NCBI GenBank assembly: GCA_025352825.1
Contig: JANXSG010000239.1
Span: 1 to 64,000 of the forward strand
Reading direction: 5' to 3'
Source of the DNA: Chthonomonadaceae bacterium
GTDB taxonomy: Bacteria; Armatimonadota; Chthonomonadetes; Chthonomonadales; Chthonomonadaceae
DNA: 64,000 nt
Numbering within the stretch: the stretch's first letter is position 1; the number at the start of each line of letters is the position of its first letter. Below, in pieces: positions 1 through 64,000 of the stretch. A program made the translations under genes and the position numbers. Below the pieces are notes generated by a model that saw only the letters and a program-made list of their open reading frames with translations, had not been told where the DNA came from and ran no database searches.

Positions 1-728
1 TGGCGGGTACCCTGCTGTGTGATACAGTCTTTCATGCCTGCGGCCGTGCTTAAAAGCGCAATAGTGGTGTTACAGCCTGCGCCGTTATCCCAAACATTGT
101 CAGCGTAACCATCTTTTGCCCAGTCGTAACCGCGAGGGTCACCAACGAGCTGGTAAGTAATTTTGGTAACACCATTGCGATCACGCTGCGAAGGATAGTT
201 GTGGTAGTAGTCGGAGTCGAGGATCATCAGAGTGTTCGATGGTTCCGGCAAAGCTGCCTCGTTCATCCCTTTTTGTGCTGAGTTTGGGTCAGCCATGAAG
301 CTGTTCATACCATAAGAGTTCTGTCCACCGTATAGGCCTACTGTAGCTGATATCTGGTTGGCATGGCCGTTTTTAGCGCTGGGGCATACACCAATCTGGT
401 AGTTTTTGGTGTATGGTTCAATCAACTGATTCCAGAAATGGTGGTGAGGATAACATTCTGAAGTGCAGCCTGAGAAATTAGTCGCACCGTCTGACCAACT
501 GTTATCTTTAAATCGATAACCAAAATACTGTCCATCGTAATCTTCGATGTACATAATGACTGCAAGTCCCATCTGTTTGGTGTTGCTTAGACAGGAAATT
601 TGTCGGGCTTTGCCGCGAGCCTGCGCGAAAACTGGGAAGAGGATAGCCGCCAGGATTGCGATAATTGCAATCACGACGAGCAGTTCGATGAGTGTAAAAC
701 CGATCTTGCTGCGATTCACTGAAAACAT
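1..728 (-). CDS. DUF1559-like prepilin-type N-terminal cleavage/methylation protein (C-terminus outside window)
   Basis: Reverse complement from ATG at 728 reads [71 protein letters not shown]; open to the window edge. Confidence 0.93.
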
Positions 729-1165
729 ACTGGTCTCCTTATAAAGAATAGAAGTGAGAAATGAATTGAAATCAAGCCACAAACTATATCAGCTTTCGTT
801 CATCCCACACTACCATTTTGAAGTGTCAATGTTATGATAATGTTAACATTGGATTAAGTTTATATTAAATTTAGTAAAAAAGTAATTTAGCTTGGACTAC
901 AAGAAATTATCGAACCAATGATGGAGAAATCTTAAACTTTGATTCTCCCCATTCACTAATGCAACCTGTTTTATCGTTTGCGTGTGCAGGGAAAGGGGGC
1001 ACGGGGCTATGAAAACAACTAAGCTTGACACAAAGATTTATGTCTTCAGCATCATTCTCTTACACATTCATTTATATACAATACATGCAGGATATGTTAT
1101 AAAGCATAGTGAAAACTATATAACCGTATTAAATTGTAATAGAAATCTCTGGGAGTAGGAACACA

Positions 1166-4100
1166 ATGGATGGTTCAAACTCAACAATCAATAAAATTGC
1201 TGTATTTCGAGCTGGCATATTAATTCTAGCAGCAATAGCAGGCAATCCCATCTCTGCTTCCAGTCTGCCAAAGGCACTGTATAATAGAGACATACGCCCA
1301 ATACTATCAGAAAACTGTTTTGTCTGCCATGGCACAGATCGCGGTAAGCGGCAGGCAAACCTTCGGCTCGATATGAGAACGGATGCCCTTGCCCATGGGG
1401 CGATCGTGCCAGGTCATCCCGAACAAAGTCAGCTTGTCACTCGAATTATGGCAGGGCAATCTCCCATTCTCATGCCCCCTGCAACCTCTCACAAAAGTCT
1501 TACGCCAGCACAGAAGAATCTTGTCATTCGATGGATAAAAGAGGGTGCAGTCTACCAGGAGCACTGGGCCTACGTTGCGCCGCAGCGTGTGCCAATACCC
1601 GTCGTTAAGAAATCGAAGAATCTCGTGAAATCAGCTATCGATGCCTTTATATTTTCACGCCTCGAAGAGAAGAAAATCCTGCCATCGCCAACTGCCGACC
1701 CGAGAACCCTGCTCCGAAGAGTATCTCTCGATATTACGGGATTGCCTCCCACACCACAAGAAATACAGGATTATCTGAGCGATCACTCTCCCAATGCGTA
1801 TGAAAAAGTAGTCGATAGACTGATGAAATCACCGCACTATGGCGAAAGAATGGCGGTTCCCTGGCTCGATGTGGTGAGATATGCCGACACTGTCGGTTTT
1901 CATGGCGACCAGAATAGCAACGCCTGGGTCTACCGCGACTACGTCATCAACTCTTTTAATAACAACAAACCCTTCGATCAGTTTACTCGGGAGCAGCTTG
2001 CAGGAGATATCCTTCCCAACCCAACCCCCGAAACACGGACAGCCACATGCTTCATTCGGCTGACAATGATGACTCGCGAAGGCGGAGCTCAGGCGAAGGA
2101 GTATATCGCAAAATATGCAGCAGACAGAGTGCGCACGGTGGGAATGGCATGGCTAGGCTCCACACTTGCATGCTGCGAATGCCACGATCATAAATACGAT
2201 CCATTCTCTACTAAAGACTTCTATTCGATGGGGGCATTCTTCGCCGATATCAAGCAGTGGGGTGTTTATGCCTACTACGACTCCTCCCCAGACCCCGAAC
2301 TGCATGGAGTAGGAAACGACCATCCATTCCCGCCGGAAATTAAAGTAGAAAGCCCCTACCTGATCCAGAGAATCGCCCGTGCCAAAGAAAAAATGAAGCA
2401 GATTGCGATGGACGCTTCACCCAAAACTCCGGAGGCGCACGCAGCATACGATAGATGGAGAGCGCAGACCTACAGTTACTTAACAGCCCATCCAGATGGA
2501 TGGGCTGTCTCCTCCATTTCAGAAGCAAAAGGCGCCGAACCTGCCCAACTTGAAAAACCTGGTCTGTCTGTAGCATCGCCAAGCTCTTCCATATTCCGCC
2601 CCGAACCGGACGGAAGCATACTCATTTCGCCGGCTGTGCCAAACAATATTACTTTAAGCCTTCGCCCGGACGCTGCGCAAATCGCTGCGATTAAAATCGA
2701 GTTGCTCCCTCGCCCCGAGAACTCTGGCAGCATTTTCAGATCAGGTGGTAAATCGGAAACTTTGAATGTGGAAGCCTCGATCGTAAAACCAGATGGCAGC
2801 AGCCGCCCTCTCAACTTTCGGCATACGAGCGCCAACTATTCCGAACCAAGGTACGATAGTGGCGCCGAAATTATTGGCATAGAGCATGGATGGAAACTCT
2901 CAGAAGCACACACCAAAGAATCCAATACTTCTGCATGGACACTTGACACGCCCATTAGCCTGGAACCATCCGAGAATATTGGGTTAACACTAAAGAATAT
3001 CAAAATCGGATGTATTAGAGTATCCTGCTCACCTCTCACGCCTCGACTCTTATCTGTTAGTTCAGAAATCGCCCGGATAGATAGAATCAAAAGCGAAGCG
3101 AACCCAGATTCGCTTTTGGCTTACCTCACATCTACGACAGCAGATAGTGGCGCTCTCACTCAAATCAAAGAGCAGGAAGCCGAAATACTTGCCTGCAGAG
3201 ATGGCAAAACACCGGTAATGGTTGCAGCCGCTGTACCTCCTCCCGTTAGCCGTATCCTCCCCAGGGGTAACTGGCAGAATGAGAATGGCGAGATTGTAAC
3301 TCCTTGTGTTCCACACTTTCTTCCTCAGCCGAGAGATACGGTTGGCAGACGCCTCACACGCCTCGATCTGGCGAACTGGATTGTCTCGAATGAAAACCCG
3401 CTTACAGCGAGAGTCTTCGTGAATCGATTGTGGAAGCAGTTTTTCGGAATGGGCCTGAGCGACCAGGTGGAGGATCTCGGCACACAAGGGGAACTACCCA
3501 TCCATCCTGAACTGCTCGACTGGCTAGCTCTGGAATTCCGCGAGCATGGGTGGGACATAAAACACATAGTCAAGCTAATCGTGATGTCTTCGACTTATCG
3601 GCAGTCGTCGCGCCAGCGAATCGAACTGCGCATCATCGATCCTGCCAATCGACTCTTCTCCAGCCAGAATCCCAGAAGACTAGATGCTGAGTTCATCCGA
3701 GACAATGCTCTCCAAATTTCAGGGCTGCTCACCGCTGATATCGGAGGTCCGCCATCTCATCCCTATCAACCCGCCGGATACTATGCAAACATCCAGTTTC
3801 CGGATCGCGACTATATCGCTGAACACGATGGCCGGCAGTGGAGGCGAGGGATGTACACGCATTGGCAGCGAACCTTCCTTCACCCGATGCTGGCGAACTT
3901 TGGCGCACCCTCTAGAGAAGACTGCACCGCTTCCAGAATTATGGCCAATTCTCCTCAACAGGCGCTCACACTTCTCAACGACCCTGAATTTGTAGAAGCT
4001 GCACGAGTTTTGGCAGCCCATATTCTCAGTCCGAATTCAAGCGATTCAGTAAAGCTTGAAAAACTATTTACTCAAGCGCTTGCTCGCTCGCCAACGCCGA

Positions 4101-4294
4101 ACGAGAAGCAGTCACTTCTGGCACTGCTAAAGCAGCTTCGACTGGCATATCAACAAAAGTCAGAAGATGCGAAAAACCTGCTCAAAGAAAGATATGCAGT
4201 CGCTCCATCGAAGGCTGACCCAAGAGAATTAGCAGCTTGGACAAACCTGTGCAGAGTTGTGCTCAACCTGCACGAAACTATTACCAGATATTAG
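1166..4294 (+). CDS. PSCyt1/DUF1549/DUF1553 (PSD1) domain protein with CxxCH haem-binding motif
   Basis: ILSENCFVCHGTDRGKRQANLRLD near N-terminus; DUF1549-like 'IDAFIFSRLEEKKILPSPTADPRTLLRRVSLDITGLPPTP'; DUF1553-like 'NPLTARVFVNRLWKQFFG' and C-terminal 'NLHETITRY'. Confidence 0.93.
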   Translation: MDGSNSTINKIAVFRAGILILAAIAGNPISASSLPKALYNRDIRPILSENCFVCHGTDRGKRQANLRLDMRTDALAHGAIVPGHPEQSQLVTRIMAGQSPILMPPATSHKSLTPAQKNLVIRWIKEGAVYQEHWAYVAPQRVPIPVVKKSKNLVKSAIDAFIFSRLEEKKILPSPTADPRTLLRRVSLDITGLPPTPQEIQDYLSDHSPNAYEKVVDRLMKSPHYGERMAVPWLDVVRYADTVGFHGDQNSNAWVYRDYVINSFNNNKPFDQFTREQLAGDILPNPTPETRTATCFIRLTMMTREGGAQAKEYIAKYAADRVRTVGMAWLGSTLACCECHDHKYDPFSTKDFYSMGAFFADIKQWGVYAYYDSSPDPELHGVGNDHPFPPEIKVESPYLIQRIARAKEKMKQIAMDASPKTPEAHAAYDRWRAQTYSYLTAHPDGWAVSSISEAKGAEPAQLEKPGLSVASPSSSIFRPEPDGSILISPAVPNNITLSLRPDAAQIAAIKIELLPRPENSGSIFRSGGKSETLNVEASIVKPDGSSRPLNFRHTSANYSEPRYDSGAEIIGIEHGWKLSEAHTKESNTSAWTLDTPISLEPSENIGLTLKNIKIGCIRVSCSPLTPRLLSVSSEIARIDRIKSEANPDSLLAYLTSTTADSGALTQIKEQEAEILACRDGKTPVMVAAAVPPPVSRILPRGNWQNENGEIVTPCVPHFLPQPRDTVGRRLTRLDLANWIVSNENPLTARVFVNRLWKQFFGMGLSDQVEDLGTQGELPIHPELLDWLALEFREHGWDIKHIVKLIVMSSTYRQSSRQRIELRIIDPANRLFSSQNPRRLDAEFIRDNALQISGLLTADIGGPPSHPYQPAGYYANIQFPDRDYIAEHDGRQWRRGMYTHWQRTFLHPMLANFGAPSREDCTASRIMANSPQQALTLLNDPEFVEAARVLAAHILSPNSSDSVKLEKLFTQALARSPTPNEKQSLLALLKQLRLAYQQKSEDAKNLLKERYAVAPSKADPRELAAWTNLCRVVLNLHETITRY

Positions 4295-4677
4295 GTCAAT
4301 ATCATGATTTTGCGTAGATTTGATGTGTCATCTGTAATACCTTTGAAGTTAAATTTCGCGTAGACGCCCCAGTTGAAGAGACTGGAAAAGTTTAACAATA
4401 AAGGTAATTGCAAAACTCAAAGAAAGTACATCTTTAATTATTGCTTTGCCCAACCCCCAGCTACCTTCCCTACACAAACGATAAAGCAGTTTGTGTTAGG
4501 GAAGGGGGGAGAATCAACGATAAAGATTCCCCATCTCCCTTGCGAAGAACGAGCAGCTTGGGAGGGTGGGACGGGGGGTGAGGTTAAATATCTCGAAATA
4601 TCGTGAATCATTTCATGATATGAGTGCTGATAGAGCTTGAGGAATCTATTGACTTTAAGGAATTTAAGGAATGCAAC

Positions 4678-6129
4678 ATGAAAAATATCGTGGATCTAAT
4701 TCGTAACGCAGACTCAATCGACCGTCGTTCCTTCCTCAAACACTCCGCTTATGGGCTGGGAGGTATCGCCTTTGGTCTTCTTGAAAGTGACCCTACCCTG
4801 GCACTTGGTCACCAAAGATTGCAATCTGGTTCAGATGGAGTGATTCACACTCCACAATTTCCAGTGCGGGCGAAGCGAATTATCCACCTCTGTATGGCGG
4901 GCGGTCCTTCACATCTGGAAACCTTCGACAACAAACCGATGCTCCGCAAAATGCACGATCAGCCATTTCCGGAATCGCTTACCAAAGGGCAGCAGCTTGC
5001 ACAGCTCCAGAATGCCACACTGAAAGTATTCGGATCCACCTCGAATTTCAAAAAATGGGGAAAATCTGGCCAGGAGATCGCGGACATCTTTCCACAAATC
5101 GGAGGAGTTGCGGACGATATCTGTATCATTAAATCCATGGTCACCGAACAGATCAATCATGACCCAGCACAGGCATTCATGAACTCTGGTTCAACTCTCA
5201 AAGGCCGCCCAAGTATGGGAGCATGGCTCCAGTACGGCCTTGGGACAGGAACAGATAGCCTGCCCGGGTTCGTAGTACTGGTCTCCCAGGGGAAAGCAGG
5301 AGGTGCACAGCCCGTCTCAGCAAGGCAGTGGTCCAGCGGATTTCTGCCAGGCAAATTCCAGGGCGTACAGTTTCAATCTAAAGGCGATGCAGTCCACTAT
5401 GTAGGCAATCCCGAGGGAGTCTGCCAGAGCACTCAGCGCCTGGTAGTGGAAGAGATCAAGCGCCTCAACGGAATGCTGTCCGAAGAGCGCACAGACCCGG
5501 AAATCCAAACGCGAATTGCCCAGTATGAACTCGCATTCAAAATGCAGTCGAGCGTTCCCGAACTCACGGATATGTCAAAAGAGCCACAGAGCATGCTGGA
5601 TATGTATGGTGTCAAACAGCCTGGCGATGGCAGCTTCGCTTCGAACTGCCTTTTGGCGCGCCGGCTGGCTGAGCGAGGAGTGCGTTTCATACAGCTCTAC
5701 CATCGTGCATGGGATCACCACGGAGACATTGGCAGCGTGATGCCCAAGACCGCATTGGAGACAGACAGACCGAGTGCGGCGCTTCTTTCCGATCTGAAAC
5801 AGCGAGGCATGCTTGATGACACTTTGATAATCTGGGGTGGCGAGTTCGGCCGCACACCAATGGCACAAGGAAATGGCAGGGATCATCACATTCTAGCCTT
5901 CTCCTGCTGGATGGCCGGAGGTGGAATAAAAGGTGGCTTAACCTATGGTGGCACCGATGATTTTGGATACAAGTCGATAGAAAACGTAGTGTCTGTTCAC
6001 GACCTTCATGCAACGATGCTCTATCTCAGCGGTATAGATCATGAACGCTTCACCGTCAAATTCCAGGGTCTCGACGCCAAACTAACCGGCGTGGAACCTG
6101 CCCGCATCATCAAAGAGATAGTCGGCTAA
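4678..6129 (+). CDS. DUF1501 domain-containing protein
   Basis: DRRSFLKHSAYGLGGIAFG N-terminus, HLCMAGGPSHLETFDNKP, 'WGGEFGRTPMAQGNGRDHH'; adjacent to DUF1553 gene, the usual pairing. Start moved to internal ATG 4678. Confidence 0.92.
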   Translation: MKNIVDLIRNADSIDRRSFLKHSAYGLGGIAFGLLESDPTLALGHQRLQSGSDGVIHTPQFPVRAKRIIHLCMAGGPSHLETFDNKPMLRKMHDQPFPESLTKGQQLAQLQNATLKVFGSTSNFKKWGKSGQEIADIFPQIGGVADDICIIKSMVTEQINHDPAQAFMNSGSTLKGRPSMGAWLQYGLGTGTDSLPGFVVLVSQGKAGGAQPVSARQWSSGFLPGKFQGVQFQSKGDAVHYVGNPEGVCQSTQRLVVEEIKRLNGMLSEERTDPEIQTRIAQYELAFKMQSSVPELTDMSKEPQSMLDMYGVKQPGDGSFASNCLLARRLAERGVRFIQLYHRAWDHHGDIGSVMPKTALETDRPSAALLSDLKQRGMLDDTLIIWGGEFGRTPMAQGNGRDHHILAFSCWMAGGGIKGGLTYGGTDDFGYKSIENVVSVHDLHATMLYLSGIDHERFTVKFQGLDAKLTGVEPARIIKEIVG

Positions 6130-6142
6130 ATCGGCATCCACT

Positions 6143-6172
6143 CCCCCTTCTCCTGTTTTTAGGAGAAGGGGG
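6143..6172. repeat. Intergenic perfect hairpin cccccttctcct-gttttt-aggagaaggggg
   Basis: 12-bp perfect inverted repeat with T-rich loop just after the DUF1501 stop; followed by G-rich tail rather than a T tract. Confidence 0.75.
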
Positions 6173-6224
6173 CCGGGGGGATGAGGGCTACTAATAGATA
6201 CAATATCATTTGGGAGTAAAATAT

Positions 6225-6689
6225 ATGCCACACACATTACAAGATTTTCTCGCTTCTGCAACACTCAAAGCTGCTGCTGATCTCGAAACTGCCCTTCTCC
6301 GCATCCCAGAAGACAAACGCGGCTGGAGTGTGATGGGAGATGCTCGTACCGCTCTCGACATGGCAGCAGAGTGTGCGATGCTATGCAGCAGTACTGCGGA
6401 ACTCATGAAATCCAGAGTCTGGGACACGAACTTCGATTTCGCTGAGTATGTGCGCACGAAGGATGAGCTGGCAAAAGATTGGAACGCTGTTAAAGAGCTC
6501 TTAGCAAAAAACACAGCGTTTGCAATTGACTCGATCAACGCGATCCCCGACGAAGCGCTATCCGCTGAAATCACAATGCCCTTCGGAACCATGACTCTTG
6601 CTCAGATAGCAGCCTATCCTTACTGGAACATGAGCTATCACGAAGGCCAGATAAACTATATTGCCTCTATGCTAGGCTTGCTCAAATAA
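6225..6689 (+). CDS. DinB/DUF1993-like four-helix protein
   Basis: Conserved DinB-like layout: 'MPHTLQDFLASATLKAAADLETALLRIPEDK' and C-terminal 'YPYWNMSYHEGQINYIASMLGL'. Confidence 0.7.
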   Translation: MPHTLQDFLASATLKAAADLETALLRIPEDKRGWSVMGDARTALDMAAECAMLCSSTAELMKSRVWDTNFDFAEYVRTKDELAKDWNAVKELLAKNTAFAIDSINAIPDEALSAEITMPFGTMTLAQIAAYPYWNMSYHEGQINYIASMLGLLK

Positions 6690-6716
6690 CGAAAATACAG
6701 AAAGGCATCTATTGAT

Positions 6717-7451
6717 ATGCCCCTCACTCCGCTCTTGATGGCCGTGAACAACAACGCCCTCTGGTGCAATACTGTCTGTAAATCACATGGAAATCCGGGA
6801 GAGTTCCTGGAAGATATCTGGATCAACCGACATACATCTCCGCCATTCTACCCAAACGCCGTTACGCTACAAAATGGCGACAAAACCGATGTTCAGAATC
6901 GTGAGATTATGCAGCTCATGGATTCAAATCTGCCAGAAGAGTGGGCGGTCAAAGACAGCTTCGCTGCACTCGATCTATCTGATCTAGGCTTCTCGATTCT
7001 ATTTCAAGCCGAGTGGATACATCTGGATTCTCAAAAATCATTTGCTTCCAGCCCGAATTCCAAAATCAGTATTGATATTATTCAGGATGGGAATGAACTG
7101 CTCGCTTGGGAGGCAGCATGGTATGGCAGTACCGATGGAGATCGAAGGCGTATATTTCTTCCGTCTCTTCTGCATTACCAGAATACAGCTATTATCTCTG
7201 CCAAACAAAATGAAACGATCGTGGCCGGTGTAATTGCGAGCGAAAACTCGGGAGTTGTTGGAATTTCGAACCTGTTCTACCCGGAATCTGGTGGACTTGA
7301 AAACTGTACCGCTTGCCTTGAAAAAGTATTTGAAGCATTTCCCGGCCTTCCTCTCGTAGGATATGAATCTGGCGAAGAACTAGATATAATGCAAAAGTTA
7401 GGTTTTAAATCGATCGGTAATCTGCGCGTATGGCTGCGAAATATGGTGTGA
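6717..7451 (+). CDS. GNAT-like acetyltransferase (putative)
   Basis: C-terminal half 'TIVAGVIASENSGVVGISNLFYPESG...FPGLPLVGYESGEELDIMQKLGFKSIGNLRVWL' has a GNAT-like pattern. Confidence 0.55.
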   Translation: MPLTPLLMAVNNNALWCNTVCKSHGNPGEFLEDIWINRHTSPPFYPNAVTLQNGDKTDVQNREIMQLMDSNLPEEWAVKDSFAALDLSDLGFSILFQAEWIHLDSQKSFASSPNSKISIDIIQDGNELLAWEAAWYGSTDGDRRRIFLPSLLHYQNTAIISAKQNETIVAGVIASENSGVVGISNLFYPESGGLENCTACLEKVFEAFPGLPLVGYESGEELDIMQKLGFKSIGNLRVWLRNMV

Positions 7452-7706
7452 AGAGTGAAATGCATCGCTCAGTGGATGTAAACTTCCGGGCTTGGCTTAG
7501 CACACTCACAGTCAAGAACTATTGCAATAAACACGTCGCTAAGAGTTGAGCAAAGAGATTACTTTCGGCACCGATCAATTCTATCGTGGTTAATTTACCC
7601 AATACTCTTCAGATAAAGAGTTAGCTTAGGTAATATAGAAGCAGGGTAGAAAACAAATTGCTAATTTACGAGCCGCCAAGAGCTGAACTTAATAAGGAGA
7701 CAACGC

Positions 7707-8369
7707 ATGTCCGCACGAACACTGAATCTGACCGAACCGCTATACGACTATTTACTATCCATTAATCGGCCGCTCCCGAATATACTTCAGCGTCTGCGAG
7801 ATGAAACTCTGCAGCTCCCAAATGCTATGATGCAGATATCTGTTGAGCAAGGTGCGTTTATGAGCCTGCTCATAAAGTTGATGGGGGTTCGCAAAGTGTT
7901 GGAGGTAGGTGTCTTTACAGGTTATAGCACACTCATAGTGGCCATGGCGCTCCCAGAAGATGGCAGTCTGGTCGCATGTGATGTGAGTGATGAGTGGACT
8001 TCCATCGGAAAGAAGTACTGGAAGGAAGCACAGGTCGAACACAAAATCGATCTCAGAATTGCGCCTGCTCTTCAAACACTTGAAGCGCTGCTAAAAGATG
8101 GACACGCTGAATCATTCGATTTCATCTTTATCGATGCAGACAAGCCAAATTACGACGGCTACTACGAACACGCACTAAAACTGCTGCGCATAAACGGTCT
8201 TATTGCCATCGATAACACCCTCTGGTCTGGTCAAGTAGCAGATGTCTCCATTCAGGATGAAAGCACCGTCGCACTGCGTATCCTCAACGCCAAACTTCGT
8301 GATGATACCAGAATTGATCTCAGTGTCCTTCCAGTCGGCGATGGGCTGACACTTGCTCTAAAACGCTGA
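7707..8369 (+). CDS. O-methyltransferase family 3 (class I SAM-dependent)
   Basis: 'VRKVLEVGVFTGYSTLIVAMALPEDGSLVACDVS' SAM motif, 'FDFIFIDADKPNYDGYYEHALKLLRINGLIAIDNTLWSGQV', 'LPVGDGLTLALKR'. Confidence 0.93.
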   Translation: MSARTLNLTEPLYDYLLSINRPLPNILQRLRDETLQLPNAMMQISVEQGAFMSLLIKLMGVRKVLEVGVFTGYSTLIVAMALPEDGSLVACDVSDEWTSIGKKYWKEAQVEHKIDLRIAPALQTLEALLKDGHAESFDFIFIDADKPNYDGYYEHALKLLRINGLIAIDNTLWSGQVADVSIQDESTVALRILNAKLRDDTRIDLSVLPVGDGLTLALKR

Positions 8370-8490
8370 TTGATTAAAGGCACACACAAATCCGGAATTA
8401 AATGTGGACAAGGATGCTTCAGTGCCCGGCCAACCAGAATCCCCGCCCGCAGGGCGAGAATTGCGTCTGAAAGATGCCTGTTTTTTGATG

Positions 8491-8511
8491 CCGGGAGTTT
8501 TCAACTCCCGG
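8491..8511. terminator. Hairpin ccgggagttttcaactcccgg between convergent genes
   Basis: Near-perfect inverted repeat midway between the 3' ends of the O-methyltransferase (+) and hslV (-). Confidence 0.5.
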
Positions 8512-8570
8512 AATAGTCTACTATAGGATTAATCTCATAACCGCTTCATTGCATACTATTGATTAAGGGC

Positions 8571-9113
8571 TTATGGCAAAGAATCTATAATGACTTTATC
8601 ATTGGTGTAGACACATATCTCGGAAGCAATCTTCATCGCCTCGCTCACAATGTCGCGAACGCCCAGTTCCGTATTGCGCATCAAAGCCTTCGCAGCCGCA
8701 GCAGCATACATCCCTCCAGAGCCAATTGCAGCCACTCCATCATCCGGCTCTACCACGTTTCCATCCCCGGAAAGAATGTACAGACCTGCTCCATCTGTGA
8801 CAATCATCATCGCTTCCAGCTTGCGCATCATCCTGTCTGTACGCCAATCCTTCGCAAATTCAATTGCCGCCCGTGTCAAATTTCCGCTGCACGATTCCAG
8901 CTTACTCTCAAATCTGTCTGCAAGCGTCTGTGCATCCGCCACTGAACCCGCAAATCCTGCCAGCACCCTATTCTGATAGAGTCTGCGTACTTTCTTGGCA
9001 GAGTGCTTAAGCACTGTATCCCCAAGCGATACCTGCCCATCTCCTGCAAGCGCTACCTCATCTCCACGTTTCACTGCCACAATCGTTGTTGATCGAATCT
9101 TCACCTGTGCCAT
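8571..9113 (-). CDS. hslV: ATP-dependent protease proteolytic subunit HslV (ClpQ/CodW)
   Basis: [64 protein letters not shown]; start placed at 9113 with GGGAGAAGGT upstream. Confidence 0.95.
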
Positions 9114-9194
9114 ACCTTCTCCCACCCACCAAAACAAAGGAGCGGCAATACTACTTGCTGCTCCCTGTTTCGTTTTAATTTAAATTTACAGTTA

Positions 9195-9458
9195 CTACTG
9201 TGCGCGTCGTGTTCGCGCCACATATAGCTCCATCAATACCTCTGTAGTCTCTTTCTCATTTAGCCACTCCCAGTAAAATGGGTGGTGGAGGAGCATCTCC
9301 ATATTGAGAACTCTTCGGCCATTAGATCCATTAGGTTTGGGCATTGCTAGCCCATCCCGATTATACGCCGCATTCACTTCCAGTACTACTGTCTGTCGTA
9401 TTCCTCGGGAAGCAATATTTTCATTAACTATTGTATCGCAAATTTCGTCTGATTTCAA
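9195..9458 (-). CDS. Hypothetical protein (87 aa) upstream of hslV
   Basis: Co-oriented short ORF, no recognisable domain. Confidence 0.4.
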   Translation of the reverse strand: MKSDEICDTIVNENIASRGIRQTVVLEVNAAYNRDGLAMPKPNGSNGRRVLNMEMLLHHPFYWEWLNEKETTEVLMELYVARTRRAQ

Positions 9459-9859
9459 AATCGGTACCCTCCCGTATTGTGGGTCCGAGACCAGACATAT
9501 GCGCCTCGGGAAGTACTATTCAAACACTTTCTCTATATTGTTAAGACTTATTGTCGGTTGAATTGTATCCATTCTTCCCGTGCGAGAATTAAAAAATAAA
9601 TTGAAATCCCACATTTGCCCATGAATTAAGATGAGATACACCTCTAACTTTAATATTCGGCAGTTTTGCGGACGTCATATCTCACTGAACACAACTTAAT
9701 AAACGACAGTTATATAAAAGATCATCATTCAAATATATAACTAAATACGTCGCCCTGGGGAGAAAAATTCCCTGATTGAAAGTTCCGGAATTGGAAGTTC
9801 TTACTACAATAACCTCTTTCTTCAATAAATGCTCCTCGCGCATCGAGCAAGCTGTAGAG

Positions 9860-9888
9860 TTGACAAGCCTCTTTCAAATGTGTATCAT
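9860..9888 (+). promoter_or_regulatory. Sigma70-type promoter TTGACA-N17-TATCAT upstream of scpA
   Basis: Exact -35 consensus at 9860-9865, 17-bp spacer, TATCAT at 9883-9888. Confidence 0.6.
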
Positions 9889-9905
9889 TATAGTTATACT
9901 ATAAT
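9887..9905. promoter_or_regulatory. Perfect inverted repeat ATTATAG-TTATA-CTATAAT overlapping the -10 (possible operator)
   Basis: 7-bp perfect arms, 5-bp loop, placed at the predicted -10/+1. Confidence 0.45.
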
Positions 9906-9993
9906 CCCCAACCTATCTTGCGCCAAAACTTTAGCTGGCTCGACTATTTCGGATGCTCATATCACTTTCAAAGGCCCAGAGACTAACCCCACA

Positions 9994-10788
9994 ATGCAAA
10001 CTTCACGCCCTGTAATCCGTGATAACACCACTCATTTTGCTAACCCACCCATGCCTCATTTCAGTACTACTGTATTTGAAGGCCCACTTGACCTGCTCTT
10101 GCAGTTAATTCGGGCAAACGAAGTAGATATTACCGATATTCCGATAGCGGAAATTACCACACAATACCTCTCAGCTATGGAACTTATGGAGGCACTCGAT
10201 CTCACGGTTGCCGGTGAGTATCTGGTGATAGCCGCAACACTTATTGAAATCAAGTCCAGGATGCTGCTGCCACAGATTCCATCCACAGGTGATGAGGATT
10301 CGGAAGACCCGCGTGCAGAGTTGGTAGCTCGGCTGCTGGAATATCAGCAGTACCAGGGTGTCGTCTTAACTATGCAGGGATGGGAAATGCAGAGGAGACA
10401 GATATTCTTTCGGGGAGCTCTGGAAAATTCTGACGACTATATTCTGCCAGTGCCAGAAGGTGAAGCTCATGTCAGTCAGCTCTATCAAGCACTCACTCGC
10501 CTATTGGCGGAAGCGGGCATGAATGAAGCTGCAATCACTACGATAACACCTCGCCGAAGGTTGAGCCTTCGACTCACGATGGCAGGCTTGACCCGTAAAA
10601 TTGTTAACTTCCCCGAAGGAATCGCATTTGACTCTCTGTTTAATTTGCCATGCCCGCGATACGAGATCGTTCTAATATTTCTTGCGCTTCTGGAACTGCT
10701 GAGATATGAAAAGGTGCGGTTTGAACAAAAGAACTTGCATGAAGTGATCATGCTATATCCAGTTGCGGCACGGGAGAAATTAGTATGA
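9994..10788 (+). CDS. scpA: Segregation and condensation protein A
   Basis: 'FEGPLDLLLQLIRANEVDITDIPIAEITTQYLSAM...AGEYLVIAATLIEIKSRMLLP'. ORF-track start 9829 precedes the predicted promoter, so start is likely 9994 or 10051. Confidence 0.93.
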   Translation: MQTSRPVIRDNTTHFANPPMPHFSTTVFEGPLDLLLQLIRANEVDITDIPIAEITTQYLSAMELMEALDLTVAGEYLVIAATLIEIKSRMLLPQIPSTGDEDSEDPRAELVARLLEYQQYQGVVLTMQGWEMQRRQIFFRGALENSDDYILPVPEGEAHVSQLYQALTRLLAEAGMNEAAITTITPRRRLSLRLTMAGLTRKIVNFPEGIAFDSLFNLPCPRYEIVLIFLALLELLRYEKVRFEQKNLHEVIMLYPVAAREKLV

Positions 10789-11369
10789 ACTGCACTCTAG
10801 AATCCCCACTGGAAAGTCTTCTATTCGTTGCAGGGGAACCTGTTACGATAGCCGATCTTGCACGTGCCCTCGAACGTCATGAAGCAGAAGTCGAACAAGC
10901 TCTCAGAAGTCTCCAAATCAGCCTTACGGAAAGACAGAGTGGTCTGCAGCTGCTTCGGATTGCAGGCGGCTGGCAGCTCGCCACTCGCCCAGAGCACGCT
11001 GAAATCATCGGGAAACTTCTTACTCGTGGTGGAAACAGACTCTCCCGGGCTGCCATGGAAACACTCTCCATTATTGCCTACCGACAGCCAATTACTGCAC
11101 CAGAGATAGAAGCTGTGCGAGGAGTCTCCGTATCTGGGGTGCTCAAAACATTACAGGACCGACGACTAATCAAAGAGGCTGGGAAAAAAAATACGGTTGG
11201 ACGACCAATACAGTATGTCACCACATCTGATTTCCTGCACTACTTTGGAATCGCCGATCTCAGCCAACTCCCAGTCATAGATAGCGACACCCCTCCACCT
11301 GAGCCAATCCCTGCAGATCTCATTGCGAACGGAACGTTCCACATCAGCCAAATCTTAACCAATAACTAA
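10785..11369 (+). CDS. scpB: Segregation and condensation protein B
   Basis: 'LESLLFVAGEPVTIADLARAL...LSRAAMETLSIIAYRQPITAPEIEAVRGVSVSGVLKTLQDRRLIKEAGKKNTVGRPIQYVTTSDFLHYFG'; overlaps scpA by 4 nt. Confidence 0.95.
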   Translation: MNCTLESPLESLLFVAGEPVTIADLARALERHEAEVEQALRSLQISLTERQSGLQLLRIAGGWQLATRPEHAEIIGKLLTRGGNRLSRAAMETLSIIAYRQPITAPEIEAVRGVSVSGVLKTLQDRRLIKEAGKKNTVGRPIQYVTTSDFLHYFGIADLSQLPVIDSDTPPPEPIPADLIANGTFHISQILTNN

Positions 11370-11495
11370 ACGCTGCCGGAAAGAGTATTAAATCACTGCG
11401 ATATGACGGCCGACTTCACATCTTGGCTGCAAGAGAGGTATTATTGGTCGTTGTGTGTTTCATTGTATGATGGGCAATATCCCGATTATTTAGAT

Positions 11496-13139
11496 ATGGG
11501 GACGATTGTGAACGGAATTATTTCTGAATCAACTCCTACAAATACAACCTACGCAGTTCGGATGGCTGGCATATCAAAACAGTATCCGGGAATACTGGCA
11601 AACGATAACGTTAACCTGAATATCATAAAAGGCACACTACACGCAGTTATTGGAGAAAACGGAGCAGGTAAATCCACGCTTTTAGGGATTCTATATGGTA
11701 GTACACTAGCTAATTCGGGGACTATTACGATCAACGAAGTGGATGTGACACACCAGCTTAGATCTCCTGCGGATGCAATTGAGTTTGGAATAGGTATGGT
11801 CAGCCAGCACTATTCTCTAATTCCGGCTCTGAGTGTATTGGAAAATTGTATTCTTGGTGCGGAACCTACTTTTGCTTCCTGCTGGATCGACCGTAAAAAA
11901 GCAGCCATAAAGATAAATCGTCTTGTTGATCAGTTGGGGCTCTCGAACATCAATCTAGATGCCCTTGCCAGATCGCTCTCCATTCCTCTTCAGCAAAAAG
12001 TTGAGATTCTCAAGTCTCTGTATCGAGGAGCAGATATCCTTCTTCTAGATGAGCCTACTGCAGCGCTGGCTCCTTCAGAATCCACAGCTCTTTTCAAGCT
12101 GCTTCAGCAGCTCGTTTCGATGGGGACCACTGTAGTTTACATAACTCACAAGCTGAAGGAAGTTATGTCTTACAGCGAATCTATAACCGTCTTAAGAAGT
12201 GGGAAAAGTGTTGCCCAGTTACGAACAGAGAATGCCACAGAAGAAGAACTTCTGAGCCATATGATGGGGAAGCGAATCCAAAAAAATGTCGCAGCGCTTA
12301 ACCGAATCGATACTATGGGCATCAAAGAACATGCAGAAAATTCCGAGATCCCAGCACCCAGGATGCTGCTGCAACTGAATAAAATTACCGCTTTAAATAG
12401 CAGAAGGGCGCTTGCACTTCGTGGAGTGAGTTTAAATATACACAAGGGTGAAATTGTTGGGGTAGCTGGAGTGGAGGGGAGCGGACAGAGAGAACTGGCA
12501 GAGGCTTTAGTCGGGGTAAGTACCATTGAAGAAGGAGAAATTATATTCGAACAAATCGACATTTCCAGATGCTCGATACAAGAACGCCATAGGAGAGGAA
12601 TCGCTTATATTCCGGAGGATCGAAATCGCGCCGGTCTGATTCCATCTCTATCCGTCGCTGATAACTATCTTCTAGGTTCACAGAGAGATAGTAAATGGGG
12701 AGGCGGCATGTTTCTTAACTCTTCGGAAATTATGTCCTTGGCAGAACGGATGATCTCGGCCTGCGATATTCGAACGGGTCATGGTGGAGCTAAAATGCAA
12801 GCAGGATCGCTTTCTGGTGGTAATCAGCAAAAACTATTGGTAGCCAGAGCTCTCAAAGACTCGCCGCAACTAGTGATCGCCTGCCAACCAACGAGAGGAT
12901 TGGATAGGGAAGCAGCAAAACTGATATATAAAATAATTAGTGAGGCTGTCTCGCGAGGTATGTCTGTAATTCTGTTCTCTTCCGACATTGATGAGCTTTT
13001 CGAGATTTCTGATCGCATTCTTGTTATGTTCAACCAGCGAATCGCAGGCGAAGTCGCAAGAGATAATTTTGCAATTGAGACTATAGGAGCGCTTATGACC
13101 GGCACTTCTATCCAAATAGAAAATGTGACACCTGCTTGA
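11496..13139 (+). CDS. ABC transporter ATP-binding protein, duplicated ATPase domains (nucleoside/BMP-type importer family)
   Basis: Walker A 'GENGAGKSTLLGILYG' and 'GVEGSGQRELAEALVG'; signature 'LSGGNQQKLLVARAL'; 'ILLLDEPTAALAP'. Start uncertain (ORF opens at 11403). Confidence 0.93.
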   Translation: MGTIVNGIISESTPTNTTYAVRMAGISKQYPGILANDNVNLNIIKGTLHAVIGENGAGKSTLLGILYGSTLANSGTITINEVDVTHQLRSPADAIEFGIGMVSQHYSLIPALSVLENCILGAEPTFASCWIDRKKAAIKINRLVDQLGLSNINLDALARSLSIPLQQKVEILKSLYRGADILLLDEPTAALAPSESTALFKLLQQLVSMGTTVVYITHKLKEVMSYSESITVLRSGKSVAQLRTENATEEELLSHMMGKRIQKNVAALNRIDTMGIKEHAENSEIPAPRMLLQLNKITALNSRRALALRGVSLNIHKGEIVGVAGVEGSGQRELAEALVGVSTIEEGEIIFEQIDISRCSIQERHRRGIAYIPEDRNRAGLIPSLSVADNYLLGSQRDSKWGGGMFLNSSEIMSLAERMISACDIRTGHGGAKMQAGSLSGGNQQKLLVARALKDSPQLVIACQPTRGLDREAAKLIYKIISEAVSRGMSVILFSSDIDELFEISDRILVMFNQRIAGEVARDNFAIETIGALMTGTSIQIENVTPA

Positions 13140-14278
13140 ATCCTGTTTTCTCATTTTTATTCCAGCGCCTGCGGCCAATTCTAAGTATCCTTGTTGGCCT
13201 GGCTATTGCGGGAATCATCATGTCGGCATCAGGTTATCGTGCTGGGGAAGCATTGAGCGCATTAGGATCTGCAGCCACGGGCCTATATAAGGGTTCTATC
13301 CGTGGAGAACATGATTGGACTATATCTGGCACTACTCATCTTAATGTCTTTCTCGTAGCACAATCACTATCAAGAATAACCCCTTTGATTCTTACTGGTC
13401 TTTCGGTAGCGATAGGGCTGCGAGCAGGAATGTTCAATATCGGCTGCCAGGGCCAGATGACTATGGGAGCTCTAGCAGCCGCATATGTAGGTCAGTTCGG
13501 AATTCGTGATGCTGCTACCGGTTTGGGATCGCTTCCCGCAGTGCTTCATGTTCCAGTCACACTCCTCTCGGCTGTTCTCGCAGGCGGTGCTTGGGCCGCG
13601 GTCGCTGCTTGGTTAAAAACTAAACGCGGAGTTCATGAAGTACTTTCGACCATCATGTTGAACTACATCGCAAGCAATCTGGTGATCTATCTTATCACGC
13701 ATAACCTTAAAGATCCTCACAGCATGGCAGCGCAAACTTCCATGATGGCATCAAGTTCATGGCTTACTCCCCTAGTGCCAGGCGCAAATTTAAGTATTGG
13801 CCTATTCATTGCTCTGTGTGCTGCTTTACTCATTGCTATCATTATGAAACGGTCAGCGCTTGGATTTGAGATTCGTGCTGTGGGTCAAGGCGCTGAAGCC
13901 GCCCGCACCGCAGGAATGCCTGTCGAAAGAACTATTTTGCTCACTATGCTTATCTCTGGAGCTCTCTCTGGGCTGGCAGGGTCTATCGAAGTCATGGCAA
14001 TCCATCACAGATGTCTGCAGGGGGTAGCTGGCACCTATGGTTTTGATGGAATTGCTGTGGCGCTATTGGGAGGATTACAGGCTGGCGGAGCAGCCTTGAG
14101 TGCAGTTTTTTTCGGAGCGCTCTCAAATGGATCAGCATATATGCAGCTGCAGACAGACGTTCCTGATTCGATCGCAATTATTGTACAAGCTGTTGTCATA
14201 ATTTGTATAGGTATCAGGCAGTTTCCATCAATCAAACTCAATATCAGGAAGGATGCTGTTCGTGATATCTCCTCCTGA
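13136..14278 (+). CDS. ABC transporter permease (branched-chain/nucleoside type)
   Basis: Hydrophobic; 'GLRAGMFNIGCQGQMTMGALAAAYVG', 'GFEIRAVGQGAEAARTAGMPVERTILLTMLISGALSGLAGSIEV'; TTG start overlapping the ATPase stop. Confidence 0.92.
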   Translation: MNPVFSFLFQRLRPILSILVGLAIAGIIMSASGYRAGEALSALGSAATGLYKGSIRGEHDWTISGTTHLNVFLVAQSLSRITPLILTGLSVAIGLRAGMFNIGCQGQMTMGALAAAYVGQFGIRDAATGLGSLPAVLHVPVTLLSAVLAGGAWAAVAAWLKTKRGVHEVLSTIMLNYIASNLVIYLITHNLKDPHSMAAQTSMMASSSWLTPLVPGANLSIGLFIALCAALLIAIIMKRSALGFEIRAVGQGAEAARTAGMPVERTILLTMLISGALSGLAGSIEVMAIHHRCLQGVAGTYGFDGIAVALLGGLQAGGAALSAVFFGALSNGSAYMQLQTDVPDSIAIIVQAVVIICIGIRQFPSIKLNIRKDAVRDISS

Positions 14279-15155
14279 AGGAAACCATTTTTGGCTGTCC
14301 GCAATCTTCTGGGCAACTCTCTATAGTGCTACACCTTTGATTCTTGCTGCGATGGGAGGTGTACTCTGTGAACGTTCAGGAGTAGTGAATATTGCACTGG
14401 AAGGCATGATCATTTCAGGCGCATTTATAGGAGCCTGGGCAGGCGCAGTCAACGGATTCATCGGCCTCTCCGCAGCAATCACGATAGGGCTTCTGCTGGG
14501 AATATTCCACGCGTTCCTCACACAGAAAACAAGAATGGATCATGTGGTATCTGGCCTCGGAATAAACCTGCTTGCTGCTGGCGCCACTCATTTTCTGGCA
14601 CTACGGGTTTTTCCAGTTCAGGGTGTAAAGTTAATTGGCCTTCCACCGGCACTCTTTCTGGGCATAGCACTCATTCTGCCTCCCTTCATTTATGTGCTGC
14701 TGAAATATACAAAATTTGGGTTGCAGCTGCGTGCTGCTGGAGAAAATCCAGAGAGTGCTCGTATGGCTGGCATCTCAATTCTCCGCTCCAGGTTTGCGGC
14801 CGTAGCTCTCTCTGGAGCATTCGCTGCGATGGCCGGAGCCTACCTCTCCCTGGCAGACGCCCGTACATTTACTTCAAACATGTCGGCGGGGAAAGGATAT
14901 ATTGCGCTTGCAGCGGTGATTTTTGGAAAATGGAATCCGCTGGGAGCAATGCTGGGCGCGCTCTTCTTTGGTTTTTTCTATGCATTACAGACTCAGCTGC
15001 AGATCAGCGCTGTGCATCTCGTCTGGCTGGGCATCGAGTGGAATAGCCCGGCAATCCTAGACTCTCTTCCCTATTTGATGACCCTGGCTGCCCTTGTGTC
15101 GGTGGTTGGTCGTGCTGTACCACCAGCCGCACTTGGTCTTGATTTAGAAAATTAG
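14253..15155 (+). CDS. ABC transporter permease (branched-chain/nucleoside type)
   Basis: 'MGGVLCERSGVVNIALEGMIISGAFIGAW', 'FGLQLRAAGENPESARMAGISILRSRFAAVALSGAFAAMAGAYLSL'. Confidence 0.92.
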   Translation: MLFVISPPEGNHFWLSAIFWATLYSATPLILAAMGGVLCERSGVVNIALEGMIISGAFIGAWAGAVNGFIGLSAAITIGLLLGIFHAFLTQKTRMDHVVSGLGINLLAAGATHFLALRVFPVQGVKLIGLPPALFLGIALILPPFIYVLLKYTKFGLQLRAAGENPESARMAGISILRSRFAAVALSGAFAAMAGAYLSLADARTFTSNMSAGKGYIALAAVIFGKWNPLGAMLGALFFGFFYALQTQLQISAVHLVWLGIEWNSPAILDSLPYLMTLAALVSVVGRAVPPAALGLDLEN

Positions 15156-15162
15156 TTAGGAC

Positions 15163-15684
15163 ATGATATTGATTATTCTCGGAATCGATCCCGGAACAGC
15201 AACTACGGGTTTTGGGGTTATTGAAAAAAGTGGGCAAAAGTTACGGCATCTTGCACATGGAACTATTACCACGCCCAAAACAGCCGGTATGCCTGCACGA
15301 CTACTTACTATCTACACAGAATTAAACAATCTTATCGATCTGCATCATCCAGAAGTCATTGCTACAGAGCATCTCTTTTTCTCTAAAAATGTCACTACGG
15401 GCATGCTGGTGAGCCGAACAGTAGGTGTCATCCTGCTCATAGCCGCTCAGCGGAATATTCCATGGATTGAATATCGCCCTGCAGAAGTAAAAATGGCAGT
15501 CGTAGGATATGGCGCGGCCGAGAAAAAACAGGTTCAGTTCATGGTAAAGCAGATACTTTCCCTCACCACAGTTCCAAAATCCGACGACGCTGCTGATGCT
15601 CTCGCATTAGCAATATGTCACGCACATTCCTCCAGACAAGATGAATTGGTATTATCCCGTCGATCTCCCAGCATATGCACCTAA
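15163..15684 (+). CDS. ruvC: Crossover junction endodeoxyribonuclease RuvC
   Basis: 'ILGIDPGTATTGFGVIE', 'PEVIATEHLFFSKNVTTGMLVSRTVGVILL', 'DDAADALALAICHAH'. Confidence 0.95.
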   Translation: MILIILGIDPGTATTGFGVIEKSGQKLRHLAHGTITTPKTAGMPARLLTIYTELNNLIDLHHPEVIATEHLFFSKNVTTGMLVSRTVGVILLIAAQRNIPWIEYRPAEVKMAVVGYGAAEKKQVQFMVKQILSLTTVPKSDDAADALALAICHAHSSRQDELVLSRRSPSICT

Positions 15685-15733
15685 TCATTTCTGCATTATT
15701 ATCCAAAATATAGTTAATCCATACAGTATCGGA

Positions 15734-16762
15734 ATGCACCAAACCAAGGATACGAAGATCAGACATCTATTGCTGGTAACTATTTGCTTGTCTATAATGT
15801 TGGTAGATCCCACCACTTTATCACAAGTGGCTGCTCGTTCAGGGAAACTGCGGGTGATTGTGATCAAATCACGAGATAATCCATTCTATAATCCAACAGT
15901 TTTAGGAATTACAAATGGATTAAAAACTCGCGGATATCGATCTGGCGATAAAATAGATCTCATCATCTTTTCGATGACTGGTAAATCAGAGGAAGACCAT
16001 ACCCTGATTTCGGAGGCAATATCCAAAAAGCCCGATCTTATGATTACTCTAGGTACAGATGCCTCTCGACTTGTGTCCGCACAAAAATCAGCTATCCCCA
16101 CTCTGTTCAGCATGATTTTGGATCCTGTCAGTCTTGGCCTGGTAAAATCATTAGATGCCCCGGGAGGTTCGTTTACCGGCACTACTCTGCTTGTAAGCCC
16201 TGGTAAACAGTTCGATGCGCTTCTTCAGGCAGCTCCCAAAGTACGGTCGATAGGAGTGTTGTACACGGCTAAAGACTCCACATCGCTGGCATTTTTAGCA
16301 GAAGCGGCACACGACGCAAAATCGTTAAATTTGGTCATAAACTCCATCCCAGTAGATTCCGCACAATCCTCAATAGATGCCCTTAATGCCTATAAAGAAC
16401 ATCTCGATGCACTCTGGTTTATACCCGATCCCGCCTCGACAAGTGCGAAAGCTCTCGCAGAATCTCTAGAATATGCCGATAGTCATCATCTGCCTATATT
16501 AGGCGCTTCTGGAGGTACGGTAAAAGCCGGTGCGCTCGTGGCGCTTTCCGCAGCGCTTGAAGACCTGGGAGATATCACCTCGGAAATGGCTTCATTCATT
16601 CTTGCTGGCGCAGATACACCAGCCCAGATGCGTGTCCGTGGCCCGCGAAGAACGCTGCTATCAGTGAATCTCAGTGCAGCAAAACGACTAGGTATTACTA
16701 TTCCTGCCACTATGCTCCATCTCGCGGATGAAGTGATAGAGAACCAGAAAGAAGACAACTAG
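15734..16762 (+). CDS. ABC-type substrate-binding protein (ABC_sub_bind/TrpX-like)
   Basis: 'LITLGTDASRLVSAQKSAIPTLFSMILDPVSLGLVKSLDAPGGSFTGTT', 'LPILGASGGTVKAGALVALSAALEDLG'; N-terminal hydrophobic segment. Start placed at internal ATG 15734 to avoid the ruvC 3' end. Confidence 0.8.
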   Translation: MHQTKDTKIRHLLLVTICLSIMLVDPTTLSQVAARSGKLRVIVIKSRDNPFYNPTVLGITNGLKTRGYRSGDKIDLIIFSMTGKSEEDHTLISEAISKKPDLMITLGTDASRLVSAQKSAIPTLFSMILDPVSLGLVKSLDAPGGSFTGTTLLVSPGKQFDALLQAAPKVRSIGVLYTAKDSTSLAFLAEAAHDAKSLNLVINSIPVDSAQSSIDALNAYKEHLDALWFIPDPASTSAKALAESLEYADSHHLPILGASGGTVKAGALVALSAALEDLGDITSEMASFILAGADTPAQMRVRGPRRTLLSVNLSAAKRLGITIPATMLHLADEVIENQKEDN

Positions 16763-16765
16763 GCG

Positions 16766-19216
16766 ATGAACATTTCGGTACAGAACAGTAAAATGGCCCG
16801 CCGTCTTGTCAGAGTGTTCGTATTTTTAGTTGCAGTGCCCCTTATTGTCACCGTCGTTACACTTGGGTTATTCGGCCAAGAACAGATTGTCTGGACAGTA
16901 AATACGATGGAAGAAAATAATGCTTCCGCTGTACTTCAGGCAAACACCGAGTTTCAGAAGCTCGGATCGAAAGCAGTGCATCAATCGAGCGAGCAGACGC
17001 AGCAAATCTCTATCGATGCTGTTAAGTCGGTCACAGATAAATTAGCAAAAATTCAGTCAGCATCTCTTGCAGCCACTGCCCGGGATTTCTCAGCGCTGAC
17101 AAAGTCTAGCTCCGACAGCTCAATGAATAAATCCCTATCGACTCAGAAAAATACGCTGAGTAGCGTTCGAGATGAGATGACCACCATCTTCGCGCAATCC
17201 TCTTCAAATGCCCAGAAACAGGCTGCCGGAAATATTGAGAAAGCGATGCTTTTACTTATCGATGCCCTCATGCGGCAGCGTGCAGAACAGCTTGCTCTCT
17301 CAGTAAATGATCATCTGGCAAATGCGGCTAGCGATCTTACTATCACTGCACAGATGCCTGATCTTCGAGATGGCAATATACAAGGTCAAAAAGCTATCCT
17401 CGATGCTCTCGTGCGCCGCTTCCCTCAAATGACCGAGGTATCTGTAATGGATAAACACGGCCGTGAAACAGCTATGTCTTCTTCGACACACGCTGTCACC
17501 TCTGCTGATCTTGGGCAGCATGCCGGCGATGACTTTTTTGTAACTGCAATGAATGGTAAAGAGTATATTGGCCTCGCAAACTCCAGCAAGCAAGAGACGG
17601 TTCCACGTATGATATTGGCAGTGCCGATTGAGCTCTATCGCGGTAAGGTGGTGGGGGTGCTCGCAGCATATCTCTCTCTGGATGAACTATGGGATCGTAT
17701 TAGAAATACACGAATCGGACAGCAGGGATTTGCATATGTGCTTGATGAACATGATAAGCCGCTGCTTAAGCCGAATAAAACTAGTGGTGATCTGCTGAAT
17801 AACTCGGCAACCGTGGAGAATTTGAAGTGGCGAGTGGTAGTAGCCATTCCAAGATCAGAAGCGGTTCTGCCAATTCTAGCTCTGAAAAACGATATAGCAG
17901 CAAATACACGTACCGCATTAAAAAGCATGAGCTCTAATTTAGAGTCAACTTCGCGTAAAGCATCCACTCACCTGCAGAAAGAAGCTGTTGACATCCGCAA
18001 TTCGACACAGATGAGTATGCAGGAGAGATCTCATGATGTTTTCAAACATCTGATGGATACAACAGCAAGTCAGACTCGTGCACGTGTGGCAAAAATGCAG
18101 ATCGATATCACCCACCAGACCAGAGAGACCCAGAAAAATAATGATCAGCTCATGGCAAAAGCGTCATCAGATGCAGCGGATGGTCTCACCTCCCGAATTC
18201 AGCCTCTCCTTAAAGAAGCTGTTTCGCGTGCGAATAGTCGAATTGGAATTGTGGCAATACTTATTCTTGCTGGATCGTGTGCTGTAAGCTGGCTGCTTGC
18301 CATGTTCACGGCAGGCCGTATCGTACGACCGGTTGTCCATCTTGCCAAAGTGACAGATGAATTCGCAAATGGCAATCTGGAAGTGAGGGTTGACGAAAGC
18401 GCGGATGATGAAATCGGTGACTTATCAAAGGCATTCAACTCCATGGCCGCCTCCCTGCAGCAGAGTCAACGTGAATTGACAGAAGCCGAAGGACAGCTGG
18501 TCCACTCGGCTAAACTAGCCTCTCTCGGAACACTTTCTGCAGGAGTAGCGCACGAACTCAATCAGCCTGTGGCCATCATTCGTGGTATTGCTCAGCAGCT
18601 CGCCGCAGAAGACGGATTATCAGAAGAGCTGCGATCTGATCTAGAGCTGATTGAAAAACAGACTGGCCGCATGGTAAAAATAATCCGCCACCTGCGCACT
18701 TTTAGCCGCGCTGGTGGAGCAGACCATACCCTCGTGGATATTAACCAGGTGGCGAAGGACTGTTTGATACTAATCGGAGAGCAGTTGAGGGCGCACAATA
18801 TAGAGATGGAGTTCATTTTGTGCGATAGCCTTCCCAGGGTTTTGGGTGATAGCAACGAACTGGAACAGGTATTTATCAACCTCATAACTAATGCTAGGGA
18901 CGCACTTGAAGATATTCCCAATGCCAAAATCACGGTTTCATCACAATTTGACGAATCGAACTACACCATTACTATTCGAGACAACGGAACTGGTATTCCA
19001 GAAAGTGTTATTTCTAAAATCTTCGACCCCTTCTTCACTACCAAGGAACCTGGCAAAGGTACCGGGCTTGGCCTCTCGATCAGCCACTCTATCATTCAAA
19101 AACATCATGGTGAACTCCGTGTCCATAACGATGGCGGTGCGGTATTCACTGTCACGCTTCCCATGGCCGTGGAGAAAGAACTGCCCGAAGTTGAGAAACT
19201 GCCGACAGCTGCCTGA
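16766..19216 (+). CDS. Membrane sensor histidine kinase (dCache-like sensor, coiled-coil segments, HAMP, HisKA, HATPase_c)
   Basis: N-terminal TM; Cache-like '[19 protein letters not shown]'; second TM then HAMP '[25 protein letters not shown]'; '[22 protein letters not shown]'; '[14 protein letters not shown]'. Confidence 0.92.
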
Positions 19217-19398
19217 CGCAGCCAACTGTACGTTACTGTTTGACCCAGTCTCTTTTCGTAGATTACTTTTCCCGTCTTCTGTATTCTCCTGAGTATTTTT
19301 AGAATAAAACGTGGAATATCCAACTAGTTAAGACTTGGATTCCTATCGGTTTGCCTCGCACAGATTTTCAGGCGGCAAACCGATCATTGGAGAGATAA

Positions 19399-20958
19399 AT
19401 GGCAAAGGTGTTATTGGCTGATGATGAAGAAGCGCTGCGATTGATGATGGGGCGTCAGCTTCAGCGTGCCGGACATGAAGTGACACTCGCTGAAGATGGA
19501 CAGGTGGCAGCAGATCTTCTAGCACAGCACGAGTTCGATCTGGTTGTTTCAGATATGAAAATGCCTAGACTGGATGGAATGGGTCTGCTCGCCAAAGCAA
19601 AAGAACTCGCTCCTGATACAGAATTTATTATTTTAACCGGCCATGGCAATATGGAAAATGCCGTACTTGCTTTCAAGACCGGAAATGTATTCGACTATCT
19701 CCTCAAACCACTCGATGATATACATGAACTGGATGCCGTCGTAGGAAGGGCCGTAGAACGACGCTTCCTGCGACGTGAAAATATAAGGCTTGTTGGGGAG
19801 CTCGAAGTTCGTATATCCGAATTAGAAGAAACCAAATCTAAGCTCGCCAGACTTGCAGAATCGGATGGACTCACGGGGCTCTACAATCATCGTACCATTC
19901 ATTCTAAGCTAGAGTCAGCTCTGAAAGAAGGCGGGGATATGCAATTGAGCACGGTAATGCTCGATCTCAATGGCTTTAAACAACTCAATGATACTTACGG
20001 GCATCCCGTGGGCGATCAGGTGCTCAAACATGTTGCTATGTCACTTAAAATGAGCTGTGGTGATAATGCCGTTATAGGGCGTTGTGGAGGAGATGAGTTT
20101 CTGGTGGTGCTTCCAGATACCTCGTTGGAACAAGCAAATAGTATCTGCAGTAAAATAAAAGAATATCTCGCATCCAATCCATTCCGGAATCCCGAAGGAA
20201 CATTCATACCGCTCAGATTGTGTTTTGGAGTTGCCGATGCCGCGAGTGTGAACTGGATGCCTATCAATCTCATTGCAGCAGCCGACGCCGCTCTCTACGA
20301 GGGTAAACAAAATGGAGGAGATACTGTTTCTCTCCATATAATACGCGATACGGACGATGATCTGTCCACGGGAAAAATGACATTCGATGTCCTGGATGGA
20401 CTTGTTACAGCGATAGATCGTAAGGATCACTATACCAAAGCGCACTCGGAAGATGTTACTGGATACGCGCTCCAGCTAGCGCAGGCGATGGGGTGCTCTG
20501 ATGAGACATATAATGTGGTTCGCGTAGCTGGCCTGCTGCACGATGTCGGCAAAATTGGGATACCTACTTCTATTCTCAGCAAACCTGGCAAACTAACTCC
20601 AGAAGAGTACGAGGTGATGAAAAGCCATGTCACCCTCTCCGCATTAATTATTCATGGGCTTCCTCGCCTAGCTGATATTTTGGATGCAGTCTCCGCACAT
20701 CACGAAAGATGGGATGGCACAGGATATCCAAAAGGTCTGGCAGGCGAAGATATTCCACTTCTGGGCAGAGTAATGGCCATTGCTGATGCTTTCTCCGCAA
20801 TGACACTTGATAGGCCTTATCGAGCCGGACTATCCAGAGAAGTTGCCCTCGATGAAATCGAAAAAGGTAGGGGAACACAGTTCGATCCTACATTGGCGAA
20901 TACATTCATACTTACACTTCAAGAACTAGCCGATCAAAAACTGCCAAAAGCAGCGTGA
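19399..20958 (+). CDS. Response regulator REC-GGDEF-HD-GYP
   Basis: REC 'VLLADDEEALRLMM...VVSDMKMPRLDG'; GGDEF 'RCGGDEFLVVLPD'; HD 'AGLLHDVGKIGIP' and 'HHERWDGTGYPKGLAGEDIPLLGRVMAIADAFSAMT'. Confidence 0.95.
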   Translation: MAKVLLADDEEALRLMMGRQLQRAGHEVTLAEDGQVAADLLAQHEFDLVVSDMKMPRLDGMGLLAKAKELAPDTEFIILTGHGNMENAVLAFKTGNVFDYLLKPLDDIHELDAVVGRAVERRFLRRENIRLVGELEVRISELEETKSKLARLAESDGLTGLYNHRTIHSKLESALKEGGDMQLSTVMLDLNGFKQLNDTYGHPVGDQVLKHVAMSLKMSCGDNAVIGRCGGDEFLVVLPDTSLEQANSICSKIKEYLASNPFRNPEGTFIPLRLCFGVADAASVNWMPINLIAAADAALYEGKQNGGDTVSLHIIRDTDDDLSTGKMTFDVLDGLVTAIDRKDHYTKAHSEDVTGYALQLAQAMGCSDETYNVVRVAGLLHDVGKIGIPTSILSKPGKLTPEEYEVMKSHVTLSALIIHGLPRLADILDAVSAHHERWDGTGYPKGLAGEDIPLLGRVMAIADAFSAMTLDRPYRAGLSREVALDEIEKGRGTQFDPTLANTFILTLQELADQKLPKAA

Positions 20959-21120
20959 TCCTTTCACACAGTTCTTTTCTTCTTGGCACTAGTGTTCAAT
21001 ACCTGCTCCTGCCGGCAGGGCAACTTCACGCCTCTTCCTAATCTTCAATCAATACCTGCCAATAATACTAGGTACATCTTCTCAAACAAATCGTTGAGCA
21101 CCAGCTATATTGGAGATTTT

Positions 21121-23077
21121 CATGATTTTCAGCAGTAGAAATATACTTTTTGCAAGCTGGGTTACACTTATATTTTTCAGATCAATTTGTCCTGGTTATT
21201 GTCAGGAACGCCACACCTCAACTGATACGGAACTCTTGATGGCCACCGAACAGACGGTTATCACTGTCACCAAGAAAGCTCAGCGAATAAGCGACTCCCC
21301 GTCTGCGGTTAGCGTTATCACAGATGAGCAGATACGAGCGTCCGGAGCAACCAATCTCCTTGACCTGCTGCGATATGTACCTGGTGTGGATGTCATGGAA
21401 TCGAATCGATCCGTGGGTAATGTTTCTATTCGCGGTTTCAACTCCAAATATTCTAATAAACTGTTGGTAATGGTAGATGGACGATCAATATACTACGATT
21501 TCAATGGAGGAGTGCTCTGGTTTTTAAACGGACTAACCCTGTCTCAGATCAAACGTATCGAGATAGTGCGCGGCCCTGGTTCAGCGCTTTATGGGGCAAA
21601 CGCATTCAATGGTGTCATCAACATCATTACAAAGACGCCCAGTGAACTTCTATCTGAAGAACTAAAGTCCAGCATACGCTCGTTCTTCGGTACACAGGAT
21701 AGCAACTTTTCTGAGTTCCAGACCGCGGTTGGAGATCCCAAAAATTTATCTTTCTCGTTTAAAGCTGCTTATAACCACTCTCTCGGATATGGCCGAAAAA
21801 CAGCCGTACAAGTGCGCGACAGCTACTACATACCTATTGTAAACGCAGATATCGAAAAGAAACTTCGTAATGCATCTTTAATTCTATCTGCAGGGACATC
21901 TGATTCGACATCAGACTTTGTTCAAGATTTTGATATTAAGAATGGCAATTTCCATCGAAGCTTTCTCAGTTTGGCGTATCGTGAAGAAAAAACAAGAAAC
22001 CCTGTATCTGCAAAACTCTATATGAACTCACTAGTCCTCACAGAACCTACTTTAAAGGACCTGGATTCGGTATCTTATGATGTTGAAGTACAGCAGACAC
22101 GCTCACTTTCGCCATCTAACAGTATTGTATATGGCGGCAGCTATCGGCGTCTGCAGGAACGCTCTGTATTGACCAATCCGAATCTCCTCCATGGTCAAGA
22201 TTTATGGGCAGCGTTTGCACAGGATGATCAGCATCTTGGAAAACATACCAATATCTTCTCAGGGCTTAGATTTGATCATCACCCGCTATACGGTACAAAC
22301 ATTACTCCTCGTATTAGTATTGTGGAACATCTTAAAGTAAGACAGACCTTGCGGGCTTCATTTGGGATGGCTTTCCGAACTCCTACCCTTTTCGACGCGT
22401 ATGCATTCATGCCTTATAATTTTTTTGATCCCAATGTAATAACCTTACTGCAGGGCAATCTTAACGCAAAACCCGAGCGCCTGACAAGTTGGGAACTAGG
22501 CTATCGTAAGGAGATGCACAATGGGTACTTCGGAACCAATCTCTTTTACAACAAAATTTCAGATATGCTCAGTCAGATTCCAACACAGTTCGATTCAAAC
22601 GGAGTACCCACTGTCATAACTGCCTTAAATGCTAAAGGAGCGCACGCAGCGGGTTTGGAAATTGAATCTGAAATGCGTCTGAGCCCTCGAAATAAAATTT
22701 TGTTAAATTATGCTTATCAAGATGCGGTCGATACGTTGGGATCAAGGATAGATTTCACTCCTGTACACAAATTCAATGCCTCAATAACTTCCTCACTCAA
22801 TAAACGCTGGGAGCTATTTTTAGGGATGCACTACGTAAGTTCGTCAGTCTTCCACACAGCTTCATCCCTCCTCAAAGTACAGCCGTACACACGTGTGGAC
22901 GCCAGGTTTGGATACAAATTAGGGAAAAGCAACAATCCCTGGACACTATCTCTGGTAGCCACTAACCTATTTGATGATCGCCACTATGAATTCCCATTAA
23001 CCTCAGGTCCATCGACTACCCCTCAGGTCGCACAACTACGCAGATCCTTATATATTGCACTCAGCGGTGGCTTCTAG
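21121..23077 (+). CDS. TonB-dependent outer-membrane receptor
   Basis: Plug 'SDSPSAVSVITDEQIRASGATNLLDLLRYVPGVDV', 'IEIVRGPGSALYGANAFNGVINIITKTP'; C-terminal beta-barrel 'WTLSLVATNLFDDRHYEF'. Confidence 0.93.
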
Positions 23078-23155
23078 AGGATGTAAGATCTATTCATATT
23101 TTGGTCGCGGCAGTCAAAAATCCGGTGCTGCATTTGTTAAGCCCATCTCCGATAA

Positions 23156-23302
23156 GGCGCGGCACTAAAGTACCGGTCTGGAAATGCAAAGCCCATCTCC
23201 GTTTGCTTAGGCTCACTGCATGGGCTGCAATATCGATTATGCACATCCCGCCCGCAGGGCGGTTGGCCGCAGACCTCCCAGACGTGTACTTCAGTGCCCG
23301 GC
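23156..23302. repeat. Palindromic intergenic element with inverted ~26-bp arms
   Basis: 23278-23302 ccagacgtgtacttcagtgcccggc matches, inverted, 23156-23181; internal cccgcccgcagggcgg; related sequence at 8416-8456. Confidence 0.65.
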
Positions 23303-23400
23303 ACAAAAAGGCACTGCAAAACCAATAGCTTGCGGTTTACGCCAGTTCCTTTCCGAACTACGAAAGCAGGAACCATGAACAGTATGGGGAATTATACTCC

Positions 23401-24381
23401 ATGCCAGAAATCCAGGATCATGTCGAAAGTTTCATAAGCTACATCCAGACGGAACGCGGGATGTCTCCCCATACGGTTTCTGCCTATCGTATTGATTTGG
23501 ATCAGTTTACTCTGTTAGCGATGCAGCGAGGAGCACGCCTGGCAGAACACATCACCGAAAGCCATGCTTTTTCCTGGATAGCCAGGCTTCAGTCGGATGC
23601 CGCGGCAGAAAACACCATTGCGCGCAAGATAACCGCGCTCCGATCTTTTGCAAAATTTCTGGTGATGGAGGATACTCGCCCGGATGACTTCATGAGCGGG
23701 ATAGATGGCCGGAAACGACCGAGGAAACTACCTCGAACTCTCTCTTCATCCAAAGTACGAAGGCTGCTCGATACTATCGAAAACAGCGGCCCGCATACTC
23801 TTCGAGATAGAGCTCTGTGTGAAATGCTCTATGCCACCGGGCTGCGTGTGGGGGAGCTTACCGCTCTCTCGATAGATGATGTAGATATGAAAGCGCATAC
23901 TCTCCGCTGCCTCGGTAAGGGCCGCAAGGAACGTATTGTACCCATTGCCTCCTCCACGTGTATTCTAATTTCGCTATATCTTGCGCAGCGCGCTAAGTTC
24001 ATCAAGGATATGTTGATGATCGTTCCCGGGCGAAAACCACGCATCCAAAAACGCCACGATCTCACTCTGGCAGAGGCAGGAAGCTGCTTCCTTTTCCCCG
24101 ACTCCAAAGGCCGCATGATGACAAGGCAGCAAATAAGGTTAATCCTGAAGAGCTACGCACGACATGCCAATCTATCTGAGAATATCACACCTCATGTTTT
24201 GCGCCACTCCTTCGCATCCCACCTGCTTGCTAATGGAGCCGATCTGCGAATAATTCAAGAGCTTCTCGGCCATAAACAAGTCACCACCACGGAAATCTAT
24301 ACCCATGTCACCAACGAACGCCTCCGTGAAGTCTACAAAAAATCACATCCCCGTGCCATCCTGCATCCCCAAAAAGATTAG
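23401..24381 (+). CDS. xerD: Tyrosine recombinase XerD/XerC-like
   Basis: 'ATGLRVGELTALSIDDVD', 'HVLRHSFASHLLANGADLRIIQELLGHKQVTTTEIYTHV', 'YKKSHPRA' C-terminus. Confidence 0.88.
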   Translation: MPEIQDHVESFISYIQTERGMSPHTVSAYRIDLDQFTLLAMQRGARLAEHITESHAFSWIARLQSDAAAENTIARKITALRSFAKFLVMEDTRPDDFMSGIDGRKRPRKLPRTLSSSKVRRLLDTIENSGPHTLRDRALCEMLYATGLRVGELTALSIDDVDMKAHTLRCLGKGRKERIVPIASSTCILISLYLAQRAKFIKDMLMIVPGRKPRIQKRHDLTLAEAGSCFLFPDSKGRMMTRQQIRLILKSYARHANLSENITPHVLRHSFASHLLANGADLRIIQELLGHKQVTTTEIYTHVTNERLREVYKKSHPRAILHPQKD

Positions 24382-24401
24382 AGTGAGCTCGTTTCACGCA
24401 T

Positions 24402-24570
24402 AAGATCGATACCGCTCCGACTGCCGTGAGCCGGTTCTCAGCGTCGTAGGTCATCGTCGTAACGGAATAGTGGGATTGACGTTATTATCGTAGGTGTTAG
24501 CTGTGCTCTGGTTCGAACTGTTGTATGTTTTAGTTACTCCCCTGAACGTTGTTGCGCTGCCTGCTGTATC
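24402..24570 (-). pseudogene. RHS/YD-repeat protein remnant (frameshifted)
   Basis: Reverse complement reads DTAGSATTFRGVTKTYNSSNQSTANTYDNNVNPTI then, after a frame change, VTTMTYDAENRLTAVGAVSIL; 'TYDAENRLTAVG' is typical of RHS repeats. Confidence 0.8.
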
Positions 24571-24598
24571 TTAACAGAATGCATGATTGCTTGATAGC

Positions 24599-25018
24599 CT
24601 ATGGCAAAAGATCGAAATTGGCGCCAAGATTATCTTGGGATTCCAAGACAATTAGTCCCGCTTTTGCATCCAGCAGATCTGCTAACGTTTGCTTGTCGCG
24701 AATAGTATATTCGAGATAAGTTATTTCATTTCTATCTTCCGGATGAGATTACACATCGATACACTCGGCAAGTCGACGAACTCCTGCAAAGAGCCATCGT
24801 GCAGGTCTGTCGTCACATGTATGTCCGGAATCCTTATCAGCTTTTTCTTCTAACTGTCCTATCTCATCCGCCTTAGAATATGCCTCATCAACACTCCTAG
24901 CGGATATTAAATAGATATTTTCCCAAACATTATAGTAATCTTGAATACCATCCAAAAATTCACTATATAGAAGAATGTGAGCTGCATACCAACGGCTTGC
25001 CTCATCAGTATTACTCAT
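24599..25018 (-). pseudogene. DUF4288-like protein interrupted by an in-frame TAA (24749-24751)
   Basis: MSNTDEASRWYAAHILLYSEFLDG...ENIYLISARSVDEAYSKADEIGQ...ARWLFAGVRRLAECIDV*SHPEDRNEITYLEYTIRDKQTLADLLDAKAGLIVLESQDNLGANFDLLP*; both halves in one frame. Confidence 0.65.
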
Positions 25019-25207
25019 TTTTGTATTCTCGTCCTGCCCATCTTGGTTTTCCATAACATCCGAAATATATTTGAACTGAGTATTCATACTTGCCCGCCTG
25101 CCGTCGTTATTGCAACTAGACGAAACCGTCTGCGCGCCCGTCAACCCAGTTTAGCTGGAGATGTTGATATACAATTAATGTTTCGAGTTTTCCATTTGTA
25201 ATGACAA

Positions 25208-25423
25208 TTAAATATTAATAGACATATAATTGAAATTTTTATTCAAAGTATTTACTATTTCCAAACATTGCTCATGAGATAAAAAAATACTTGCGTCGCC
25301 ACGTCTCTGTTCTGTGACAACTATTTCAAACTCCGATTCTGATGAGTATATCAGTATATCCGCCTGATCTGTTCGCTCCGAATCAAGCCCTATAAGAGAA
25401 ATTACTAATTGTCGTTTTTTCAA
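25208..25423 (-). CDS. Small hypothetical protein (71 aa)
   Basis: TTG start preceded by TAGGAGCTCAGA; 'ILIYSSESEFEIVVTEQRRGDASIFLSHEQCLEIVNTL'. Confidence 0.55.
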   Translation of the reverse strand: MKKRQLVISLIGLDSERTDQADILIYSSESEFEIVVTEQRRGDASIFLSHEQCLEIVNTLNKNFNYMSINI

Positions 25424-25629
25424 TCTGAGCTCCTACAATTTATATCTTTATATCAAATACACCACGCATAGCTTTCGAAATCAGCACGGGCAACCTCAAA
25501 ATTTTTTAGTCAATCGGCTAGTTAAATCCTCCAATCACCACGTCATAACCTAGCAGGAAAGATCAGCCACCAGCACGAACTCTATATAGACTGTCGTAAT
25601 TCTGTTCAAGGAGTACTTTCGAAACCTAT

Positions 25630-27270
25630 ATGGAGACGCACTGGGCCATCGATCTGGGGACTACGAATACGCTCATCGCCAGATGGGTTGGTACACACGC
25701 TGCAACTATCGCGCTGGAGGAAATAGCCGATTTCGAACCGGCATGGCAGACTCCGCTTGTACCCTCAGCAATATATTTCCAAGATACTCAGCGAGCCATC
25801 ATTGGTCGGCCAGCGCTTGCAGCCCGAGAAATTATCCATCCTGGCGATCTGCAATCTCTAGGGCCGCTTGCCCGCTCTTTCAAGAAGACTTTAGCCCGCT
25901 CCAGTCAGCAGGCAGTCGCCCAGTTAGGTTCAGAAACTATCTCTGCACGGCTGTGTGCCACCATCTTTCTGCGTGAGCTGCTGGAGGCTACAGGGGAATA
26001 TGAGCGGCAGAGATCCGTACCCAATCAAAACGCCCTGAAGAGGATGATAGCCGCACTTCGCTGGTGGCGGAAAGAAGGCCAGGTTACCAATCTCACGATG
26101 ACAGTGCCCGTCGAAAGCTACGAACCGTACCGCGCCGAACTCTCTCAGATTGCAAAAAAACTCGGAGTCACCCGCTTCAAAGTGCTCGATGAACCGGTTG
26201 CTGCCGCGCTCGGATATGGAGTCGATCTCACAGAAGAGAAGCACATCATGGTTGTCGATTTCGGGGGCGGCACTCTCGATTTGGCTGTAGTGCGTACCCA
26301 TCCTCCTAATTCTGGCGGCAGAGATGGCGACCCTGGCCAGCACAGAGCGACACTGCTGGCAGCGCGTGGTATGAACCTGGGTGGAGAGACGGTAGATAGC
26401 TGGATTGCAGACCTCGGATGCGAAAAGCTTCGAGCGCATCAATCGACACTTCGGCCGGTTCTTTTAGAGCAGGCAGAAACCATCAAAAAGGATTTAAGCA
26501 ACAAAGCGAACGTTGCCGACAGCAGCTATTTTCTATTGCAAGGGGGCAGCCGCATCGAGGTCACAAGGCAGGAGTTCCTCACGATGCTGGATGACCGGGG
26601 ACTCTACAAATCGCTTGAAACTCTTTCCGACGCCACCCTGGACGACTGCAAGCACGAAATTCATGAATCGGATCTGGATGCAGTTCTCCTGGTAGGAGGC
26701 TCCACCCTGCTGCCGGGTGTTCGTGAACTATTCGAAAAGATGTACGGGCCTCAGAGGGTGCACTACTGGGAGCCATTTGAAGCAGTGGTCAAAGGAGCAG
26801 CCATATTTGGAGCCGGGTTCAGTGTTGATCAGATCGTCCATCACGACTACGCGATTAGAGTTTATAACGATGCTCAGCAGCGCCCGGAATACGAGCGGCT
26901 GGTGAAGCGAGGTACCAGCTACCCCACTCCCAATCCATTTGTGACGCGCTACTACGCTGTCACGGAGGGTCAGCAGCTATTTCGGCTTCCCATCTGCGAG
27001 GTAGGATATGGCGGCCGACTCTCACTGCCCTGGAATAAACGCATGAATGGGAACGAGTACTGGATTCCTAATGGACAGGAAGAGGGAGAATGTGTCGTCA
27101 CCCTTAATGAGGGAGATGCTCTCAAACTTGCTCCGCCTGGCTCCGGCCAGCAGGCAAGGCTTCGAATCGATTTTACCATTGATGAGAACAGATGGCTGTG
27201 TGCCACTATTCACGACTTGCTGAAACAACGCGATTTACGCACGGATTCTCAAGTAGTCCTGCTGCGATAA
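25630..27270 (+). CDS. Hsp70 family (DnaK-like) protein
   Basis: 'HWAIDLGTTNTLIARW', 'VTRFKVLDEPVAAALGYGVD...IMVVDFGGGTLDLAVV', 'DAVLLVGGSTLLPGVRELFEKMYG'. Confidence 0.93.
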   Translation: METHWAIDLGTTNTLIARWVGTHAATIALEEIADFEPAWQTPLVPSAIYFQDTQRAIIGRPALAAREIIHPGDLQSLGPLARSFKKTLARSSQQAVAQLGSETISARLCATIFLRELLEATGEYERQRSVPNQNALKRMIAALRWWRKEGQVTNLTMTVPVESYEPYRAELSQIAKKLGVTRFKVLDEPVAAALGYGVDLTEEKHIMVVDFGGGTLDLAVVRTHPPNSGGRDGDPGQHRATLLAARGMNLGGETVDSWIADLGCEKLRAHQSTLRPVLLEQAETIKKDLSNKANVADSSYFLLQGGSRIEVTRQEFLTMLDDRGLYKSLETLSDATLDDCKHEIHESDLDAVLLVGGSTLLPGVRELFEKMYGPQRVHYWEPFEAVVKGAAIFGAGFSVDQIVHHDYAIRVYNDAQQRPEYERLVKRGTSYPTPNPFVTRYYAVTEGQQLFRLPICEVGYGGRLSLPWNKRMNGNEYWIPNGQEEGECVVTLNEGDALKLAPPGSGQQARLRIDFTIDENRWLCATIHDLLKQRDLRTDSQVVLLR

Positions 27271-27285
27271 CTGGGAGAAACAAAA

Positions 27286-28803
27286 ATGTCCACCGAACGC
27301 GATACTGGTTTGGAAGCCCTTCAACGAGGCGACACTGTCTCCGCGATCTCGCTCCTGGAGCAGGCTTGCCAGATCGAACCAAACGATTTTCAATCACATC
27401 TCTATCTGGGAGCAGCCTATGGCCAATCCAATCGGCATGAAGAAGCGGTGCAGTCCATCACACGTGCGGTTCAGCTAGAGCCTGGTAATGCATCCGCTCG
27501 ATTTAACCTCGGAATCGCACTCGAACATGCCGGCTGGCCAAATGAGGCGGTCACAGTATTTCAGCAGGCAATAATGCTTCAGCCGGACTACCTCAAAGCT
27601 TCGGAGGCTCTGGCGCGACTCCAGGCAGCATCGCCCCAGACAACGATTATCCAAAACACTGCCCCGCAGCAGACATCGCAAATAGCTCCTCAGCAAGGTG
27701 GACTTGGATCCTATCAATCAGGCGGAGAGTCCTCTCAGCCAGACTACGGAGCCTCTGCATCCTATGGTTCTCAGCAGCCTCTCCCCGGCACGCACCACCC
27801 TGCAGATGGCGGAGTTCCTCCCTCGCCTGGAATGCCGGGCTCATCAGTCTATGGTGCATCCCCGTATGTGGCATCTCCCTATCCTGTCGCAAATAGTAAT
27901 TTTCAGATGCGTCCGGTCTATGAAGACACCTTCTCGCTCGCACAGGCAGCGAAAGACTGGATTGCGCTGTTGAAATCTCCCACACAATTCTTTGAAAATC
28001 AAGTGGATCGTGAAGGATTAAAAGCTCCCATGGCCATGATAGTTTTCTACTGCCTGGTAACACTTCCTTCAGTTTTGATAGGTAGCCTCATGGCTGGGCA
28101 AAGTATACTTCCAGTGCTTGTTAAACAACTGTTCTCACCTCTTATCATGATCATTGTATTCCTTGTTCCGGCTTTGTTAATTCATGCTGTCGGTAAGATG
28201 TTTGGCAATTCAGCAGCATATTCGGGCAGCTTTCGAGCTTTAGTGTACTCATGCGCACCCTTGTATTTGATTACGATAATTTACGCGCTTATCTTGCCTA
28301 GCGCATTAGCTCCACTTACTAAAGCCAGCCAACCTGCTGGCTCGACAGTATCAAACTCCACGTTTAAATCCGAACGGTTAGTTCTCATTCAGAGTACTAA
28401 TGATGGTACGGACACCCAGACCCCACCACCCAGCGTTCGTAGAGGTAGAACGAATAGTCCATCCTCGATTGACGGCCAGCAGAATAACCCTGGGATGCCA
28501 GGTTCTCCGCGTATTCCTGGAGTTCCACAAAATCCGTTCGGAAATAGTTCAATAGGAACGAATCCGATGCCTAGTTTGACTGGCGGATTACTGATAATTG
28601 TGCTGCTGGTTATTATCGCCTTAATCTGGAGCTTTATACTTCAGGTGATGGGGATTTCCTCCATACAGCGTATTTCTACTGGTGCCGCTGTTGGAACAAT
28701 AATCATCTCAAATATAATTTCATTCGTAATTGTATTTGGTTTAATGATGATACTCGGAGCTGCTATGTTTGCAGCATTGGCAGGCAGTGGAGGAATACAC
28801 TAA
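27286..28803 (+). CDS. TPR-repeat protein with C-terminal Yip1-like multi-TM domain
   Basis: TPR units 'FQSHLYLGAAYGQSNRHEEAVQSITRAVQLEPGNASARFNLGIALEHAG'; Pro/Gly/Gln linker; 'FFENQVDREGLKAPMAMIVFYCLVTLP' and several TM segments. Confidence 0.82.
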   Translation: MSTERDTGLEALQRGDTVSAISLLEQACQIEPNDFQSHLYLGAAYGQSNRHEEAVQSITRAVQLEPGNASARFNLGIALEHAGWPNEAVTVFQQAIMLQPDYLKASEALARLQAASPQTTIIQNTAPQQTSQIAPQQGGLGSYQSGGESSQPDYGASASYGSQQPLPGTHHPADGGVPPSPGMPGSSVYGASPYVASPYPVANSNFQMRPVYEDTFSLAQAAKDWIALLKSPTQFFENQVDREGLKAPMAMIVFYCLVTLPSVLIGSLMAGQSILPVLVKQLFSPLIMIIVFLVPALLIHAVGKMFGNSAAYSGSFRALVYSCAPLYLITIIYALILPSALAPLTKASQPAGSTVSNSTFKSERLVLIQSTNDGTDTQTPPPSVRRGRTNSPSSIDGQQNNPGMPGSPRIPGVPQNPFGNSSIGTNPMPSLTGGLLIIVLLVIIALIWSFILQVMGISSIQRISTGAAVGTIIISNIISFVIVFGLMMILGAAMFAALAGSGGIH

Positions 28804-28846
28804 CTTTATGTCTTTAGCAGCACCCTTGCAAATCAGGAGAATATAT

Positions 28847-29632
28847 ATGAATAAACACAAATTATTAACGCTCATACTTACTGCACTGTTAATCGCATCT
28901 TTCCTGCCATTCTGCTCAACTGCAGTCGCATCTGAAAAAACAACTGTCAACAGCAAATCAGACGCCTCAGCGCTGCAAACTGGTTTCTTACTAAAAACAG
29001 TTCAAAGGGAAGGCAAGCCCTACCGATATGTAATCTACGTACCTGCCGATTACGATCCCCAAAAAGCATATCCTACGATCATCTTTCTCAATGGCGCTGG
29101 TGAATGCGGATTGGATGGATTCAAGCAGGTTGCACAGGGAATAGGCACGGCGGTGATGTTCGATACGGAACACTGGCCATTCCTAATTATGTTTCCGCAA
29201 AAACCGAGTATCGGCGAGACCTGGTTACAAAACGACGATCTCATCCTGGCGGAACTCAAAGCAGTCAAAAACGACTACCGCGTCGATGAGGATAGATTGT
29301 ATCTAACCGGACTTTCTCAGGGGGGATATGGAACCTGGGCGATTGCAGCCAAATATCCTGATATGTTCGCAGCCATCGTCCCTATTTGTGGCGGTGGAGA
29401 TAAAGAGATGGTAAAAACACTCAAATCACTGCCAGTGTGGGCATTCCATGGGGCCGCCGACACAACAGTCCCTCCAGTTCTCAGTGAATCTATGGTACAG
29501 TATCTCAAAGAAGCGGGCGGAGATGCTAAACTAACTCTCTACCCAGGCGTGGGCCATAACTCCTGGGACAATGCCTATCGCAAAGAGAAACTGTACGATT
29601 GGTTCCTCTCACACAAACGTGCCAAACACTAA
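28847..29632 (+). CDS. Exported alpha/beta hydrolase (prolyl oligopeptidase/esterase-like)
   Basis: Signal peptide; 'YVPADYDPQKAYPTIIFLNGAGECG', nucleophile elbow 'LTGLSQGGYGTWAIA', 'VWAFHGAADTTVPP', 'GVGHNSWDNAY'; ATG 28847 with AGGAGA upstream. Confidence 0.9.
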   Translation: MNKHKLLTLILTALLIASFLPFCSTAVASEKTTVNSKSDASALQTGFLLKTVQREGKPYRYVIYVPADYDPQKAYPTIIFLNGAGECGLDGFKQVAQGIGTAVMFDTEHWPFLIMFPQKPSIGETWLQNDDLILAELKAVKNDYRVDEDRLYLTGLSQGGYGTWAIAAKYPDMFAAIVPICGGGDKEMVKTLKSLPVWAFHGAADTTVPPVLSESMVQYLKEAGGDAKLTLYPGVGHNSWDNAYRKEKLYDWFLSHKRAKH

Positions 29633-29641
29633 ATTTATAGG

Positions 29642-31113
29642 ATGACACTATCAAAATAACGGATTCAACTTTAGAGCGCGCGATTCGAAATCTGCCTTCA
29701 CGCACCATTTCGGCAGCTGCAGAGATCCTCACCCACTGGGAACTGGAACGAGAAGCTGGCCCCCTGGATCATGTTGTCTCTGCAGAATTCAGATCGCGAA
29801 AAGCCCTCAACTCCCGCGAACGAAGATGGATTTCAGAAGCAGTATTTGGCACGGTACGAAACCTTCTTCGCCAGCAGTTCATTTTGGAAAAAATGTCCTT
29901 GCCTGCCAGCACAGATAACCTTATCAGGCTGTGGGCATCTCCCGGAGGTCATCCTGAAGGTTATCTGCTCCCCGAAGATGCCGCTTTTACCATGCCAGAA
30001 GCGCTGCTTCCATTGAAAGAGCTGCAAGCAGCGCTTGCTCTTTTACCAGATCCTTCCGACTCCAAAGCATACCTACGCATTTCGCTCTCATTTCCAGAAG
30101 TGATCGCTGCTGAACTGGAACATTTCTTTGGGGAAGATGCCTTAGACGCTGCCAGAGCTTTGAATAGCCCCGCACCGCTCACCCTCCGCCTCAATCCACT
30201 CAAATCGAGCATGGTGTCTGTACGAAATGCAATCCCAGAGTCTACCCTTACTCAGTATTCGCCATGGGCATTGGAGTTGTCGCACCGAGTAAACATATAC
30301 AACATGCCAGGATATCGAGGTGGATGGTTTGAGGTTCAGGATGAGGCTAGCCAACTGGTAGCGCTTCTTACCAATGTTCTCCCTGGCCAGACTGTTATCG
30401 AGGTCGGTTCCGGGGCTGGGGGTAAATCTCTCGCAATGGCTGCCCTCATGGAGTCACAAGGTGTGATAGCTGCTATCGATAACTCTACACAACGCATGGA
30501 AGAGCTGAAAAAACGATCTACACGAGCTGGGGTAGACTGCATCACTCCCTGCAAAGTCTCTGAAGACATGGCTGGTAACTGGACATCCATGGGTGCTGTA
30601 ACCCAGACACTGGAACGCCTTCGTAATAAGGCGGATGTGGTACTGGTAGATGCGCCATGTACTGGCAGTGGCACCATCAGGCGCAGTCCAGACCTGAAGT
30701 GGAGAGAAGTGAACTTAAAATCAATTCTAGCGGTGCAGCTCGATCTTTTGGTTCGCGGTGCGATGTACGTCGCGCCGAGTGGTTCTCTTATCTACATCAC
30801 CTGTGCGGTAGAACGATCACAGAATGAAGAAATAGTCGAAAAGTTTCTCGATACGGATATAGGCAGCCAGTTCAAACTCGACACTTATCAAGAACGACTC
30901 GCGTCGGGATATAAAAGGGCGCTGACTATGGCTGCTCGCCCCACCAAATCGGCAAAACAACGTTCGCGAGCTACATGGGAAGCAGACCAGATTTCTGGAA
31001 CATCGCAGGTCATCCCAGATTTTTCTACACTTGCTTCTGGGCTCTACCTTAGATCGTGGCCACATCTGCATCGTATGGATGGTTTCTTCGGTGCGTGTCT
31101 TAAAAGAATTTAG
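29642..31113 (+). CDS. rsmB: 16S rRNA (cytosine) methyltransferase RsmB/Sun, N-terminus frameshifted or non-AUG
   Basis: SAM motifs 'VIEVGSGAGGKSLAMAALM', 'VVLVDAPCTGSGTIRRSPDLKW', 'ITCAVERSQNEEIVEKFL'. NusB-like N-terminal domain is open in frame from 29641 but the only early ATG (29642) is in another frame; ORF-track start 29884 is too late. Confidence 0.88.
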
Positions 31114-31156
31114 GTTTCATTATTTCCCCTCGTACAGAGGAACAAGGACTCCGAGA

Positions 31157-31900
31157 ATGTCTGTTGAACCGCCGACAAAACTGATTTTCCTGCCACTATT
31201 TCCACTGCATCAAGTTTTTTTTCCGAGTTTTCATCTGCAGCTCCACATCTTTGAACAGCGATATATATCCATGATCAATAGGTGTGTGGAGCAAGGAACC
31301 CCATTTGGAGTCGTGCTAATAAGAGAAGGCGAAGAGGTTGGCGAGCCTGCCATACCCTGCGAAGTCGGCTCTCTGGCACGAATTATCTCTACAAATACAC
31401 TTGAAGACGGAAGAATGCACATATTGGCATCCTGCGAGGGGCGTTTCCGTATTCTGGATACAATGGTTGCGGATCTTCCATATCTCATTGGGACAGTCGA
31501 AATGCTGGAAGACTCTGATGAAAACGAAAGAGATATATTACCTATTTCGCATAAAGTAGATGGTATTTTTCAGCAGTATATTGCTCTTCTAGCCGAATGC
31601 GTCAACGAACCATCTCCCGCATTGCAACTTCCCTCAGATCCAGCGCAACTCAGCAACTGTGTCGCATTTGTCGCTCAGCTTTCGAATGAAGCTAAGCAAA
31701 ACCTTCTGGAAATGACAAGTACCAAACAGCGATTATTGGAAGAGTACCAGCTTCTCCAGATCATGGTTACAGACCTCGAATCGCGTCGTATGCTACCAGT
31801 GGATGAAGAGGATGATCACTTCTATCAGGATGAGTTATTCCATCCCCTTAACACTCTCAACGAATCGTGGCGAGCCTTTCGTCAACAGGCCAGAAATTAA
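31157..31900 (+). CDS. Lon N-terminal substrate-binding-domain protein
   Basis: 'FLPLFPLHQVFFPSFHLQLHIFEQRYISMINRCVEQGTPFGVVLIREGEEVG...CEVGSLARI'; no ATPase or protease domain. Confidence 0.87.
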   Translation: MSVEPPTKLIFLPLFPLHQVFFPSFHLQLHIFEQRYISMINRCVEQGTPFGVVLIREGEEVGEPAIPCEVGSLARIISTNTLEDGRMHILASCEGRFRILDTMVADLPYLIGTVEMLEDSDENERDILPISHKVDGIFQQYIALLAECVNEPSPALQLPSDPAQLSNCVAFVAQLSNEAKQNLLEMTSTKQRLLEEYQLLQIMVTDLESRRMLPVDEEDDHFYQDELFHPLNTLNESWRAFRQQARN

Positions 31901-32006
31901 TACTGTGCTCCTGATCTCGTGAATTATTCAATTTCCAAATAACGTATTTTGTTACTTCAGGTCAAGCATCGTAGCTGTGGTACAATATGCATGGAGGGTG
32001 AATAAA

Positions 32007-32309
32007 ATGTCAAAACAGATTTTGGAATTGGAAGGGACTTGGGAAGAGATATGCGCCCATGATGCCATACTGTCCGGACATAAGGTGCGTCTTACAGTTT
32101 TCTCTGCAGAATCGGAGATTTCTTCAGAGCAAAACCCTCCTAACAAATATCGTCTATCTGTACGAGAGATGCTGAAATTACCTCTGAAAGAACGCGATAT
32201 TATACTGGCTGCACAAGCGACTAACGCGGAAGTATTCTATCGGACTGATCCAGACTTAACTTGTTTCGATGCCTGTGGAGAGGAAGACTATTTCGATGAA
32301 ACCTCGTAG
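32007..32309 (+). CDS. Putative antitoxin of MazF-type pair
   Basis: Small ORF overlapping the 5' end of the toxin gene; 'RLSVREMLKLPLKERDIILAAQATNAEVFYRTDPDLTCFDA'. Confidence 0.65.
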   Translation: MSKQILELEGTWEEICAHDAILSGHKVRLTVFSAESEISSEQNPPNKYRLSVREMLKLPLKERDIILAAQATNAEVFYRTDPDLTCFDACGEEDYFDETS

Positions 32310-32646
32310 AGGTGAAGTATGGAATGTGAATTTTACCCCATCTTTCGGAGCGGAAATCCAGAAAATCCGACCGGCGGTCATCATGAATGCAGAAAGTATA
32401 GGCAGGCTGCCGCTTAACATTGTAGTACCAATAACGAACTGGCGTACTGAGTATGCAGAGTTTGACTGGTTCGTATCACTATCACCAACCACAACAAACG
32501 GGCTAAATAAAGAGTCTGGTGCGGACACATTTCAAGTTAAATCCATTTCCGAAAGTAGACTTGTTGAGAAGTTAGGCGAGCTGACCAGCGATCAAATGGC
32601 GGACATTGCAAGCGCAATAGCACTTTGTATCGGTTATGTATCTTAA
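32296..32646 (+). CDS. Type II toxin-antitoxin PemK/MazF family toxin
   Basis: 'MKPRRGEVWNVNFTPSFGAEIQKIRPAVIMNAESIGRLPLNIVVPITNW', 'DTFQVKSISESRLVEKLGELT'. Confidence 0.9.
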   Translation: MKPRRGEVWNVNFTPSFGAEIQKIRPAVIMNAESIGRLPLNIVVPITNWRTEYAEFDWFVSLSPTTTNGLNKESGADTFQVKSISESRLVEKLGELTSDQMADIASAIALCIGYVS

Positions 32647-32670
32647 TTTTCAATGGTTGTTTATAAATAA

Positions 32671-32702
32671 AAGCCCCTCTCCAATTTTTGGGAGAGGGGC
32701 TT
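32671..32702 (-). terminator. Rho-independent terminator aagcccctctcc-aatttttg-ggagaggggctt
   Basis: 12-bp perfect stem 17 bp beyond the minus-strand stop; minus-strand read continues TTTTATTTATAAA; may act bidirectionally. Confidence 0.8.
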
Positions 32703-32718
32703 CTAATTAGAGTTTATC

Positions 32719-35700
32719 CTAGTGCTCGTTGCTCACATTCGGATAGAACTGAGGCGAGAGTGTCTGATAGTAAAGATCTGTAGTACTCGCACGTGTACTT
32801 GTCCAGAATATCCATATCTTATCTGCAAATGGATCCTTGAACGCCGCTACCTGCCCTTCATTGACCGCTGAGTCAGTTGGCATGACGATCTCGGAAGTGG
32901 TCTCATCTCCTGTGCCGCCGGATACACTCATCTCATCACCCCAGGCTACTGAGTATATAAGACCGTTGTAAGATGCGTTTGCCGGATCTGAGCTGCTGTA
33001 CTTAACCTGAATCACATTACCTTCATCTATCTCAGTAAAGTATATTCGCCCACGCGCATAGTCTATTTCATAAGGTCCAACTACGTGCCCTCCCGGGCCT
33101 GGCTGAACAGTCACCGATTGTACAGATTGTATCCCCTGGGCGTTGGGGGCTGTTAGCATCACAGGTCGAGGCAGCCTAATCATCAGTCGCATGGCCTTGT
33201 AGTAGATCGTGGAGGTCGCTTTACCAGAAGCAGCACTCTTATGATATAGCACCCACAATCGATCTACAGGTGGCGCAGAGCCAGTGTTTCCAAACAAGCC
33301 TTGCGGAGTAGCTAATTGATACCTGGTATTTGCACCACGATCTATAATCGCTACAGGATTCGTGTTGTTCCCCACTGAGGAAACCGCAGGATGTGATCTG
33401 AAGCCCGGATCGTTTACCAGCCCGCTTTGCAGGAATGCATCACTTCGAACGATGTTTGTCTCGTCACGGGAGACATCGACACGCATCACCTGTGGTGCAT
33501 AGCTTACAGTGACCCTATCCCCTCTCAACGGGGTGATATTGGGGAAATTAACATTTCCAGATCGGGTATCCACGATCAAGTGTCCACCTGAAAGCACGCC
33601 TTGATCCGCCCCAGAGGCATCGCGTGAAACTAGATCATAGGTCACTAAGCCAGATGCTGGATCGAACTGCCCTTTCTGAATGAAGGTCGGTCTTCCTTTC
33701 GCATCTGCTGACGAATCAGCGATGTTAGGTCGGCCATTGATATGATATTTCACACCATTCCGAATAAGATCAACCTGTATGTTATCCGATATCGAATTTC
33801 CACTTCGCAATACCCAGGATGCATCGCGTGCTGTATAGGAACTTGTCGCCCCCACCCTTGTCAGTGTTTCATTAATTACTGGTGGAAGCTGCATAAGAGA
33901 TAGTGCTCCTAGTTGCAGATCAGTTCCGGTTTTAGGTGCAATTCGATTGATACTATACCTGCTCTTCAGTACCTCCACAGTCTGGCGATTCTGAAGGGTT
34001 CCCGTGTAGTACAGATCAATTGCATCCACTACATTGCCACTTGCCGGATCAGTTACTCTGGTATAGACCGGATAAGGATCGCTCTGCCATACCAGACCGC
34101 CCGGAGGATCCAGTTTGCGATCTCCAGTGGAAACCACATCGCTATTGGTTGCTGTCTGCTGATACCAGCCCGATTCCAAGTCTTTCATGTTTCCCGATGT
34201 ATTTGCATTGAAGTCGTAGTACAGAGATGTTTGCCCAGAGCTGCCCGAGTGCCAGAATAGGTAGAGCAGCTTCTGTGCCGGATGAATCCCATCCGCTTCA
34301 AAACTGATCTCAATCGGCTTCGGACTAAGTTTAGCAAGCGCAGGATCATTCAGGAAGGATAGTGTCTGATCTGGAACCCCTTTCACATTTCCATTGAGTG
34401 TCGAATAGAACGTTCTGGTCTCCGTTTGCTGAGATGCTGGGCTCTGAGCAAAAGTAGGTCTGCTTTTATCAATATTTCCCTGATAGAACAACCACGCCTC
34501 ACCATTTGGATCGGGGATGATCAGTCCATTCGCCTTCACCAGGGTAGATACTGTCGTAGCCGGGCTGGCAAATTTTGCCGTCTGGGCAGCTCGAGTTCCA
34601 GGAAGATATGGCGGTACTATCGTCGGATTGAAGGCTGCGGCTACCGCCTCTGCCTGAGTAGATGGGAACAGTTTGTTGAGAGTTCCAAGATCAGGGAAGA
34701 GACCATAGGTCGCTCCTCCAGGGATTCCCCACCAGCGGCCGTCAATTCCGCTGCTAACTACATTCCCCGTTCGTGCAAAGTTGAAGTCGTTTCCTGCAGG
34801 GCTTCCACCAACAGGGCTTGGCAGACTGGTATAAGCCAGTGAGTAGGGCGCATTTGCATGGATACCTCCATTATCCCAATATGGGCTTCCTGCCTGCTGT
34901 CTGTTCGTGGTGAAATACAGCCACACATCAGAGTTTGTTGCAGTGGGGAAACGCAGTACTGCAGGCAGGGCATTCATACTTGCCTGCTGGTTTAGCCGCT
35001 CTTGCGCGGACAATATTGTCGGATCGGTGGGATCGAATGTATCTATCTGCCCCAGTGTTCCAGCGGTGACTCCATTTGTTATCCGTGCCTCCCTCACCTG
35101 AAGAGCGAGACTAAATGTAGGCTCGGCGAACTTTTCAACAGGCGTACCGTCCGGTCTTGTGCTGCCCGGCGATACTGCCACATTCAGTATTCCATCATGA
35201 TCCGTTCCTACCGTGGTGTTCGCGCCGGAAGACGCAAGCCACTCTCGCCACTGAATTGGCGTCTCATCCTCAAATGGGAAGATGGGAGCCGAATAAGTCC
35301 CGGAAGGCGTACCCAACGGTATTGCCATTCCAATTCTTGGCTTACTACTCTGCGGCTGAATTGTCGCGTTAGAAGGGGAATCGGGTATCAAAGCAGTCGT
35401 ACCCAGCGAATCTCCAGGCAGCGGCTTGTGCAGAGTTGGCATCGGCTGAAAGCCAGGAACCCAGTTGGAGAATGTATTGGCAGGCAGTCCAGTGGCTATT
35501 GCTGCCGAGATATCGCTCTGCAGAACATTCGGGTTAGGAATGCCATTCGGGTTGGCTGTACTCTGCCACAGCCAGCTATCCTTGAAATCCAGGGTGCCAG
35601 GCTGACTGTGCAAACTGGTATGGTCAAAGGAGGACACAACCCCGATATTACCCAGCCCAGCATTGGCGCTGCTATCAACAAATGGTACAGCAAAGAGCGG

Positions 35701-38700
35701 TAGATTACTTAGTCTATTGACCTGATCACTCACTAGCTGAGCGGAAATGGCATTACCTGCGCCGGGATAAATAAGCAGGGCAGATGAATTCACCGCCGCA
35801 TTAGGTGCTCCCAGAAGTTTGGCAATTCGCAGATCGACCAGGTTGATATTACTAGTACTGACCAATGTAAATGGTTGGAAGAAGACACCCAGCTTGGCTG
35901 GATCGTCCCACGGTGATACAGCGCCAGGCATACTTGGCGCAAATGGAGATAGGTAGTATGGCGGAGCATTCGCCCCTACAGCCTTGGCGGAATACCCTGT
36001 TCCTTGAGGAAGTTTACCCAGATGGATCGTCTGTTCTCCCACATTCAGCGTCACGTTAGGAGCTACAGACAGTCCTAATTCGAAAGCTCTGTAGGCATCA
36101 TCGATGACGCTTGTGCCAGCAGCGCTTCTCGAGTCATCATATGCTGCCTGTGGATTATAGATACTCGACTGAACACCAGGCGAAACCGTCCGAACAATTG
36201 CCTCCGCAAGATAACCTCCAGCCGGGTATCCGAATGTCGAATTCGTTCCATTTAGACTGTTCATCGGCCCGACCATCTTTGTGTTATTTAAGCCTAGTAC
36301 TGTCCCGTGTATGTCGGTGAAGGTAGAGCCGAACTTATAGGTAGTTCCATTATAGGTATAGCTCTGCTGCCCACGGTTCACATTTGCCGGCTGGAATTTA
36401 GGCACATTCACCGAGAGCTGCACAGGCGTGGGGCGCAGCAAGTCAATAGTTAGTCCTGAGGGATTGTTGGTGTCCGGAATCACTCTAGGATCAGTGAGTA
36501 TCGCCTGACCAGAATTTAGTTCCTGGCCAGACTGTGTCACCATGCTGATAGCATTCGATGGTATCACAGGATAGTCGATCGTGTTTTGGCCGTCCGAGGG
36601 AAGTTTCTCCCAGGGAAGCGGGTTCATGACAGAGGTTGGCCCGCCACGCCAGCTCGGAGCCTGTGTATGAGTCTGAACAGTGATTCTCCGCCCGGTCGAG
36701 TTGAAAAGCTTACTTCGGTCTGTAATCATCAGCGAATTGAAAATAGTTGCCCCAGTGGCTTGATAGATCGAATTCTTCCCATCTTCAGTCATCGGAAGCG
36801 GTGCAAAAAGGGCTTTCGGAGTACCCACGATAGTATTCACTGCAGAATTAGCATTCCCATTTCCCAGTACTTCGGTTGCTAATTGTGGATTCGATTTAAC
36901 AATCGAATTTATATCCGGCCCCATACCAATAATGTTGGGTTCACCACTACCCATCTGAATACCGTTATTCCACCCGCGCACCGTAAGCGCAAGCGGATTG
37001 GTGATATAGATCGAGCGGGGCTGGCCCAGCAAGTTAGCTTGATTTGCCGTGGCGCCAAGAAGAGTTGCAGATTTTCCCTTAAAGTTCAGCTGCCCGGCGT
37101 TCATCGTAATGGTAGGCGTTCGTACCGTAAGCGCAGGCGAGTTCCCACCGCTGCCATGTGCCAATGTCTGAGCAAGGCTTACGGTAACCGTAACCGGGTA
37201 GTTGGTAGATCGCGGTGAATACTTCAGGTTGGCAGTCGGGTCGATCGGTATTGCCGCTTTCGCCACCCAGGTAAAGACATTCTGTGCATTGCCAGTAAGC
37301 TTAGCTACACCGCCACCATTCACATCCCACTGAATTCCCCATATGCTCAGTGGAGCATTTAATGAACCAACGTCTCCCGGCCATCCATTGTTCAGAACGA
37401 TTCCACCAGGAACACTGGAAGGGATAGTAGCGCCGCGTGAACCGCTCTGAGCCATTCGGAAAGTAACGGTGAATGCCGGCCTGCCCGTACTGCGCGCAGG
37501 GTTCATCGGGTCACTGTCCTGTCCGTGATAGACACCCCAGGCCACAGCGTACAGCTTCTCACCCCAATCGACGGCTAGTGAACCCGTAGGGCCAGCAGTC
37601 AGATTTCCTGCTTCAGGTGCGCCATATTTTCCTATGGAAGGCGCGCCGTTCTCGTCCACAGCAGGAGTATGCGCAATTCCATTCGAGCCGTTATTCAGCG
37701 CCATCAAATCATACTCTTTTTTAGTATAGAGATTGACACCGCGGATATCAAAGTCGATCGTGCCGTCCGTCACCAGAGTAGAACTGGGTTCTCCTGGCCC
37801 GGTCGTACCGGAAGCCTGTCCTGTCACAGGATTGATGGCTGGAATTCCATAAGCTCGCATCTGGCCCAATTCATCGCCTTCCACCAGCATTCCATGCGGA
37901 ATACCTGTGAGTTGGCTTGGCGCTACAGTGGTTGCATTAAATTTATCACCACCCACCGCGATAACAGAAGCAGATCGTGGGGAGGGATCAGACTGCTGCC
38001 AGATGAGAGGAAGTATCTGATTCATCCCTGAGCCATCATCTATAGTGTTCAGAGCAAACCCACTCAGAATCCCGTCATCATCCCCAAATACCAGCGCAGG
38101 TATACTCGTCGTCGAATTCGGGAGATTAGTCGCAAACCCCGGCTGAGCCGTCAGTAAAGTAGCTGTAGGAGTACAGTTCGTATTTGCTCCCGTGGAGCTG
38201 TTTCCAGTAGCGATAAATGCATTTTTGGTGGTGCCAGGCCCTGTGGGCGAGGCATTCAGAGCATACACCGTACCATTGTTCTGGACTACGTAGCAGACAT
38301 CCGGAAGGACGCTTGCGGCATCTATAAGTTTAGGATCCCACAATAGAGGCGCGCTTCCCCGGAATCCAGGATCGAGCGCTGTCGTTTTGGTATCACCTTC
38401 GACTGGCTGCGGTGGATTACTAGTCCAGGGATAGACCCATGTAAGTGTATCCACGACGGGGGCGGTACCTGCAGGTGCGGCTTCAGCAACGGAATAGACT
38501 CGTCCAGAGCAAGTGAAATAGAGATTGCCCTTGAAGACAACCGGAGTGCTTGGAGCTGCGCCAAGCGAGTTACCCTTCTCCGGGTAGAGCCAGCTTAATT
38601 TTTCCAGGAAGGGTGGAGCACCTGTTGTGAAGTTAATAAATATCTTGTCATGGCCAGGATATAGCCCATAGACATGCCCGTCACCTGAGCTTGCAAACAC

Positions 38701-41187
38701 ATTGCTGGAAGCTCCATTCGCTGGATTAAAGCTTAGCGAAGAAGGGAACGATACTTTGTTTGCATCGTCCACATAAGGATTCGGGGCGGTATATCCCTGA
38801 GCTGTAGCTACAATTTGTTTATCCGCATGATAGTAGTCACCGCGTGGACGAGGCCACGTCCAGATTCGCTGCGTGGTACCAGAATATCCCGTTTGAGTGC
38901 TGAGGGTGAAGTCGCCGCGGCCACCGGCATCAAAAGCAAACACACGCCCATTTGCGTTAGGCACCAGAAGAAGTTGTGGTGCGAAGGGATTCGGGTCGAT
39001 ACCGCCAGGCAAATGGTCAGGGTCTTCAATAAGAATCGGAGCCCCCTGGACACCGCCAAAATCTATCTGCGTATCCCCTTTAACAACCATTTTTCCATTG
39101 GTGTCCGGTATGAGGTCGCCATCATAATACTGTCGTGGCAGCTTCGATCCAGCGTTGATGGGAATAAATGTGTTCGCCTGATCAGCCGCAGCTCCAAATC
39201 CCGAACCAGGCGCAGGATAGATGCCTTTAAGCGAACCTGTATAGTTTGGATCATACGAGACAGCATTGAGGGTGGCTACATGATTTACTTCCAGCGGCCT
39301 GTACGAGGGATATGTCCAGTAAGCAGTGGTAGTCTGAGTTGCTGGATCCCCATATGGGTCGAGTGAGTAGACATGCCCCGCAGAACCATTGGCACTTGTG
39401 GTGGCAAAGTAGATCATCGGCCGGACATTACCATCTCTGCAGCGTACATTCGCAAGCAGCGGAGATACACTCGATGTGCCTCCCCCTGTGTTGGCAGTTA
39501 GTCCACTATTACTGTCCGGCAATCCCGCATATCGCCAGACCACTTTTTTAATAGAGGTGATAAAAGCTCCATTGAAAGTGGTATCGCCATTGCGGTTGTC
39601 CAGGCAGTAGAACACAGGGATTGTCGTGAGTGCAGTAGGATCTGCCGCCGATCCTGAGTTTGCCTTGGTAGGATCCACGTACGATCTTAATGGCGGTGTA
39701 GTCAGTGCAATCTCAGGAGTCGCTTCTTCTCTCACAACGTAGAAAAGAGGCTGGACTCCTTTAGAAGGCTGAAGCGTGGTATCAATTTTGTTTGTGCCAG
39801 AAGCAGAAGCCAGCACTCTCCCATAGGGCGCTATCGTAAAAATGGGAGCGTTGGTACGGGTTAAATTGGGCGGAAGTGAAATCGGAGCATTAGGCGAATC
39901 TGCTGGCACCAGTGCGGATTGAGACACAAATCGAACAGCATCCGCCACAACTACAGGTTTCCTTCCGCCGTATATCGCTCCGTTAACATCGTCTGGTGTC
40001 AGTGCAAATATGCTCACGGTAAGCATGTCGGAAGGGGCGCCCGAGAATGGGAAGGACGCAGGACTCAATCCTCCGCCCTGCAAGTGTATCCATCCTGATT
40101 CGCCCAGATCTACCACAAATATTCGACTGTATTTAGCATCGTTGATTCCCCCAGTATCTGCATTTCCGTTCCCAAGTACAATTGTATTGAACTGCTTGGT
40201 TCCATTATTGGCAATTCCGACTGTCCACGTACCTGGAACACCAGCTGCCCGATTGGGATTACCCCAGCTTACGCGTACGAGAGCACGGGTGACATTGGAG
40301 TGCGCAAGTCCATCGACAAGCAGAGTTCCATTAGGTACCGTTCCGTTTCCAGGGGAATAAATATCCACTCCGTAGCGGCCTGCAGCCATACGCCCGCATG
40401 CCCAGACTGCGAGAGGTTGCCCAGCGATAATCGAGGCTACCAATGCACTGTGCACGGAGCTATAGACTGCAGGTGTCGCGTTTGGCAGCAGAGCAATTTC
40501 TGCGGTAGTGGCTGGTGAAACCTTCGGCGGAACATTAGAATCTCTATCAACCAGAAATGTGCCTGGTATTGCCGGTGTATATGCATAATCTTTATCACGA
40601 ACTGTATTTGCGAACACGGGGAATGCAAAACCGCCTGCTGGAGATCGATAGTCATTGGCATTGCCAGTAACAGCCACAAGTGGGCACTGCCAGATACCGT
40701 TAGCCCCGAAATACTGCATGAGCGGCCTGTAGCCAATGATTTCCGCATTAGGAGGATTAGGAGCTATATAAGGCTGAATGGATGAGGCAGGACTGAAAAG
40801 ATTGGTTCCTTTCAGGGCGCCAGTTATCTCTTCATTATCGACAGTGACTGAAGTAGGGAACGTACCCACTGCAGAAATATCACGAGTGAAAGGCCACACC
40901 CATCTGGGATATGCAAGACCGGGATCACTAAAAAACTTGCCATTCACAGCGTCGTTATAAGACTTGTTGAAGAACTCATTATAACCTCGGTTTACAGGAG
41001 AACCATTGAGAGTTTGAGCACCAGGGCCGCTGAATGGTGATATGTTTCCACCGTTGATCAGCCAGTCTGTCCCGTCAAATAGCAGCGGAACCTGTGCTTG
41101 AGCGGATAGGCCTGTCAGCATCAGCAGCGAACTAACAGTGAGTGCCCTTGTTATTTTAGATAGGAAGCGAATATCTCGTTGCTTCAT
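32719..41187 (-). CDS. Giant exported multi-domain protein (~2822 aa) with PQQ-like propeller blades and golvesin-like domain; proposed PilY1-like
   Basis: Single uninterrupted ORF; signal peptide 'ITRALTVSSLLMLTGLSAQAQ'; blades such as 'GHVYSLDPYGD', 'GRVFAFDAGGRG', 'GDGHVYGLYPGHD', 'NNGTVYALNASPT'; start 41187 with AAGGAAACTCCT upstream. Confidence 0.85.
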   Translation of the reverse strand: MKQRDIRFLSKITRALTVSSLLMLTGLSAQAQVPLLFDGTDWLINGGNISPFSGPGAQTLNGSPVNRGYNEFFNKSYNDAVNGKFFSDPGLAYPRWVWPFTRDISAVGTFPTSVTVDNEEITGALKGTNLFSPASSIQPYIAPNPPNAEIIGYRPLMQYFGANGIWQCPLVAVTGNANDYRSPAGGFAFPVFANTVRDKDYAYTPAIPGTFLVDRDSNVPPKVSPATTAEIALLPNATPAVYSSVHSALVASIIAGQPLAVWACGRMAAGRYGVDIYSPGNGTVPNGTLLVDGLAHSNVTRALVRVSWGNPNRAAGVPGTWTVGIANNGTKQFNTIVLGNGNADTGGINDAKYSRIFVVDLGESGWIHLQGGGLSPASFPFSGAPSDMLTVSIFALTPDDVNGAIYGGRKPVVVADAVRFVSQSALVPADSPNAPISLPPNLTRTNAPIFTIAPYGRVLASASGTNKIDTTLQPSKGVQPLFYVVREEATPEIALTTPPLRSYVDPTKANSGSAADPTALTTIPVFYCLDNRNGDTTFNGAFITSIKKVVWRYAGLPDSNSGLTANTGGGTSSVSPLLANVRCRDGNVRPMIYFATTSANGSAGHVYSLDPYGDPATQTTTAYWTYPSYRPLEVNHVATLNAVSYDPNYTGSLKGIYPAPGSGFGAAADQANTFIPINAGSKLPRQYYDGDLIPDTNGKMVVKGDTQIDFGGVQGAPILIEDPDHLPGGIDPNPFAPQLLLVPNANGRVFAFDAGGRGDFTLSTQTGYSGTTQRIWTWPRPRGDYYHADKQIVATAQGYTAPNPYVDDANKVSFPSSLSFNPANGASSNVFASSGDGHVYGLYPGHDKIFINFTTGAPPFLEKLSWLYPEKGNSLGAAPSTPVVFKGNLYFTCSGRVYSVAEAAPAGTAPVVDTLTWVYPWTSNPPQPVEGDTKTTALDPGFRGSAPLLWDPKLIDAASVLPDVCYVVQNNGTVYALNASPTGPGTTKNAFIATGNSSTGANTNCTPTATLLTAQPGFATNLPNSTTSIPALVFGDDDGILSGFALNTIDDGSGMNQILPLIWQQSDPSPRSASVIAVGGDKFNATTVAPSQLTGIPHGMLVEGDELGQMRAYGIPAINPVTGQASGTTGPGEPSSTLVTDGTIDFDIRGVNLYTKKEYDLMALNNGSNGIAHTPAVDENGAPSIGKYGAPEAGNLTAGPTGSLAVDWGEKLYAVAWGVYHGQDSDPMNPARSTGRPAFTVTFRMAQSGSRGATIPSSVPGGIVLNNGWPGDVGSLNAPLSIWGIQWDVNGGGVAKLTGNAQNVFTWVAKAAIPIDPTANLKYSPRSTNYPVTVTVSLAQTLAHGSGGNSPALTVRTPTITMNAGQLNFKGKSATLLGATANQANLLGQPRSIYITNPLALTVRGWNNGIQMGSGEPNIIGMGPDINSIVKSNPQLATEVLGNGNANSAVNTIVGTPKALFAPLPMTEDGKNSIYQATGATIFNSLMITDRSKLFNSTGRRITVQTHTQAPSWRGGPTSVMNPLPWEKLPSDGQNTIDYPVIPSNAISMVTQSGQELNSGQAILTDPRVIPDTNNPSGLTIDLLRPTPVQLSVNVPKFQPANVNRGQQSYTYNGTTYKFGSTFTDIHGTVLGLNNTKMVGPMNSLNGTNSTFGYPAGGYLAEAIVRTVSPGVQSSIYNPQAAYDDSRSAAGTSVIDDAYRAFELGLSVAPNVTLNVGEQTIHLGKLPQGTGYSAKAVGANAPPYYLSPFAPSMPGAVSPWDDPAKLGVFFQPFTLVSTSNINLVDLRIAKLLGAPNAAVNSSALLIYPGAGNAISAQLVSDQVNRLSNLPLFAVPFVDSSANAGLGNIGVVSSFDHTSLHSQPGTLDFKDSWLWQSTANPNGIPNPNVLQSDISAAIATGLPANTFSNWVPGFQPMPTLHKPLPGDSLGTTALIPDSPSNATIQPQSSKPRIGMAIPLGTPSGTYSAPIFPFEDETPIQWREWLASSGANTTVGTDHDGILNVAVSPGSTRPDGTPVEKFAEPTFSLALQVREARITNGVTAGTLGQIDTFDPTDPTILSAQERLNQQASMNALPAVLRFPTATNSDVWLYFTTNRQQAGSPYWDNGGIHANAPYSLAYTSLPSPVGGSPAGNDFNFARTGNVVSSGIDGRWWGIPGGATYGLFPDLGTLNKLFPSTQAEAVAAAFNPTIVPPYLPGTRAAQTAKFASPATTVSTLVKANGLIIPDPNGEAWLFYQGNIDKSRPTFAQSPASQQTETRTFYSTLNGNVKGVPDQTLSFLNDPALAKLSPKPIEISFEADGIHPAQKLLYLFWHSGSSGQTSLYYDFNANTSGNMKDLESGWYQQTATNSDVVSTGDRKLDPPGGLVWQSDPYPVYTRVTDPASGNVVDAIDLYYTGTLQNRQTVEVLKSRYSINRIAPKTGTDLQLGALSLMQLPPVINETLTRVGATSSYTARDASWVLRSGNSISDNIQVDLIRNGVKYHINGRPNIADSSADAKGRPTFIQKGQFDPASGLVTYDLVSRDASGADQGVLSGGHLIVDTRSGNVNFPNITPLRGDRVTVSYAPQVMRVDVSRDETNIVRSDAFLQSGLVNDPGFRSHPAVSSVGNNTNPVAIIDRGANTRYQLATPQGLFGNTGSAPPVDRLWVLYHKSAASGKATSTIYYKAMRLMIRLPRPVMLTAPNAQGIQSVQSVTVQPGPGGHVVGPYEIDYARGRIYFTEIDEGNVIQVKYSSSDPANASYNGLIYSVAWGDEMSVSGGTGDETTSEIVMPTDSAVNEGQVAAFKDPFADKIWIFWTSTRASTTDLYYQTLSPQFYPNVSNEH

Positions 41188-41284
41188 AGGAGTTTCCTTT
41201 TTCACTTTCATAGCTATCCAGACTTTACAACAATCGTACTTCTGGATCGTATGGACTGCATTATTTACCGGATGCACCAGACTG

Positions 41285-44200
41285 TTAGAAAGGTCTGTCG
41301 CTGTACTGCGGTTGTTCTAATAACGATGTAGATGTGCCGCCGGTTCCACTTCCAATGCTTCGCTTGATGGGGCCCTGTGCGGCTGGGAATGTCTCGTTGG
41401 GTATCAACCAAACGATTGCGCTGCCAGGGAGCGTACCAACAGGCGTATTCTTTGTCAGAGTGCCATTGCTTAGCCGATATAGCTGATTATTGATGGTGGT
41501 GGTGCTATAGCCGTCATACATATTATTTGCATCTACATGAAGATAGTAGTCTCTGCTTCTGATCTCAAATACTTCGCCGTGAATATCGCCTCGTGTGATA
41601 TTGGGTGCATTGAATACAATTTTTACATTGTCCGGCCCAGTGTAACTATTTGTGATCAAGTAGTGTGGGTAGAACTGCATCGTGTTCGCATCGTAATCAG
41701 CTTGATTGAGCCGCCGAATACTGGCTGCAATAAGCCGCCGCCCTGTCAGATGATAGTAGTCCTCGCTGGAAACCATCCACTCGACCACCGCTTCTGCTTT
41801 GCCATTCACGGAGGTCGGGCGAAGTACATAGCATCCAGATGCATCTGCCATTAGATAACGTGGTGTCGTGTTGGCTGCGTTTGTACCTACGCTGAACTCT
41901 TTAAAATACGTCGGATTATGGATAGCCTGATGCCGAACGATAGTTCCGTTTGCATCCACTATGGCAATACTATTCACTATCGTTGATACATAGCCGTCCT
42001 TATTCGCCTGCGCATTGCTGTTAAAATCTCGCTGAATGACAGCAATCGATCCGCCAGGCCCTTCCGCTCCACCACCATCTAATCCAGTAACAACCGTTCC
42101 GCTATCCCTCGCCGACTGCCGAACGTTATCAACTGCAGAGAGCATGTACAGTTTTTTGGAGCTTGGATCAATAAACTCCTGAATAGTTCGATAGTGATAC
42201 TTCAGATTTTGTTCCGAAAGGGAGCGAGTGGTGAATACCACCTGGTGCTGCATAGACGCCGAACTCCCATCCGACCCTGTCATCACCAGGACGGCGCCAT
42301 TGGATGAGTAGGCATCGACCACCTCAATATTTCGGAAGTTTCCGCTGTCCGCAATAAGATAGTGCACTACATATGAATTACCATTCGAAGTATATGTCAC
42401 TCCACTATCTCTATTCACGATGCTATAGTTGACCCCATTCTGAGGATACACTTCCGTGAACACTTCGACATCACTGGGCTGGTTCAATGTAAGTGGGTCA
42501 CCTGGGCGTAGAACCTGAAGTTCGTTCGAGACCGAATGAATTTCCCATGTTACACCGCTGCCTTTATCCATTTGCAGCACACGATTATTGCCGGTATCGA
42601 CCACCAGATAGTCACTGATGGATGTACGACGAACGACCGACGGCCTGGAGAAGGCGACTTTGGTCTGTGTGATATTTCCAGAATTACCAAGAATGCCACC
42701 TGTAATCCCAAATGAGTTGGTGGAATCTACGCTCCAGACAGCGTCTCCATTCCAGTTCACTTCGATCAGCCGTGTGTTATCTGCAATGGTGGTAAGTCTG
42801 TTGTCCAGAGCAGCAAGTCCTCTTGGAGTACCTACATAAACCACATTCGCACTACCTAATGGGGCATTGATAACTGGATTTGATGTGATGGCTGGATTGA
42901 GTGGTGCAATAGTCGATTGAATATGCACTCTGGAAACTCCGTTGCTAAATAGAAGCGGCACTAGTCCGGAAGGTGTATCTATGGGTAGATCCACGGAGAC
43001 AACATTGCCATTTTCTAATCCAAAATAAAGTGAACTGCCAATGATAGATGGGCCGCTTCTAGTAGTAGAGTTGCCCAGTGTGGGCTGAGGAATCACTATG
43101 TACCATAGAAGGTTATCCAACGGAGCTTTACCATTCCCAGCAGGATACCGCTCTACAGGATTTCCATTCACAACGAGTGTAATAGGCAGCGCCGTGTTAA
43201 AACTGTCGCTTCCGCTGGATGCACCATTACCAAGAGAAAACGAGTTTCCTCCCGAGCGAAAATCAGTTATCGTGATGGTATCCGTATCCGTATCTGCAGT
43301 AAAATTGACACCAGGCATCAGCTTCACATATTGTGATTGATTGGAAGCGTTGGTATAGCGAGTGGTATCAACCTGCTGAAGGGAAACAGTCGTAATGTCT
43401 GCGGGCAGTGCCCCTTTATTCACAGTAAATGATAATGTGGGGTGCGACTTCAGCGCAAGAATTACCGTATGGGAGGTATTTCCAACAAGGGCATTGCCCA
43501 GCGAATAGATAATTCCATTAGATTCTGCCACATTCCCAATAGCTTTGTAGCCAGTGAGTGACTGTCCGGTCTGGTTTACTAATCTAGGCGAGATAGTATC
43601 TGTACCATAGACTCCACCATTCGGCGGGGAAAACATCCAGTTCATCTTGGATCCAATAGCAGGTGTTACTGCCTTATTGATAATTACCTGGTCATGAAAA
43701 CTGCATATTCTATCTGGAGCTGGTTTGGTCGAAATCGATTCTGTGCGCGTATCAAAAACACTCACTAGCAGGTCATCCGAGGAAGAAAGCACCGGAGTAC
43801 CAGTTAACAACTGCTCCTGTGTACCACTCGGATTGAAGGTTACAAAAGAACGCGTTCGGAATACCGAAATGAAATCTTGAGCGACAGGGATTGTGCCGCC
43901 TATTTTAATGGCCGACCAATCCACTGTGTAGTCTGCAAATATTCTATTGCCCGCAGCGATAGCCGCTGGCAGTACCGCGACCATATCGCGTGCACCCTGA
44001 GTTCCCAGAAAATTAACCGTGAAATCACCTTTTGAGTAGTAGTATGTTTTGACTTCGCTGCCGTTCGCATCGATCTCGTGCAGTACCGGAAGCAGAGATG
44101 GGCTGGCAGATGATTGCAGAGGAATTGCGGGAGCCCACCATGGTACTTGCCCCCTGTCTAAGGTTGCTCGGAACTGGCTGGGACTTCCGTTATTCAACAT

Positions 44201-46099
44201 CGGCTCTTTGCGGGTACTGAACCACATTCCCATCACCGAGTCGGGATTCGGGGAGCCATTGGCTCCATCATGAGTGGGCACATACACAATTTTGTCAATC
44301 GCGCCTGTAGAATCATCCTTCACATAACCTACCGACACATTTCCCACCACATCATTCAGACCGATGGAGAGCGCAAGTACCGGAGGCGCATACCCAGCTC
44401 TGTAATCCGAATTTGGGTTAGGATCTGCTCCGAAAACGTTATTTCCTGTCACAGGATCGACAGGAACGATTCGCCATGGAGATGTTAAGCTATTCTGCGA
44501 ATTATGCTGAACCGTGAACAGTACTCCCTCGGAATAGGCTGGAGAAGGAGCTGGCAGAAACAGACGTACACTCGCAGGCCTGCGTGGAATCGTAAGGCTT
44601 GGGCTTAAATTTCCTGTAGTTGGTCCGTTTCGCTGCCACAAGATCGTGGTAGTGCCCAGAAGATTACCGCTTGCATCCTGCGGACGGGCATTGAATGCGA
44701 CTGTTACTCCAGTGGCTGTAGTCACAGTTAGTACGTCTAACGGTCGGCTGTTAATAGCATCCCATACGGAGACTATGGTAGGCGTACTCACGATGTCGTT
44801 CGCGCCTGTTCCGGTGATAGTCTTCAAATCTGCACGCCAGACCTCATCAAATGGCGCTCCAAAACTGTGGTCCGGAATACCGTCATCGATTAACTGCCTG
44901 CCACTAAGGCTTTGATCCGGGTTGGTATCAAAAGCGTGAATAATATTCAAGTTATCGACGTAGTAAGCCATGCCCTTCGCCACGACAGCACCAGTTCCGG
45001 GATTCTGATCTGTAACGTTATCATCGATGCTCGCCCACTTTAAACCCAGGGTACTTCCAATGTTTTCTGAGATACTGGTCGAGCGGCGTACATTGGCATT
45101 TGCAGAAGGAATGCTGCTCAGCCAGGAAAGTATATTATAGGAGAATTTAAGATCAGTCACCGGGGCATTAAGGAAGGTTTCACCACTGATAACTCCCCGG
45201 TTGGCGCCATATCCTCCAACACGGTCATTAATACTGCTTGCTGAACCAGAAGAACTGACCAATAGATGTCCTGCTCCAAAATCTCCCGCTGAAACAAAGG
45301 GCAGCCCATTCGTCAGCACTACCGGCCCTAAAATATTGGGGTCTGTAATAGCGCTCAGGGCATGTCTTGAAGCAGATCCGCCTGCGCCTAATCTCAATAC
45401 GTCCGTATTGCTCAGGCTGTATGGGTAGTTTATGATGGGGTGATTGGCAGGTGGAAAAGGAAGTGAAACAGTTCCGATTGCACCACTGAAGTTCATCACA
45501 GGAAGCAGAAATGATCCACTATTACTAATGGTGAGGCCGCCCTCATCTTCCAGCCATATCGTACCGCCTGCATCCGCATAGTGCCGCAATTTTTCGCGCT
45601 CATCGGGACTGAATGAAATCGCCTTCGAGGAGGCAATAAGCACGAGATCAAACTGAGAAAGATCGTTTTGGCTGACAGAGTCCAGATCAACTTCCCAGTA
45701 AGCGGCCATATTTTTACCCAGTTGGGAACCTACTTGAAAAGACTGGTATTCGCGAGTGCCTGCAGTGAAGGCAGGATCGGCGGGGTTCCTGGCCGACCAC
45801 TCATTAATCATTGCCTGGGTGATGCTGGAGGACGCGAGTGGATTCACGAGATTCCAGCCGGCGGGCTTCAGGTCCGTGCGTTTATCCAATATATAAAATA
45901 AGTGTGGAGTACCATTTTCTTTGGCATTTCCGAGTACCGAGGCATTGGAAACAAGCACACATACTTTGACCTGCCTGCGTGAGCTGAAGTAGTTCGTAAC
46001 ATCCGCAGATGTACGGGACATACCACAAAGTAAAGTAGCTGCGGATAGAAATACCATATATATGCTGCCCCAGAATTGTGGGGATTTACTATTTTTCAT
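41285..46099 (-). CDS. Large exported protein (1604 aa) with GATase/DUF4159-like N-terminal region and beta-propeller-like repeats; proposed PilY1-like
   Basis: Signal-like N-terminus; 'DLSQFDLVLIASSKAISFSPDEREKLRHYADAGGTIWLEDEGG'; 'VSVDLPIDTPSG', 'NVVYVGTPRGLAALDNR', 'VVDTGNNRVLQMDKGSGVTWEI'. Confidence 0.8.
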   Translation of the reverse strand: MKNSKSPQFWGSIYMVFLSAATLLCGMSRTSADVTNYFSSRRQVKVCVLVSNASVLGNAKENGTPHLFYILDKRTDLKPAGWNLVNPLASSSITQAMINEWSARNPADPAFTAGTREYQSFQVGSQLGKNMAAYWEVDLDSVSQNDLSQFDLVLIASSKAISFSPDEREKLRHYADAGGTIWLEDEGGLTISNSGSFLLPVMNFSGAIGTVSLPFPPANHPIINYPYSLSNTDVLRLGAGGSASRHALSAITDPNILGPVVLTNGLPFVSAGDFGAGHLLVSSSGSASSINDRVGGYGANRGVISGETFLNAPVTDLKFSYNILSWLSSIPSANANVRRSTSISENIGSTLGLKWASIDDNVTDQNPGTGAVVAKGMAYYVDNLNIIHAFDTNPDQSLSGRQLIDDGIPDHSFGAPFDEVWRADLKTITGTGANDIVSTPTIVSVWDAINSRPLDVLTVTTATGVTVAFNARPQDASGNLLGTTTILWQRNGPTTGNLSPSLTIPRRPASVRLFLPAPSPAYSEGVLFTVQHNSQNSLTSPWRIVPVDPVTGNNVFGADPNPNSDYRAGYAPPVLALSIGLNDVVGNVSVGYVKDDSTGAIDKIVYVPTHDGANGSPNPDSVMGMWFSTRKEPMLNNGSPSQFRATLDRGQVPWWAPAIPLQSSASPSLLPVLHEIDANGSEVKTYYYSKGDFTVNFLGTQGARDMVAVLPAAIAAGNRIFADYTVDWSAIKIGGTIPVAQDFISVFRTRSFVTFNPSGTQEQLLTGTPVLSSSDDLLVSVFDTRTESISTKPAPDRICSFHDQVIINKAVTPAIGSKMNWMFSPPNGGVYGTDTISPRLVNQTGQSLTGYKAIGNVAESNGIIYSLGNALVGNTSHTVILALKSHPTLSFTVNKGALPADITTVSLQQVDTTRYTNASNQSQYVKLMPGVNFTADTDTDTITITDFRSGGNSFSLGNGASSGSDSFNTALPITLVVNGNPVERYPAGNGKAPLDNLLWYIVIPQPTLGNSTTRSGPSIIGSSLYFGLENGNVVSVDLPIDTPSGLVPLLFSNGVSRVHIQSTIAPLNPAITSNPVINAPLGSANVVYVGTPRGLAALDNRLTTIADNTRLIEVNWNGDAVWSVDSTNSFGITGGILGNSGNITQTKVAFSRPSVVRRTSISDYLVVDTGNNRVLQMDKGSGVTWEIHSVSNELQVLRPGDPLTLNQPSDVEVFTEVYPQNGVNYSIVNRDSGVTYTSNGNSYVVHYLIADSGNFRNIEVVDAYSSNGAVLVMTGSDGSSASMQHQVVFTTRSLSEQNLKYHYRTIQEFIDPSSKKLYMLSAVDNVRQSARDSGTVVTGLDGGGAEGPGGSIAVIQRDFNSNAQANKDGYVSTIVNSIAIVDANGTIVRHQAIHNPTYFKEFSVGTNAANTTPRYLMADASGCYVLRPTSVNGKAEAVVEWMVSSEDYYHLTGRRLIAASIRRLNQADYDANTMQFYPHYLITNSYTGPDNVKIVFNAPNITRGDIHGEVFEIRSRDYYLHVDANNMYDGYSTTTINNQLYRLSNGTLTKNTPVGTLPGSAIVWLIPNETFPAAQGPIKRSIGSGTGGTSTSLLEQPQYSDRPF

Positions 46100-46156
46100 C
46101 TATTCTCACCTTCTAGCGGGAGCAGGTTATCATAGAATACGCTGCACTGCGCTCCA

Positions 46157-49100
46157 TTAAGAACCAATTACACGATCACTCTCACCGAAATACAGTCTTC
46201 CCGGACATACCGGCAGACGCGGTATGGGCGGCAGTACTTGTCGTACCGAGGGCAGAATCTCCACACCATTGCTCATTACAGCCGGCTGTACGACGCTGCG
46301 TAAGGCTCGGCGGGATCTGTATAATGTATTTGCACCGTTAATATCCATAAGTCCGGCATCGGAAGGGTTCAAATACGGCATTGCCAGCACCGGATCGTAC
46401 ACATATCTTAGTCCGCGTGCGATTGGGTAGTCTCCATTCACGGGGCTTTTCTCTAATGGAGTCCGGAAGTCTTTCGTCAGGTCTTCTCCAGCGACATAGC
46501 CCGCTGGGTCGTGCCCCATCATATGCGAGTCGGGTACTGGCTGCGCGCTGGAACCGTATACTGCAGGGAAATATCCCCATCGTGCCATCCATAAAGCCTG
46601 ATCGCTAGCGGAAGCGCTATAGTTCTCCACAATGGAACCATAGAGTGTAATACGTACATCTGCGGGTTCATTGTAAAATGGATAGAGATCTTTCATCTGG
46701 CGATCTGCAGGTGTATCTGTTTTATCGTTATAAGAACTGCGTATCCCTTTGGCTGTATACGCCAAGCGAGTATCGTTAGGATCTGGATTCAAAGGATATC
46801 CCGGAATTACAAAGAAGGATCTCTCCTGTGCATACAGCATCGCCTCAATGCGTACATCCATCGGAACCACCATTGCGGCTCCAAGAAGATAGTCCGTGCT
46901 TCCTCCGGTTCCCAATCTCGTGGATGCTCCGGATTGATCGATCATGAATCTCAGCAGATTATCTACCCCAGGATTAGGATTAATAATGTACTGGCCATTT
47001 CCGATATCAAGCGGGAATGCCTTCTGCTCGAAAAACGGGGCAATCCCCACTGGATTAGGAATATTTCCACCGGTAATACCTACAGGATAGTCCACTCCAG
47101 TACTAAACTGATATAGCGTGTCCAGCGGCCCGGCCGGATCGTTCGGCGGCAGACCCGGATTAATCATCAGGTTCATATAGGCAGGACCGGGTTCCATTGC
47201 CGCATGACGAAGCATCAAATAGAGTGGACTGCCGCTGCCCGAAGTCTGATAGTCAGTGGTAGGATCGACTCCAAAACTAAAACTGGTATCGTAGTTTTGT
47301 CGTGTCAGCCCAATCTGAGTATTGAATGCATCCAGATCTGGGGTCATTCGACTCCAGCTATTAGACTGGTTTTGCGGTGACATAAACATGGTTGTATTTA
47401 CACAGACGTAGTCTTTAGCCAAAATAGCACAACTGGAAGCACGCTCTTTTACAATACTTCCACCAGTACTGAAGGTTCCATCACCTTTTACAAGGCTCCC
47501 TTCGATATATGCTGTACCACCTGTAACAATGGTAAGATGCACACGGCCAAGTTTATGATGTGTTGCATCTTCTGCCGCGACCGCTGGGTCTGTATAGGTT
47601 CCGAATGTCCCTTTTACTCGAACATTCCCTTCAAGCATCAATACCAGATTTACCCCGTAGGAATTCGGGTCTGAGAAAGGATTAACATATCCTGCTGGAG
47701 CGTTGGGATCGTTCTGAGCTAGATCACCATCATGATCGAGAGCATTTACAGGAAAGATATTCCCGTTCGGCAGTTGGTAGTGAGTCCGTTCCCAATCAGA
47801 TAGTGGAATTTCAATTACCTTCCCGCCCTGCTGTGTGGTTGGGCTGCCATCCGGATAGGTAAATACTTTATCGTCATCCCGAGTAATTCGTATCCGATCA
47901 CCTAGCAGTTCGACAAGCGCGCCCGGTGGAACATAGAACGGCCCCTTCCAGTAACCCTGAGCAAAGCCCGCTTTCGGATTCAACCAGTCGGCGCGAAGCG
48001 AGTATCCGCCATTTAATCCTGTAGTAGATGTCTCTGGCTGAAGGTCATCAAAGTTACCCACGTAAATTCCGCCGGTTCCCCAACCACCCTGACCGTTGTT
48101 GTAAGTTGATGATAGCCATTTTCCGTCATCGCGGGTCATGGCGCGATATCTGCTGACTCCGGTACCGTCCGCTTCTGTATCTATATTTGGCGGATCGAGG
48201 AAGGATATGCTTCTAGTACGGCCATACAAATCTGGCCCGGTTGAGCTGTCGCGAATAATCCCAGAAAGTGTATCAAAGTTAGGGCTGTCACTAGGAAGAA
48301 CAATTCCATTATTTCCCAGCGCTATATCGATCGGCTGGTTTACCGCCACCTGATTCACAGGAGCCTGCGTAGTCCCTCGTGTGCCAGCTAACTTAATCGT
48401 GCCATCTACATGCAGTCCTTCAGACATACCATTAAATCCAGCGCCGCGAGGACTTTCGTAGAGCAGAACATCTCCGCCTATCTCCAAGTCACTTCCAACG
48501 CGCATTGGATATCCAAAAAGGATATGATTATTTGAAATGCCTGTTGGAAAGCCGGATGCATCTGTGTTCAGTGCAATATCCGGATCGCCTAACGGCATAG
48601 ATAGATCGTGTTCACCCACGGACACTCCCATGAAGTTCGTCATATTACGATGATCTTTGTTCGTAATCCAGCGAGCAAACTCTGTTCCAAGCGGCTTATA
48701 CATCACCAGTTCGCTTCGGAGCCGTGGCGAGGGGCCGTTCTGCACAAATATAGTGGGATCGGTCCCGCTTCCCAGGTCACCTGTACGGCCGACCGATTCT
48801 ACTTTGATCGCTTGACTCTTTGGGTCATCCGCATGTGGATCATAGGTGACGCGAATCAGACTGCGTCCGCCTTTTACATAGAGCCTTGTAAAGTGCAAAT
48901 CATGAAGCCAGTAGTAGTCCGGGTCAGACGCGCCTACAGGGCTGTAGCCAGGGATTACAGTGGGGGCTGTCGGCGTTGGACGCCAGTCTGCTCCTGCTTT
49001 GGTGGTCATCAGCTGCGTTTCACAGTAGACCAAGCCCATCTCAGCAAACGACCGGGCAATTTGAGAATCCTTACTTCGGCCAGCAGCTACTAGATTTCGA

Positions 49101-49234
49101 GCGATCTGCGCGACGAATATTCCACCAATGAATAGCAGCACAAAAAGCACAGCAATAGCGACTATCAGAGTTTGACCACGATGGCTGCGTCTGACTATTT
49201 TAAGGGGGCGTGTTTGCGAGATTAGTTGATTCAT
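46157..49234 (-). CDS. PilX-like large minor pilin/pseudopilin (1025 aa)
   Basis: 'RRSHRGQTLIVAIAVLFVLLFIGGIFVAQIARNLVAAGRSKDSQIARSFAEMGLVYCETQL'; PilX-type helix without the +5 Glu. Confidence 0.72.
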   Translation of the reverse strand: MNQLISQTRPLKIVRRSHRGQTLIVAIAVLFVLLFIGGIFVAQIARNLVAAGRSKDSQIARSFAEMGLVYCETQLMTTKAGADWRPTPTAPTVIPGYSPVGASDPDYYWLHDLHFTRLYVKGGRSLIRVTYDPHADDPKSQAIKVESVGRTGDLGSGTDPTIFVQNGPSPRLRSELVMYKPLGTEFARWITNKDHRNMTNFMGVSVGEHDLSMPLGDPDIALNTDASGFPTGISNNHILFGYPMRVGSDLEIGGDVLLYESPRGAGFNGMSEGLHVDGTIKLAGTRGTTQAPVNQVAVNQPIDIALGNNGIVLPSDSPNFDTLSGIIRDSSTGPDLYGRTRSISFLDPPNIDTEADGTGVSRYRAMTRDDGKWLSSTYNNGQGGWGTGGIYVGNFDDLQPETSTTGLNGGYSLRADWLNPKAGFAQGYWKGPFYVPPGALVELLGDRIRITRDDDKVFTYPDGSPTTQQGGKVIEIPLSDWERTHYQLPNGNIFPVNALDHDGDLAQNDPNAPAGYVNPFSDPNSYGVNLVLMLEGNVRVKGTFGTYTDPAVAAEDATHHKLGRVHLTIVTGGTAYIEGSLVKGDGTFSTGGSIVKERASSCAILAKDYVCVNTTMFMSPQNQSNSWSRMTPDLDAFNTQIGLTRQNYDTSFSFGVDPTTDYQTSGSGSPLYLMLRHAAMEPGPAYMNLMINPGLPPNDPAGPLDTLYQFSTGVDYPVGITGGNIPNPVGIAPFFEQKAFPLDIGNGQYIINPNPGVDNLLRFMIDQSGASTRLGTGGSTDYLLGAAMVVPMDVRIEAMLYAQERSFFVIPGYPLNPDPNDTRLAYTAKGIRSSYNDKTDTPADRQMKDLYPFYNEPADVRITLYGSIVENYSASASDQALWMARWGYFPAVYGSSAQPVPDSHMMGHDPAGYVAGEDLTKDFRTPLEKSPVNGDYPIARGLRYVYDPVLAMPYLNPSDAGLMDINGANTLYRSRRALRSVVQPAVMSNGVEILPSVRQVLPPIPRLPVCPGRLYFGESDRVIGS

Positions 49235-49295
49235 AGTCTCAAGGCTCCTGCGAAAGTTCGGAATGCGTTCTGTTGTCTCTATATTAGAAGACTCA

Positions 49296-51557
49296 TTAGT
49301 GCTGAAGGTTCCGAACCTTGATTTTCTGTGTGAGCGACGTCGATTGGGGGGTGCTGGTGGCCGAATCGTACAGCCGTGCCTCTAGCGAGAAACTCATAAG
49401 TTCTCTTGTAAGGTAGTCCACTTTTACCACATCGTTCGGCCGATTCATCTGAAAGCTGTACGTAATCTCAATAGGCGCTGCCGGGATAGTGCCGTCCACA
49501 GTTCCGGTATTATCAGACATATAGAGGGGAAGGCTGTTAGTGCCGACTAAATTTGAGTTGGGCTGGGATGTATCAGATGTATCTGGAATACTGTTAAACT
49601 CTATATATCCAATATGGAGGCGCGGATCGGAAGAGTTACCCGAATTTCCCACGTCTTCATAGTTGATTTTGTATTGATTAAGACCTGTAATATCCCCGGA
49701 GTTCGAAGCGACACGCGTGTACAGAATTCGGTGGCCGTAATGTACACCAGCCTGTTGGTCCGGGCCGTATATTTTCTCGGAGCCCGGCACAATTCGTACC
49801 GTAGAGTACCAGTTAGTACCCGCATCTAAGGGCGAAGTAAGACCAGGCGGATTCAACTGTTGGCCATTCCAGATGGTGGTAGGCAGCGCGGTTCGCATGT
49901 CGATATATCGTTTATCGTAGGAACTTGTCAGATTGCCATTCACATCTGCTGGGCTATAGTAGGCCGGCAGCGGACGATTTGTAGCATCATGTATCAATAC
50001 TGTTGAAGGGAACGAGAAATTAACTGCACCGCGCTGTGGATCCACCGTGAATGCAAATTTTATATTAGATATATTCGCAGGATCAAACACTCCATTTATT
50101 AAATGCGGCCCCACATCGCCCGTATCGCCAGCTGCCAGCGCTGGATCCTGACCAGGAATCGCCTGGTAGTGCAGCACCTTCCGATTTACGAAGTTATTTC
50201 CAATATCGCGCACCTCATACTGGTAATAATCGAGAGGCGACTGGTTCATAGGATCGCTTCCAGGGGAAATTGATCGATAGACAGAAACTCTGTACGGAAG
50301 TTCCCAGTGTGTGTATTGTGATAAAAAAGTAGGCGAAGCGGTAGTAGGAGCTTCGTTACCACTATCTGTAAGAAGCGTAGGTGAGGCAGGGTCGTTTTGC
50401 ACAAAGGCTGGTGCAAAAGTTGCCAATGGGCGAACTTCTGGCCTGGGATGCAAGTACTGCTTGGTATTGGCTGTGTCCGCAAAAGTATCGTATTTAATGG
50501 TGTCGTCGTCGTTACGCTGAAGTGCAATCATATCCACATAATTAAGCGGCATCAGAGAATTGGCAGCAGCCTGCCAATTCTCTGCGATCTGGACTTTTCC
50601 ATCACCGTTCAGGTCTTTCCAGCCGGCGACAGCCCATTTATCCGAGCTGCCAGCAGTAGCCTCTTTTCCACCAGCAAGTGAGTTATCGTAAAAAAAGTTG
50701 GGATCGTCTAGAACTATTTTTCCGGTCTTGTCGCCCGCACCGTCTGTATGGAACAGTCTGAGGTTTGGAATGAATGTCGGTTTTGCAGCATTGCTGGTTG
50801 GATCTGGAATAAAGGTGAGCACTTCTGCTTTATAGAAGGTGTAACGGTTGTCTTTATCAGTACCAATAGCAGGGTCGGACCATCTGTTGCCGTACGAATT
50901 TGCAGGCATGCCATTCTGTGCAGCGTCTCCGGGTAAGTTTGGATCGATAGCATGGGTGTCTACTGTTGTTGCGTTGTGAACAAGCCCGATCCAGATGCGA
51001 TTCAGTGTAAGTCCAGGAGCTAACGGAAAGGCATATCCACTCAAACTGGAACCGATGCCGGAATACATGGGCTTACCATTAGTTGGGTCGATAGGTGTGG
51101 CGCCAGGCGTCTGATCTAATTGGCGGGCAGGAGCAACGTACTGCACCATCGTAAAATACGTTGGCATCAGTATTGGGGCACCCGACTGATCGTTGAACCA
51201 CAAATTCAGAGGTGACTGGGCGTTATCAAACACATATACTGAGTTCGAGAGCTCACCTGATATCTCACGCATCAGCTCACGGGCTTTGGTCTGAGTTTCT
51301 ATCTGTGTCCCAGATTTTCGGGTAAGGTTGAAGCTCTGCACGAGCGGCTTGAAAATCAACGTCAATAATATGGAAGTAAGCGCTATTACCACAAGCAGCT
51401 CAATAAGCGTAAATCCATTTATCAAAACCGGGCTTTTTTTGGGCATCTGAAATTCAAACTCAGCTGTTCCGCTAACTAGTTTCCTCATGGCTGATTCTGC
51501 CTTATCTTTATTCAAAGTATCTGCAATCGCTCGGATCGAAACAGGCTGGTTATACAT
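49296..51557 (-). CDS. PilW-like prepilin-type protein (753 aa ORF)
   Basis: '[65 protein letters not shown]'; true start may be internal. Confidence 0.82.
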   Translation of the reverse strand: MYNQPVSIRAIADTLNKDKAESAMRKLVSGTAEFEFQMPKKSPVLINGFTLIELLVVIALTSILLTLIFKPLVQSFNLTRKSGTQIETQTKARELMREISGELSNSVYVFDNAQSPLNLWFNDQSGAPILMPTYFTMVQYVAPARQLDQTPGATPIDPTNGKPMYSGIGSSLSGYAFPLAPGLTLNRIWIGLVHNATTVDTHAIDPNLPGDAAQNGMPANSYGNRWSDPAIGTDKDNRYTFYKAEVLTFIPDPTSNAAKPTFIPNLRLFHTDGAGDKTGKIVLDDPNFFYDNSLAGGKEATAGSSDKWAVAGWKDLNGDGKVQIAENWQAAANSLMPLNYVDMIALQRNDDDTIKYDTFADTANTKQYLHPRPEVRPLATFAPAFVQNDPASPTLLTDSGNEAPTTASPTFLSQYTHWELPYRVSVYRSISPGSDPMNQSPLDYYQYEVRDIGNNFVNRKVLHYQAIPGQDPALAAGDTGDVGPHLINGVFDPANISNIKFAFTVDPQRGAVNFSFPSTVLIHDATNRPLPAYYSPADVNGNLTSSYDKRYIDMRTALPTTIWNGQQLNPPGLTSPLDAGTNWYSTVRIVPGSEKIYGPDQQAGVHYGHRILYTRVASNSGDITGLNQYKINYEDVGNSGNSSDPRLHIGYIEFNSIPDTSDTSQPNSNLVGTNSLPLYMSDNTGTVDGTIPAAPIEITYSFQMNRPNDVVKVDYLTRELMSFSLEARLYDSATSTPQSTSLTQKIKVRNLQH

Positions 51558-51571
51558 CCAGAAATGACCTG

Positions 51572-53620
51572 TTAATTGTTCGATGGAGCGATGAAGGTAT
51601 CGTTGTCAATCTTATTCCAATGGTCTCCGCTGCGCCAGATAGCTCTTGCTTTGATCGAGCCACCCTGAATATTACTCACAGCACGCCCTGATGGTGGATC
51701 TAGCACGAACTGTACAGCATTCGAGTGCTGCTGCTGCACATCAATCCAGGTAAGCCTGCTTCCGTCCGACAGAGTAAGGAACTTGCCAGCATCATCATTC
51801 ACCTGATATATTTCACCAGAATATCTTACTGGCGTCGCTGCACCGGTGTCTATCCAGTACTCTCCTACCACAACAGTCTTACCAGATTCGCACAGTGGGA
51901 AGTAAATTTTGGTTTTACCACCGATGGGATTATTGCTGCCATCTACTGCGGATTGACCTATATAGAAACTTTTATAATCCATAGATAGCGGGGAATCTGT
52001 CGGAAAGTAGTGTGCATTCGCTTTCAGAATCTGCATTCCCCATTCGTTCTGTGCGCGATAGTATATTCTTAATGACGCAGACTGGAGCCCTTTCGACGCG
52101 ATATCATCCTGATTAAACTGAATAATTCCATCTTTGGCATTCAGGCTGAAGCGTATTCCTGACGGTAATTTGTTGGTAAGGCTGCTTATCTCTTCCCCCG
52201 TATTTGCATTGTAGACCAAGACATCTGGCGTGTTGTACTTTGCAGGGTCGTTAAACATCCCGGTATAAGTTGAATTGTCTCTGAGTTGATCACCATTCAC
52301 TAAGACCTGGGGAATGGAGAGCCGTATAATGTAGGGCGCTTGATTCGGTACACTGCGCTCATCTCGAATAATATGGTTATCGAAGGTGGTATAATCCACG
52401 CGTGCCGTCAGTGGATGCGTTCCCGAGGATGTCTGGACGAACTCATTATGCCCGGTCGGGTTGAATACTAAAACACCTGCGTTGGCACCATTCTGCTGCT
52501 GTTTGCTGAGCCATACATAACTGTATGGATCGTCATCAGGAAAAGTGAAAGATCCGTTGGCTTGCTCTACCGGTGTCGTGCTCTTCAGCTGGAACTGCCT
52601 GCTAATATCTACGCTGTCTCTTTTAAACACCTTGAAGTTTTTGGGCTGGATATTATTCACCAGATCAAACACCGGCTGCCACACAGGTGATAGGTCTTGA
52701 TCTGCAGGTGTAGTGGTATCATCCGGAACGGCAATACTGCTCTGTCCCGCAATAATCGAGAAGACCGAGTTGATACCGCTACCAGAAACCACGTTAGAAT
52801 AGTAGTCGTAGGTTATTCTAAAAAATCGAGTGCCTGGACTATTGATATCTTTTGCACGCCTGGGATAGAACGCAATTTTTGCACTATCATAATCGATTGC
52901 GTACTGAGAGGCATTTTTGAGAACAGGCATCGGATCGGGATTGCTTGGTGTTCGGTCAGAACTCATCTCTATGCGTTCCATAGCAGAACCATATACTTTG
53001 ATGGTATCTGTGCCCTTGGAAGTGTCGAACTGATTAGCGACTGGCCCGAAACGCAGCAGATAAGTACCGCCATAAACTTTATTGGCATTGCTTGTAGAGA
53101 TCGGAATACGAAATGCTTCTCCCACAATTCTGCGAAACCTGTTAATATTGGATACCGAATATGGATCTGTGCCAGTTGCGGTACCGGCGGGAAGATTAGA
53201 GCTAGTGTAATCCTTGATTTCCTCTGGGAGAACGTCTTGATTTACTGTCACTGTGCCATCATTGTGCGTGGTTGTGCTGACGATACTCTCCGGATGAAGA
53301 TTTTGATTTTTTTCGCTTTCTATCTGCTGATTGACTAGCGATAGCGCCGTAGTTTTCTGAGCTGTTTTTAAAATTGCAAGAAATCCAGGAGGAAACAGGC
53401 TAAGTACGGCCATAATCCCTATCAGCAAGACAACAAGAACGACCAGAATTTCAATTAATGAAAAGCCCGAAAATGCGCGATTTTCTCTGTGGCTACGGAT
53501 ATTATTAATTTTAATATTAGTGAACATATAGCACTTTGCCTCTCTGCGGAAGGTCCATCTTGCACTGCTTGCCTGAATGACCGAGACAGAATTATCTAAC
53601 GCATTACCAAGAGTTATCAT
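51572..53620 (-). CDS. PilV-like prepilin-type protein (682 aa ORF)
   Basis: 'RAFSGFSLIEILVVLVVLLIGIMAVLSLFPPGFLAILKTAQKTTALSLVNQQIES'; true start may be internal. Confidence 0.82.
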   Translation of the reverse strand: MITLGNALDNSVSVIQASSARWTFRREAKCYMFTNIKINNIRSHRENRAFSGFSLIEILVVLVVLLIGIMAVLSLFPPGFLAILKTAQKTTALSLVNQQIESEKNQNLHPESIVSTTTHNDGTVTVNQDVLPEEIKDYTSSNLPAGTATGTDPYSVSNINRFRRIVGEAFRIPISTSNANKVYGGTYLLRFGPVANQFDTSKGTDTIKVYGSAMERIEMSSDRTPSNPDPMPVLKNASQYAIDYDSAKIAFYPRRAKDINSPGTRFFRITYDYYSNVVSGSGINSVFSIIAGQSSIAVPDDTTTPADQDLSPVWQPVFDLVNNIQPKNFKVFKRDSVDISRQFQLKSTTPVEQANGSFTFPDDDPYSYVWLSKQQQNGANAGVLVFNPTGHNEFVQTSSGTHPLTARVDYTTFDNHIIRDERSVPNQAPYIIRLSIPQVLVNGDQLRDNSTYTGMFNDPAKYNTPDVLVYNANTGEEISSLTNKLPSGIRFSLNAKDGIIQFNQDDIASKGLQSASLRIYYRAQNEWGMQILKANAHYFPTDSPLSMDYKSFYIGQSAVDGSNNPIGGKTKIYFPLCESGKTVVVGEYWIDTGAATPVRYSGEIYQVNDDAGKFLTLSDGSRLTWIDVQQQHSNAVQFVLDPPSGRAVSNIQGGSIKARAIWRSGDHWNKIDNDTFIAPSNN

Positions 53621-53828
53621 AACTGGTCAACAAAAATCTTGACCTTTTCCCCATCATGAGATTATTCAAATGGGCACGGAAGTATAGTTCATACCGTTCG
53701 ACGAACAATTAATTTTAATTGTTCCTGAAGAACTGACATAGATAATAGACATATATAGTTGGACATGACTCATCACATAACAATTAATAATACGTATGCT
53801 TACTTGCTATACCCTACTTTAACTGGAT

Positions 53829-54830
53829 TTATGGTTGAAAATCCGCAGGAAGTTGGTCGAAAGCTTTTTTAATATCTAGCTTAATCGCAGAGCCTGATAG
53901 AAGGAGCGTCAGCACTTTCCCACTGCCAGCTGTGGCAGCATGATGGGTAACGTACGTAATCACAGTTCGGTCGGTAGGTGGGTTCTTATACTTTAGCTGG
54001 GTGAGAATTGGCTTCCCGTTTACCCCAAGATCGGAGCAGCCATTATCCGGAGTAACAAGGCCAGATTTGTGCGTCCAGTCTGCGGCATAGTGAAGTTCAT
54101 ACACTCGATTGCCAGAAGAGTCCTTCACTGGTGCTCCATAATCATCCAGCATCGGCCCGATATCCATGCTATCCATCAAGTAAAATAGTTTAGGCTTAGA
54201 TGCATAAGAGGCATCTGGTAGATCCGGATCTGGTGTCAGGCAGCCGTTCGTTCCTTGCCAGGTAACCAGTATTCCATTATCTAGAAAGGCTTCGCCATTC
54301 GAATGTGAGATAGATGGCCTGGTAGCCTGCGCAAGTGAAATGGGTGAGTGAACAGGATAGTAAACCTGAGTAACTGCCTGTTTATCCTTCACCGTATTAT
54401 CAGCGCACAGAAACGTAATATAGTCTTTTACCTGTTCGCCGTAAAGGTATCCATTATTAACAGTTTGGGCTCCTGCAGATTTAAAGTTTTCACGAGCGTC
54501 GTTCATAGCCACAATGGATTGGGCAGAATCAGTAGAAAGCGCCGGACGGTAGAGAGGAGAACCATCCACGGGGACTGGATTCACCGGCACCACCCCATAG
54601 CCAAATAACGACGACGGGTAGCGCCCTTCATCTTCGTAAAAAAGACGTGATCCGGTATAAATAGCATGAAGATTGCTGATAGTATTCGTCTGGCGTGTCT
54701 GTTCCCGTATAGCAGCAAACACCGGAAATAGTATCGCTGCAAGTATCGCTATAATTGCGATCACTGTTAACAGCTCTATCATAGTAAATGCTTTAGAAAA
54801 CCGGTCGCGCCGGATGATTGATATTTCCAT
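53829..54830 (-). CDS. Prepilin-type protein (333 aa), paralogue of next gene
   Basis: '[67 protein letters not shown]'. Confidence 0.92.
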   Translation of the reverse strand: MEISIIRRDRFSKAFTMIELLTVIAIIAILAAILFPVFAAIREQTRQTNTISNLHAIYTGSRLFYEDEGRYPSSLFGYGVVPVNPVPVDGSPLYRPALSTDSAQSIVAMNDARENFKSAGAQTVNNGYLYGEQVKDYITFLCADNTVKDKQAVTQVYYPVHSPISLAQATRPSISHSNGEAFLDNGILVTWQGTNGCLTPDPDLPDASYASKPKLFYLMDSMDIGPMLDDYGAPVKDSSGNRVYELHYAADWTHKSGLVTPDNGCSDLGVNGKPILTQLKYKNPPTDRTVITYVTHHAATAGSGKVLTLLLSGSAIKLDIKKAFDQLPADFQP

Positions 54831-54890
54831 GAGTTTCTCCGTATTCTCAAACGGTTGGACGAAATGTTCTCAGCGCCCAGAATATTTCAA

Positions 54891-55715
54891 TTAAGGACCG
54901 AATTTAAGAGGGCCTTTAGGTATGAACTGGTTTAATTGAGCTGCTTTGACAGAGCCATTCAGCATTAGAACAGGAACAATCTCAGAATGTTCTAAAGCTG
55001 CATGATAGGTACACCACGTTATCACAGTAGTATCTTCTGGAGGGCTCAAAAATTTTAGTTGGTTCGGCGGGTCAGTGGAATCATTCACCAGCCCTGTCCA
55101 GTCCAGGCTATAATGCAGTTCGGTGACGGTATTGCCATTTATTTTCACCGGCTGACCGGAATTATCCACCTGCGGCCCGCTGTCGTAGCTGTCGTAGCTG
55201 TAGACATAAACCGGCGTTGTTCCATTATCTATGACGGGCTTATCATCTCCAATTGCATGGTGTATCAACGAAGTGTAAAATACCTGCTGCCCTGCAATAT
55301 TGCTGCCTGCGGTGGGAGGATAGATTACTGCGGTGGCCTCGTTTACCTGTTGATGCGTGTTATCAGGGCATAAAAATAGTGCTTTATCTTTGGTATATTT
55401 TTGGCCCGCTGTCAAAGGCCTATACATAGTTATTTGGTCGATAGCGGTAACTGGCCCATTTGTTCCATCATAAAATTGAACTCCGGCCTGGGCAAACCCT
55501 AATAGTGATGCTGGATATTTTGCGTTATCAGTATGATAGAGTTTCATATCTACCCCAATTTCGTGCAGCTGAGTCATACAGGTAGACTGACGAACTTTTC
55601 TGCGTACCGTACCAAAAACTGGAAACAGCAGGGCAGCTAAAATACCGATGATTGCAATGACCGTGAGCAGTTCGATTAAAGTGAATGCTCGTTTAACTGT
55701 TCTTGGAGCTTTCAT
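54891..55715 (-). CDS. Prepilin-type protein (274 aa)
   Basis: 'KRAFTLIELLTVIAIIGILAALLFPVFGTVRRKVRQSTCMTQLHEIGVDMKLYHTDNAKYPASLLGFA'. Confidence 0.92.
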   Translation of the reverse strand: MKAPRTVKRAFTLIELLTVIAIIGILAALLFPVFGTVRRKVRQSTCMTQLHEIGVDMKLYHTDNAKYPASLLGFAQAGVQFYDGTNGPVTAIDQITMYRPLTAGQKYTKDKALFLCPDNTHQQVNEATAVIYPPTAGSNIAGQQVFYTSLIHHAIGDDKPVIDNGTTPVYVYSYDSYDSGPQVDNSGQPVKINGNTVTELHYSLDWTGLVNDSTDPPNQLKFLSPPEDTTVITWCTYHAALEHSEIVPVLMLNGSVKAAQLNQFIPKGPLKFGP

Positions 55716-55874
55716 GATTCGCTTTCTATGCCAAATCTCGTAGTAAAGTCAATTCATCAACCTACTTTTGAACTGCGAACAATCTCATACTAAATGAACT
55801 GTATATCGGATTTATGACGAATGTTGTAAGTGGGATGTTCCTGATCTGCTCTATGACAGCAATATTACCGGGTG

Positions 55875-56927
55875 CTAAGGCATAGGTTTTGGTAAGGCGT
55901 AATTCAAATACGCTGCTGTCAACATCTCACCAAAAAATAGCGCTGCCAGGAAACCAATCACTAGAAATGGCCCGAACGGAATAGCACTCGGTGCTGGTGT
56001 AAAGGGCTCCTCTATTTCCTGCAGCGATTCTATTCGATTATTACGTCTTGCCGGGTGAATAAAATCGTTCACAATATCGATCAAATCCCCGAGTATGAGA
56101 CAATATCCGATCTCAAGAACTTGCTCTTTAAAGCTGGACTCCGGTAACATTACTGCATCTGAAATAATGTCTGCTGTTTGTACTTCTGGCTTTTGAAATC
56201 GGGTTCGCATAGAAATAAGCGCGATGCCAATTACCACGCCGGACATACATGATGCAAATACCCAAATCGGAAACAGGCGCAGTGGATTCATGCCAACCGG
56301 GGTGACTGAGATCAGCATAGCGCCCATTGCTCTCGCCAGGAGTGGATCTCCCAGCCCCATGGCCTCCTGCCGCTTCCAAACCCATCCTAGTATGCGCACC
56401 ACACCAAATATAAGTGTCCCGACAATGGCTCCGAATATCGATCTAGGCAGCCATCCCCAAAGAAGTTCATGTCCAGTTTCATGAGTAACTATCCCGTAGA
56501 TATCTCTGCCCGAAGCAACTACGAGTGCAAAAATATTCAGCTCATCCGGGATAGTGAATGTTGCCATATCTATGAAATAGACAGGAATCATTGCAGAAAT
56601 AAAAAGCAACAGCGAGATGCAAGTTACAGTATTTAGCTGGAATCCAAAATAAACGGCTAAAAATAACAAACCCGTCAGCAACTCAATGCTGAAATATCGC
56701 CACGATATCTTCTGTTTACATCCCCTGCATCTGCACCCTAATATTAGAAAACTGAGCAACGGTATAAGATCCAAAGCTGTCAGTCTTCTCTGACACTTTG
56801 GGCAGTGAGAAGGCGGCCGAGATAGCGATAATCCTATAGGCATCCTATATATCACTACATTGAGGAAACTGCCAATGCAAATTCCATAGATGAATGTAAT
56901 AACCGCCCAGAACGAAGGTGGAAGCAT
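55875..56927 (-). CDS. pilD: Prepilin peptidase (A24 family)
   Basis: 'GSFLNVVIYRMP', two Cys pairs 'CPKCQRRL...CRCRGCKQKISWRY', 'FIDMATFTIPDELN', 'MGLGDPLLARAMGAM'. Confidence 0.93.
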   Translation of the reverse strand: MLPPSFWAVITFIYGICIGSFLNVVIYRMPIGLSLSRPPSHCPKCQRRLTALDLIPLLSFLILGCRCRGCKQKISWRYFSIELLTGLLFLAVYFGFQLNTVTCISLLLFISAMIPVYFIDMATFTIPDELNIFALVVASGRDIYGIVTHETGHELLWGWLPRSIFGAIVGTLIFGVVRILGWVWKRQEAMGLGDPLLARAMGAMLISVTPVGMNPLRLFPIWVFASCMSGVVIGIALISMRTRFQKPEVQTADIISDAVMLPESSFKEQVLEIGYCLILGDLIDIVNDFIHPARRNNRIESLQEIEEPFTPAPSAIPFGPFLVIGFLAALFFGEMLTAAYLNYALPKPMP

Positions 56928-57002
56928 AATAGTTAAGAAAGAGTGCTTCCTGCCATCCGAAGACCGCAGAAAACACTAATTCACGATGCCTTTCTATAGT
57001 GC

Positions 57003-58247
57003 CTACTTATCTGCGCCGGCCTTGTCATCATCTCCGCCACTAAGGTTCTGAATAACAGAAACAAGTGGCATAAACATGGCGATAACGATGAATCCAACCA
57101 CTACTCCGAGGAACACTATCATAACGGGCTCAATAGCTGAGGTGAGCGACTGAAGTGAGGATTCGACTTCGCCTTCGTAGAACTCCGCTATTTTAGAAAG
57201 CATGTGATCCAATGCACCAGATTCTTCGCCAATCGAAATCATATGAACTACCATCGGTGGGAACATCTTGCTCTTAATGAGCGGTTCGTTGATGCGCTCA
57301 CCTTCACGAATTCTCGCGCGGGCATTCATAATCGCTTCGCTGATGATCTCGTTGCCTACCGTACCAGCCACCGTCTCCATAGCCTGCAAAATTGGTACTC
57401 CAGAGACTAACAGAGTGGAGAGTGTTCGTGAGAATCGGGCAAGGCATATTTTGTGGCTGAGTTTCCCAAATACCGGTATCTTCAGCTTAAGCCTATCGAT
57501 AACTCTCCGCCCAACCTTTGTGGTTCCGAAATACTTTATCGCCATCCAGCCTACAACTACTATCAGTATGCCTATATACCACTTGCTCTTCAGGAAGTCA
57601 CTGACGTCTACAAGGAACTGGGTCATCCAGGGAAGTTCTTTGACGTTGAGATCGTGGAACAGCTCAACGAACTTGGGTACAATAAAGGTGCATAAGCCAA
57701 GAACGATAAGTACCGCCACAATAACAACAATCGTGGGGTATGTAAGTGCAGCCTTGACTTTACGCCGAAGCTCCATATCTTTTTCAAGGAAGTGGGATAA
57801 CCTCTGCAGCGCTTCTTCAAGTACACCACCGACCTCTCCCGCTCGGATTAATCCGATAAAAAGGTGGTTGAAGACCTTGGGGTATTTCTGCATGGAGCGC
57901 GAAAGTGTCTGGCCACTCTCTACCTCTGCCTGAATTTCAAGTAGGATTCGCTTTAGTTTTGGATTGGTAGTCTGCTCGCCAAGCACATCGAGTGCACGTA
58001 CCAGTGATACGCCAGCATCAATCATAGTAGAAAACTGACGGCAGAAAATAGAGAGATCGGCAAGCTTTACCTTCCCCCATCCTCCCCCGGCAGCTTTCTT
58101 TTTTGCAGCCTGAGTCTGCGTGACGTCCGTCACTTGGAAACCTTGTTCTTGCAGGCGTCGCTTCAATATATCCTGGTTTTCAGCTTCCGAAGTACCGGTG
58201 CGCTGTACGCCGGTTCCGTCACGCACGGTGTATTGATATGTGGGCAT
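57003..58247 (-). CDS. pilC: Type IV pilus inner-membrane platform protein (GspF family)
   Basis: 'LADLSIFCRQFSTMIDAGVSLVRALDVLGEQTTNPKLKRIL', 'RAGEVGGVLEEALQRLSHFLEKDMELRRKVKAALTYP', 'FYEGEVESSLQSLTSAIEPVMIVFLG'. Confidence 0.95.
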   Translation of the reverse strand: MPTYQYTVRDGTGVQRTGTSEAENQDILKRRLQEQGFQVTDVTQTQAAKKKAAGGGWGKVKLADLSIFCRQFSTMIDAGVSLVRALDVLGEQTTNPKLKRILLEIQAEVESGQTLSRSMQKYPKVFNHLFIGLIRAGEVGGVLEEALQRLSHFLEKDMELRRKVKAALTYPTIVVIVAVLIVLGLCTFIVPKFVELFHDLNVKELPWMTQFLVDVSDFLKSKWYIGILIVVVGWMAIKYFGTTKVGRRVIDRLKLKIPVFGKLSHKICLARFSRTLSTLLVSGVPILQAMETVAGTVGNEIISEAIMNARARIREGERINEPLIKSKMFPPMVVHMISIGEESGALDHMLSKIAEFYEGEVESSLQSLTSAIEPVMIVFLGVVVGFIVIAMFMPLVSVIQNLSGGDDDKAGADK

Positions 58248-58362
58248 TGCAATTCCTCCGTAATAGCGCTCGGAACTTTCTCCGCGCCAAGAGATCGAAG
58301 CTTTTAAAAATGCGACGGGATCAGTCCCTTCGCTCTAAAGTGCAAATATCACTGCTTATACG

Positions 58363-59595
58363 TTAGCGTCTTTGAGCCTGCTGCCCCGGCTGAGGAACAG
58401 TGGAAGTCTGGATCATCTTCTCTAGCTCCTGCGGGTTCATAGCTCGTGTCATCGCCTCATCAAGGGAAATAACTCCGCGTACAAAGAGATCACGCAGTCC
58501 CTGATCCATCGTCTGCATTCCAACATTTGCACTGGTTTGAATCATGGAGGTGATCTGATGTGCCTTAGACTCACGTATCAGGTTGCGGATAGCAGGGCTG
58601 GCACGCATAATCTCCATACAACACACTCGGCCAGGCTGATTCGCACGGGGAATCAACTGCTGACATAGGATAGCTTGCAAATTGTTCGAAAGCTGCAGTC
58701 GAACCTGCTCCTGCTGCCCGGGTGGAAATGAGTCGACAATTCTCTCAACCGAAGTCGCTGCTGAGTTGGTGTGAAGAGTAGCAAATACGAGGTGGCCAGT
58801 TTCTGCAGCGGAGACTGCCATCTGCATGGTCTCAAGGTCTCTCATTTCACCCACAAGGATCACATCTGGGTCTTCACGAAGAGCCGCCCGGAGCGCATTC
58901 TTAAACGCTCTGGTGTCCTGCCCAACTTCGCGCTGATTGATAACACTGTACCTATGCGTATGCAGGTATTCGATTGGGTCTTCTATAGTGATGATATGCT
59001 TGCTGGATTCCAAATTGATCTGATTGATCATGGCAGCAAGAGAGGTAGATTTACCCGATCCTGTAGGCCCGGTTACAAGCACAAGCCCTCGAGGCAGTCG
59101 GGTAAGCTCCTCAACAATAGCAGGCAATCCAAGATCTTTGGTGGTTGGAATTCTCTGGGGAATCTGCCGAAAAGCACTCGCCACATTACCCTTGTCTCGA
59201 AATACATTCACACGGAAACGGGCAATACGTGCAAGCTGGTATGAAAAGTCGAGCTCCAGATTTGTTTCAAATGCCTGAATCTGCTCATCCGTAAGAATAT
59301 CGTATATTAAGCGCTGAGAGTCTTGAGGCGACACCTTATCGTATGCGACGGGAACCAGAGCGCCATCCACACGAATAATTGGCGGTATTCCCACAGCAAG
59401 ATGCAGATCAGAAGATCCTTTTTCGTGCATTACTCGAAGAAGGTCGTCGATATGGGCATCGTCGAGGGGAAGCGGCCTGGCTGCTGCTGCAGGTACGGCG
59501 ACAGGTACAGTAGGCACAGACATAGCCCGCTGCTGGCCGGGCATAGGCGGAATACCGGCAGGCGGTGCAGATTTAGGTAACTGTTGATCGGACAA
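58363..59595 (-). CDS. pilT: Type IV pilus retraction ATPase PilT
   Basis: 'SDLHLAVGIPPIIRVDG', 'LVLVTGPTGSGKSTSLAAMINQIN', 'DPDVILVGEMRDLETMQMAVSAAETGHLVFATLHTNSAA', 'AIRNLIRESKAHQI'. Confidence 0.95.
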   Translation of the reverse strand: MSDQQLPKSAPPAGIPPMPGQQRAMSVPTVPVAVPAAAARPLPLDDAHIDDLLRVMHEKGSSDLHLAVGIPPIIRVDGALVPVAYDKVSPQDSQRLIYDILTDEQIQAFETNLELDFSYQLARIARFRVNVFRDKGNVASAFRQIPQRIPTTKDLGLPAIVEELTRLPRGLVLVTGPTGSGKSTSLAAMINQINLESSKHIITIEDPIEYLHTHRYSVINQREVGQDTRAFKNALRAALREDPDVILVGEMRDLETMQMAVSAAETGHLVFATLHTNSAATSVERIVDSFPPGQQEQVRLQLSNNLQAILCQQLIPRANQPGRVCCMEIMRASPAIRNLIRESKAHQITSMIQTSANVGMQTMDQGLRDLFVRGVISLDEAMTRAMNPQELEKMIQTSTVPQPGQQAQRR

Positions 59596-59646
59596 GATAT
59601 CTCACTCCAATAGAACTGATTAAATCAATAATTAGCAGCCGGCTGA

Positions 59647-61443
59647 CTAGTAGCCAGCAGTGAAGACGACACGCATTACCTCTTCAGGGGTAGTTTGACA
59701 CTCCAAAATCTTAATAAGCCCATCTTCGCGAAGTTCCTTCATACCGTTCGCCTTTGCGGCCTCTTTCAGGTCTGCAAGAGGAGCCCGTCGAATTACCATT
59801 TCGGCAATTTCTGCATTCATCCTTAGCAGTTCATAGAATCCAATACGCCCTTTATAGCCAGTCTGTCGGCACATTTCGCATCCTCGGCCTCGTGCTAGCT
59901 GCACTTTTTCAGGGCTGTTGGCATCTGTACGCATCCCAAATCTTCGCAGTTCCACTGCATCCACCTCGTAGAACTCCTTACAATTCACACATATTTTTCT
60001 GCCAAGGCGCTGTGCAAGAATTCCCACCAGGGTCGCTGAGACCATAAATGGTTCTACACCCATCTCGATCAATCGGAGTGTGGCAGAGGGTGCATCATTG
60101 GTGTGGAGAGTAGATAAAACAAGGTGGCCGGTGAGCGCCGCTTCGACAGCGATACTGGCGGTTTCAAGATCGCGCATCTCTCCAACCATAATGATATCTG
60201 GATCCTGCCGCAGGAACGATCTAAGCGCCTTACCAAAATCAAGGCCGGCCTTCTTATTGATCTGTACCTGAGTGATTCCGGAAAGCTGATATTCGCAGGG
60301 GTCTTCAATGGTCAGAATATTTTTTTCGATACTATTCAGCTTATTGAGAACAGAGTACTGAGTAGTAGTTTTTCCAGATCCGGTGGGGCCAGTGGAAAGG
60401 ATCATGCCGTTTGGCTGCTGGGCCAGTTCTTCTAGCTGTGTCTGAACTTCTGGTGTAAATCCCAGCTTGTTCAAACCGATCATAACGCTGCTTTTATCCA
60501 GGATACGGGCGACTATCTTTTCACCATGTAGATTCGGAAGACAGGAGACTCGGAGGTCAAAATCTTTATTTTCAAAACGGATACCGATACGGCCATCTTG
60601 TGGCACACGGCGCTCTGCGATGTTCAGGTCAGACATAATTTTGAAACGCGCCGTGAGAGGCATCTGAAGGTATTTTGGCATCTGCATCGTTTCGTGCATG
60701 ACACCGTCGATTCGATACCGCACGCGCATACCTTTTCGATCAGGCTCTACATGAATATCAGAAGCGCCTTCACGAACTGCCTGTTGGATAATTGCGTTGG
60801 CAAGGCGCACGATAGGGGCTTCTTCTACCTGCTTAGTAAGAGCATCTTCATCATCATCATCTTTCGCTGCATCCCCACGAGCGCCAAACTCGGCCATTGC
60901 CTGAGCCATGGTTGCTTTTGCATCCCCATCCAGGATATCGGTTCCACCGCCCTTCATGGGATTCATTCCGCCTTTGACGGGAGCAACCGAGCCAGGAATG
61001 CCCTCCACCGTGGTGCCGCCATAATTTTTAGCGATGGCATCTTCGATCTGTTCGGGTATTCCGAGAACTCCCTGGACTGCGCAGCGTGATACGAGCCGAA
61101 TCTGATCAGTGGCAATCAAATTATTAGGATCCGCCATCGCCACCCACAGTTTTGCACCTTCTTTCTTGAGTGGCATCACGTTAAGGCGTTTAGCGATGTG
61201 CTCTGGCACAATATTGACGGCACCAGCTTCGGGCTTAAAAGTGTTGTAGTCCCAAAAGCCGACGTTCATCTCCTGGGCTTTGGCTTCATATACATCCCGA
61301 GCGGGCAATCCCATATCTATGAGCACTTTCGAAAGCTCGCCGTGCGTGTTTTGCTGCGCTTTTAGAGCTTCCTGAAGCTGCTCCGGGGAGATATATCCCT
61401 TTTCGAGCATGTAGTCGCCAAGACTTTTCCTAGCCGTTACCAT
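59647..61443 (-). CDS. pilB: Type IV pilus assembly ATPase PilB with N-terminal MshEN-like domain
   Basis: 'SDIHVEPDRKGMRVRYRIDG', 'GMILSTGPTGSGKTTTQYSVLNKLN', 'FLRQDPDIIMVGEMRDLETASIAVEAALTGHLVLSTLHTNDA', zinc motif 'CVNC...CEMC'. Confidence 0.95.
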   Translation of the reverse strand: MVTARKSLGDYMLEKGYISPEQLQEALKAQQNTHGELSKVLIDMGLPARDVYEAKAQEMNVGFWDYNTFKPEAGAVNIVPEHIAKRLNVMPLKKEGAKLWVAMADPNNLIATDQIRLVSRCAVQGVLGIPEQIEDAIAKNYGGTTVEGIPGSVAPVKGGMNPMKGGGTDILDGDAKATMAQAMAEFGARGDAAKDDDDEDALTKQVEEAPIVRLANAIIQQAVREGASDIHVEPDRKGMRVRYRIDGVMHETMQMPKYLQMPLTARFKIMSDLNIAERRVPQDGRIGIRFENKDFDLRVSCLPNLHGEKIVARILDKSSVMIGLNKLGFTPEVQTQLEELAQQPNGMILSTGPTGSGKTTTQYSVLNKLNSIEKNILTIEDPCEYQLSGITQVQINKKAGLDFGKALRSFLRQDPDIIMVGEMRDLETASIAVEAALTGHLVLSTLHTNDAPSATLRLIEMGVEPFMVSATLVGILAQRLGRKICVNCKEFYEVDAVELRRFGMRTDANSPEKVQLARGRGCEMCRQTGYKGRIGFYELLRMNAEIAEMVIRRAPLADLKEAAKANGMKELREDGLIKILECQTTPEEVMRVVFTAGY

Positions 61444-61586
61444 ATTTGTCTCTCCATCGATGCGCTGCGAACTTTATTTTAAGCACACCAAACAGCAATG
61501 CCCTGTTCCTGCGAGTATTTACATTCAGGTCGCCCGATTATATCACACCCAGACAGTTCACGCAAGCGAACGGCCATATGTATCTC

Positions 61587-62483
61587 TTATTTAGTTAGTG
61601 ACTCCACCACGGCAGCCTCCATAACATCGGTTGGAGGCCAAACACCCGTCCATCGCTCAAATGCGAATGCGCCCTGTGTCACCAGCATCTGGACACCTGA
61701 AATGGTACTGCAACCATGCAATTCCGCAGCCTGAAGCAGTCGCGATTTGAGGGGATTGTAGATAAGATCATATACTATCATCTCACGATGAATAGATTCC
61801 ATTGGAATGGATGGCATTTCGTTAGCATTAGGATACATGCCAACACGAGTTGTTTGAACTAGAAGATCGGCATCCTTTATAGCACGAGACAGCCTTTGAA
61901 TATCCCCATCAGCTACTATTTCTATTTTTTCGTGGCTGTATCCTGCATTATATACGTCTTGTGCAAGTTGTTCTGCGCGTGCTTTCGTCCGATTAGAGAG
62001 TATGACTCTTGCACCTGACTTAATTAATCTGTATACGACGGATCTTGCCGCACCGCCTGCCCCAATTACCACCGCGAGTTTTCCATAAGCTCGAAATCCC
62101 ATAGTTTCTAATGGCTGATAAAAGCCTCTGCCGTCGGTATTATCTCCCAACAGTTGGCCATCTACACAGTGAACTGTGTTTACAGCTCCGATTTCTTTAG
62201 CCTCTTGTGTAATTTCATCTAAAAAAGGCATCACCGTCTCTTTGTGAGGAATAGTGAGGTTGATACCCACAATCCCCAGTGAAGGAAGGCTTCGTATAGC
62301 TGTGCCGATCGCGTCGGGGCGAACAGGAAATGGAATGTAGATATAGGGCATACCGAGAGCAATAAAGGCTGCATTGTGCATGGCAGGAGAAAGTGAATGC
62401 TCTACGGGCCAGCCGAACACTCCCACCACTTTAGTATCACCGCGTATTACTCGCACTAAAATCCTTGTTTGCTCAGACGACAT
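61587..62483 (-). CDS. aroE: Shikimate dehydrogenase
   Basis: 'VVGVFGWPVEHSLSPAMHNAAF', 'VGINLTIPHKETVMPFLDE', 'GDNTDGRGF', 'VIGAGGAARSVVYRLIKSGARVILSNRT'. Confidence 0.95.
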   Translation of the reverse strand: MSSEQTRILVRVIRGDTKVVGVFGWPVEHSLSPAMHNAAFIALGMPYIYIPFPVRPDAIGTAIRSLPSLGIVGINLTIPHKETVMPFLDEITQEAKEIGAVNTVHCVDGQLLGDNTDGRGFYQPLETMGFRAYGKLAVVIGAGGAARSVVYRLIKSGARVILSNRTKARAEQLAQDVYNAGYSHEKIEIVADGDIQRLSRAIKDADLLVQTTRVGMYPNANEMPSIPMESIHREMIVYDLIYNPLKSRLLQAAELHGCSTISGVQMLVTQGAFAFERWTGVWPPTDVMEAAVVESLTK

Positions 62484-62577
62484 TACAAGTTTTAATGTTC
62501 CTGCTCATCTGCACTATGAACGAATTGACTGAACCTAAAGTTCAATACCTTTTTGGCTAATTTCTCTCGAATTCCAA

Positions 62578-63207
62578 TTAGAGCTTGCCGCGTCGCCGAA
62601 ACCAACTCAGTAGAAAACGCTCGGGGGGTCGGCTGACAAATCTTGTGTAAATAAACTCTCTGGGATGAATAGGTTTGGCCATAATCGTAAATAATCCCGC
62701 ACGATTCCCACCCCAGATATCGGTAAACATTTGATCCCCTACTATTGCCGTCGCGGAAGGTGTGGTTCCCATGAAGGCCATCGCCCGGTGGAAGCCGCTT
62801 CTGCTCGGTTTTCGAGCCTTGCGAACATTAGAACATCCGAGAAGTGCAGCGATGCGTTCTGAACGTTTGCCGAGAATCGAGTTTGAGAGTATGCAAAGTT
62901 TAATCCCCTCTTGTTTCACCGTCTCGAGCCAGTGTAACACATCATGATGAATCTGCTCTTTTTGCCAAAGCACAAGGGTGTTATCAAGATCGAGGATCAA
63001 CCCTTTGATACCTCGCGTCGTCAAGTCAGATGGCGAAATCTGCGTGACGTAATCTACTACCAGGTCAGGGCAAAAGACGTGCCACCCCTTTTTAATGTTG
63101 GGTCGGATAGTTTCTTCGGACATATCAGAAACAATCGATTCCTGAAAACTATTGTCGTCCGAGTCATCTTCACGATAAATTTTATTCAACCGAGTGGCCC
63201 TCCCCAA
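62578..63207 (-). CDS. YqeG family HAD IIIA-type phosphatase
   Basis: 'GIKGLILDLDNTLVLW', 'LCILSNS', 'KARKPSRSGFHRAMAFMG', 'VGDQMFTDIWGGNRAGLFTIMAKPI'; start may be internal (63123). Confidence 0.9.
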   Translation of the reverse strand: MGRATRLNKIYREDDSDDNSFQESIVSDMSEETIRPNIKKGWHVFCPDLVVDYVTQISPSDLTTRGIKGLILDLDNTLVLWQKEQIHHDVLHWLETVKQEGIKLCILSNSILGKRSERIAALLGCSNVRKARKPSRSGFHRAMAFMGTTPSATAIVGDQMFTDIWGGNRAGLFTIMAKPIHPREFIYTRFVSRPPERFLLSWFRRRGKL

Positions 63208-64000
63208 CTAACCTGGGATGCACTCTGTCTAAACGAACCTCTTTTTTAGCAGCTTCATGTTCATTAGCGGTGCGAGTAAAAATATGAGATCCACTTGCCC
63301 GAGCGACGTAGTAGATATAATCATTCTTTTCTGGATGCAGTGCCGCCAACAGCGAAGGCAGTCCTGGATTAGCAATCGGCCCAGGCGGTAAGCCCATAAC
63401 TCTATAAGTATTGTAGGGCGACTCAATTTTCAGATCGTTAAATAGTACACGATCTTTGTGATGTCCAAGAGCGTACAGCACCGTGGCGTCAATCTCAAGC
63501 CTCATCCCCTTATCCAATCGGTTCTGTATCACACCAGCAATACGCGCCCTGTCTTGTGGTACTTTCGCTTCGCGTTCTATAAGCGAAGCGACCGTAACAA
63601 TTGAATTAAGGTCGGAAATCGAATTTTGCAATTCTTGATGGTAGGGACGTGCAAACCTTGTATAAAAGTTCATAATCATCAATTCAGCAACTCTTTCCGG
63701 CTGAGAATGCTCATGAAAGTAGTACGTATCTGGAAATAGATAGCCTTCAAGCGACGTTGCGTGTAACGGAAAATCTGTATGAATTCGGGAGAATGTTGCG
63801 CGAGAACGAGCGAATTTTACAAACTCATCCGAATTGAGTATATCTTTCTCCGCTAAAAGGTCCGCGGTCTGACGGAGTGTATATCCTTCCGGAAACGTTA
63901 CCTTAACTCTATTATCGGTGGATTTGCCACCGCCTAATTTTAATTCCTGCACAATTTGTGCCAAATTCATATCCGAAGAGAGTGTGTATCTGCCAGCTTT
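63182..64000 (-). CDS. mltG: Endolytic transglycosylase MltG (N-terminus outside window)
   Basis: 'AGRYTLSSDMNLAQIVQELKLGG...VTFPEGYTLRQTADLLAEKDIL', 'LIEREAKVPQDRARIAGVIQNRLDKGMRLEIDATVLYALG', 'SPYNTYRVMGLPPGPIANPGLPSLLAALHP'; frame open to window end. Confidence 0.94.
   Translation of the reverse strand, partial: KAGRYTLSSDMNLAQIVQELKLGGGKSTDNRVKVTFPEGYTLRQTADLLAEKDILNSDEFVKFARSRATFSRIHTDFPLHATSLEGYLFPDTYYFHEHSQPERVAELMIMNFYTRFARPYHQELQNSISDLNSIVTVASLIEREAKVPQDRARIAGVIQNRLDKGMRLEIDATVLYALGHHKDRVLFNDLKIESPYNTYRVMGLPPGPIANPGLPSLLAALHPEKNDYIYYVARASGSHIFTRTANEHEAAKKEVRLDRVHPRLVGEGHSVE

Follow-up and report, generated by a model that had tools for sequence, protein, structure and literature searches.

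A 2,822-residue exported protein closing a type IV pilus operon is a candidate PilY1-like tip component in Armatimonadota

Results

A giant exported protein is encoded at the end of a pilus operon

The window, i.e., the whole 64-kb stretch of DNA analyzed here from a genome of the Chthonomonadaceae (Armatimonadota), carries a gene, P0001, on the minus strand at 41187-32719, encoding a 2,822-aa protein of 297.9 kDa according to ORF analysis; the plus-strand frame over 32719-41187 is full of stops. The mechanical ORF runs from a GTG at 41277 to 32719 on the minus strand (2852 aa), and its codon 31, ATG 41187, is the likely start, because relatives align from this ATG and an AAGGAAA Shine-Dalgarno-like sequence lies upstream of it. 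Judged by base composition, a stop-free run of this length has a chance of ~10^-62, and homologues of 2.1–2.9 kaa are present across Armatimonadota. The original prediction had described an uninterrupted 8.5-kb ORF of ~2.8 kaa, with correct coordinates and no strand, as the largest gene in the window, and so it is, the second-largest ORF reaching 1,604 aa (P0002). The gene and its flanking signals are as follows.

32719..41187, minus strand: P0001, exported protein, 2,822 aa (ORF, alignment of relatives)
41092..41187, minus strand: signal peptide MKQRDIRFLSKITRALTVSSLLMLTGLSAQAQ of P0001 (sequence, hydrophobic segment in family members)
32671..32702, minus strand: terminator hairpin common to the P0001 gene and a convergent mazF-like gene (folding energy)

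The signal peptide ends in ...SAQAQ, and a hydrophobic segment near the N-terminus is kept in 38/41 family members, the three exceptions being truncated or split sequences, which bears out the predicted export. The strong terminator predicted downstream is likewise real: its hairpin has a folding energy of -28.7 kcal/mol (z = -5.4) and a U-rich tail on the minus strand, and is missing from the output of a simple consensus terminator scan. A PemK/MazF-like toxin gene (32269-32646, plus strand) converges on the P0001 gene and shares this hairpin; a 110-aa ORF overlapping the start of the toxin gene may encode its antitoxin (31977-32646 for the pair, plus strand).

P0001 closes a run of eleven co-directional genes in the order pilB-pilT-pilC-pilD-pilin-pilin-V-W-X-P0002-P0001, all on one strand with intergenic gaps of 14-208 nt. 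Its final position in the pilus locus, as originally described, is also kept in relatives. The ten genes upstream are:

59647..61443, minus strand: PilB extension ATPase with MshEN domain (domain match)
58363..59595, minus strand: PilT retraction ATPase (TIGR01420, 493.5 bits against a cut-off of 319.1)
57003..58247, minus strand: PilC platform protein (domain match)
55875..56927, minus strand: PilD prepilin peptidase (domain match)
54891..55715, minus strand: type IV pilin (domain match)
53829..54830, minus strand: type IV pilin (domain match)
51572..53620, minus strand: P0005, PilV-like minor pilin with N-methylation motif
49296..51557, minus strand: P0004, PilW-like minor pilin with N-methylation motif
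46157..49234, minus strand: P0003, PilX/GspK-like minor pilin, 1025 aa (pilin-type hydrophobic segment after G)
41285..46099, minus strand: P0002, partner exported protein, 1604 aa (DUF4159/IFT52-like N-terminal domain, PQQ-like and NHL propeller repeats)

P0005, P0004 and P0003 are named PilV-, PilW- and PilX-like from order, size and N-terminal type only. The pilin-type segment of P0003, RGQTLIVAIAVLF, has no Glu at +5, a feature shared with PilX and GspK (PMC7541494); unlike GspK/PilX minor (pseudo)pilins, P0003 is about 1 kaa long, and it matched no named family above threshold. A paralogous relationship between P0001 and P0002 was rejected, as no significant BLAST match exists between them. 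An assignment to the Verru_Chthon cassette proteins was rejected as well: P0004 matches just the first 60 positions of TIGR02599, at 25.6 bits against a cut-off of 256.5, and for TIGR02599/TIGR02596 the N-terminal methylation segment alone matches, with no match over the full length. A literature search on this cassette found no paper.

Further pilus- and secretion-type genes lie on other contigs of the same genome. Contig C109 reads as a PilM-PilN-PilO-PilP-PilQ set, and contig C189 encodes a PilC/GspF-like protein, pilin-like proteins, a GspK-like protein, a GspL-like PilM match and a large secretin; beyond the PilM_2, secretin, PilC and pilin matches, these assignments were made by position and sequence reading. 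Given the clear PilT in the window, the PilMNOPQ-type set on C109 and the distinct type II secretion system (T2SS)-type set on C189, the window locus is the assembly half of a type IVa pilus (T4aP), with the T2SS encoded separately. A locus for a T2SS component or substrate (GspE/F/G/K/L/M/D without a retraction ATPase) is ruled out by PilT and by the separate T2SS-type set. Elsewhere in the window, a tyrosine recombinase/phage-integrase family gene (23401-24381, plus strand) adjoins a TonB-dependent receptor gene (21110-23077).

P0001 combines a Golvesin-like domain, a BamB-type propeller and a conserved C-module

P0001 itself has no Pfam match and no PDB sequence match at E≤1. A full-length match to a characterized family, which the original prediction had named as its refutation, was thus searched for and not found, and P0001 matches no NRPS, PKS or RHS model, as had been proposed. 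Comparison with relatives and structure prediction delimit the following regions, with residues numbered along the 2852-aa ORF.

39910..40422, minus strand: divergent Golvesin_C-like domain, residues 286-456 (profile link to sister-family domains)
37828..39600, minus strand: BamB/PQQ-type beta-propeller, seven to eight blades, residues about 560-1150 (relatives' PQQ_2, profile, model)
36313..37560, minus strand: conserved middle region, no family named, residues about 1240-1655 (conservation profile)
32722..36108, minus strand: conserved C-module, no Pfam family, residues about 1724-2852 (found across Armatimonadota)
32740..34950, minus strand: six blade motifs, residues about 2115, 2260, 2337, 2415, 2671 and 2820 (motifs, model)

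Golvesin_C (PF25275) is matched above the cut-off in the N-halves of 28/40 relatives; the P0001 copy is too diverged to score. It can be aligned with the first of the two Golvesin-type domains in sister-family members (E 7.7e-35), and this first domain in turn matches their own second, Golvesin_C-scoring copy (E 1.4e-11), which is absent from P0001's own family. The sister-family members L042-L051 carry an extra Golvesin_C domain, and L051 has further insertions of that type. PQQ_2 (PF13360) is matched in 21/40 relatives (best 2.4e-23) and not in P0001 itself. Consistent with the blade motifs noted in the original prediction, the N-half family profile matches BamB and designed "Cake" propellers in the PDB, and the N-half model (residues 45-1240; mean pLDDT 69.5, pTM 0.78) finds designed BamB-like propellers and BamB as its best fold matches, together with PQQ propellers; BamB is the closest natural solved fold.

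The C-half family has no PDB sequence match, and no Pfam family is found in more than one of 41 relatives over these C-terminal 1.2 kaa, in keeping with the long segments earlier described as having no nameable family. The C-half model (residues 1655-2852) has a mean pLDDT of 78.0 and a pTM of 0.82. With six blade-like motifs kept in all family branches sampled, the C-module may be read as a propeller of the sialidase fold that has six blades and carries insertions between blades 4-5 and 5-6, the blade count coming from motifs and fold matches, not from inspected coordinates.

The C-module is constant across the phylum and the N-module is exchanged

Using whole P0001 as the query, a BLAST-type search found the protein in 168/291 Armatimonadota genomes, and the C-half profile extended this to 198/291. 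A second C-module profile, built from giant proteins of deep lineages, matched 38 genomes, seven of them overlapping; it adds 31 and brings the combined count of the two profile searches to 229/291. P0003 is present in 266/291 genomes, and in 190 of the 198 that have the C-module by the C-half profile. The order P0003-P0002-P0001 is found wherever a Chthonomonadales locus has sufficient flanking sequence, and in 17/20 loci of other Armatimonadota families the V-W-X-P0002-P0001 block is kept within the reach of the 20-kb stretches; most of the phylum thus keeps the last five operon genes together. The P0002 family (DUF4159/IFT52-like N-terminus, NHL and PQQ-like repeats) accompanies P0001 across Armatimonadota. 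When 84,980 bacterial and archaeal genomes were scanned with a pattern, 31 loci were returned, all in Armatimonadota lineages or in bacteria without a lineage name. The giant mostly occurs once per genome. Two loci carry homologues split into two ORFs (L109 454-8950, 1,497+1,375 aa; L048 8476-16538, 955+1,750 aa), by frameshift, assembly error or genuine fission. Three loci of two families (L098, L099 and L100) have the giant gene apart from the pilin block; in both genomes of this set that were checked (G228 and G245), P0003 and P0002 lie together elsewhere.

For genomes in which the C-half profile failed or was weak, the region after P0003 was surveyed. In most of these deep-lineage loci, P0003 and P0002 are succeeded by a further giant ORF of 1.4-3.1 kaa; in L134 and L135, both P0002 and a giant are missing from this place. 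Five of the deep-lineage giants, once aligned, match the C-half profile with an hhalign probability of 100% and E 1.6e-39 over about 780 columns (repeat, E 7.8e-39), and show no match to the N-half or P0002 profiles, which served as negative controls. The P0001 family thus combines a constant C-module with different N-modules. In L126, L128, L129, L132 and L133, the gene after the giant reads as PilM (VLGLDIGSS...), with PilN and PilO next in several. Several CxxC pairs (YVCPxCGYS..., CPDCG..., CPGHxFC) are found in the N-terminal part of the giants of L126, L128, L129, L130 and L133; these look like zinc ribbons, which would be unusual for an exported protein.

P0001 shares the gene slot and layout of PilY1 but not its sequence family

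PilY1/PilC (PF05567) is the tip adhesin of the T4aP in P. aeruginosa, M. xanthus and Neisseria, and its C-terminal propeller has seven blades and a Ca site. P0001 resembles it in several respects: it has a Sec (type I) signal peptide, its gene lies beside the minor pilins pilV/W/X, it contains beta-propellers with a conserved C-terminal part and variable N-terminal domains, and it belongs to a T4aP with PilB/PilT/PilC/PilMNOPQ. In published systems, a PilV/W/X complex carries PilY1 at the tip of the T4aP, and PilX, without Glu5, contacts it; the conserved C-terminal module is combined with N-terminal domains that vary and lie at the extreme tip, and the gene shares an operon with pilV/W/X (PMC7541494, PMC13190605). 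For the PilX-PilY1 contact, complementation by a beta-strand has been predicted (PMC13190605).

P0001 differs from PilY1 in being about 2.5 times larger (P. aeruginosa PilY1 has about 1,160 aa), in having two propeller regions, a BamB-type one in the N-half and a C-terminal one that is apparently six-bladed and sialidase-like, and in sharing its slot with a second giant, P0002, where there is a single PilY1. PF05567 has no match at E≤0.01 in 40 N-half and 41 C-half family segments, and none in the 291 Armatimonadota genomes, in a search run without a positive control. Nor did pattern search detect a conserved DxDxDG-type Ca loop in the C-module; loops of this type are scattered, with none in P0001's family. 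Homology to PilY1 by sequence was rejected because PF05567 was not found in these segments and genomes.

P0001 as a candidate tip and priming component of the pilus

No function was proposed in the original prediction; the present evidence favours a role at the pilus tip like that of PilY1. Because of the same gene slot, the export signal and the constant/variable layout, we consider it probable that P0001 is a tip/priming component of the T4aP in the role of PilY1, i.e., a functional counterpart that is non-homologous by sequence. P0001 would be exported by Sec, and its conserved C-module would dock, together with P0002, on the complex of minor pilins, where the PilX/GspK-like P0003 is the most likely partner. 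This complex may prime pilus assembly by PilB/PilC and be carried out at the pilus tip, where the exchangeable N-module, here the Golvesin-like domain and the BamB-type propeller, would be presented to surfaces or glycans. Counting against this reading are the missing PF05567, the failure of the pattern search to find a conserved Ca loop in the C-module, the BamB-type propeller in the N-half, the two giants in place of one PilY1, and the three loci with the giant gene apart from the pilin block.

P0001 might instead be a surface or secreted protein that binds or cleaves glycans, with the pilus machinery as its export route and the sialidase-fold C-module being catalytic or lectin-like. The best PDB fold matches of the C-half model are indeed sialidases and other glycan-active propellers (E 1.7e-6 at best), and extracellular proteins often contain Golvesin-like and PQQ-like domains. 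However, TM-scores are low and rmsd values large, the insertions between blades are large, and neither P0001 nor its C-half relatives match a Pfam glycoside-hydrolase family; the likeness to sialidases is one of fold. Furthermore, the fixed place with minor pilins and the mostly one-per-genome pattern suit a structural part better than a substrate, and the genome has a separate T2SS-type set for secretion. We therefore regard this explanation as unlikely.

A true, extremely diverged PilY1/PilC homologue would account for the place of the gene, the signal peptide, the propellers and the variability of the N-terminus, yet it is still harder to reconcile with the data, as none of the 81 family segments matches PF05567 and the solved PilY1 domain is neither among the PDB sequence matches at E≤1 nor among the 50 best fold matches listed; we give it a low probability. 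Equally improbable is a BamB-like envelope scaffold or assembly factor that is co-regulated with the pilus genes and does not leave the periplasm or outer membrane: both profile and fold comparisons place the N-half propeller nearest to BamB, whereas BamB is a small lipoprotein of ~380 aa, the propeller of P0001 is embedded in a 2.8-kaa exported protein as a replaceable module not found in deep-lineage members, and the conserved part is the C-module, which is tied to the minor-pilin block.

Implications for Armatimonadota pili

Armatimonadota make pili; fimbriae and numerous pilin genes are described for Fimbriimonas (PMC4072686). The portions of the literature on Armatimonadota pili consulted mention pilin genes and do not name P0001-type giants. 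Since PF05567 was not found in the 291 genomes, the P0001 family is a candidate for the pilus-tip component of this phylum, and a concrete, testable one, with its gene block conserved over the phylum. Should it have this role, it would show that a different protein of far greater size can serve in tip formation and priming while keeping the "constant base, variable head" design. More tentatively, and with the odds somewhat against it, PilY1 might have given way in Armatimonadota to a tip complex that is not homologous to it, in which two giant multi-propeller proteins (here of 298 and 171 kDa) with interchangeable heads at the N-terminus are mounted on the PilV/W/X-like minor pilins. If true, the T4aP tip would be unusually large, raising the question of how it passes the PilQ secretin. 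Independently of its role, the C-module of this unnamed family, about 1 kaa long, represents a protein family that spans the phylum and has no Pfam entry.
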